Part shown: piece after piece, positions 1-29,382 of the stretch
How the letters are laid out: every line of letters starts with the position of its first letter
Numbering within the stretch: position 1 is the first letter of the stretch
IMG/VR virus record: IMGVR_UViG_3300002460_000608
Location: 1-29,382 of that record
Reading direction: 5' to 3' (one strand)
DNA length: 29,382 nucleotides
Source: a virus
Translations under genes and position numbers: made by a program
Notes under the pieces: model-generated
Databases searched by the model: none
What the model was told of the DNA's origin: nothing
Seen by the model: the letters and a program-made list of their open reading frames with translations, nothing else

Positions 1-288
1 CACGCGATGCCACACTCGATGCCACACTCGATGCCACATACATTGCCACAGACGGTGCCACAGACGCCGCCACACTCGAGGCCACACACGGTGCCACACT
101 CGATGCCACACTCGATGCCACACGCGATGCCACATACGGTGCCACACGCGATGCCACACACGGTGCCACACTCGATGCCACATACATTGCCACAGACGGT
201 GCCACAGACGCCGCCACACTCGAGGCCACACGCGATGCCACACTCGATGCCACACGCGATGCCACATACGGTGCCACATACGGTGCCA
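1..288 (+). repeat. 12-bp tandem repeat array, coding, with a 144-bp higher-order period
   Basis: About 24 copies of a 12-bp unit built on GCCACA, with variable bases between. A longer block starting at position 31 recurs almost identically at 175, an offset of exactly 144 bp or 12 units, so segments were duplicated after the simple repeat formed. All three + frames are open. The frame starting at position 3 reads as D-A-T-L / D-A-T-R / G-A-T-Y tetrapeptides and runs without a stop into the DUF6745-like domain, so this is the likely coding frame. The frame starting at 7 gives an M-P-H-S type repeat and stops at 294; it is probably a shadow. Confidence 0.9.
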
Positions 289-1001
289 GCATAAAAAAAC
301 ATTGGCTAAAAACTCTAGCCAAAAAATTTGGGGGCAAAAACTATACGTTACTTTTGTCTTGCATAAACCGGTGGGGTAATGTTTATCAGGGTGGAAACAT
401 GTGGGCGGCGTGGCAATCTTACGCTGATGGGTGTCACAATGTATTAGGACTTACTGGACTCAAATGCTGGAAAGCACACGAGCCTTATCGTCAAGCCGCT
501 CTCTACGGTGGGTATCGTGTTATGCATCCGGAGTTCTGCATTGTCTCTGAGTTTCCGGAGGCCCTACATATAGACGATCAAAACCGAGCGCATAATGACA
601 GCGGCCCTTCGCACCGTTGGAAGGATGGGTTTGAAATCTATCACATCCATGGGATAAAAGTTGATCGTCGCATCGTCATGCACCCAGAGACAATTACTAT
701 CGACGAGATAAAGAGCCAGACCAATCAAGAAATCAGGCGCATCTTGGTTGAACGCTTCGGAGTTGACAAGTATCTAAGCGAAATCGGAGCCAAAGTCATT
801 GATGCTGACATGCGCGGAATAGAAGGCGCAGGCGCTAGATGCCTAATGGAGGACGATCAGAAGCAAAAGTGGTTTGTCGGTACAGATGGCTCTACCGATA
901 GGGTGTATTATATGAATGTTCCTAACACAGTGTCCACATGCAAACAAGCTCATGAAGTCCTCGCAGGATTCTCTGAGTCTAAAATCCAAATGGAGGGGTA
1001 G
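3..1001 (+). CDS. DUF6745-like protein with N-terminal DAT-type tetrapeptide repeats (5' partial)
   Basis: The frame is open from the window edge to the TAG at 999-1001, so the true start lies upstream. Roughly the first 95 residues are tetrapeptide repeats (D/G-A-T followed by L, R, H or Y and D or G). A short basic linker follows and then a domain of about 215 residues. Recognisable parts of that domain are GGNMWAAWQSY, ALYGGYRVMHPEFCIVSEFP, NDSGPSHRWKDGFEIYHIHG, and MHPETITIDEI followed by IRRILVERFG. I recall this pattern from DUF6745 proteins of phages and bacteria, whose function is unknown. A TTG at 354 could start a shorter product, but it has no clear ribosome site and would remove the linker. 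The next gene starts 5 bp downstream. Confidence 0.82.
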   Translation, partial: RDATLDATLDATYIATDGATDAATLEATHGATLDATLDATRDATYGATRDATHGATLDATYIATDGATDAATLEATRDATLDATRDATYGATYGASIKKHWLKTLAKKFGGKNYTLLLSCINRWGNVYQGGNMWAAWQSYADGCHNVLGLTGLKCWKAHEPYRQAALYGGYRVMHPEFCIVSEFPEALHIDDQNRAHNDSGPSHRWKDGFEIYHIHGIKVDRRIVMHPETITIDEIKSQTNQEIRRILVERFGVDKYLSEIGAKVIDADMRGIEGAGARCLMEDDQKQKWFVGTDGSTDRVYYMNVPNTVSTCKQAHEVLAGFSESKIQMEG

Positions 1002-1005
1002 TTAA

Positions 1006-1449
1006 ATGTCCAATACATTGGAAGTTATCAACCAAATCAAAGAAATCGCCAAGTCTAACAGCGAGCGTAACGAGGTTCATAAAACTCGTGAGTTTAAGGC
1101 GTTGCACACAGGTAAGTGCTATCGTCAGGGTGATATCTATGTATTCAAAGTATCCAATGACCACAGGGTGGGCGCAAAGCTTGACCGGCGACAGATAGCT
1201 GACGGTGTGTCGCTTGGAGCTAGGCACGTCTTGGTCGGGGATTTTCATGTCTATGAGGGAGTGGAGTATCCTTGCGAGGTTAATGATCTTAATCGTAAGG
1301 CCAACTGCCTTGGATATGCCTTCGATGTTTTGACACCCGGAGCGATTAACACACACCCAGAGCATGATAATTTCAAGCTCATGGAGTGTGGTAGGTATCA
1401 AGTCGTGCATCAGGTAGATTATATGACTCTTAGGCGAGTGGCTGACTAA
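1006..1449 (+). CDS. DUF6745-associated small protein
   Basis: 147 residues, 5 bp after the DUF6745-like gene, with GGAGG about 9 bases before the ATG. The sequence shows CYRQGDIYVF early (about residues 38-47), LGARHVLVGD in the middle, and a C-terminal block NTHPEHDNFKL ... GRYQVVHQVDY ... RRVAD. I recall the same R-Q-G-D / H-P-E-H / Y-x-V-x-x-Q-x-x-Y / V-A-D order in small proteins encoded just downstream of DUF6745 genes in other phages and bacteria. The pair probably works together; the function is not known. No signal peptide or membrane segment is visible. Confidence 0.75.
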   Translation: MSNTLEVINQIKEIAKSNSERNEVHKTREFKALHTGKCYRQGDIYVFKVSNDHRVGAKLDRRQIADGVSLGARHVLVGDFHVYEGVEYPCEVNDLNRKANCLGYAFDVLTPGAINTHPEHDNFKLMECGRYQVVHQVDYMTLRRVAD

Positions 1450-1469
1450 AACGGGGGAGGAGATGTGTG

Positions 1470-1733
1470 ATGAATAAGAGACTACTGTGGTTGATTTCAT
1501 TGTTAATGCTATCTGGGTGCGCTATCGAACCTATGTATGACTCAAAGACAAGTAATCCGAAGGTGGATGTGGCTCTTTTGTTTGAGCATGATGGGTGTAA
1601 GGTCTACCGATTTCATGACGCTGAATATCGGAGGTACTACGTCAACTGCGAGAGGAATAGTTCTACGAGTACGATACATTCTTCTGGTAATACTTCGTTT
1701 CCAGAGTCTATTCATACGGGTTATGGTGAATAG
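1470..1733 (+). CDS. small lipoprotein
   Basis: 87 residues from the ATG at 1470; a GTG one codon earlier is also possible. The strong site GGGGGAGGAG at 1453-1461 favours the ATG. The N-terminus is a classic lipoprotein signal: basic residues, a hydrophobic stretch, then the lipobox L-S-G-C with the lipidated Cys near residue 17. The mature part contains VALLFEHDGCKVYRFHD and RRYYVNC, giving two further cysteines. This resembles a small phage/bacterial family (possibly DUF4884) with an L-F-x-x-D-G-x-x-V-Y-R-F core. It is likely membrane anchored in the host envelope; its role is unknown, and exclusion of other phages is only a guess. Confidence 0.75.
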   Translation: MNKRLLWLISLLMLSGCAIEPMYDSKTSNPKVDVALLFEHDGCKVYRFHDAEYRRYYVNCERNSSTSTIHSSGNTSFPESIHTGYGE

Positions 1734-1734
1734 G

Positions 1735-1806
1735 ATGAGCTTCAAGCCTGACAACATTGATAAAGAATCACAGGAATGGATGAACACGCCAATGGGGAGG
1801 CCATGA
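1735..1806 (+). CDS. possible 23-residue peptide, translationally coupled
   Basis: ATG at 1735 directly follows the lipoprotein stop (1731-1733), and the TGA at 1804-1806 overlaps the ATG of the next gene at 1803 (ATGA). It would encode a hydrophilic 23-residue peptide (MSFKPDNIDKESQEW...). The tight packing on both sides is the main support. The peptide is very short and I recognise no family, so it could also be a translated spacer that couples its neighbours. Confidence 0.35.
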   Translation: MSFKPDNIDKESQEWMNTPMGRP

Positions 1807-2174
1807 TACCTACAGACGAGGAGTTGGAGAAGCGAGCAGTGGAGGCAATTACGGAAGCGATGATTAAGGCGTTCATGAGATACACACATTTCTTCGGTGT
1901 AGACCCTCACGGTACACCGAAGCAGATAAAGGCATTGTTTGAATTTGGTGTGCGCAAATCCATAGTCTCTGCCCTCCGCACCACCCGAGATGAAGCGGTA
2001 AGGGAGGCAGAAAGGTTGAAGGACGCTCTTTGGTTAGCAGACGATTGGTTTAATGAAGTTTTGTTTGAGGACGATGCATTTGGACTAAAGAAGGAACAGT
2101 TTAAGAAAATGCTGGTTGTTGGTTCGGCGGTCAACAAAGCCCTACTTGAGAAGGCGGTAAGACATGGAGGATAA
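1803..2174 (+). CDS. hypothetical protein with ELEKR and RTTRDEA motifs
   Basis: About 123 residues from the ATG at 1803, which overlaps the upstream stop as ATGA; an in-frame ATG at 1776 would add nine residues. It is mostly helical and charged, starting TDEELEKRAVEAI. A central LRTTRDEAVREAERLKDAL stretch is probably a coiled coil. No domain is recognised. The N-terminal ELEKR...E and the LRT-x-RDE motif both recur in the next protein, so the two are probably paralogous or share a helical module. The 3' end overlaps the next gene by 11 bp. Confidence 0.6.
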   Translation: MIPTDEELEKRAVEAITEAMIKAFMRYTHFFGVDPHGTPKQIKALFEFGVRKSIVSALRTTRDEAVREAERLKDALWLADDWFNEVLFEDDAFGLKKEQFKKMLVVGSAVNKALLEKAVRHGG

Positions 2175-2376
2175 GGAGTTGGAGAAACGAGTCGCAGAGG
2201 TTGTCCGTGAAGGTGCGCTCAAAGGCGGACTTGAAGGGCGTGTTGTTGCCCTACTCCGCACCGTTAGGGATGAGACTATCGAAGCGTGTGCGGTGATTGC
2301 CGATGTCTTTCCAAACGGTTTGAATGGTGAGAATTATATTGCTCAAGTAATCAGAAACCAAAGGAGTAGAGAATGA
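2164..2376 (+). CDS. hypothetical protein, possible paralogue of its upstream neighbour
   Basis: 70 residues. The ATG at 2164 lies inside the end of the previous gene. It begins EDKELEKRVAEVVREGA and carries ALLRTVRDETIEACAVIAD, matching the ELEKR and LRT-x-RDE motifs of the preceding protein. It ends in YIAQVIRNQ, a pattern common in small phage proteins of unknown function (E-x-x-E-A-C-A-x-x-A ... I-R). It is probably a small helical protein. The stop overlaps the next start (ATGA at 2373). Confidence 0.6.
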   Translation: MEDKELEKRVAEVVREGALKGGLEGRVVALLRTVRDETIEACAVIADVFPNGLNGENYIAQVIRNQRSRE

Positions 2377-2564
2377 CCAAACTAATCGAGCGAAAGCGTC
2401 AGGTAGACCAGATTATGGAAATTACATATGACCTTGTACGGAGAATAGACCGGCAAGATGTATTTAGCGAGAAATTGCTCTGGGCCAGTTTCAGGAAGAA
2501 GATTCGGAGAGTGTTGAATGGGAGTACAAAAGTTTGTCAAGGAAAGAAACTTAATGCCGGATAG
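2373..2564 (+). CDS. hypothetical small basic protein
   Basis: 63 residues. The ATG overlaps the previous stop, with AAAGGAG about 7 bases upstream. The sequence is rich in Lys and Arg (MTKLIERKRQVDQIM..., FRKKIRRVLNG) and predicted helical, so a nucleic-acid-binding role is possible but not shown. I recognise no family. Confidence 0.55.
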   Translation: MTKLIERKRQVDQIMEITYDLVRRIDRQDVFSEKLLWASFRKKIRRVLNGSTKVCQGKKLNAG

Positions 2565-2600
2565 AAGCGTTACCTGCGGTGCAAGCAGGGTGAACTCAGC

Positions 2601-2675
2601 ATGCAGACATTAGGGAGCTTGCATACCTTGACAACAAATTTGGCCAAGCAAGCTAAAAAAGGAGAAACAAAATGA
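2601..2675 (+). CDS. possible 24-residue leader peptide before the Acb2-like gene
   Basis: ATG at 2601 with GGGTGA about 7 bases upstream. It encodes MQTLGSLHTLTTNLAKQAKK and four more residues, then ends in a TGA that overlaps the Acb2-like start as ATGA. The exact stop/start overlap is the only strong support; the same DNA also contains the left arm of the inverted repeat at 2640-2653. It may be a coupling leader rather than a functional peptide. Confidence 0.3.
   Translation: MQTLGSLHTLTTNLAKQAKKGETK
2640..2653 (+). repeat. left arm of 14-bp perfect inverted repeat
   Basis: TTGGCCAAGCAAGC here is the exact reverse complement of GCTTGCTTGGCCAA at 2976-2989. The arms sit just outside the Acb2-like gene. 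They could pair in the mRNA around the whole coding region, or mark a small inserted cassette. Confidence 0.85.
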
Positions 2676-2968
2676 TTCAAAATACAAGTGACGATCCAAT
2701 AAAACGTGATCAAGTGCGACTAGATCAGGTGATGGGTTCGATAGGATGTCCTCGTCCTAAAACGATTCAAGAGGATATAGATAATAGATTCACCTATCGT
2801 CCTCCAACGCAGTTTCAGTCTGAAAGGTACATTCAAATTCGAGGACTCGCTAAGAGTCTTGCGTATTTGGTTGCCTCATTAACACCAGAGAACCGAGAAC
2901 AATCTCTGTCGATTACTCATATTCAGGAAGCTGTATTTTGGGCAAATGCGGCAATAGCGCGTAACTAA
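2672..2968 (+). CDS. Acb2/Tad1-type hairpin-domain protein, putative anti-CBASS/anti-Thoeris nucleotide sponge
   Basis: 98 residues, ATG preceded by AAAAAAGGAG. Residues 39-98 match the conserved pattern I know from the Acb2/Tad1 hairpin family (DUF7681-type): RFTYRPP at 39-45, ERYIQIRGLAKSLA at 51-64, NREQSLSITHIQEAV at 74-88 and the hallmark FWANAAIARN at 89-98. In characterised phages, Acb2 proteins form helical oligomers that bind cyclic di- and trinucleotide signals and so block CBASS, and in some cases Thoeris. The N-terminal 38 residues are more variable. It probably acts in the cytoplasm early in infection. The family assignment is from memory of the pattern; ligand preference cannot be read from the sequence. 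It is flanked by a 14-bp inverted repeat. Confidence 0.85.
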   Translation: MIQNTSDDPIKRDQVRLDQVMGSIGCPRPKTIQEDIDNRFTYRPPTQFQSERYIQIRGLAKSLAYLVASLTPENREQSLSITHIQEAVFWANAAIARN

Positions 2969-2975
2969 TCAACCG

Positions 2976-2989
2976 GCTTGCTTGGCCAA
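2976..2989 (+). repeat. right arm of 14-bp perfect inverted repeat
   Basis: GCTTGCTTGGCCAA, exact reverse complement of 2640-2653, starting 7 bp after the Acb2-like stop codon. Confidence 0.85.
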
Positions 2990-3012
2990 TACATCTTAAA
3001 GGGGAAGTTAAT

Positions 3013-3141
3013 ATGAAAACCAAGGGAGATAAAATGAAGAAAATGAGCACTGAGAATTGGCTAGTTGTTCAGATAGTATACCAGGTTTTGCTTATAGCGA
3101 CAATTTTGACGGGAATTATAGTCGTTATGTTTGTTATATGA
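3013..3141 (+). CDS. 42-residue single-TM peptide
   Basis: ATG at 3013 with AAAGGGGAAG about 7 bases upstream. The N-terminus is basic (MKTKGDKMKKMSTENW), followed by one hydrophobic helix at about residues 17-42 that ends right at the C-terminus. It is probably an inner-membrane micro-protein. No family is recognised; its role could be in superinfection or host takeover, but nothing in the sequence shows this. Confidence 0.6.
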   Translation: MKTKGDKMKKMSTENWLVVQIVYQVLLIATILTGIIVVMFVI

Positions 3142-3184
3142 GTTATGGTAGGCAAGCAAAGGAGAAATCAAAGGGGGCAAGCGC

Positions 3185-3355
3185 ATGAATGAGAAAATAG
3201 TAACCCGCATCGAAGTTCGTAAAGGCCGGTCTGGTTCTTGGTATTGGAGATTGATTGCTCGCAATGGTGAGATACTCGGGCATAGCGAGAGTTACAGTTC
3301 CTTGTCCAAAGCAAAAAAGACGGCTAATCAAGTGGCTAGGCAGTTGGGGATATAA
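3185..3355 (+). CDS. DUF1508/YegP-like small protein
   Basis: 56 residues, ATG at 3185 after AGGGGGC. The pattern IEVRKGRSGSWYWRLIARNG, then E-I-L-G-H-S-E-S-Y-S-S, then SKAKKTANQV is that of the DUF1508 (YegP) fold: W-x-W-R-L-x-A-x-N-G-E-x-I-x-x-S-E-x-Y-x-S. The unit is a small beta-alpha domain of unknown biochemical function. This protein is about one DUF1508 repeat long. The stop overlaps the next start as TAATG at 3353-3357. Confidence 0.75.
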   Translation: MNEKIVTRIEVRKGRSGSWYWRLIARNGEILGHSESYSSLSKAKKTANQVARQLGI

Positions 3356-3459
3356 TGACCCCCCTCCGCCGCCTATCAAACTATCTAATCTTATCCCTAT
3401 TCGCTGTATTCTGTCGGCTGATAGGGTTTACTGGGGTACATGGGGAATGTGATCAATGA
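3355..3459 (+). CDS. possible 34-residue hydrophobic peptide
   Basis: ATG at 3355 overlaps the DUF1508-like stop (TAATG), suggesting coupled translation. It encodes MTPLRRLSNYLILSLFAVFC and 14 more residues: a basic start followed by a hydrophobic stretch at about residues 9-26 and a hydrophilic tail. It looks like a membrane micro-protein or signal-like peptide; no family is recognised. Confidence 0.45.
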   Translation: MTPLRRLSNYLILSLFAVFCRLIGFTGVHGECDQ

Positions 3460-3477
3460 AATTGGAGATCTAATCAA

Positions 3478-3594
3478 ATGAGACCAGATGAGGCAGAAGC
3501 CATAGCCAAAGAGATTCATACTATCTGTAAGCTAAAGATATGGCATGAGGCGATTGAAGAAGTGAAAGAAATTTTACTTAATCTAACCAAGTAA
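3478..3594 (+). CDS. 38-residue helical peptide, last gene of the + cluster
   Basis: ATG at 3478 with GGAGAT about 9 bases upstream. It encodes an acidic/amphipathic helix (MRPDEAEAIAKEIHTICKLK ...). It ends at 3594, only 3 bp from the stop of the convergent - strand gene. Function unknown; the good ribosome site supports it being real. Confidence 0.5.
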   Translation: MRPDEAEAIAKEIHTICKLKIWHEAIEEVKEILLNLTK

Positions 3595-3597
3595 CTT

Positions 3598-3879
3598 TTA
3601 GTTATCAGTACCCCCGAACTTAAAGAAAGTGAAGTCCGACTTCTTGACGGAGTTATCCACAGGAGCCCCGCCTGAATTGATGATGGTGGGCAGTTTGTCC
3701 GGGGCCTTTGGACTAAGGAACCTATCCTTTGCCCAAAGAATCCCCATGACAACACATGCCCAGAATACGACTATAAGAGCCATGCGGAATAGAATGGCAT
3801 GGTCTTTCCCGTACCGGCGTCCTGATATGAAACCGGAGAAGAATTTAGACCAGCTCCATTCCTCAGTTGGCTCAGTCAT
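3598..3879 (-). CDS. small membrane protein, possible spanin- or holin-like lysis component
   Basis: 93 residues; the start ATG lies inside the end of the upstream 33-residue ORF. There is one clear transmembrane helix at about residues 30-50 (ILFRMALIVVFWACVVMGIL), preceded by an amphipathic basic segment. A polar, Pro/Gly-rich C-terminal tail (PKAPDKLPTIINSGGAP) follows. It is the last gene of the late operon, next to two other small membrane proteins, which fits a lysis module. No endolysin is next to it in this window, so the lysis role is inferred from position and topology only. Confidence 0.6.
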   Translation of the reverse strand: MTEPTEEWSWSKFFSGFISGRRYGKDHAILFRMALIVVFWACVVMGILWAKDRFLSPKAPDKLPTIINSGGAPVDNSVKKSDFTFFKFGGTDN

Positions 3880-3973
3880 TCTTGTCTTTCAGCTTCTTGA
3901 TCTGATCCATGACAAATGTACCAAGCAACATTCCTAGACCAAACGCTACTAAGTGCGACCATACTGCTTCCAT
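3872..3973 (-). CDS. 33-residue single-TM peptide
   Basis: ATG at 3973 with a perfect AGGAGG upstream; that site lies inside the last codons of the preceding gene. It encodes MEAVWSHLVAFGLGMLLGTF and 13 more residues: one hydrophobic helix at about residues 7-22 and a basic tail (DQIKKLKDKND). The stop overlaps the next start (3879). It is likely a tiny holin-like or accessory membrane peptide. Confidence 0.65.
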   Translation of the reverse strand: MEAVWSHLVAFGLGMLLGTFVMDQIKKLKDKND

Positions 3974-3974
3974 A

Positions 3975-4235
3975 CTATCCTCCTATTACGTTTCTAAGCC
4001 ATGCTACTACAACAATTTGAAGAACGACGCCCGCCCCAAAGCAAATGTAGAATGCGTTTGAGATTCGGACTACTGCAGTCTTTATATTCTTAAGTTCAAT
4101 ATCCTTTATATTCTTAAACTCGCTCTTATCATCAAGCATGTGAATGTCAATCGTCCTAATAAGGTTGGCCAAGTTCTGGTCTACTCGGACTAGAAGGTCG
4201 TGATCTGCATCCATTTCTCTGCGTTCCTCGCTCAT
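3975..4235 (-). CDS. small coiled-coil/TM protein, holin- or XhlA-like
   Basis: 86 residues. The N-terminal about 55 residues are charged and helical (DLLVRVDQNLANLIRTIDIH, then repeated KNIK/LKNIK). A single C-terminal membrane helix spans about residues 60-83. This topology resembles XhlA-like hemolysin/holin accessory proteins, but key residues are not decisive. The start overlaps the upstream LamG gene stop as ATGA (4232-4235). Confidence 0.6.
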   Translation of the reverse strand: MSEERREMDADHDLLVRVDQNLANLIRTIDIHMLDDKSEFKNIKDIELKNIKTAVVRISNAFYICFGAGVVLQIVVVAWLRNVIGG

Positions 4236-5032
4236 AACCCTACCCCTAGAAGGGCAAGGGTTCCTTTGGGGGGGGCTGAAGCCGGTGGATTTTCAAGATC
4301 AGCCAGACTTGATTCTGTTCCATTATCGGAGTTATAGATTAAGGCGATTTGATCGGCGGTAAGAATACCATCAAAGAATCTGAAATCATCCAGTACTCCG
4401 CTGAGTGGGCGAAAAGGTACATCATCGTTTCCTCTAGCCCCAAGGAATACTGACCCTTGAGTAAAATCTAGATTTGCTGGATTCAGAGTAGAATGATCGC
4501 CTTGAGCGACATAAGTGACTTCTGCTGTATTCACATAAATCTTGCAAGCACCGGTAGACCAGTTCATGGTCATCGTAAGGAATATAAATCCAGTTGCACC
4601 GTCAGCTATAGTTCCATCCGCGCTATTAGTGTCTACATTTACTCCATCGACATTAGTGTCTGCAAATAAATTTCCACCTCCTCCAACTACAAGCTGGACA
4701 AGACTATTTCCTCCGACAGAGGCAGAATCCCGTATCCCGAAAACGTTTTGCTGATCAGCTCCGGTTTGTCCATCCGTTAAACTAACCCACCCAGTAAATG
4801 TGAAATTACCTTGAAATAAAGATTGCATAGTCGTATTTGTTTTGATGTACTTTGAATCGGCTACAGGTGAGACTATCTCAGTCGTTAATCCTGCGTTTAT
4901 TTTACCTGCAACAGATTGATTTTCTGTATTGGCATTAACGAATGTGCCATTACTCGCCCCAGACCCGCTATCCACAACAACCGTACTGGCGGCATTATCA
5001 TTCATCTTGTACCAGTGGACTTCAGTGGCCAT
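4232..5032 (-). CDS. LamG/concanavalin A-like virion protein
   Basis: 266 residues. A jelly-roll lectin-like domain fills most of the protein. It opens with HWYKMNDNAASTVVVDSGSG and has a core FTFTGWVSL, then LTMTMNWSTGACKIYVN. The closing motif G-V-L-D-D-F-R-F-F-D-G-I-L-T-A-D-Q-I is typical of LamG/Laminin_G_3 domains. A Pro-rich linker and short hydrophobic tail end the protein. Such domains bind glycans; here it is probably a tail or capsid appendage that contacts the cell surface. A related domain is inserted in the tail hub gene at 11885-14059. Confidence 0.78.
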   Translation of the reverse strand: MATEVHWYKMNDNAASTVVVDSGSGASNGTFVNANTENQSVAGKINAGLTTEIVSPVADSKYIKTNTTMQSLFQGNFTFTGWVSLTDGQTGADQQNVFGIRDSASVGGNSLVQLVVGGGGNLFADTNVDGVNVDTNSADGTIADGATGFIFLTMTMNWSTGACKIYVNTAEVTYVAQGDHSTLNPANLDFTQGSVFLGARGNDDVPFRPLSGVLDDFRFFDGILTADQIALIYNSDNGTESSLADLENPPASAPPKGTLALLGVGL

Positions 5033-5078
5033 TATGGAATCATCCTTGTGATAGGATTAATTAACTTTACAATTACCA

Positions 5079-5408
5079 TTAGTCAATCTCACGATAACTA
5101 AAAGATCCATCAACAGAGATAGCGGCAGACAATTCTAAATTGAGCAACTCATCCTTAAGAGTCACAAACCATCCATACTCGTTATAATTTAATGCGAATC
5201 CTGAATTTGCGATTAGGTTCATCTGGCCCGTGAGAGCGGTTCCGCCTGCCGATGATTCAAAGCGGACATTAACAGTACCTGCCGCCAATAGAAACAAGGA
5301 TGTCACAAGAATCCTTTTTCCGCTAACCGCAGTTTTTAGCGTATTATCTCCAGAACTTGCCGCATCAATCACACTATGCTTAACATCAATTACATCTGGT
5401 AAACTCAT
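5079..5408 (-). CDS. small beta-rich virion protein
   Basis: 109 residues; the ATG overlaps the upstream stop (ATGA at 5405-5408) and AAAGGAA precedes it. Beta-strand alternation is evident: GTVNVRFESSAGGTALTG, then FALNYNEYGWFVTLKDELLN, then SVDGSFSYREID. Similar small proteins occur beside tail-fibre and appendage genes of environmental phages. It is probably structural; no precise role can be assigned. Confidence 0.65.
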   Translation of the reverse strand: MSLPDVIDVKHSVIDAASSGDNTLKTAVSGKRILVTSLFLLAAGTVNVRFESSAGGTALTGQMNLIANSGFALNYNEYGWFVTLKDELLNLELSAAISVDGSFSYREID

Positions 5409-5989
5409 TCTGGATTTCCTTTCATGTCAATATATTTAGGATGGATTACAACTATTTCTTTATCGACAAACTTTGGTCGTTGGATTACCACATCCTCAAA
5501 TATTGGATTAATTACAATGCGGTCTTTTAGAACAACATTCATAACACTCTGATCGGTGATGATTGCATTTGTTACTGAAATATCCTCAATGATTGGGTTC
5601 TTAACAATGTGATCTTGGAGGACAGCATTGGCTACAGGAACATCTGTGATGACGGCATTATTGACATGCACATCTTTAGTAATGATATTAAATTCCTCGC
5701 GCTGAATAATCTTTGGAACCTCAATCTCTTTGATTCTTGCATCAATGGCAGATGATAATTTGGCGTCTAAGAGTTTCAATACCTTATCTGTAATATCATC
5801 AGCTATAGCAATGACCATCTTATCCATTCCAATAGGTATATCAATCTGCTTCTCTTTGAATATAGGACGCTCTACGATAACATCAACAAATTGTGGCTTA
5901 TCAACTCGATAGGTTGATTCAACAACCTTGATGCCAGCTACTATCTCTCTTTGATTTGTTACAGTTCCTTGTTGGATTCCTGTTTCCAT
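5405..5989 (-). CDS. decapeptide-repeat stalk/fibre protein
   Basis: 194 residues from the ATG at 5989, chosen because AAAGGTAA lies 4 bases upstream and the previous gene stops at 5991; an in-frame start at 6073 would overlap that gene by 83 bp. From residue 108 on, the protein is a regular 10-residue repeat. Asn is at 111, 121, 131, 141, 151 and 161 (Arg at 171), Asp is at 116, 126, ... 176, and hydrophobic residues lie between (for example NAVITDVPVA, NPIIEDISVT). Similar x-P-x-x-x-x-D decads appear at residues 31-55. A helical segment lies at about 56-90. The pattern suggests a beta-solenoid or trimeric beta-stalk, perhaps a tail appendage. Confidence 0.7.
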   Translation of the reverse strand: METGIQQGTVTNQREIVAGIKVVESTYRVDKPQFVDVIVERPIFKEKQIDIPIGMDKMVIAIADDITDKVLKLLDAKLSSAIDARIKEIEVPKIIQREEFNIITKDVHVNNAVITDVPVANAVLQDHIVKNPIIEDISVTNAIITDQSVMNVVLKDRIVINPIFEDVVIQRPKFVDKEIVVIHPKYIDMKGNPE

Positions 5990-5990
5990 G

Positions 5991-6260
5991 TTACCTTTCG
6001 AAGCTAATTTGTAAGACGCACGAATCGTTGGTTGTACTAATAGCTCTAAAGCTCTTAATCTGAACTTCCCCATTTAGAACAAGGTAACTTCCATCTCGAA
6101 GTAGATGTCCCTCAGTATAAGTAGGATCAGCTTGGTCATCGTAGCGATATCGGCACTCTCCCTCGACAGTAATAAATACTCGCTCTGCTGTAACAGACAA
6201 TCCTTTTGGCTTATTACTTACTTCAATACGTTCGAATTTAAATGCTGAGAGGTTTATCAT
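5991..6260 (-). CDS. small conserved virion protein
   Basis: 89 residues, beta-rich: SVTAERVFITVEGECRYRYDD, then DPTYTEGHLLRDGSYLVLNG, ending in CVLQISFER. I recall a family of short phage structural proteins with R-x-R-x-D-D-x-x-P-T-x-x-x-G-x-x-L-x-x-G in this position. No enzymatic motif is seen. The stop lies 1 base before the next gene's ATG (TAACATG). Confidence 0.65.
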   Translation of the reverse strand: MINLSAFKFERIEVSNKPKGLSVTAERVFITVEGECRYRYDDQADPTYTEGHLLRDGSYLVLNGEVQIKSFRAISTTNDSCVLQISFER

Positions 6261-6364
6261 GAATTGGAGTATTTAAGACTTTGTTTGTGGTAGAATTGGG
6301 GTATGCCACTAGAATTACTATTCATCATCATTGCTTTCGGATCTTCTGCTTTTTTCTTCCACGA

Positions 6365-8212
6365 TTAATCATTGACCATAAGCCTGTAGAAAGCAATAGC
6401 TGCCGCACCTTGGACTATGGCAAATCCTGCCGCGGATCCAACGCGCTTGACTAAATGTGCAGCAGACTGCATCTGCTCAAGATTGGCTTTCTCATATCTA
6501 AGTTGAGCTAGAGCTTTTTTATTTGTAGCCTTAGTGTTGTAAAGTTCTTTTTCGATTAACTTAAGGCGATTCTTTAGAGTTGCTTCAACTTGAGCAATCC
6601 GCTCTTTGCCAATGGTATTAATCTTCTGAACCTGCTTACCCATCTGACGAACGCCTTTGGTCTGGTTACCAATACCCTCAACTAAGTTGATGCCTTCCTC
6701 GATATTAGACATAGCAAGGAAGTCTTCTTGAGTTAGGTTTCTGGGTTTAAGCCCAAGGTTCTTAATGAAGGCGTTGGCTGCCTTTGTATCAAACTCTCCA
6801 GTGCCAGGTCTAAAGTTCTTAAATGCAAACTTTTGAAGCTTAACTGACTGACTATACTGTTGATTGAGTTCGGTTATATTGAACCCGCTTGCGTCTTGTA
6901 AAACAGGCCCAAGGCGTCTACCAAGATTCTTGTTGTAGAAAGAGATAGCTAAATCTTCAGCTGTATACTTTCCAGACCCTTCAACTGCTTTTGCTGTAAG
7001 ACTATTACCAAGTAACTTCTTCTGCTTAAGAACCTCCCTTAAATCAACAAACTCAGTTCTTTGAATAGTTCTACCAAGCATATCGGTAGTAGGAGTCTTT
7101 TGGATTTTACCAACAACCCCCTCTGTAGCCTTAGAAATTGCGAGCTTTATTTCAGGTAGGTCAAGACCCATGCCTGAAAGCTCTTCCATAGTCTCCTTCT
7201 CAAGAGCGATTATGTCATCTACTGACAACCCTTTTCCTGCAACACCGGAGCTTCTCTGCATCTCATCAGCATTCTCAAGCATAGTTTCAAGAGTAGCGTT
7301 GTAAGCTTTACTTGGGCCCTTTATAGTCTTCTCTAAAATATCCGGTCTAATCTTGGTTGATATTTCAGAGACTTGACGAGCAAAGCTATTAGCTATCTGC
7401 TTATTCTGAAAAGCAAGCCGTTTCTTCTCAAGTTGGATAGCCTCTTCTCCAGATTGTTTAACAGTCATCTTTAAACGCTCTAATTTCTCAACCTTAGCAA
7501 CTTCTTTAGACAAAGGAATCTTTGCAATCTGTTTGGTTAAATCCTTAATTTTATTAACAGCACCAAATGATTCATTAAGTATTTTTGCTGTTTGGAATAT
7601 AGCTCCTCCAGCACCGCTAATAGCTCCGCTCAATGCAGCGTTCCAAATTCTATCTTGTAGTTCGTCAGCGGGAAATAACCCGCCACCAACCATACCTGCT
7701 GATGTATATCCAGCAATCTTACGAGAAACCCCAAGAGCTGTTTCAGCTTTTTTAGCTCCACCAACGATTCTAGCGGATATATTTGCAGCTCTGGATGTAA
7801 GACCCACAGGTGTAACAGTTCCAGCTATTTGACCAACAAGATTTCCTCTTGGGATTTTCTTACCTATAAAGTATTCAATAGGAGCACCTGTAGTCTTTTT
7901 GACTACGGCTTCAGCAATGTCTTGTACAAGACCACCAGTCATACCAGTTGCTATTCCGGTAGCAGTATCAATAATATCTTTGCCTATGTCTCTACGAGGA
8001 ATCTGACCCAACTTGCTTTCAGGTGTAGATTGGATAGCAGCTTTAGCTCTTTCTAACCAAGTTTCTTTTACCTCTAGCTTTGTCTCAGGCTGAATAGCCT
8101 TCTCAGCCTTACCAAAGAACTCTTCCATAGAAGCCCTATTTTCACTTGTCTTCTCAACAAATGGATCATCTCCAAAGAACTCTTGAAGAGTAGCTTTAGA
8201 TTCTTTAGCCAC
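6365..8212 (-). CDS. internal virion (DNA-ejection) protein-like, 615 aa
   Basis: 615 residues from a GTG at 8212, with GAGG about 9 bases upstream; it overlaps the preceding gene by 8 bp. The N-terminus has two near-identical motifs 20 residues apart: LQEFFG at 9-14 and MEEFFG at 29-34. A Gly/Ala-rich region with hydrophobic patches follows (about 85-215), then long helical and coiled-coil stretches. The last about 25 residues are hydrophobic (GFAIVQGAAAIAFYRLM). Length, helix content and position fit the ejected inner proteins of podoviruses (roles like T7 gp15/gp16 or P22 gp16/gp20). No transglycosylase motif is seen. The exact family is not recognised. Confidence 0.65.
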   Translation of the reverse strand: MAKESKATLQEFFGDDPFVEKTSENRASMEEFFGKAEKAIQPETKLEVKETWLERAKAAIQSTPESKLGQIPRRDIGKDIIDTATGIATGMTGGLVQDIAEAVVKKTTGAPIEYFIGKKIPRGNLVGQIAGTVTPVGLTSRAANISARIVGGAKKAETALGVSRKIAGYTSAGMVGGGLFPADELQDRIWNAALSGAISGAGGAIFQTAKILNESFGAVNKIKDLTKQIAKIPLSKEVAKVEKLERLKMTVKQSGEEAIQLEKKRLAFQNKQIANSFARQVSEISTKIRPDILEKTIKGPSKAYNATLETMLENADEMQRSSGVAGKGLSVDDIIALEKETMEELSGMGLDLPEIKLAISKATEGVVGKIQKTPTTDMLGRTIQRTEFVDLREVLKQKKLLGNSLTAKAVEGSGKYTAEDLAISFYNKNLGRRLGPVLQDASGFNITELNQQYSQSVKLQKFAFKNFRPGTGEFDTKAANAFIKNLGLKPRNLTQEDFLAMSNIEEGINLVEGIGNQTKGVRQMGKQVQKINTIGKERIAQVEATLKNRLKLIEKELYNTKATNKKALAQLRYEKANLEQMQSAAHLVKRVGSAAGFAIVQGAAAIAFYRLMVND

Positions 8213-9410
8213 TTAAAGCCTCGGCTTTCTCAATAAGGAAGTCTACAATTTCACCATCAGGGATATTTGGGTTGGCTTTCTTGAACTGTTTGACTTTTTC
8301 TTTCATCCCAAATGGTAGGTCAATCTTTTCGATTGGTGTGCTAAGCTTCTCAATACGTTTCTTGGCATACCTAAGAGAGGACTTTGAGAGAATACCTTGT
8401 ATGATTCCAAATTGGTTGTCAGACTCTTCCTTGTTTGCAAGAGCTAGATTGAAAGCTTTGACAACAACTTTTCTATCCTTATCGGTCAATGTTCCTTTTT
8501 CATCGAATCCACCACGAGAGATTAGAGTTGAAAAAGCTTCTACGTTTCTTAAGAATGAAGCGGCTTGAGGGTTCTTACCAATCTTGGAATTCACAAGTTT
8601 ACCAAGGGCATCCTTCTTCTGACTAAAGATAGCGTCCAAGGTTGCATCTTCTAATTCTTTTGTTCCAGAGATTGGAGCTATGGATTGAGGGTCAAAGCCT
8701 TCATAGAAGGAAGTCTTGAGTGAACTAAAGGCATCTATGGCAGAGTTTGCTTTTTGAGCAGCATCAAGTGAGTCGACAAGTTCTTTCTTGGTTAACTCAT
8801 TATCAATAGATCGCAATTCTGCTGATTGCTTAAATGCTTGAGTAGATTCCGTTTCTTCTCTTTGAAGCTTTCTAATCTCGTATTGCTCTTTAGCCATCTC
8901 AGCTTGGTTTTTTAGCTTGAAGCTGGCTTTGGGACCAGTTGAGGAGATGCTTAGGGTTGTTTCAACAGGAGATGGTGTTGGAGTTGAACCATCTCCGCTT
9001 GGTTGAGTAATTTGAGTAGATTGGCCACCACCCTGCAACTCTTGAATTTTGGATATCATTTCTTCCATTTGAGAACCAAACTGCTTCTCGCGCATTGAAG
9101 ACTTAACCTTTTCTTCTTGAAGCTTGATGCTAGATTCCTTATAAGCTTTATAAATATTCTCTTTCAAGGAAACATCTTTCATTGCATTAATACCTTCAAG
9201 AACCTGATTAGCACTAGTAATTTCTTCCTCACTAGCACCAGAAGCTTTAAGCCTTTCAATATCTTGAAAAGCAGCTATATCAATGGCAGTAGATTTGGTT
9301 TGAAGGGTATTCTTCTCCGCATCCTTTTTAATCTTCTCTTTAATCGTCTCAAGAGCGGCATCAGACCCGCTCTTCATCCCAGTATTGAAAGCATCGCTAT
9401 CAAATCTCAT
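8205..9410 (-). CDS. coiled-coil internal virion protein-like, 401 aa
   Basis: 401 residues from the ATG at 9410, which overlaps the upstream stop (ATGA) and has AAGG upstream. A GTG two codons earlier is possible. The protein is highly charged and helical, rich in Lys, Glu, Ala and Ser. A Ser/Thr/Gln/Pro-rich linker near residues 128-155 separates two coiled-coil halves. No catalytic motif was found. It is probably a partner of the 615-residue protein, which starts within its last codons. Confidence 0.65.
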   Translation of the reverse strand: MRFDSDAFNTGMKSGSDAALETIKEKIKKDAEKNTLQTKSTAIDIAAFQDIERLKASGASEEEITSANQVLEGINAMKDVSLKENIYKAYKESSIKLQEEKVKSSMREKQFGSQMEEMISKIQELQGGGQSTQITQPSGDGSTPTPSPVETTLSISSTGPKASFKLKNQAEMAKEQYEIRKLQREETESTQAFKQSAELRSIDNELTKKELVDSLDAAQKANSAIDAFSSLKTSFYEGFDPQSIAPISGTKELEDATLDAIFSQKKDALGKLVNSKIGKNPQAASFLRNVEAFSTLISRGGFDEKGTLTDKDRKVVVKAFNLALANKEESDNQFGIIQGILSKSSLRYAKKRIEKLSTPIEKIDLPFGMKEKVKQFKKANPNIPDGEIVDFLIEKAEALSG

Positions 9411-9739
9411 TTGCACACCTTAGGAAAGAACATTCCCGTTTTCATTATGTACTCCTTATATGAGTCAAGATTTCTAAGGATTACTTCTTCCTGTATGGCT
9501 CTTGATAAGTAAAATACTACTATGAAATAGATTAAGGCTATGTGAATAGATAGGACAGCTAGTCCTATAAACATAACAATGCTTCCAACGTAAGATGGAT
9601 GGCGTACTATCCCATATATTCCATCTGTCTTAATACGCTCCGGCATTGAGATGGCTAGGTTAAACTTCCCCATGTGGCGTATAGAAACCATACGGATTAG
9701 TAATCCTGTTAGGAAAATTACAGCTCCTAGTCCTATCAT
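9407..9739 (-). CDS. ICMT/PEMT-like small membrane methyltransferase
   Basis: 110 residues. The motif G-I-Y-G-I-V-R-H-P-S-Y-V-G at 40-52 and EE at 84-85 followed by YKEY at 94-97 are the hallmark of the isoprenylcysteine carboxyl methyltransferase / phospholipid methyltransferase fold (RHPxYxG ... EE ... Y). Membrane helices lie at about 2-16, 52-67 and 68-80. It is shorter than usual family members (often 150-200), keeping the SAM-binding C-terminal core but little of the N-terminal membrane part. Substrates in the family are prenylated proteins, lipids or other small molecules; the substrate here is unknown. It is wedged between virion genes with ATGA overlaps on both sides (9736-9739 and 9407-9410), so it is co-expressed late. 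Confidence 0.8.
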   Translation of the reverse strand: MIGLGAVIFLTGLLIRMVSIRHMGKFNLAISMPERIKTDGIYGIVRHPSYVGSIVMFIGLAVLSIHIALIYFIVVFYLSRAIQEEVILRNLDSYKEYIMKTGMFFPKVCK

Positions 9740-10482
9740 AGGGCAGCGAAGGCAGCTGTCCCTACAGCTGTTCCAAAAGCTCCCGTTGCCGCTCCAGCAC
9801 CTCCACTTAAAATACTTCCAAAAAAGTCCTTTTGGCTTGATTGAGATTTGTAGATATCTGCTTGAGAGCCAAAAATAGAGGCATTGAAGTTATTGAGACC
9901 TTGTTGATAACCAAATACGCTCTCAGGATTAACATTCTGAACCAGTTGGCCTGTGCCTGTAGTACCTTGAACATTCGGCATATTGCCGATGGGCACTCGA
10001 CCAGCAGTAGACAACGCAACATTGAGACGTCTATCCTTTAAGCTCTGTTTGAGTTGCTGGAGCTGGACACTCTCATCTATAGAACCTAAAGGTGATATGG
10101 CCCCGATACCACGCTGAGATTGACCGGCTCGAACATTATCAAGGAGGCCGGGAGCCAATGCATCATATTCCTGCTGGTCATTACCTCCTAGGTAGTCGGC
10201 TAGGGTCTTCTGAGCGCCAGCAAGTTCAGGGGATAAAGAGCGTTCTATCTCAGCAAATCTAGGCCCATACTCACTCTGTAGCTTAAGTGCCGCTTCTGCA
10301 AACTGAGGCCCATACTCCTGTAATGACTTAAGCTGTTCTTCTGAGAACTGACCACCATACTGTTGCTGTGCGGCAAGTATCTGAGGAAGAGCGTCTATCT
10401 GAGCTTGAATAGCTTGAGCCGATGTCTCCTGAGCTGATGGTGCTGGAGCCGGTGTTGGTGCTTGCGGTGAATCCCCACCCAT
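9736..10482 (-). CDS. virion protein with Q/A-rich helices and YGP/YGG repeats
   Basis: 248 residues. A Pro/Ala-rich start leads to helical repeats, each with a YGGQFSEEQ / YGPQFAEAA / YGPRFAEIE motif, three copies at about 13-residue spacing (residues 42-80). It ends in a Gly/Ala hydrophobic tail (SGGAGAATGAFGTAVGT). I recall this architecture from proteins between the tail and ejection genes of environmental podovirus-like genomes. It may be an internal or tail-tip protein; not assigned further. Confidence 0.65.
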   Translation of the reverse strand: MGGDSPQAPTPAPAPSAQETSAQAIQAQIDALPQILAAQQQYGGQFSEEQLKSLQEYGPQFAEAALKLQSEYGPRFAEIERSLSPELAGAQKTLADYLGGNDQQEYDALAPGLLDNVRAGQSQRGIGAISPLGSIDESVQLQQLKQSLKDRRLNVALSTAGRVPIGNMPNVQGTTGTGQLVQNVNPESVFGYQQGLNNFNASIFGSQADIYKSQSSQKDFFGSILSGGAGAATGAFGTAVGTAAFAAL

Positions 10483-10483
10483 A

Positions 10484-10801
10484 TTAAGCCACCTCTTGTA
10501 ATATCATCATTGGACACCGCTGTAGTAGTTTCATAATCTGACTCCTTGAATAATTCTTAGACTGCTTCCCGCCGTACTTCCTGCGCTGGAAGTAAATCCA
10601 TTTAACTGACCATGCTTTTCGAAATGTTTTATTCATCAACTCTCTGAATATTGACCAGTCATTCTTATGGCTCTCATGTATCCAAAGGTCGGCAATATAG
10701 AGGTATTCTCCATAGAGTTTATCGAAGCCGGATTGACCGACTACTCTGGCCTCCATGTAGGCGATTACGAATCTATTTTCATTTTTTACAGTAGTTATCA
10801 T
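10484..10801 (-). CDS. GNAT-like small acyltransferase fragment
   Basis: 105 residues. The order FVIAYMEARVVG, then YLYIADLWIHESHK, then IYFQRRKYGGKQSKNYSRSQIMKLL resembles small phage N-acetyltransferase-like proteins that carry an I-x-D-L-W-I strand and end in F-x-R-x-K-x-x-x-R-x-Y-x-R. The glycine loop for acetyl-CoA (Q/R-x-x-G-x-G/A) is not clear, so it may be a degenerate or non-catalytic member. It lies between the tail fibre and a virion gene with almost no spacing. Confidence 0.5.
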   Translation of the reverse strand: MITTVKNENRFVIAYMEARVVGQSGFDKLYGEYLYIADLWIHESHKNDWSIFRELMNKTFRKAWSVKWIYFQRRKYGGKQSKNYSRSQIMKLLQRCPMMILQEVA

Positions 10802-10802
10802 C

Positions 10803-11885
10803 TCAAGCTTTTATCTCTCGAATTACAACAGTTGAAGCTAATGCGCCACCAAGTATTCTTCCTGCAGTAGCGGCGGCTTTTCCATTTATTACCGTGTTAT
10901 CACCATCTACGTTTCCGGTTCTAAACTTAAATATGATTTCGCTAGTTCCTCCAGCTGTAACAATATATCTAAGTGGAAACGTTTCTGGCTGAACAGCACT
11001 ATCTGCTGTAAACATACTAGCTCCAAAACATTCATCTGTTCCTGTAGGGTCTTTATAAATAGCTAATATTTGTTCCTCAGCACCAGATGTTGCCGCAGAT
11101 AAATGGGCTATAACATCTATAATAAGAGTATTATCAGCATGATTTGGTGTGATTGCAGTTTGAATCCCAGCCACCTCAACGCCTTCAGCCCAAGTTGGTT
11201 TAGAATCATCTAATACCATTGCTGTAGTGCCAAGCGAAGCATAAGTAACATAGTTAGTTGTAACCGTTTGAATAACACTACCCGAAAGTGCTGTGGCTGC
11301 TGTAGCGGCAACCAAAGCCGTTCCATCTTTTCTGTAATAATTTATAACTCTTGCATTAGCCGTAGTCTCTGCCCTAACAACAGCTACATCTCCAGCAGCA
11401 GTAGTAATATTTGCACCAGTTGGAAGAATTAGTGTTGTGGCGTTGTGGGTAAGAGTTAATATTCCATCAAAAACTATAGTCCTTTGTTCACCTATTTGGG
11501 TAGCTGTGCCAAAACCTGTAATTGTGGTTGTGCCTGTAATGTGCATGAAGTTACCATCAGTTGCCCAGATGGTAGTCGTGGTTGCAGAGGCAATATCAGC
11601 TCCCTTAGCTTCTAAGATTGCTTTAGAGGACATTTCAATAGTTTGGGCTACAGGAGATAAGTCTAGTTTTGAAGCAACAATTCCAGCGGCTGAGTTAATA
11701 TCAGCGTTTAATATTCCATCAGTGAGACTCAGTTTACTGTAGACAATTCCAGCCCCCGCCGCAATGTTCACATTCTGAATGTTCCCATTGTAGTCAGTAG
11801 CTAATGGATCAACCTTACCATTGAGTACGCTAGCATTTACTGTAAATGGGTCTGGCCCAAGATTAGGTAGTGTGACAATTGCCAT
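10803..11885 (-). CDS. tail fibre / appendage protein
   Basis: 360 residues; the ATG overlaps the tail hub stop as TAATG (11885). The N-terminal region has two fibre-like repeats: GAGIVYSKLSLTDGILNADI and SAAGIVASKLDLS. A Thr/Ala/Gly-rich beta region follows (about 95-215), and then a C-terminal domain ending in VVIREIKA. The composition and the I-x-x-S-K-L-x-L repeats are typical of environmental phage tail fibres. The first third probably attaches to the tail, and the C-terminus may bind receptor. Confidence 0.7.
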   Translation of the reverse strand: MAIVTLPNLGPDPFTVNASVLNGKVDPLATDYNGNIQNVNIAAGAGIVYSKLSLTDGILNADINSAAGIVASKLDLSPVAQTIEMSSKAILEAKGADIASATTTTIWATDGNFMHITGTTTITGFGTATQIGEQRTIVFDGILTLTHNATTLILPTGANITTAAGDVAVVRAETTANARVINYYRKDGTALVAATAATALSGSVIQTVTTNYVTYASLGTTAMVLDDSKPTWAEGVEVAGIQTAITPNHADNTLIIDVIAHLSAATSGAEEQILAIYKDPTGTDECFGASMFTADSAVQPETFPLRYIVTAGGTSEIIFKFRTGNVDGDNTVINGKAAATAGRILGGALASTVVIREIKA

Positions 11886-14059
11886 TATGAGATTCTCCCC
11901 TCGTAGCCCCTTGCAAAGAGTTCATACTCAACGAATGTGGGACGTTTGTTGTATATTGAATTATTGATGCGAAGGCGTGCGGAGCTACCTTTTCCTGCGA
12001 ACTTGCTTCGATAGGAGCTGTTTAGAGCTTCGCTTCCACCCGTATCTTCTGGAGTAGTAAATGGTGTTTGTAATGCTCCAGACAGAGTATCTGTGGATGC
12101 TATGGAGCTAAATCCTGTATGATCTACATCAATAGAGTAGTTGTATATTGCATCTGAACCCGTCTCAGCAGTAAATCTAACCGGATCAAATATCTTTCGA
12201 GTAAACGGCTCTCCAAAGTCGTGTTCCTTGGTGATAATATCCTGTACGATTGCCGCCCCATTGTCGGTGTTTCCAGAGAGAACTTTATAGCATAGGGATA
12301 ATGATCTAGCATCTCCACCTATAATCGTCTTAATGTTATCCCCAAATCCAAATGATGTCATACAGGACATATTCCATACGTCTATTGGAATGGTTGTCCA
12401 TGAGCCGTTAGGGTCACCTGTCTTAGAGGCCGCAAAGCTATCCCATATCATCCAACGGTTGGGGATGGTTGAGGTTCCTACCGGAACTCCAAGGAGGTAG
12501 AGGCCATTCTCGAAGAATCCAACAGAGTTTTGGATGGAGTCCTGATTGATAGCCTCTATGATGTCTCGAATAGGGTCGGAGATTACACCTACTCTCAATT
12601 TATCAAAGGTTGTGCGGGAAAGGAGTCTCACGCCATCATTGGCAAGGTATATCTGGTCATTTCCAATATCACAGACTGTGCGGCCAGCCGGGCATCCAAT
12701 TACTACGCTTAGTGGTTTAAGATTCCAATCAGATAGTGGGGTCGTCCCCTCCATCTGAAGAACGAATATGGAATCATTTTTGTAGATGATTAGTTCGAAC
12801 TCTTTGAACATCTTAAGCCAGGTGACCTTACCGCCTCCACCGGAGCGAACTTTGAAGAAGTTTGTATCTCTCACCCATGTTTGAGGGGCAAGAGCATTTG
12901 AGAACCATACAATATCTCTATTGGCTATTGTAAGAGAACCTGATGCAAACATGCGGTTGTTGGCTGTCCATTCGGCAAATGTGGTACGAGGGAAGTCTGT
13001 GTTGGTATTGCCTTCGTCTGTGACTGATAGAGCAGAATCAATGGAGTAAACATTGTCCGTTCCATTTAGGATGAATAAGCGGTCTAATCCTTGGATGAAG
13101 TTGGTGGTTAGACCAGCCGTTAAAGCGGTAAGGCCAGTTATATTATCCCAAGTAAGGAAGTTTGAGTTAAGCTCCTGAATCTTGGTATCCATAGCTCGAA
13201 TTGGCTTGTTGTAAGTCGTACCCACCGAATATGTAGTAATTCCCAATATTGGTTTAATCTCAAGCTCATCAGCCGTAAACGCCCCATCATATATGCGAAG
13301 GTCATCCAGTTCTCCATCAAAGGTGCGGGTTACTGCGGCGTTATTCCCTAGGATAAGGTCAACCGCAGAGTCATCATTGACAGCATCTACACCGCTAGTA
13401 TCAGTCGAATAGGTTGCTATCGCCCCATCAATGTAAATGTCACCAGACTTGTCAGAGTTGTAGATAGCATCCACCTTATGCCAAGCCCCTGCGGATAAGG
13501 TTGTGGATGTGACCACAAGAGTGTTTGTTGTCGCATGTCCCACCTCAAACTTCAGTTTAACTGTGCTTGACGATTCGCCAAATACGAACAAGCGATAACC
13601 AATGTCAGTTCCTGAGAACTTGTCAAATATTCTCCCTTCATCATTTTCCCCATCAGAATCAACATATATCCATGCGGAAAGTCTGAAAGCCCCCATGCTA
13701 TTAACGTCAATTGTGGTGTCAGCAGTAACGGTAATGAGTGATGTGGTTGCATTGAATGAAGCTGCCTTTCCAAACTTACCTTCTACATATGTGACCGCTA
13801 CAGCTGTTCCATCATTGCTAGCCTTATCATCCACGGCTGTTGAGTTATCAAATGTCCATTTAGATATGAGGGTAGCCGGATTATCGCCAACAAGAGTCTG
13901 TCCTTCACGCTGTTCTAATTGACCAATCTTTGTTATGTAAGAGTTCTCAATAAGTGAGGCTTGATTAGGTTTTAGTGTAGATGGATCATCACCTGAGTTT
14001 TGACCTCCCGTGAAGTCTATCTGATTAACCTTTGCTCTCCGACTTGAAATAATCGGCAT
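11885..14059 (-). CDS. tail hub protein (tail tubular B / P22 gp10-like) with inserted LamG domain
   Basis: 724 residues. The start is typical of short-tail hub proteins: NQIDFTGGQNSGDDPSTLKP, then SLIENSYITKIGQLEQREG. Residues about 65-265 are an inserted LamG-like domain with LISKWTFDNSTAVDD, FRLSAWIYVDSDG, WHKVDAIYNSDKSGDIYIDG and the closing G-E-L-D-D-L-R-I-Y-D-G. The rest looks like a beta-propeller hub (repeated strands such as GLDRLFILNGTDNVYSID and GNDQIYLANDGVRLLS). It is likely part of the distal tail tube, with the LamG domain facing outward for glycan contact. TAATG overlap with the adaptor gene. Confidence 0.75.
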   Translation of the reverse strand: MPIISSRRAKVNQIDFTGGQNSGDDPSTLKPNQASLIENSYITKIGQLEQREGQTLVGDNPATLISKWTFDNSTAVDDKASNDGTAVAVTYVEGKFGKAASFNATTSLITVTADTTIDVNSMGAFRLSAWIYVDSDGENDEGRIFDKFSGTDIGYRLFVFGESSSTVKLKFEVGHATTNTLVVTSTTLSAGAWHKVDAIYNSDKSGDIYIDGAIATYSTDTSGVDAVNDDSAVDLILGNNAAVTRTFDGELDDLRIYDGAFTADELEIKPILGITTYSVGTTYNKPIRAMDTKIQELNSNFLTWDNITGLTALTAGLTTNFIQGLDRLFILNGTDNVYSIDSALSVTDEGNTNTDFPRTTFAEWTANNRMFASGSLTIANRDIVWFSNALAPQTWVRDTNFFKVRSGGGGKVTWLKMFKEFELIIYKNDSIFVLQMEGTTPLSDWNLKPLSVVIGCPAGRTVCDIGNDQIYLANDGVRLLSRTTFDKLRVGVISDPIRDIIEAINQDSIQNSVGFFENGLYLLGVPVGTSTIPNRWMIWDSFAASKTGDPNGSWTTIPIDVWNMSCMTSFGFGDNIKTIIGGDARSLSLCYKVLSGNTDNGAAIVQDIITKEHDFGEPFTRKIFDPVRFTAETGSDAIYNYSIDVDHTGFSSIASTDTLSGALQTPFTTPEDTGGSEALNSSYRSKFAGKGSSARLRINNSIYNKRPTFVEYELFARGYEGRIS

Positions 14060-15075
14060 TAGTATGAATCTCCAAGGTAGTATAGATTTCTACCAGATGA
14101 AGCTTGTGGGTCACCGCCATCAGGGACTATTTGGGTAATAAGGTTACGAGGACGGACGCTATACCATAGCTCTGTAACACTCTTTGTGAACTTGGATTCT
14201 TGTGCGATAGCCGCCTGTTCTTGCCCATCTTCCCAGAGGGCATCAGCGACCACCCCTTCAACTATCTCATTGGCGCAGGGGATAATCGGGGCATCGTTGT
14301 CATTTGTGAGCGGATACCATCTTTTTTTGTACCAAATTTGGGCTGTGATTGCAGATGCTGGCGTCACGGACATTCTGACCCATTTGTATAGGGGAGCTCG
14401 TTCATTGGGAGCGAGCTTGGCTATAACATTGCTGGTAGTTGTTTTCTCTCGAACCGTGACTACTCCAACAAGGTCAGTTAAGACGGCACTAGATGAGCCA
14501 GCTGTTATCTGAAGCTCTGAGTCTGCATCATAAGTGTTTACGGAGTCCACAGCAGTAACTCCGGTAAGAGTTATATTCTCACCAACGGGCATCCCACTTA
14601 CTTCTCCAGTAATTCGAATAACCGCAGGACTAACATCTGAGGCTGAAGTGGATAATACCTGAACCTTATCTGCTATGGACATGAGGGCAGAGCAAGACTT
14701 CGACCCAATATCAATGTATTGGTCAGGATTACCAGTCTGTACATTACCCGAGACTTCAAGGTTTATGGCATTGAAGCGAACGTGATCCCGGATGTCATAG
14801 GCCGTAATCTCATTCCCATGGGTTGTATCCCACATTTTGATAATGGATTCTAGGTCATAGCGTAGTGAATAATCGCGGGTTCCAGATACCATAGACAGGT
14901 TGTATGACCTATTTAGCTCACTCCAAGGGAAAGATCGTAAGATTCGGTCGTAACGGGTACGACACCAATCTTTGACCTTTGGAAGGAGGTCGTTGGCGTT
15001 AGATGTACTAACCGATGTATTTTGTACAAGGGCTTGTGCTCTGACCTGTATCCTCTTGAAGGTATCATTTGTCAT
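14059..15075 (-). CDS. head-to-tail adaptor (tail tubular A-like)
   Basis: 338 residues. The N-terminal pattern NDLLPKVKDWCRTRYDRILR, then WSELNRSYNLSMVSGTRDYSL, then YDLESIIKMWDTTHGNEITA is that of podoviral tail tubular A / gp11-like adaptors. These have a helical start and the Y-x-L-P/R-x-D-L-x-x-I-x-x-V/M motif. A Thr/Ser-rich Ig-like beta insert lies at about 125-215, and the helical core resumes with IVEGVVADALWEDGQEQAA. It would sit between portal and hub. The stop overlaps the hub start. Confidence 0.72.
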   Translation of the reverse strand: MTNDTFKRIQVRAQALVQNTSVSTSNANDLLPKVKDWCRTRYDRILRSFPWSELNRSYNLSMVSGTRDYSLRYDLESIIKMWDTTHGNEITAYDIRDHVRFNAINLEVSGNVQTGNPDQYIDIGSKSCSALMSIADKVQVLSTSASDVSPAVIRITGEVSGMPVGENITLTGVTAVDSVNTYDADSELQITAGSSSAVLTDLVGVVTVREKTTTSNVIAKLAPNERAPLYKWVRMSVTPASAITAQIWYKKRWYPLTNDNDAPIIPCANEIVEGVVADALWEDGQEQAAIAQESKFTKSVTELWYSVRPRNLITQIVPDGGDPQASSGRNLYYLGDSY

Positions 15076-15701
15076 GAGACTCTAATCCCACCAATATTAG
15101 AAACATCAAAAGAATCCTCAACGCATAGAAATTTTGATATATCATTCATTACAATCTTAGGAGATTGACACAATTCTTCATATTTCACTATCAAACAATT
15201 TGATTCATTAGACTTAGATAGTACAAAGTTTGTACATTTGTCATAACGGTTAGATAGTTCCTCATCTGGTACATTTTGGTTCCAATAGGCATTACGCATA
15301 GAAGCTAAATTAGCTTCTTTCTCTCGCCATATAAGTATCCATTTTGGACTTACAAGCTCATTAAACATGTCGAAATGACCTCTTGTAAGCTCTGTCCATT
15401 TATCTCCAATGTAAGAGTAGCCATCTCCACAAAATCTCTGATATATATTGATCCATTCTTCACGAAGAATAGATACGAACTTTTCTTTATCATCCCTACC
15501 AATCTTCCAACCCATGATCGGGTTATACCATTTCTTGTATCTACCCATATCATCACTTAAGATCAGGTCTTGGAGCCATGCTATAAAAAATAGAGGCCCT
15601 TCCTCATTCTTCATTCTGATAGAAGGATGTGTTCCAATGGTTTCAGCCAATATGCTTGTACCACTACGCTCACACCCTGAAACTAGAAGATAATTAGGCA
15701 T
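15072..15701 (-). CDS. sulfotransferase-family protein
   Basis: 209 residues. The 5'-phosphosulfate-binding P-loop is clear: VSGCERSGTSIL at 7-18. The next features are E-T-I-G-T-H-P-S-I and a 3'-phosphate-binding region (WREKEANLASMRNAYWN, with the usual R-x-P-x-x-x-x-x-S pattern changed to R-E-K ... S-M-R). KYEELCQSPKIVM follows near the end, as in Sulfotransfer_3-type enzymes. The family moves sulfate from PAPS to sugars or other acceptors. It overlaps the adaptor gene (ATGA) and follows a glycosyltransferase gene (8-bp overlap), suggesting sulfation of a phage- or host-borne glycan. Confidence 0.8.
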   Translation of the reverse strand: MPNYLLVSGCERSGTSILAETIGTHPSIRMKNEEGPLFFIAWLQDLILSDDMGRYKKWYNPIMGWKIGRDDKEKFVSILREEWINIYQRFCGDGYSYIGDKWTELTRGHFDMFNELVSPKWILIWREKEANLASMRNAYWNQNVPDEELSNRYDKCTNFVLSKSNESNCLIVKYEELCQSPKIVMNDISKFLCVEDSFDVSNIGGIRVS

Positions 15702-16548
15702 ATAACTCTACTCGGCCTTTGTTCTCATGCATCTGCTGACAGTGAACCCAGTTATTTAGCATACTTTTAAATCCATGTTCTTTAATTAGAGGGCCATAGG
15801 TTACATCCGGCCCCATGATTCCCATAAGTTTGTTTTGCATTATGGTAGAACGAAATAAGTGGCCTCTGATAAGAGTACAACCGAATGTGGTTGACCCAAC
15901 TTCTTCTACCCCACCATGTTGCTTATCTACATAATAAACCTCATATTGAGTATCAACTGTTCCATTGGTTACAATATGGCGGGGATGACAATTCCAGGCT
16001 AATGTCTTGCCACGATGCCTTCCATTCGGGCGATATGGCACTCGACCGCAAATTTGACCAATGTGATTATTTTCCATATATGGGAGAAGTTGGGCATATG
16101 CGTCTTGAGGAGCAATGATATCGTCCTCAAAAAGTAGAACATAATCAGGGTCGTTGACATACTCTCTTGAGAAGTTATAACCATCTGTGATAGCCTGATT
16201 TCGATTAGTCCAATCGCCTCCCTTCTTATCACCTCCTTTAGCCACTTGATGCTCATGATTTAGCACTAGAGTATTGGAATGAAATCCAGAGAGGCTTAAG
16301 AACTCTTTTTTGAGTCGTATACCAAACTGCTTATTACCTTTAGTAAATCCGATCCATAATATGTGGGTCTTAGCCTTAGGAAACTTCATTTTGTGGAAGT
16401 TTCGTAGCCACATGTTAAACATCTTATCTCTGGCTACGAACATGGTAAGGACGGTTAGCTCGGGTCTACCTTTTTTTGAAATGATAGGTGTCACATCAAC
16501 ACCATCTCCCATAGCATAAACGCCATCACCGCCAAGACCTGTTCCCAT
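15694..16548 (-). CDS. GT-A type glycosyltransferase
   Basis: 284 residues. A Gly-rich N-terminal tail (MGTGLGGDGVYAMGDGV) is followed by PELTVLTMFVARD, the first strand of a GT-A fold. The DxD-type metal site is YVLLFEDDIIAP, with a later STTFGCTLIRGHLF and VTYGPLIKEHG. It resembles GT2/Anp1-like transferases using nucleotide sugars. The Gly-rich start is unusual and could anchor it to a virion protein, but this is inference. It follows the small virion gene at 16551 by 2 bp and overlaps the sulfotransferase. Confidence 0.75.
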   Translation of the reverse strand: MGTGLGGDGVYAMGDGVDVTPIISKKGRPELTVLTMFVARDKMFNMWLRNFHKMKFPKAKTHILWIGFTKGNKQFGIRLKKEFLSLSGFHSNTLVLNHEHQVAKGGDKKGGDWTNRNQAITDGYNFSREYVNDPDYVLLFEDDIIAPQDAYAQLLPYMENNHIGQICGRVPYRPNGRHRGKTLAWNCHPRHIVTNGTVDTQYEVYYVDKQHGGVEEVGSTTFGCTLIRGHLFRSTIMQNKLMGIMGPDVTYGPLIKEHGFKSMLNNWVHCQQMHENKGRVELYA

Positions 16549-16550
16549 GC

Positions 16551-16844
16551 TTATTTTCCCGGACCAGTGAAATAGATCAAGACTTGAGCCATATCGGTTA
16601 ACGTCTTTATGAACATAGAGTTCACTTGCACTCCTCCGTAATACTTGAAGAAGTTTCTTTGATTTGCGATATCAGATTCAGCTCTGAACAGTGTAGGGCC
16701 GCCATCCGTCTGCTGAATCAAGGTTACCCATGTATCTGCGGAAGCCGTATAATCAATTGCAAGAACCTTAATTGGAAATGTAACCTGAGTAATTGCTCCG
16801 GTTGTATCTACTACAAGGACGTTCTGACTGGTTGCGTTTGCCAT
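16551..16844 (-). CDS. small beta-rich virion protein
   Basis: 97 residues, ATG with AAGGAG upstream. It reads SQNVLVVDTTGAITQVTFPI, then IDYTASADTWVTLIQQTDGG, then a C-terminal FIKTLTDMAQVLIYFTG: an all-beta pattern. It is probably a head, neck or appendage protein; no enzymatic motif is seen. It lies between another small virion gene and the glycosyltransferase. Confidence 0.65.
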   Translation of the reverse strand: MANATSQNVLVVDTTGAITQVTFPIKVLAIDYTASADTWVTLIQQTDGGPTLFRAESDIANQRNFFKYYGGVQVNSMFIKTLTDMAQVLIYFTGPGK

Positions 16845-16853
16845 GAATTCTCC

Positions 16854-17309
16854 TTACGAAACTGTGACAGTAGTCCAAGTAAATCGGTTACCAAACTGAT
16901 CCTCAAATGTTCCACTGATAGCTGTTGGAGTATCAACATCATCTACAGTCAAGCTGATGGGCTTCCAGAACTGGTAGATGTTGTTGGATGAATGGGAGGT
17001 GACAAATTCTCCAGCTAGACCATATGTAGCTACGGTATCTTGACCGTCAGCAGTTACGCCCCACGTTCTTGCTGTATTGCCATTTCCAGTCCCATTGGTG
17101 GAGTTAGCCGCCCACCTACGAATGGTGATCCGGCTACCATCGTCACAGAGGACTGAGCCATCCAGGTCATTCTGATAAGTGACAGCCGAAGCTCCACCAT
17201 CAGTTAGGGTAAAGGTGAATGCCTCAGCATTAGTCACCATATGTTTATGGCCACTCATATCGGGGTAATTCCACTCATCAGTGTCGATTGTAATTGTTTT
17301 TACGGCCAA
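16854..17309 (-). CDS. beta-rich virion protein with TTG start
   Basis: 151 residues. The start is a TTG at 17309 placed 8 bases after AAGGAG; that ribosome site and the first codons lie inside the 3' end of the HNH gene. The protein reads KTITIDTDEWNYPDMSGHKH, then FTFTLTDGGASAVTYQNDLD, then RFTWTTVTVS: all-beta, probably decoration or appendage. The HNH insertion may have reshaped its 5' end. Confidence 0.65.
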   Translation of the reverse strand: MAVKTITIDTDEWNYPDMSGHKHMVTNAEAFTFTLTDGGASAVTYQNDLDGSVLCDDGSRITIRRWAANSTNGTGNGNTARTWGVTADGQDTVATYGLAGEFVTSHSSNNIYQFWKPISLTVDDVDTPTAISGTFEDQFGNRFTWTTVTVS

Positions 17310-17836
17310 GTTTGCAACTCCTTATTTTTTTGCCTTGCTCGACCCATATAAGTATCGGTCTTGGCATGGCAAGGTTTACACAATGTTCTACCATTACTTA
17401 ATTCAAATCTTAATTCATTAAAATATGCAAAAGGTTTAATATGGTCAGCCTCTAAATAAACTCCATTAGCATTACAATTCTGACAAGTAAAATTGTCTCT
17501 TTTAAATACTAAATTTCTCCAATCGGCATACCTTCTGCTATTTCTAATTATTTTGTTTTCTTTAGTAACTCCACCACGCCAATTACAATTATTTTCACGA
17601 TAATTTCCAAACCCCAGCGGCTTATATCTCCCAATAGCAGACTGCTTATAGCACTCAAAAGAACAATATTTTCTATTTTTTCTACGAGAACCACCATTCT
17701 TTGTGTAGTATTCAGAGTTACAGTTACTACAGATACGTGGTTTCGCTGGTCTGGAAACAACTCCCAAATGAGACAGTGAGAGATTTGCTATATGGATTTC
17801 AGATAATTTCTTACCTTTATTCCAAGCTTTTCTCAC
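17300..17836 (-). CDS. HNH homing endonuclease with NUMOD3-like start and zinc finger
   Basis: 178 residues from a GTG at 17836 with AGGAG upstream. Residues 3-25 (KAWNKGKKLSEIHIANLS...) match the NUMOD3 DNA-binding motif of GIY-YIG/HNH homing enzymes. A zinc-finger-like C36-C39-C58-C62 follows. The HNH core is C118/C121, D131-H132 (LEADHIKPF), N148 and C153-C156-H157. It would cut DNA at a homing site to spread itself. It is AT-rich and sits between a methyltransferase gene and a virion gene, overlapping the latter by 10 bp. Confidence 0.88.
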   Translation of the reverse strand: MRKAWNKGKKLSEIHIANLSLSHLGVVSRPAKPRICSNCNSEYYTKNGGSRRKNRKYCSFECYKQSAIGRYKPLGFGNYRENNCNWRGGVTKENKIIRNSRRYADWRNLVFKRDNFTCQNCNANGVYLEADHIKPFAYFNELRFELSNGRTLCKPCHAKTDTYMGRARQKNKELQTWP

Positions 17837-17844
17837 AATTTCTC

Positions 17845-18621
17845 CTAGAAAAATTTCTTTTGAGCGATTAAGTGAATGTCATCCCATACAGGGAATCGGT
17901 GCTCGTAGTTTTGGCGAGCTAGAATCACATTAAAGCCTAGATGTTCTAGGTGGCGAGTTATTGACCTTCTATTCCACATGATGTAATTCTCATCATGTTT
18001 CCAGTGGATGAAGCAGGAACTTGACCGAGTATTGATAAAATCAGTGTCTGGAGTCCCTATAAATATAATACCATCTTCAGCAAGAAGCTTATGGCAAAGC
18101 TCTAATGAACCTACCGGATTGTTAAAACATTCTAAAGTATTATAAATCCATATCATATTGTACTTTATGGATTCTGGAAACTTATGAGTCTCAAAGTCCT
18201 CAGATATGTAGTTATCCTGACTTACAATAGATGAGTTTTTATCAATAATGGTTGGAACCCATCCGCGCGATGCAAATGCTTCAGATTGATATGGGTTGAT
18301 TTGACCGACAAGCAGAACCCTCCTTCCATAGATTAACTCCTCAATAATTGGTGCATATACCTTGATTGGATACTGATACTCATCTTTCTTCTTCTCCCCA
18401 TACTCAACATATTTATCAATATAATTCCTATCATACTTAATGGATGGTTTCTGGGAATTAAATACTACTCCACAGGAGCAGGAGAACCATTTTGACTTCT
18501 TCTTTGTACTTGCATCCTGCATGTAATAAACATGGCAGACGTAAGCTGAACAAATTGGACAATTAGTTACTCTTAATTCCTCTTTCTCGATAATATCAAC
18601 CTTCTTTTTAAGATCTAGCAT
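17845..18621 (-). CDS. divergent class I methyltransferase-like protein with zinc ribbon
   Basis: 258 residues from the ATG at 18621, chosen for a perfect AGGAGG 6 bases upstream; an in-frame start at 18669 has no such site. The N-terminal ribbon is CPICSAYVCHV followed by FSCSCGVVF. The central strand GRRVLLVGQINPYQS stands where SAM motif I should be but lacks the G-x-G-x-G glycines. Later blocks IKYNMIWIYNTLECFNNPV and LLAEDGIIFIGTPD match methyltransferase motifs. It is similar in layout to the protein at 25789-26610. It is probably a sugar or glycan methyltransferase, or a non-catalytic relative. Confidence 0.7.
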   Translation of the reverse strand: MLDLKKKVDIIEKEELRVTNCPICSAYVCHVYYMQDASTKKKSKWFSCSCGVVFNSQKPSIKYDRNYIDKYVEYGEKKKDEYQYPIKVYAPIIEELIYGRRVLLVGQINPYQSEAFASRGWVPTIIDKNSSIVSQDNYISEDFETHKFPESIKYNMIWIYNTLECFNNPVGSLELCHKLLAEDGIIFIGTPDTDFINTRSSSCFIHWKHDENYIMWNRRSITRHLEHLGFNVILARQNYEHRFPVWDDIHLIAQKKFF

Positions 18622-19630
18622 TGTAGACCTCCTTAAATTTTGTATACACCTTATCCAGTGGTATGCCATCAGCCATACAGACGGAACTTCTAGTTATTGG
18701 ATTTAACGGACATTGTTGCTTCATGTCATAAATAAGGTAGAGACAAGGGGAGCATGGAGCTAACTTTTCATTAGATTCTATAGAGAAATCATTTATAAAA
18801 TATTTGGTTATGCATTCAATTGTATTGTGTCCAAGTAATCCAATTTTTGGTGTATCGAAGCAACCCGATGCATGAAGGAGTCCGGTATCTGGACTAATCA
18901 CCAAGTCCACAATGGAGGTAAGCGCCATACTCATCCTCATTGTTATTTTTCCAGAAAGCTTAGTTACATTCTTATCATCTATTGCATCTTCAAGAATCTG
19001 ACACTTTAAATCCCCAACTGTAATTATGTGGGCATCTGGATAATCATCCATGATCTTATTACACAAATCCATCATCCAAGGATAGGTCTTGTTAGTACCA
19101 CTACCAGATAGGCCGATAAGGACGTTGTAGCCAGGCTTCAGGTGCTTGCGGGCGTCATTAAGTTCCTTATTATCGAAGAATAGCTCAGGTCTTAGAAACT
19201 TAGCTATGCACTCTCTCCTGTATGATTCTGGCTCAGTAAGAGGCCATGTCCAATCTTCTTTTGCATGTTCAAAGCAATACTCGTAGAAGTTGCGATTAAA
19301 TCTAGCTATTCGTTCTTGCTTGGGGAGCTTGTAGTTGGGGGAGCGCGGATGTTGGGAGAGGGATACCTCAATAGATTCGTTAAGGTCGATCACCCTATCG
19401 CAGTTATGTTTCTTTCTCAGCCATTCAATATGTTTGCCCAATAACTCATTCTTAACATTCTTATCATGAGGAAGCATCTTGTAGATATGTGGGTTATTTT
19501 TGAATATCTGCTCTCCGCGCTCTCCACCAACATAAAATATCTTGTCACCCTTAGAATGTAGGTGACGAACAAGCGGAGTTACGACCAACCCATCTCCAAA
19601 TGCTCCGGTTCTCCATATGAGTGTATTCAT
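18608..19630 (-). CDS. GT9-family glycosyltransferase (heptosyltransferase-like) I
   Basis: 340 residues, ATG with AAAGGATT upstream. The N-terminal WRTGAFGDGLVVTPLVRHL is the GT9/ADP-heptose:LPS heptosyltransferase signature. The C-terminal half has VLIGLSGSGTNKTYPW, LVISPDTGLLHASGCF and the C-x-P-C type cluster APCSPCLYLIYD followed by CPLN. The family has a GT-B fold and uses ADP-heptose or other nucleotide sugars on LPS cores and, in some cases, proteins. It overlaps the next methyltransferase gene by 14 bp. Confidence 0.8.
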   Translation of the reverse strand: MNTLIWRTGAFGDGLVVTPLVRHLHSKGDKIFYVGGERGEQIFKNNPHIYKMLPHDKNVKNELLGKHIEWLRKKHNCDRVIDLNESIEVSLSQHPRSPNYKLPKQERIARFNRNFYEYCFEHAKEDWTWPLTEPESYRRECIAKFLRPELFFDNKELNDARKHLKPGYNVLIGLSGSGTNKTYPWMMDLCNKIMDDYPDAHIITVGDLKCQILEDAIDDKNVTKLSGKITMRMSMALTSIVDLVISPDTGLLHASGCFDTPKIGLLGHNTIECITKYFINDFSIESNEKLAPCSPCLYLIYDMKQQCPLNPITRSSVCMADGIPLDKVYTKFKEVYNARS

Positions 19631-19634
19631 CTAT

Positions 19635-20435
19635 TTAATCCTTTCTATATACTTCAAATGTTAACCTACCCCATGTCTTAGACTCTCCATCAAGAGGCAT
19701 TGAGGCCATTAGCTTCTGGTAGTCCAATCCGGCTAACTTCTCCAGCATTATTTTCTGATCTGTATCTACTACAATATTATTGGAACTTACCGTTACTGAA
19801 AGATGATGCAATACTATTGACTTTGGAACCAACATCACCTTCCAATGGTTGATTTTAGCTCTAAAGCAATAATCGGTATCAGAGCAATGATTTATCATCC
19901 TCTTGTCTAATAGCCCTATCTCCCTTATCATATCCATTCTAATAAGCGCAGAACATAAAGGTATCCAATTACATTCTATTGGACTGCTTGGCAACTTACT
20001 TTCATCTGCAAAATATTGATATCCTCTTATCAAATCTGACCCGCACAATTCCATACATTCAAATTTACGATCTTTGTGTCTGCGAACAGAAGCCGCTATT
20101 CCAATCGTTTTATCTGATTCTATGGTATCTACAAGATGTTTGAGAAAGTCGCGCTCAGGCTCCGTATCATTGTTTAACAACAACACATAATCATATTCAA
20201 ACTTTTGCGCCCATATAATCCCCGCATTACAAGCGGCTGTAAATCCAGAGTTTTTTTCCAACCTCAATAAATTAAATAAATCAGATTTATATCTATCAAT
20301 ATTGAATGGAACTTTAGAACCATCATCTACTATTAATATGTCATGATCGAAGCCAGCGTTCTTACAAACAAACTCAATACACCTCCTTGTGTATTCTTCT
20401 TTCCCATACATTGGAATTATTACGCAAATTTTCAT
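19635..20435 (-). CDS. GT2-family glycosyltransferase I
   Basis: 266 residues. GT-A fold markers: CVIIPMYGKEEYTRRCIEFV at the N-terminus, DILIVDDGS, NSGFTAACNAGI, the DxD-like VLLLNNDTEPERDF, then the acceptor-side IPLCSALIRMD and HCSDTDYCFRA. It transfers a nucleotide-activated sugar, probably in assembly of the cassette's glycan. The start overlaps the epimerase stop (ATGA). The D-x-D-Y-C motif also occurs in the GT2 at 24585-25358, so the two are probably related. Confidence 0.82.
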   Translation of the reverse strand: MKICVIIPMYGKEEYTRRCIEFVCKNAGFDHDILIVDDGSKVPFNIDRYKSDLFNLLRLEKNSGFTAACNAGIIWAQKFEYDYVLLLNNDTEPERDFLKHLVDTIESDKTIGIAASVRRHKDRKFECMELCGSDLIRGYQYFADESKLPSSPIECNWIPLCSALIRMDMIREIGLLDKRMINHCSDTDYCFRAKINHWKVMLVPKSIVLHHLSVTVSSNNIVVDTDQKIMLEKLAGLDYQKLMASMPLDGESKTWGRLTFEVYRKD

Positions 20436-21334
20436 TTCACATTCAACAAATCTAATGTTTCGTTGATTGATTTATGTAAATCACCTTCAAAATTAAATCC
20501 TAATTGAATAAACTTCTTATTTGAAATTGTGTATGAAAGCTGATTCATGATCCTACTATCAACATATTTTATTGATAAATCAGGAACTCTTTCTTTAATA
20601 ATATCTATTATATTCCTCACAGTAGTATTGATTGTAACTAGATTGAATATTTGGTTCGTACAATGGTTATCTATAACAAATTTTATAGCTCTTACAAAAT
20701 CATACAGGTCTAAATAGGGCCTATTTTGGTCAATTGCAGTTTTCCACACATTAATGGGTTGATTTATAGAAGCTTGAAAGCAAAATTTGTTTATAGCAGT
20801 GTGGAATCTAATTCCGTTAGATACCCCAAAAATAGTACCCATTCTGAATATGGTAAAACTAAGTCCATCCATATCCATTATTATCTTCTCTGATTCGATC
20901 TTTGATTCTGCGTATGGACTCTGAGGACTTAATTGAGTAGATGATTCGTCTACCTCTAGTATGGATACCCCATATACACTTGTTGTAGATGTGTAGATAA
21001 GATGACAACCTAATTTTGCACAAGCAGTTGCAACCCTTTTCGTTCCTTTTATATTAACCTCATCTACAATAGATTTCTTATCAAAACTGCTCTCAGCGTC
21101 AGTTATTGCGGCAAGATGTATAACAAAATCTGCTCCTTTAAATATGTTTACCAAATCTGAGGTCAGAATATCTGCTTCGATAAACTTATAATTAACTGTT
21201 GATGGGATATAAAATAACGAACAGTATCTTTGGGTGTAAAAGTTATCTACAAGTATCAATTCAGCGTCAAAAGGGAGATTATAAATTAGCTCAGAACCGA
21301 TATGACCCAAAGCGCCAGTAACAACTATTTTAAT
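20432..21334 (-). CDS. NAD-dependent epimerase/dehydratase (extended SDR)
   Basis: 300 residues if started at the ATT at 21334. A TTG at 21310 would give 292 residues but cuts off the first strand of the Rossmann fold. Upstream codons in frame read I-K-I-V-V-T-G-A-L-G-H-I-G, the expected G-x-x-G-x-x-G motif, and a stop lies two codons before the ATT. Other motifs are VIHLAAITDAESSF, LIYTSTTSVYG and the catalytic SPYAESK (Y133/K137 counted from the TTG). Such enzymes interconvert or dehydrate nucleotide sugars. The start seems to be non-canonical (ATT or ATA), coupled to the upstream gene, which ends at 21325. Confidence 0.8.
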   Translation of the reverse strand: MKIVVTGALGHIGSELIYNLPFDAELILVDNFYTQRYCSLFYIPSTVNYKFIEADILTSDLVNIFKGADFVIHLAAITDAESSFDKKSIVDEVNIKGTKRVATACAKLGCHLIYTSTTSVYGVSILEVDESSTQLSPQSPYAESKIESEKIIMDMDGLSFTIFRMGTIFGVSNGIRFHTAINKFCFQASINQPINVWKTAIDQNRPYLDLYDFVRAIKFVIDNHCTNQIFNLVTINTTVRNIIDIIKERVPDLSIKYVDSRIMNQLSYTISNKKFIQLGFNFEGDLHKSINETLDLLNVK

Positions 21335-22011
21335 AAATCACACATTTTCGTAATATCCAAACTTGTGTCTTTTGGAACCCAGTCTGGACATGGGATTGTT
21401 AAGATGTCTGGCTTGGTGCGTCTTGCGTAGGCTTCAAGAGTAGTCTTTTGGCCACCTACGTTCATTATTCCTGTGGCTTGGCTTAAAGTTGCTTTCAGGA
21501 CTAGATTAGCTATCTCGTCTACATAGAGTTTTGAGCTAACCTGACCCTCATATACTTTATCCCAAGGGAATGGGCGTGGGCCAAAGCTTAGACGTAGTAT
21601 GAGTGAGTTAGGAACCATGATTACTGAGCACTCCCCACCCAACTTTGACCATCCGAAGTTGTATGGGGGTTTGACCGGTTCATCTTCCTTGTGAGGGCCG
21701 GGGCCCTCATACACATAGTCAGTTGAGACGTAAACCATTCTGATGTTGGACTGTAGACAGACTAGGGCTAGGTTTGCAGTTCCTATGATGTTTGACTTGA
21801 TACCCCTCTCCGGCTGACTGTTGTGGAGGAGACAATCAGTATCTGCGGCAAGGTGAAGCACAACATCTGGATGGAAGTAATAGAGTTCACGCTCGATGGC
21901 TTCTAAGTTAGTGACATCAAATTTAGATCTTGTTGGGGCATATATTGAGGAATCTATCTTCAATATCTCAATACCCAACATACCGGAACCGCCAGTCATG
22001 AGTATCCTCAC
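21325..22011 (-). CDS. RmlD-like dTDP-4-keto sugar reductase
   Basis: 228 residues from a GTG at 22011 that overlaps the upstream stop (GTGA). Rossmann motif ILMTGGSGMLG at 3-13, VLHLAADTD at 51-59 and VYVSTDYVYEGPGP at 93-106 are RmlD-like. The catalytic Y-x-x-x-K is F-G-W-S-K at 119-123, so the usual Tyr is Phe, although Y117 is two residues away. The protein is shorter than RmlD (usually about 290), mainly at the C-terminus. It may reduce a 4-keto deoxysugar or be catalytically altered. Confidence 0.75.
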   Translation of the reverse strand: MRILMTGGSGMLGIEILKIDSSIYAPTRSKFDVTNLEAIERELYYFHPDVVLHLAADTDCLLHNSQPERGIKSNIIGTANLALVCLQSNIRMVYVSTDYVYEGPGPHKEDEPVKPPYNFGWSKLGGECSVIMVPNSLILRLSFGPRPFPWDKVYEGQVSSKLYVDEIANLVLKATLSQATGIMNVGGQKTTLEAYARRTKPDILTIPCPDWVPKDTSLDITKMCDLLK

Positions 22012-22400
22012 GATATTAAATCCTTATATTCTTCATAATCCCTAATATAATCAGACTCATCAAACGGATGGCTTGCTAGACCAACTAGAATAGTGTCTCT
22101 GGATTGATAGAACTGAGAAGACCAAACCATTGGGGGAATATATAGACCAATATTATCAGATGAACTGATGCAAAACTTCCTCTCACTTTCTAAGTTATCA
22201 CAAATAATATCCACGCTTCCTTTGATACAAATAAGAAGTTGTTTACATTTCTTATGAGCATGATGTCCCCGAATATAGCTAGGCTTTACCATGGAAACAT
22301 AAAATATTCTCTTTACGTCAAATGGTGTCTCTAAAAATGAGATATCTCCATTCATTTCACTTATATAATTTATCTTAATCAACTCAACATTATTAATCAT
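22008..22400 (-). CDS. FdtA/WxcM-like dTDP-4-oxo-6-deoxyhexose 3,4-ketoisomerase
   Basis: 130 residues, cupin fold. IRGHHAHKKCKQLLICIKGS at 43-62 carries the family's R-G-x-H-A-H-K motif, with R44, H47 and H49 as likely active-site residues. YIPPMVWSS is the second cupin half. FdtA-type enzymes move the keto group of dTDP-4-oxo-6-deoxyglucose from C4 to C3, making the substrate for a 3-aminotransferase. The neighbouring gene encodes just such an aminotransferase and overlaps by 4 bp. Confidence 0.83.
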   Translation of the reverse strand: MINNVELIKINYISEMNGDISFLETPFDVKRIFYVSMVKPSYIRGHHAHKKCKQLLICIKGSVDIICDNLESERKFCISSSDNIGLYIPPMVWSSQFYQSRDTILVGLASHPFDESDYIRDYEEYKDLIS

Positions 22401-23407
22401 AACTCCACCTGTGGATACATTGGTAAGGACAAAACTTGCTTTGAAGCAAGCTCTGTATATTTCATGCTTCCCGAGACTCTAACTAAATCACGATAGGCGG
22501 GTTGTTTATGTATTGGGACTGGATAATGAATTGCTGTTTTGATTCCCCTATCTTTTAAATATTTAATTTTACTTTCCCTATTCCTACATTTTATTACATA
22601 TAAATGATGGACTGAATCTTCATCACAAGTTCCATAAGATTTAGCAATATCCCTCCGCCTGTTATTATCAATATCCAAATATTTGAGTTTAACATTTAGG
22701 ATTGCGGCCTGTATCTCATCCAACCTGGAGTTATACCCATGAATCTCACTTACATACCGCTTCTTCCATCCATATTGACGGAGCAATAGAAGCTTCTCAT
22801 ACAGCTTCTTACTATTGGTCGTGATGGCTCCTCCATCTCCAAAGCACCCGAGATTCTTCGTTGGATAAAAACTAAAACAACCAATGGTTCCGATACTACC
22901 AACCTTCTCTTGATTAATTTCAGCTCCAGTTGATTGAGCGCAATCCTCAATTACATGAAGTCTATTCTTCTTTGCTATTAATTTAATCTCATCCATATTG
23001 CATGGTTTGCCATATAAATGCACTGGCAATATTGCCTTGGTTTTATGTGAAATAGCTTTCCCTATATTCTTTGGGTCTATATTAAAACCTCTCTGTTCAA
23101 TATCTACTAATACTGGCATTGCACCAGTCATAATAATTGCAGAAACTGTAGCCACCGCAGTATGAGATACAGTTATAACCTCATCACCACTACCAATTCC
23201 CAATGCTTTCATACCAAGCCATAATGCATCTGTTCCGCTGGCAACCCCAACAGCATGTTGAACCCCTATGTATTTTGAGAAGTTAGATTCAAACTTTCTA
23301 ACCTCATCCCCCAATATATAAGAGCCACTATCCAGCACCTTTTGAATTGCCGAATCTATCTGATACTTATGTTCTAAATATGAGGCTTTGGGATCAGATA
23401 GCTTCAT
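22397..23407 (-). CDS. DegT/DnrJ/EryC1 PLP sugar aminotransferase (FdtB-like)
   Basis: 336 residues from the ATG at 23407, which overlaps the upstream stop (TGATG); an in-frame upstream start would run into the previous gene. Family motifs: SGSYILGDEVRKFE at 27-40, VASGTDAL at 55-62, HVIEDCAQSTGA at 151-162 and the PLP lysine in SFYPTKNLG (K184). GYNSRLDEIQAA follows at 224-235. Next to FdtA, the likely reaction is 3-amination of dTDP-3-keto-6-deoxyhexose (Fuc3N/Qui3N type). It is somewhat short: a segment after about residue 258 and the extreme C-terminus look trimmed compared with the usual 360-370 residues. Confidence 0.85.
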   Translation of the reverse strand: MKLSDPKASYLEHKYQIDSAIQKVLDSGSYILGDEVRKFESNFSKYIGVQHAVGVASGTDALWLGMKALGIGSGDEVITVSHTAVATVSAIIMTGAMPVLVDIEQRGFNIDPKNIGKAISHKTKAILPVHLYGKPCNMDEIKLIAKKNRLHVIEDCAQSTGAEINQEKVGSIGTIGCFSFYPTKNLGCFGDGGAITTNSKKLYEKLLLLRQYGWKKRYVSEIHGYNSRLDEIQAAILNVKLKYLDIDNNRRRDIAKSYGTCDEDSVHHLYVIKCRNRESKIKYLKDRGIKTAIHYPVPIHKQPAYRDLVRVSGSMKYTELASKQVLSLPMYPQVEL

Positions 23408-24588
23408 CAAAGTATGGCAACCTTCGGAACATAAGATATCCATTTACCTGTATATCCGGCTTCTTTCTCCATTATTTCTTTAGAATGATTCCAAGCAAAC
23501 AGTAATGTGTGGGAAGGAGGATTATCTAACCACTCCTGATATGGCTTAATTGGAATGTGAGAACCCGGACTAAACTTACCCTGCTTGATTGGGGTTGTGT
23601 CACAGATGTAGTCAATTAAGTTGTGGCGAATGCCGCAGTAATTGGTGATAGTCGCACTCTTAGCGGTTGCCGCATATCCAACAACTTGATGTCCTTTAGA
23701 CTTTATCTTAAGAATAAGATTTACTAATTTGTTTCTTGATTTCTCAACATTATCCTTAAAGTTCTCATAGGTTTCTTGTTTATGAAAATTATTAATTTTC
23801 TCTTTTACTAACATGAAATTAACAAATTTATTTATCTTATACATTCCACTATGAGCTACTGTATACCTCATAGACCCGCCATGAGTTTTTTGAGGATGGA
23901 CATCTATAATTTCCATATCATGCTGATTAAGTAGATAACTTAGCGAAGTAATACTAAAATAAAAAGCATGTTCATCATAGATTTGGTCATACGAGGTCTT
24001 ATCCAAGATATCTCCTAAGTATGGATCTTCAAAGATTAATACCCCATCATACTTCAATAAATTCTTAACCCCTCTCAATACAGAATGTAAATCTGGAATA
24101 TGAGCCATAACATTAGCCGATAGAATTACGTCGACTTTCCTTGTATTCTGAATATTTCCATCAAAAAAAGCTGAAATTGTATTAACTCCATTTTGTCTAG
24201 CAATGGTCGCTACATTCTCAGATGGTTCAAAACCAAGGTGTTCTATTCCTCTACTTGCAAAATGCTTCAATAGAATTCCATCATTGCTACCTATTTCAAC
24301 AACAAACTTTGGTTGATAGCGGTCAATTACATCATTAGCAAACTTCTCAAAGTGATTAGCCATGTGCTTAGAAGATGATGAGTAGAATGCATAGTTCTCA
24401 TGAAACATTTGGGAACGATCTGGTTGATCTGTAAGTTGAACCATGAAGCATTTGGTACAGAAAGCAACCTTCATGTCAAAGAAGTATTCATCCTTAAACT
24501 CAGACTCATGGAGGAATCCATTGGCGATAGGCTGCTTGCCAAAGTCAATGAATGGGGAGATTGGATTAGAACATATCATACATTTCAT
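23407..24588 (-). CDS. NDP-hexose C-methyltransferase (TylC3/NovU-like)
   Basis: 393 residues with the three-part layout of this family. A zinc-binding N-terminus (C3, C6, C44, C47, with GKQPIANGFL between) is followed by a SAM domain with motif I FVVEIGSNDGILL at about 95-107. The catalytic-type YDEHAFYFS comes next, and then a C-terminal Methyltransf_14-like domain with VVGYAATAKSATITNYCG. Relatives such as TylC3 and NovU add a C-methyl branch at C3 or C5 of deoxysugars. It overlaps GT2 upstream (ATGA) and the aminotransferase downstream, so it is part of the same sugar pathway. Confidence 0.86.
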   Translation of the reverse strand: MKCMICSNPISPFIDFGKQPIANGFLHESEFKDEYFFDMKVAFCTKCFMVQLTDQPDRSQMFHENYAFYSSSSKHMANHFEKFANDVIDRYQPKFVVEIGSNDGILLKHFASRGIEHLGFEPSENVATIARQNGVNTISAFFDGNIQNTRKVDVILSANVMAHIPDLHSVLRGVKNLLKYDGVLIFEDPYLGDILDKTSYDQIYDEHAFYFSITSLSYLLNQHDMEIIDVHPQKTHGGSMRYTVAHSGMYKINKFVNFMLVKEKINNFHKQETYENFKDNVEKSRNKLVNLILKIKSKGHQVVGYAATAKSATITNYCGIRHNLIDYICDTTPIKQGKFSPGSHIPIKPYQEWLDNPPSHTLLFAWNHSKEIMEKEAGYTGKWISYVPKVAIL

Positions 24589-25358
24589 CTGCGAGACTCC
24601 TTGTAAATTGATTGTCCATATAGATGTTCCTGAGAGTTGATTGGGAGAATATTTGCTAAGTAATTAAATTTTGTACCGAACCACTTGGATTTGAGAGCGC
24701 CTAAGTCATCTGCTCGTTCAACTGGATACTCACGGTATGAGGTTCCGCCAAAGTGAGTGATGTTAGACTCTGGAACAAATACTACGTCCCATCCTCTGTC
24801 TAACGCATGAATGCAATAGTCAGAGTCGGAACAGTAGTCCTGATAGCGAGTATCCTGTAGTCCTATCATCCTCATCATCTTAGCTCGGTACATATGGAAG
24901 GATCCTTGGAGCCAATTGACTTCGGTGCGCTCTGTAGGCCAACTACGGTAGATGTAGCCGGATAGATCAGAGCCTACTGAGTAGAAATCAGTACCCTCTT
25001 TGTTCCACTGCTTTCCAGCGCAAATTCCAGTGGTGGGATGCTCCTCCATTTCCTTGGTGAGAGGTTCAAGCCAACCTTTGTGGACTAGTGTGTCATTGTC
25101 TAAATTCACAATATAGTCACATTCGCCAAATGATTCATACAAAGCATAGTAGAAACCAAAGTTCATGCCTGAAGTTGAATAACGAGAATCATTACGAATA
25201 ACCGTTACCCCATCCATCTGTTCTAGAGGAATAGGAGAATTATTATCTACAACATAGATATTGTATAAATCTGGTGGAGTGTTCTCCTTAATAGATTGAA
25301 TACAAGCCTTAGTTAAATCTTCCTTGATATAGTGAAGTATTACGATGCCAGTTGTCAT
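24585..25358 (-). CDS. GT2-family glycosyltransferase II
   Basis: 257 residues. Markers: GIVILHYIKEDLTKACIQSI, YVVDNNSP, the DxD-type YIVNLDNDTLVHKGW, WLQGSFHMYRA and YCSDSDYCIHALDRGWDV. It is a GT-A fold glycosyltransferase, probably adding one sugar of the cassette's glycan. The ATG has no clear ribosome site. Its first 13 coding bases are copied at the start of the gene upstream, which does have one (see the 15-bp direct repeats). Confidence 0.82.
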   Translation of the reverse strand: MTTGIVILHYIKEDLTKACIQSIKENTPPDLYNIYVVDNNSPIPLEQMDGVTVIRNDSRYSTSGMNFGFYYALYESFGECDYIVNLDNDTLVHKGWLEPLTKEMEEHPTTGICAGKQWNKEGTDFYSVGSDLSGYIYRSWPTERTEVNWLQGSFHMYRAKMMRMIGLQDTRYQDYCSDSDYCIHALDRGWDVVFVPESNITHFGGTSYREYPVERADDLGALKSKWFGTKFNYLANILPINSQEHLYGQSIYKESRR

Positions 25359-25360
25359 TT
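25346..25360. repeat. 15-bp direct repeat, copy 1
   Basis: TGCCAGTTGTCATTT, identical to 25780-25794, 434 bp apart. It covers the start codon of the GT2 gene. Confidence 0.85.
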
Positions 25361-25792
25361 TTTATAAGCTCTTAATTCTTTAATTAAAGTATCATTATAT
25401 GCTTCTAATTCTTCTCCTTCATAAAATCTTCCACCAGTATATACATTGTAAATAAACATGTAATCCTCACCTGGCCCCATCCTATAACCCATACTTCCAT
25501 CTTCATAACCAGTATATTCTTTTGGAGATTTCACAGAGTTATCTTCATTAAGACAATCTGGAAATAAATTAATCAATCTTTTTAAGGCTATTGCCTTTAC
25601 TACATTTTTTGGTATTTCAGAAATCTTGTTTGGAACAAAATTAGGATGTTCACATCCAATATTTACAATACCATTCTGAGGACAACAACCATCACATAAA
25701 CCACCAACATGTTCAAGATTATGATTACATACAAAAACTCCAGTCTCATAAACCTTAAGAGTACAAATATAATCTAGTTTGCCAGTTGTCAT
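25355..25792 (-). CDS. Cys-rich protein of unknown function, probable late insertion
   Basis: 145 residues, ATG overlapping the methyltransferase stop (ATGA), with GGAGGATT upstream. The N-terminal half is cysteine-rich: YETGVFVCNHNLEHVGG, CDGCCPQNG and GCEHPNFVP, suggesting metal binding. The middle has VVKAIALKRLINLFPDC and the C-terminus is acidic. No family is recognised. The DNA is more AT-rich than its neighbours. Its first codons (MTTG) duplicate those of the next gene. It looks like a small gene inserted at the junction of methyltransferase and GT2. Confidence 0.7.
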   Translation of the reverse strand: MTTGKLDYICTLKVYETGVFVCNHNLEHVGGLCDGCCPQNGIVNIGCEHPNFVPNKISEIPKNVVKAIALKRLINLFPDCLNEDNSVKSPKEYTGYEDGSMGYRMGPGEDYMFIYNVYTGGRFYEGEELEAYNDTLIKELRAYKK

Positions 25793-25794
25793 TT
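25780..25794. repeat. 15-bp direct repeat, copy 2
   Basis: TGCCAGTTGTCATTT, identical to 25346-25360. It covers the start codon of the 145-residue protein gene. Confidence 0.85.
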
Positions 25795-26610
25795 AGAATC
25801 CTCCAGTTTGAATATCGTCCTCGATTCGTTAATCCAACTGTAATTTTTACCTAATTCTAGGACATCTGTGCTGATGTTTCCATAGATACATTCTAGTCCG
25901 CACTCCTCCTTCGCAAAATCTATCCAATCATACATATTCCAAAGGGTGTGATGCTCCTGTACCATCCAGTACCATGCAAGCGGATCAGACCAGTTAATAT
26001 GGTGAGTATCTGGCATGGCGTTGAATATGATTCCACCGGGGTTAAGAAGACATTTAGCCTTAAGTAATGCATCCTTAGGACTCTTGGTGTGCTCTATGAA
26101 GTGAGACATCCAAATGATGTCGAACTTCTCGGAGAACTCGTAATCCTCAAAGTTACCAGTTATGAGCTTATGCTTGGACTTACGAGGAATGATGTCAATA
26201 GTGGTGAGACTCATGTTCGACCAGTTATTCTTAGACAAGTAGTCTAGGAAGGTGTCCTCGTAGTCGCCTACATTGAGAAGGCTCTTGGGCTTCGGAGCAA
26301 ACTTCTGTACAACCTCCCACTGCTTCTGAACTTCCATCAATCTGGAGGATTTGTCCCCATCATCTCCGCCCTCAGATTCAAGGTAGTCGATGTCGTAAAC
26401 TGCAAGGTCGATGTTTTTCCAATCAGTGAAGAATATATTGCGACAGTTGCAAAATGAATATCCTCTATCTCCAACCACGTTAATTGTCTTGTCTTCTAGA
26501 TCACGAACCTTTCCCCTCATCATGATGGTTTGGAGTTGACCGCAGAGAGGGCATGCTTGTTTCTGCCTCATGCTGAGCTTTTGAAGCTCTCTACACTGGA
26601 TGTAATCCAT
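25789..26610 (-). CDS. divergent class I methyltransferase-like protein with zinc ribbon (paralogue)
   Basis: 273 residues. An N-terminal ribbon (CPLCGQLQ ... FCNCRNIFF) is followed by a Methyltransf_11/23-like domain. Motif I is SLLNVGDYEDTF, again without the G-x-G-x-G glycines. Motif-like blocks FDIIWMSHFIEHTKSPKDAL and LLNPGGIIFNAMPDTHHINW follow. Same layout as the protein at 17845-18621, including the W-x-x-x-E/D-x-x-x-x-W-N segment (EHHTLWN here, KHDENYIMWN there). Likely a SAM-dependent sugar methyltransferase or a relative that lost SAM binding. The start ribosome site is weak (TAGG). Confidence 0.72.
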   Translation of the reverse strand: MDYIQCRELQKLSMRQKQACPLCGQLQTIMMRGKVRDLEDKTINVVGDRGYSFCNCRNIFFTDWKNIDLAVYDIDYLESEGGDDGDKSSRLMEVQKQWEVVQKFAPKPKSLLNVGDYEDTFLDYLSKNNWSNMSLTTIDIIPRKSKHKLITGNFEDYEFSEKFDIIWMSHFIEHTKSPKDALLKAKCLLNPGGIIFNAMPDTHHINWSDPLAWYWMVQEHHTLWNMYDWIDFAKEECGLECIYGNISTDVLELGKNYSWINESRTIFKLEDSK

Positions 26611-26620
26611 TTAAAAGCGC

Positions 26621-26797
26621 CTATTTATTTTCAAGAGACGCTTTTGCAGAATTTGAAAGAATTGAAATTCTATCAAAGATGGACTTAACTATTTCAATCA
26701 TTACCTTATCATTCATACGAGCATCATCTCTTGTTATTACATAAAGATACTGAGCATCATCTGAAATCATTTCAACAAGAACCTTAACTTCTTTCAT
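26621..26797 (-). CDS. 58-residue small protein
   Basis: ATG at 26797 with a strong GAGGAGAT about 6 bases upstream; stop TAG at 26621-26623. The sequence MKEVKVLVEMISDDAQYLYV, then a charged helix (NDKVMIEIVKSIFDRISIL), suggests a small alpha/beta protein. No family is recognised. It fills the space between the GT9 and methyltransferase genes and leaves 10 bp before the latter. Confidence 0.65.
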   Translation of the reverse strand: MKEVKVLVEMISDDAQYLYVITRDDARMNDKVMIEIVKSIFDRISILSNSAKASLENK

Positions 26798-26855
26798 TTT
26801 GAATCTCCTCTACTTTTTGTATACAGCCTTCTTTATGAGAATAAATGTCTATCAT
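26784..26855 (-). CDS. possible 23-residue coupled peptide
   Basis: ATG at 26855 overlaps the GT9 stop (ATGA at 26852-26855). It encodes MIDIYSHKEGCIQKVEEIQN and three more residues, and its stop lies just inside the next gene's start region. It carries the ribosome site of the 58-residue gene inside its coding sequence. It is possibly only a coupling leader. Confidence 0.3.
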   Translation of the reverse strand: MIDIYSHKEGCIQKVEEIQNERS

Positions 26856-27820
26856 TTTTCATATATCCTTTCAAATTGTTCCATTATTTTATCCACCTCA
26901 AAGAATACACATAGTGGATAGTTATCCTTTGTGGGACATCCCCAGTAATCATATGGATTCTTATGGCATGGAGAACAGCGAGCGGGAGATTGCAAACTAT
27001 GATCATTCTCCGCATACTTCACATGGTTATTGATTGAAGCGGCAGTCAGTAGCTGGATAGTAGGTGTTCCATGACAACTTGCCCCGCACATCATACCGGA
27101 TTCTGTGCCTATGACACAGTTCATGTACTTTGCCATAAGGAGGACTTGACGAAATGGCATCTGGCCGGATAGGTGAATCACACCCTCTCGCTTGGAATCT
27201 ATACCTTCGGAGAGTTTATCCCCTGTGGTAAATACTTGGGCATCAGAATAGGTATCCATAATCCTATCAATGACTTCCTTAGATTGAACGAATACTTTAT
27301 GAGGAGAAGATCCGGAGAGGTTGATCAACACCTTAAACTTGTCCTGATACTTAGCTAGATAATTCCCAACAACTCTTTCTTCTGATTTAGAAAAGTAAAG
27401 CTCACCCCTATACTTACCAACCAAGTGATGGAATCCTGCGGCCTTAGTAGCTACATCGTAATAATTGTCCCCACCCATCCTATCTCTAGTCTTCTGATCT
27501 AAGAAATATTCCTTCTGGAATTGGCCGGGGAGGACGCCAACCTCAATGATCTGGTTCAGGTTAATGACAGTATCATATTCCCTTCCTATGACGGCTAGGC
27601 GAGTATTAAAGTAGTCTATTCCGAGAGCCTTAGTGAAGTCTCCGAGTTCTGCGTAATGGAGTCGATCAATAAATGGGTTATTCTTTAGAATATTTGCTCC
27701 CCGTTTTCCGGTAGAGAAACCAACGAAGTCATAGCCATTTTCTTTGAGGAGGCGGGGAATGTGACTGACATGTATCATGTCACCAAAAGCAGCATGTCTA
27801 GCAACTAAAACTGATTTCAA
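26852..27820 (-). CDS. GT9-family glycosyltransferase (heptosyltransferase-like) II
   Basis: 322 residues from a TTG at 27820, 5 bases after AAGGAG. The N-terminal VARHAAFGDMIHVSHIPRLL is the GT9 signature. The C-terminal half has VLINLSGSSPHKVF, CVIGTESGMMCGASCHGTP and RCSPCHKNPYDYWGCPTKDN, the same cysteine cluster as in the GT9 at 18608-19630. It is the first gene of the sugar cassette after the capsid module and the intergenic hairpin. Donor and acceptor are unknown. Confidence 0.8.
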   Translation of the reverse strand: MKSVLVARHAAFGDMIHVSHIPRLLKENGYDFVGFSTGKRGANILKNNPFIDRLHYAELGDFTKALGIDYFNTRLAVIGREYDTVINLNQIIEVGVLPGQFQKEYFLDQKTRDRMGGDNYYDVATKAAGFHHLVGKYRGELYFSKSEERVVGNYLAKYQDKFKVLINLSGSSPHKVFVQSKEVIDRIMDTYSDAQVFTTGDKLSEGIDSKREGVIHLSGQMPFRQVLLMAKYMNCVIGTESGMMCGASCHGTPTIQLLTAASINNHVKYAENDHSLQSPARCSPCHKNPYDYWGCPTKDNYPLCVFFEVDKIMEQFERIYEK

Positions 27821-27849
27821 TCTCTCTCCTTTTTGGAGTTATAGGATTT

Positions 27850-27882
27850 TGGGGGAGGACAGCTTATCGCCATCCTCCCCCA
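27850..27882 (-). other. strong intergenic hairpin between capsid module and sugar cassette
   Basis: TGGGGGAGGA (27850-27859) pairs perfectly with TCCTCCCCCA (27873-27882) around a 13-base loop. The stem is G/C-rich and no U tract follows on either strand, so it is not a classic intrinsic terminator. It could be an mRNA processing or stability element that favours high capsid expression, or an attenuator before the cassette. Confidence 0.6.
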
Positions 27883-27893
27883 TTTCCGCTTAC

Positions 27894-28367
27894 TTAACTA
27901 TCTGATTCGACAAACGTCTCAAAAACCTCAAGTTCTACAGTGAGGTTAAGAGGATCGTCCCACGCACCTTCAGCCGTGAAGATAACCATATCTCCAGTGT
28001 TGAATGACGTAGGGGTTGCGCTGAGAGCAAAATCAGCACCATTGAGACCAGGGTCAGTAAACACCCAAGTCCCAGTAGCGCCTAGCCCATCAGCCGTACC
28101 AAGTACTGCCTCAAGACCCGTTCCGCTATCGGTGGATTTGAACAACTGGAACTCAGTATTCTGAGTTAAGTCGGTCGGCCCATTCACGATAGCATTCCCA
28201 CCAAAACGAAGTTTTGCGGCAATCAGTTTCGCTGGAAACATAAACTGATGAGAAGCATATACTCCGTTAGTGGCGAGGGTTTGAGTTGCGCCTGACAAAC
28301 CGCCGATATTGATAATCTTATGAGCACCATAAGATTGGTCTGAATAACTTCTTCCGCCTTGTGACAT
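27894..28367 (-). CDS. small virion protein, possible capsid decoration
   Basis: 157 residues, ATG after AAGGGGA, 18 bp from the capsid gene. The sequence is beta-rich and Gly/Thr-rich: KIINIGGLSGATQTLATNG, then FPAKLIAAKLRFGGNAIVNG, ending in LTVELEVFETFVESDS. The position right after the major capsid gene suggests a head decoration or stabilising protein. No enzymatic motif is present. Confidence 0.65.
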   Translation of the reverse strand: MSQGGRSYSDQSYGAHKIINIGGLSGATQTLATNGVYASHQFMFPAKLIAAKLRFGGNAIVNGPTDLTQNTEFQLFKSTDSGTGLEAVLGTADGLGATGTWVFTDPGLNGADFALSATPTSFNTGDMVIFTAEGAWDDPLNLTVELEVFETFVESDS

Positions 28368-28385
28368 GGTAGCTATTCCCCTTTC

Positions 28386-29336
28386 TTATAGTGAATCGAC
28401 AGTTATGATACGAGTTTGACCGTCAGCCTGACCGTTTAATATGCCGCTTTGACTCCAAACTTGCTGGAATCCAAGTAATGCATACCAAGCGATTGCCTGA
28501 TCGCGACCAAAGTCAGTGGGAATCCCCACTCGGATTTCTTCAGGAATAGCAACACCCTCACGAACCGCATCCGCACCAAAGAAACAGGCTTCGCCATACA
28601 GCCCATTTGATCCATCGGTGTTTGAGAGGAAGTTGGTTTCTTCAACGAATCTACAGCCGTAGTAACGTCCAACTTCCCCGATATAAAGCGGATCCATTGT
28701 GGTTAATTGAGCTTTAGACTCAAAGAAGTCATACAACCCTCTGATTGAGTTCGTGGAAGCCACACAAACATACAGTCCATCATTGGAGCGAGTGGGAACA
28801 AACCCCTTCTTCATCTGATCAATGATGTCGCGCACGTTTTTGTCCGACATGTTAGCACCGGCGGTAGCAACCTTCGTACCGCTTGAACCAAATGTCGTGG
28901 TGGCCGTATTTGTGATAGTAGCGATATAATCGTTGGTCATAAACTGCGTTGCGGCCGCAGAGTCCAACACAACCTTCATATCGTTAGTAAGCACAGTTCT
29001 AACCGTTTCAGGAACCTGAATATCTGCCAAGGTTTTGACCTTCTGAGTGTAAGGAATTGAATTCCCATACTCAGTCATAGTCAAAGTTCCTTGGAGGATA
29101 GTATAGTTCCTCTTAGGAATCGTATCCGTTTCAACAAGTGTTCCACCCGCAGTAGAGATGTTCGAGATTTTATCAAAGAACACCTTGTTACCACGGTTAG
29201 CTCCAGCAGCCGCTTCAAAATCGACAAATTGCCGAAATTTCTGCATGGACTGAGCTTTGTAGCGCAACTGTTGAGACAGGGTGTTGTTTGTGAAGAACCC
29301 GCCAAGCGAGTTTGTCGCAAATACCTGTTGTCCCAT
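28386..29336 (-). CDS. major capsid protein (HK97-fold, N4-gp56-like)
   Basis: 316 residues, ATG with GGAG upstream. The pattern matches the N4-gp56-type capsid family: LSQQLRYKAQSMQKFRQFVD near the N-terminus, TIPKRNYTILQGTLTMTEYG at 72-91, SIPYTQKV at 93-100 and LTNDMKVVLDSAAATQF near residue 125. GLYVCVASTNSIRGLYDF and a C-terminal FGRDQAIAWYALLGFQQVW follow. No N-terminal scaffold or protease delta domain is visible, so maturation cleavage is unlikely or minor. The protein builds the icosahedral shell. Upstream head genes would lie beyond the window edge. Confidence 0.85.
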   Translation of the reverse strand: MGQQVFATNSLGGFFTNNTLSQQLRYKAQSMQKFRQFVDFEAAAGANRGNKVFFDKISNISTAGGTLVETDTIPKRNYTILQGTLTMTEYGNSIPYTQKVKTLADIQVPETVRTVLTNDMKVVLDSAAATQFMTNDYIATITNTATTTFGSSGTKVATAGANMSDKNVRDIIDQMKKGFVPTRSNDGLYVCVASTNSIRGLYDFFESKAQLTTMDPLYIGEVGRYYGCRFVEETNFLSNTDGSNGLYGEACFFGADAVREGVAIPEEIRVGIPTDFGRDQAIAWYALLGFQQVWSQSGILNGQADGQTRIITVDSL

Positions 29337-29382
29337 AAATTACTCCATTTTATCTGGAAGGAGTGCGGGAGTTCCGCAATTT

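Follow-up and report, generated by a model that had tools for sequence, protein, structure and literature searches.

A 98-residue phage protein, encoded at positions 2672-2968 (plus strand) of the window analysed here (29,382 nucleotides, part of a virus record of 30,685 bases in which a gene for the major head protein occupies the right end), is a firmly supported member of the Acb2/Tad1 hairpin family by sequence, and we consider it probable, from our analysis as a whole, that it serves as a homohexameric cyclic-oligonucleotide sponge acting against CBASS. Studied members of this family sequester the alarm nucleotides that trigger bacterial suicide in infection, and T4 Acb2 (Vs.4) is a proven cyclic-nucleotide sponge. 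Family membership is firm because the protein matches a curated profile, because T4 Acb2 lies on that same profile, and because the ligand residues are in register.

The gene and its surroundings

The hairpin gene is real. Its reading frame is intact and free of internal stops, translation confirms that it ends in FWANAAIARN as the first-pass annotation had read it, and a good ribosome-binding site (GGAG at 2661-2664, plus strand) is separated by a seven-base spacer from the start, the choice of which was scored. By Pfam limits and a structural model, the protein falls into two parts: an N-terminal extension of 40 residues (2672-2791), with helices predicted at residues 9-23 (low confidence) and 32-39, and a hairpin domain spanning residues 41-97 (2792-2962), with helices at 49-70 and 75-97.

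The plus-strand ORFs around the gene encode a DUF6745 protein, an unmatched product, a DUF4884 lipoprotein-like protein, two partly paralogous small proteins, products of 63 and 42 residues, and a DUF1508 protein. Of nine other ORFs scanned together with the hairpin protein, three passed the Pfam cut-off (DUF6745, DUF4884 and DUF1508), all of unknown function, which agrees with the earlier description of the gene as sitting among unexplained small genes. The further suggestion that these neighbours are anti-defence candidates found no backing: PADLOC matched none of the 10 proteins scanned, the hairpin protein included, and no profile match names an anti-defence family. Rfam and tRNA scans were empty.

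A conserved operon partner was also sought among relatives and rejected, as the commonest PHROG occurs in only 4 of 135 flanking ORFs, i.e. the nearest ORFs of at least 70 residues from 69 non-redundant viral loci, called mechanically, so that some of those in G+C-rich contigs are spurious. Of 267 flanking ORFs, 214 share the strand of the hairpin gene. The absence of a fixed neighbour suits an independent, freely moving accessory gene, and since this is what would be expected of such a gene, we count it in favor of the sponge reading.

Several features of this DNA are worth recording in their own right. A perfect 14-bp inverted repeat (TTGGCCAAGCAAGC), at 2640-2653 and 2976-2989, flanks the hairpin gene, with one arm in each intergenic gap. 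When this repeat was examined as a cassette boundary, a pair of this kind turned up in 15 of 300 shuffles of the window, and the 162 other family genes tested showed no repeat longer than 11 bp. At positions 1-288 a 12-bp unit is repeated 24 times in tandem, in frame with the DUF6745 protein (ORF 3-1001) and giving it a repetitive N-terminus. The small genes at 1803-2174 and 2164-2376 overlap, and their products have DxELEKR...VxxLRTxRDE in common (BLASTP E=7e-05), perhaps through internal duplication. Downstream of the hairpin gene, 3185-3355 encodes the DUF1508 protein of 56 residues; farther away, on the minus strand at 22397-24588, lie aminotransferase-like and methyltransferase-like genes, on the same strand as the major-head-protein gene.

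Family membership and residue register

The first-pass annotation had recognized an Acb2/Tad1 hairpin pattern in the C-terminal 60 residues, a length that proves right, and had proposed a profile search, and that search returns a clear match: residues 41-97 cover positions 1-58 of the 58 in PF24729 (Acb2_Tad1_hairpin) with E=7.4e-19 and 68.1 bits, against a curated cut-off of 27 bits. The profile phrog_1454, whose function is not annotated, matches residues 32-98 (E=3.9e-22), and both matches are far beyond chance; NCBIfam gave no match for the protein. T4 Acb2, with its sequence taken from the T4 record, likewise covers positions 1-58 of PF24729 (E=7.1e-20). All 111 members of our family alignment, A2, match PF24729; A2 comprises the 98-residue protein and 110 of 134 reference ORFs (the 24 kept out being mainly fusions and near duplicates), from a list that had already excluded hits with E above 1e-6 and cores more than 88% alike.

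Judged by sequence, the protein is a further member of a known and very widespread viral family. By tblastn, relatives occur in 181 of 50,697 phage records, every one below 60% identity, and relatives of T4 Acb2 occur in 1,199 of the same 50,697; megablast of window positions 1-25000 against the phage records found no match. With a nine-sequence profile, at least 557 relatives were confirmed among 600 IMG/VR stretches examined, as were 76 of 126 stretches from GTDB genomes, where the matches include, by title, Paenibacillus, Streptomyces, Mycolicibacterium and deltaproteobacterial records. In BFVD, "Acb2/Tad1 hairpin domain-containing protein" is already the name of many viral proteins, which head the structure search there. 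Mycobacterium phage Xandras gp101 is a 65-residue family member (E=5.1e-16) that has been described as a cyclic-nucleotide sequestering protein, although its authors call its role in mycobacteriophage infection unknown (PMC11953737); a similar annotation is in print for Microbacterium phage Statler (PMC13348362). Relatives have already been studied structurally, as "Acb2 homolog 43" shows. A search of mainly open literature for Acb2, Tad1 and the names of the family found no paper that names PF24729 and none that tests the short-hairpin branch.

In cyanophage S-2L (MW334946), two tail genes have between them a hairpin-family ORF that appears to lack an annotation (L006:2001-2210), and in phage records KT361654-KT361657 the hairpin ORF is covered by a feature labelled phosphomannomutase, probably in error.

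The register of the protein on the studied sponges was sought without gaps. When the family block 42-65 is slid along T4 Acb2, position 8 scores 9.1 and the next best -2.4; block 76-97 has its optimum at position 62 (38.7, next 8.3). On Acb2 of Pseudomonas phage p26, block 42-65 is best placed at position 11 (5.5, next -3.5), and the C-terminal block has no unambiguous placement without gaps, its optima shifting with the block limits. The register from T4 Acb2 to the 98-residue protein is therefore Tyr8 to Tyr42 (codon 2795-2797), Lys23 to Arg57 (2840-2842), Thr68 to Thr82 (2915-2917) and Phe82 to Ala96. Arg57 also corresponds to Lys26 of p26, which, together with Tyr11, binds dinucleotides in Pseudomonas Acb2; the places of both residues were read from the p26 chain. 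Published work on T4 Acb2 lists Tyr8 among the binding residues and describes stacking of Phe82 on the ligand (PMC12657218), and the mutants Y8A and T68M have been reported, with Tyr8 and Thr68 given as binding residues (PMC12657230). In other words, of the Acb2 dinucleotide-pocket set, Tyr8 and Thr68 have counterparts of the same kind in register, and the counterpart of Phe82 is an alanine.

Conservation can be read against this register. At position 42, 87 of 110 relatives have Tyr, 14 have Phe and 6 have His; Arg57, Glu76 and Asn92 are invariant (110 of 110), and Thr82 is kept in 103. The alanine at position 96 is found in 108 of the 110. Acb2 of p26 has alanine there too, so the loss of Phe82 need not abolish binding. 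The 98-residue protein keeps R57, R75, E76, T82, W90, N92 and R97 and departs at three near-invariant positions: R43 (His in 109 of 110), S80 (Ala in 103) and Q85 (Glu in 103). R43 is basic, as is the residue that follows the tyrosine in T4 Acb2 (K9) and p26 (R12).

The closest comparison is with the short-hairpin phage proteins of PF24729/phrog_1454 (e.g. Paenibacillus phage Pahemo gp73 and Xandras gp101), which have the whole hairpin in common with our protein at no more than 57% identity in A2, including the motif NRFTYHPP...IR...A...P.SREKSLA.T.LEEAVMWANAAIARN. Those used here are mostly 66-80 residues long, whereas the 98-residue protein has an N-terminal extension of its own, 40 residues long, in addition to R43, S80 and Q85. 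Like T4 Acb2, our protein matches PF24729 end to end; its hairpin turn is much shorter than that of Acb2, and where Acb2 has ACRAV it has the conserved ANAxIAR.

Among solved structures, a PDB search with the A2 family profile retrieved only Acb2 homolog 43 (9ptq, 1.4e-9; one entry, six chains) and Tad1 chains (0.0018 to 0.015), and a T4-type profile retrieved T4 Acb2 and p26. Direct comparison of profiles, against the T4-type alignment, confirms the C-terminal part alone, aligning no more than the last 27 columns (probability 87%). Homolog 43, the nearest solved sequence, has the REKS...TKLEEA motif in common with our protein and a basic Lys20 at the Arg57 position; it differs in having Thr at the Tyr42 position, and only its residues 2-59 of 76 align.

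Predicted fold, proposed mechanism and alternatives

An AlphaFold2 model built on the 111 sequences (pLDDT 85.4, with the block from residue 51 onward at 90-98) has two long antiparallel helices, as in the PF24729 hairpin, preceded by the short helix 32-39; Acb2 likewise consists of a short N-terminal helix and two long helices (PMC12043709, PMC10419184). The model contains no beta strand, its N-terminal 40 residues being of lower confidence. Foldseek against the PDB ranks T4 Acb2 first at E=2.4, with no match below 0.001, and VIA-align gives T4 Acb2 a Z of 7.2 (2.2 Å over 57 residues), tied with unrelated helical hairpins, Pseudomonas Acb2 6.8 and 6.6, and CbTad1 5.0. The predicted fold agrees with Acb2, and as a fold match alone it is weak and cannot carry the case.

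From the family, the register and the monomer fold we infer an oligomer, a ligand and an effect. Six copies of the protein would pack into a compact hexamer, in which Tyr42 would stack on the bases of cyclic dinucleotides and the invariant Arg57 would hold their phosphates where protomers meet head to head. The trimer interfaces, which in Acb2 and Tad1 hold cyclic trinucleotides, would be lined by the conserved second helix (R75, E76, T82, N92, with its motif common to Tad1). Made during infection, such a sponge would capture CBASS signals uncleaved and so keep the suicide effectors off. Counted against this proposal are the Foldseek E of 2.4, the tie of a Z of about 7 with unrelated hairpins, the alanine in place of Phe82, the threonine of homolog 43, the departures at R43, S80 and Q85, the profile alignment of only 27 columns and the ambiguous p26 register.

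What else might the protein do? It might be a hairpin-family protein that has drifted into a different role, such as binding another nucleotide or a host protein, with the motif reflecting fold and hexamer packing rather than signal binding. This we regard as rather unlikely. Invariance of R57, E76 and N92 across very different phages would be unusual for an arms-race protein, some members adjoin structural genes (in a Gordonia phage the gene follows that for the portal, and in cyanophage S-2L it is among the tail genes), and Phe82 is not kept; yet the neighbours are not conserved, the T4 Acb2 binding residues Tyr8 and Thr68 are retained in register, and the PDB entry of one relative calls it Acb2 homolog 43. 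A degenerate copy that has lost binding is the least probable reading of all, and a very improbable one: the three departures from near-invariant positions hint at it, but the frame is full length, the ribosome-binding site is good, the conserved residues listed above are kept, and R43 retains the basic character seen in T4 Acb2 and p26.

The first-pass annotation had left both anti-CBASS and anti-Thoeris functions open, and of this double assignment the hairpin family stands and anti-CBASS appears to fit better, while a gcADPR sponge that acts mainly against Thoeris, as Tad1 does, is improbable. With Tad1 our protein has in common the second-helix motif SRE...ALT..EEA.MW.N (E=0.0018), and CbTad1 does reach its Z of 5.0; the sequence match, however, is limited to that second helix (SRExxxALTxxEEAxMWxN). 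Tad1 has an N-terminal antiparallel beta sheet, and according to a review its N-terminal beta domain supplies loops to the gcADPR pocket (PMC12043709). Since the all-helical model of our protein has no such domain as a source of pocket loops, we judge the anti-Thoeris role less likely, and we rejected the protein as a Tad1 proper. A predicted beta domain does occur elsewhere in the family: Paenibacillus hairpin proteins at L091:5276-5638, L097:5833-6189 and L098:5839-6192 carry an N-terminal domain of about 55 residues with a predicted small beta fold. These longer proteins were examined as possible Tad1 members. The L091 model (3-sequence alignment, pLDDT 81) shows the N-terminal beta domain; in a weak second look Tad1 rows aligned only with the hairpin of these proteins, and Foldseek with the model found nothing below E=0.001, though the beta domain may yet be Tad1-like.

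A widespread hairpin and its caps

A 2024 preprint describes Acb2 as uncommon and confined to particular groups of phages (PMC11722364). By contrast, the hairpin branch is broad, as the counts given above indicate (181 of 50,697 phage records, 1,199 of 50,697 for T4 Acb2, and at least 557 IMG/VR stretches). Within the short-hairpin branch, N-terminal caps differ: the 98-residue protein has a predicted helical one of 40 residues, proteins from Paenibacillus genomes have a predicted beta domain, and other caps are PGDYG-like or zinc-ribbon-like. We tentatively suggest, as a possibility rather than an expectation, that the phrog_1454 short-hairpin branch might be a class of cyclic-oligonucleotide sponges that is very large and crosses phyla. 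In such a class the hairpin would suffice by itself for binding and assembly, perhaps with a preference for cyclic trinucleotides at trimer interfaces, and different N-terminal caps, gained repeatedly, would reset the ligand range. If binding occurs as predicted, phages of many host phyla would come equipped to counter cyclic-nucleotide immunity, and some bacteria could in turn sense the sponge through Panoptes-type systems.

Follow-up and report, generated by a model that had tools for sequence, protein, structure and literature searches.

A probable virion-glycosylation locus with deoxysugar genes, joined to the capsid genes of an uncultured virus

Introduction

Few phages are known to glycosylate their virions, and sugar-pathway genes recovered from metagenomes are often interpreted as host-surface modifiers. 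In Corndog, the genes gp35-gp38, located between those for portal and protease, encode an O-methyltransferase, two glycosyltransferases and a putative GlcNAc-transferase (PMC4351075), and modification of both capsid and tail in mycobacteriophages was reported by Freeman et al. 2023, as cited in PMC10877033. Large LPS gene clusters occur in the T4-like cyanophages P-SSM2, S-SSM7 and S-SM2, whose genomes reach up to 232-252 kb; the clusters lie near hli03, or near phoH and tRNA genes, and the authors describing them doubt their function (PMC3037559). The capsid protein of PBCV-1 is glycosylated, and Mimivirus has a PLP aminotransferase for viosamine (PMC4691112).

The locus analyzed here lies in a viral DNA of 29,382 nucleotides (IMG/VR record IMGVR_UViG_3300002460_000608, positions 1 to 29,382), hereafter the window. 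Like the mycobacteriophage loci, it combines glycosyltransferases and a methyltransferase within a virion structural operon. Unlike the cyanophage clusters, it is compact, conserved and joined to capsid genes, and the contigs that carry it do not exceed about 47 kb.

Layout and boundaries of the locus

An earlier note on this DNA described a ten-kilobase glycosylation cassette between capsid and downstream structural genes, with overlapping gene starts, and each of these points was borne out. All eleven enzymes it named are encoded on the minus strand, as are all features given below, at 17845..27820, and each scores above its Pfam cut-off: two GT9 and two GT2 glycosyltransferases, two small methyltransferases, a C-methyltransferase, a DegT aminotransferase, an FdtA ketoisomerase, an RmlD-like reductase and an epimerase. 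The cassette is flanked by the gene for the major capsid protein (MCP, 28386..29336) and, on the right, by a head-tail adaptor gene of the SU10 type (14059..15075; PF24175 SU10_adaptor, E 1.9e-6). Glycosyltransferase genes are found inside the virion structural operon and on its strand, the arrangement that characterizes virion-glycosylation loci of the mycobacteriophage type. Nine gene junctions overlap by 1-62 bp; gaps of 4 bp before GT9b, 73 bp before GT9a and 241 bp between GT9a and MTa were observed at non-overlapping junctions. Neither promoter-like sites (37, versus 47 expected) nor terminator-like sites (6, versus 9 expected) were in excess.

From the capsid side, the cassette begins with the GT9-family glycosyltransferase GT9a (26852..27820; PF01075, 23.2 bits against a cut-off of 22). 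The gap that follows contains a short ORF of about 60 aa (approximately 26616..26801, read by eye from the sequence), and beyond it lie the SAM-dependent methyltransferase MTa (25789..26610; PF13489, E 1.5e-13), the 145-aa ORF u145 (25355..25792; no Pfam or NCBIfam match) and the glycosyltransferase GT2a (24585..25358; PF00535, E 3.7e-17). After the deoxysugar genes come GT2b (19635..20435; PF00535, E 7.1e-21), GT9b (18608..19630; PF01075, 31.8 bits), which is conserved group-wide and was found in 65 viral loci, and its paired methyltransferase MTb (17845..18669; PF13489, 27.5 bits against a cut-off of 27). The next gene encodes an HNH endonuclease (17300..17836; PF01844, phrog_144) and is probably a mobile passenger; in L038 and L080, two related contigs discussed below, it is absent from this position, and u145 is missing as well. 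It is followed by s151 (16854..17309), which many relatives have immediately behind MTb. Another small block, at 15072..16548, comprises a probable GT-A glycosyltransferase, GTx284 (15694..16548; weak PF00535 match, E 0.0088, with an EDD motif and a poor structure model, pLDDT 37), and a sulfotransferase (15072..15701; PF13469, E 2.2e-7). The small gene s97 (16551..16844) travels with this pair, and a related protein is encoded beside the pair in L076. Neither this block nor u145 and the HNH gene had been listed in the earlier note.

Capsid protein and putative decoration protein

The MCP matches the major head protein family phrog_1357 (E 1.6e-13) and has 31 viral relatives with 59-93% identity. 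It is 37-40% identical to its homologs in two cultured phages, Xuquatrovirus PTXU04 and Vibrio phage D65, which share a similar order of MCP, small beta-type protein and adaptor. In neither of them does the stretch from MCP to adaptor contain a glycosyltransferase, methyltransferase or sugar gene. The small gene 18 bp after the MCP, dec (27894..28367), probably encodes a capsid decoration protein; in nearly all loci it lies 10-18 bp from the MCP gene. An N-terminal YSDxSYG motif is conserved and the remainder of the protein is variable. Its structure model is all-beta and of low confidence (pLDDT 67), and its only fold matches are weak and jelly-roll-like, to exosporium, C1q/TNF and capsid proteins (TM-scores of about 0.3-0.5), which is suggestive at most.

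Conservation across related viral contigs

Among the MCP-relative contigs that extend past the capsid gene by at least about 6 kb, a glycosylation block occurs at the same site in 20 of 20, with GT9b in all of them and MTb in 19. Conversely, a related MCP was found within the flank of 52 of the 60 loci newly fetched with a GT9b profile, the remaining eight having none in the stretch examined. The association of capsid and glycosylation genes is thus conserved among related phages, as is expected of a virion-glycosylation locus. The deoxysugar run recurs in the same order in two further viral contigs (L038/L077/L127, which are one contig, and L080), with 52-84% protein identity. Both start within GT9a, and they are predicted to belong to genomes with a dec of the window's type. 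Synonymous divergence is saturated, and the deoxysugar genes are under purifying selection (pN 0.10-0.31 vs pS 0.65-0.95).

In a phage collection, GT9a and GT9b had no match at the sensitivity used, and the relatives of the C-methyltransferase (CMT), FdtA and DegT were distant. A single-protein CMT scan of viral contigs also returned no match, the exact peptide patterns probably being too strict. The DegT gene of Aphanizomenon phage Yong-DA was considered as an analogue and set aside, since its surroundings, as far as they were viewed, are a polysaccharide region that includes replication and ParA/ParB genes but none for the virion. The best DegT match in a scan of the genome collection came from Anaerolineales and, at 51% identity, is too distant to name a host of origin. 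In one bacterial locus, L040, DegT and CMT genes occur together with a close relative of the epimerase, which tells where such gene sets live, not where the set in the window came from.

A constant core and an exchanged upstream block

The downstream pair GT9b-MTb is nearly constant and tracks the MCP (r 0.81 with GT9a removed), whereas the upstream part of the locus is exchanged between phages. The earlier description of the cassette as inserted holds to the extent that the deoxysugar genes are one swappable allele; the greater part of the block was already present in the ancestor of the phage group. In the nearest relatives, MCP and adaptor are 90-94% and 80-91% identical to those of the window, and dec, GT9a and MTa only 32-38%, 36-44% and 30-37%. 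In partial Mantel tests with MCP distance removed, dec correlated with GT9a (r 0.75) and MTa (r 0.64; both p 0.002), and its correlations with GT9b (0.07) and MTb (0.06) were not significant. Overall, dec varies with the upstream GT9a and MTa, and not with the MCP gene 18 bp away. The co-variation of dec and GT9a was weak in the 11 loci carrying CMT (r 0.37, p 0.11), and outside this subset dec also correlated with MTb (r 0.45). In L005, a dec of the window's type (72%) is followed by the same type of GT9a.

Taken as a whole, this pattern could reflect a serotype-like particle system, a reading to which we give somewhat less than even weight, in which a GT9b-MTb core would be combined with an interchangeable dec/GT9a/MTa block and optional sugar genes, exchanged as a unit. 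Nearly identical capsids would then wear different glycan coats. Co-transfer of neighboring genes can also produce dec-GT9a co-variation without any enzyme-acceptor relation.

Deoxysugar enzymes and the extent of the pathway

CMT (23407..24588) is a sugar C-methyltransferase of the KijD1/TcaB9 type, with the complete three-domain architecture (PF08421, a PF13489 SAM domain, PF08484) in a full-length match; among known structures it matches a sugar 3-C-methyltransferase (PDB 5t64, E 5.6e-132). The neighboring DegT-family PLP sugar aminotransferase (22397..23443; PF01041, E 1.2e-107) matches PDB 7b0d, 2oga and QdtB 3frk, and the FdtA/QdtA-type 3,4-ketoisomerase (22008..22400; PF05523, E 6.4e-39) matches QdtA and WxcM structures and retains both His of the HxH motif. 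The co-occurrence of a 3,4-ketoisomerase with a DegT aminotransferase is that of the dTDP-3-amino-3,6-dideoxyhexose pathway.

Two SDR enzymes complete the run. The short RmlD-like protein (21325..22011; PF04321, E 1.1e-26) falls below the NCBIfam RmlD cut-off (90 vs 224 bits) and lacks the Tyr-x-x-x-Lys motif, with Phe at the position of the usual catalytic Tyr in both the window and L038; the role proposed for it below is accordingly tentative. The epimerase-type SDR (20432..21324; PF01370, E 1.1e-27) has the motif STTSVYG and lacks the Asp-Glu pair that 4,6-dehydratases have. From the sequence, its start is most likely an ATT at about 21324, upstream of the listed TTG, so that the two genes overlap where the RmlD gene ends; a -1 frameshift joining the two genes was also considered, and the ATT start is simpler because the L038 homolog has ATG at this position.

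The earlier note had spoken of a whole sugar pathway, which is too strong. No RmlA homolog (PF00483) was found in 12 long related contigs or among the annotated ORFs of the window, where an RmlB-like SDR is also absent, and a PF16363 search of 12 related records returned only the two known SDRs. The records, all of them linear, may be incomplete, and genes that seem to be missing could lie beyond their ends. Since no RmlA or RmlB was found, we infer that the host must supply dTDP-4-keto-6-deoxyglucose and, with no 4,6-dehydratase found, start the pathway; the gene content suggests that the cassette adds most of the route toward an unusual amino or branched sugar.

Discussion

The analysis points, with a fair degree of probability, to a virion-glycosylation locus of uncultured short-tailed-phage-like viruses, with dec as the first acceptor and, in the window, a version that also makes an unusual sugar. 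MCP, dec and the soluble cytoplasmic enzymes would be made late, presumably co-transcribed from one gene run. From dTDP-4-keto-6-deoxyglucose provided by the host, FdtA and DegT would lead toward what is predicted to be a 3-amino-3,6-dideoxyhexose, and/or CMT would place a branch methyl on C-3; the two SDR enzymes would fix the oxidation state and stereochemistry of the end product. GT9a would then begin the glycan on dec as the candidate acceptor, GT2a, GT2b and GT9b would lengthen the chain, perhaps in that order, and MTa and MTb would methylate it. As a matter of speculation, the benefit could be escape from surface-binding defences, or adhesion.

Both a virion coat and O-antigen remodelling had been offered as readings in the earlier note. 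The former is favored by the capsid-joined locus, the co-variation of dec with GT9a and the lack of any lipid-carrier, flippase or GtrA match in 13 records. The latter, in which the cassette would remodel O-antigen or capsule on the host surface late in infection and thereby prevent re-adsorption or superinfection, is rather improbable. Its enzymes are indeed of LPS/O-antigen type, GT9 including LPS heptosyltransferases and FdtA/DegT occurring in O-antigen loci; bacterial DegT-CMT-epimerase clusters such as L040 exist, soluble glycosyltransferases could still use host lipid-linked precursors, and phage glycosyltransferases and deoxysugar genes were read in this way by the pelagimyophage authors (PMC7029224). 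However, 13 possibly incomplete records contained no match to an initiating transferase (Bac_transf, PF02397) or flippase (Wzx, PF01943) of Wzx/Wzy O-antigen synthesis, for which host enzymes could serve, nor to the GtrA (PF04138) of GtrABC-type seroconversion. The cassette has no membrane-bound glycosyltransferase, its single membrane-like stretch lying in the PLP enzyme and being taken as buried. Group-wide tight linkage to capsid genes and dec co-variation would not be expected, and little time would be left for a change made along with the late genes to take effect.

A stronger competitor, though still unlikely, is that another virion part (MCP, s151 or a tail fibre) is the acceptor, with dec and GT9a linked only by joint recombination. 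The tracking of MCP by GT9b-MTb would allow MCP to be the acceptor, and the position of s151 after MTb draws attention to that protein. A neutral breakpoint, however, should part dec from GT9a (up to ~1.5 kb) more often than dec from MCP (10-18 bp), and the opposite is observed. Modification of phage DNA bases against restriction is very improbable: phage GT2-type enzymes are capable of it and the GT2 of one relative very weakly matches a TET-associated glycosyltransferase (E 0.029), but no thymidylate-synthase-family match, indicative of base hydroxymethylation, occurs in the 13 records, and this reading is at odds with GT9, the sulfotransferase and the capsid linkage. A false join between phage and host polysaccharide DNA during assembly, which the earlier note had feared, is ruled out to a negligible residual chance because two independent contigs, from other metagenome datasets and at saturated synonymous divergence, share the gene order. 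In parts of the cassette GC drops to 32-42%, compared with 44-48% in MCP and dec, which would agree with such a join, but the nearest DegT from the genome collection scan, at only 51% identity, speaks against it.

A lineage-wide locus with constant and swappable parts and a small acceptor candidate is testable with two genes, and addresses the question of how glycosylation enzymes and their acceptors evolve together. It also suggests that even a phage of modest genome size can encode the greater part of an unusual nucleotide-sugar pathway and use it on its own particles.

Compared with known sugar pathways, CMT, DegT and FdtA are full-length homologs of enzymes for kijanose and tetronitrose (KijD1, TcaB9) and for Fuc3N and Qui3N (FdtA/FdtB, QdtA/QdtB); unlike those pathways, the cassette has no 2,3-dehydratase, acyltransferase, RmlA or RmlB, and it equals no single one of them. 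As in PBCV-1 and Mimivirus, large DNA viruses that infect eukaryotes, the virus encodes both nucleotide-sugar enzymes and glycosyltransferases, although these are unrelated viruses with unrelated hosts, and the locus differs from theirs in that no 4,6-dehydratase was found. It differs from Corndog in its GT9 and GT2 families, in its site between capsid/decoration and adaptor genes, and in including nucleotide-sugar enzymes. By analogy, the system appears to be known in kind, as virion glycosylation of the mycobacteriophage sort, and the window would represent a variant of it with sugar-making genes.

Organization and conservation of the locus

The source record is a linear IMG/VR entry of 30,685 bases, of which the window covers bases 1-29382. 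The major capsid protein (MCP) gene lies at 28386-29336 on the minus strand; the gene 5' of it, also on the minus strand, runs past the window edge and codes for a 316-aa coiled-coil-like protein. In transcription order along this strand, MCP is directly followed by a putative decoration protein of 157 aa (dec) and then by glycosyltransferase GT9a, methyltransferase MTa, the unknown protein u145, glycosyltransferase GT2a, a sugar C-methyltransferase (CMT), an aminotransferase (DegT), a ketoisomerase (FdtA), an RmlD-like SDR, an epimerase, GT2b, GT9b and a second methyltransferase, MTb. Downstream of MTb come an HNH gene, the unknown proteins s151 and s97, a probable GT-A glycosyltransferase (GTx284), a sulfotransferase and the head-tail adaptor. 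Most cassette junctions show a 4-bp overlap. Promoter- and terminator-like sites show no excess over chance, which makes a single late transcript plausible. Elsewhere in the window, the tail genes include one for a small PEMT/ICMT-type methyltransferase that is a membrane protein (9407-9739), and the record's left end (3-1001, plus strand) encodes a protein in which many short DATx/GATx repeats are followed by a DUF6745 domain.

The same cassette was found in two further contigs, 3300020045_005634 (L038, also L077 and L127), recovered by the GT9a scan, and 3300002460_000556 (L080), recovered by the GT9b profile scan. Both present the order GT9a-MTa-GT2a-CMT-DegT-FdtA-RmlD-epimerase-GT2b-GT9b-MTb-s151-adaptor, with cassette proteins 52-84% identical to those of the window; u145 and HNH are missing, and neither GTx284 nor the sulfotransferase separates s151 from the adaptor. 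This shared order at such protein identities rules out the joining of phage and host DNA by misassembly that the earlier note had considered, and the glycosylation locus is real. Synonymous sites in cassette genes are near saturation (pS 0.65-0.95) against a pN of 0.10-0.31, a pattern indicating that the deoxysugar cassette has long been maintained by selection in the phage lineage.

Constant and variable parts

MCP relatives (59-93% identity) were identified in 31 viral contigs. Among contigs reaching about 6 kb or more beyond the capsid gene, GT9b lies downstream of MCP in 20 of 20 and MTb in 19 of 20. The GT9b profile scan yielded 65 loci; a related MCP is in view in 52 of the 60 newly fetched and MTb is present in 54, with gene order rearranged in a few (L121, L130). 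Two cultured phages that are more distantly related, PTXU04 and Vibrio phage D65 (capsid identity 37-40%), have only small ORFs in the MCP-adaptor gap, none matching any cassette profile. The capsid gene is broken up beside an HNH gene in relatives L118, L030, L033, L116 and L121; Rfam identifies a group I intron at L118:3536-3792, and no Rfam family matched the interrupted MCP genes of L030, L033 and L116.

The 5' part of the locus varies among relatives. Many carry CMT-GT9a-MTa, while GT4-type transferases occur in L027 and L031, a membrane protein in L029, and a radical SAM/SPASM protein in the place of GT9a in L028 (L028:12762-13757). The nearest relatives of the window are 90-94% identical in MCP and 80-91% in the adaptor, and about 60-70% in GT2b, GT9b and MTb, but only 32-38% in dec, 36-44% in GT9a and 30-37% in MTa. 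Judged from this divergence, the genes between MCP and GT2b, dec first and the epimerase last, make up a different allele set between vertically inherited flanks. In L005, a dec of the window's type (72%) is directly followed by a GT9a of the same type.

GTx284 and the sulfotransferase (15072-16548; GTx284 at 15694-16548, minus strand) are not found in the other deoxysugar contigs. An 83% identical GTx284, a related sulfotransferase and s97 are carried at L076:7995-9775, in a phage whose capsid gene differs. This suggests that the three genes form a mobile tailoring module, and tailoring genes of this kind appear to move between unrelated phages.

Co-variation of the putative decoration protein and alternative targets

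Partial Mantel tests on distances (26 loci, MCP distance removed, 500 permutations) correlated dec with GT9a (r = 0.75, p = 0.002) and MTa (r = 0.64, p = 0.002), but not significantly with GT9b (r = 0.07) or MTb (r = 0.06); with GT9a removed, MCP correlated with GT9b (r = 0.81). Almost every locus places dec 10-18 bp from MCP, whereas GT9a can be up to 1.5 kb away from it, so proximity alone cannot account for dec tracking GT9a. There are caveats: in the 11 CMT-carrying loci dec and GT9a correlate at 0.37 (p = 0.11), and in the 15 lacking CMT dec also correlates with MTb (0.45). The co-variation could also stem from en-bloc transfer devoid of function. The structure model of dec, of middling confidence, is all-beta, with weak matches to jelly-roll-like folds. 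LamG/concanavalin-like domains, possible sugar binders, occur in two virion proteins, one of 724 aa matching an amidase-annotated phrog (11885-14059) and one of 266 aa (4232-5032).

With dec as the candidate glycan acceptor, a rival reading is that the cassette remodels host O-antigen, as the earlier note had also proposed. The usual partners of such remodelling are missing: the initiating transferase (PF02397), GtrA (PF04138) and Wzx (PF01943) are unmatched in 13 records, and the cassette holds no membrane-bound glycosyltransferase. Carriers of the host might nevertheless serve, and the records are possibly incomplete. Glycosylation of phage DNA, a further and unlikely rival, lacks a base-hydroxymethylating enzyme, PF00303 being unmatched in 13 records.

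Predicted sugar product

Along its entire length CMT matches sugar 3-C-methyltransferases of the KijD1/TcaB9 type (E = 5.6e-132). DegT resembles sugar aminotransferases, QdtB and enzymes of the DesV type among them, and FdtA resembles QdtA and WxcM and retains the two histidines of the HxH motif. An Asp-Glu pair, characteristic of 4,6-dehydratases, is absent from the epimerase; its start is most likely the rare codon ATT (within 21310-21325), overlapping the RmlD gene end, and the L038 homologue has ATG at the corresponding position. The RmlD-like SDR (21325-22011) has only 228 aa, and Phe replaces its catalytic Tyr, as in L038, so its reaction may be changed. No RmlA homologue was found in 12 related records, and dTDP-4-keto-6-deoxyglucose would therefore be supplied by the host. 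Either a 3-amino-3,6-dideoxy or a 3-C-methyl-6-deoxy hexose is the probable product. Both are candidates because FdtA isomerisation removes the C-4 ketone that KijD1-type methylation probably needs, so the enzymes might make two sugars or act in an unusual order.

Comparison with known systems

Pelagimyophage glycosyltransferases have been interpreted as O-chain modifiers (PMC7029224), and cyanophage LPS clusters, whose function is doubted, sit elsewhere in the genome, unlike the present locus (PMC3037559). Corndog carries an O-methyltransferase and three glycosyltransferase genes between portal and protease (PMC4351075), and mycobacteriophage virion glycosylation was reported by Freeman et al. 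2023, as cited in PMC10877033. The present locus resembles the mycobacteriophage case in position, but differs in its enzyme families and sugar-biosynthesis genes, and is set apart by its lineage-wide constant and variable structure.
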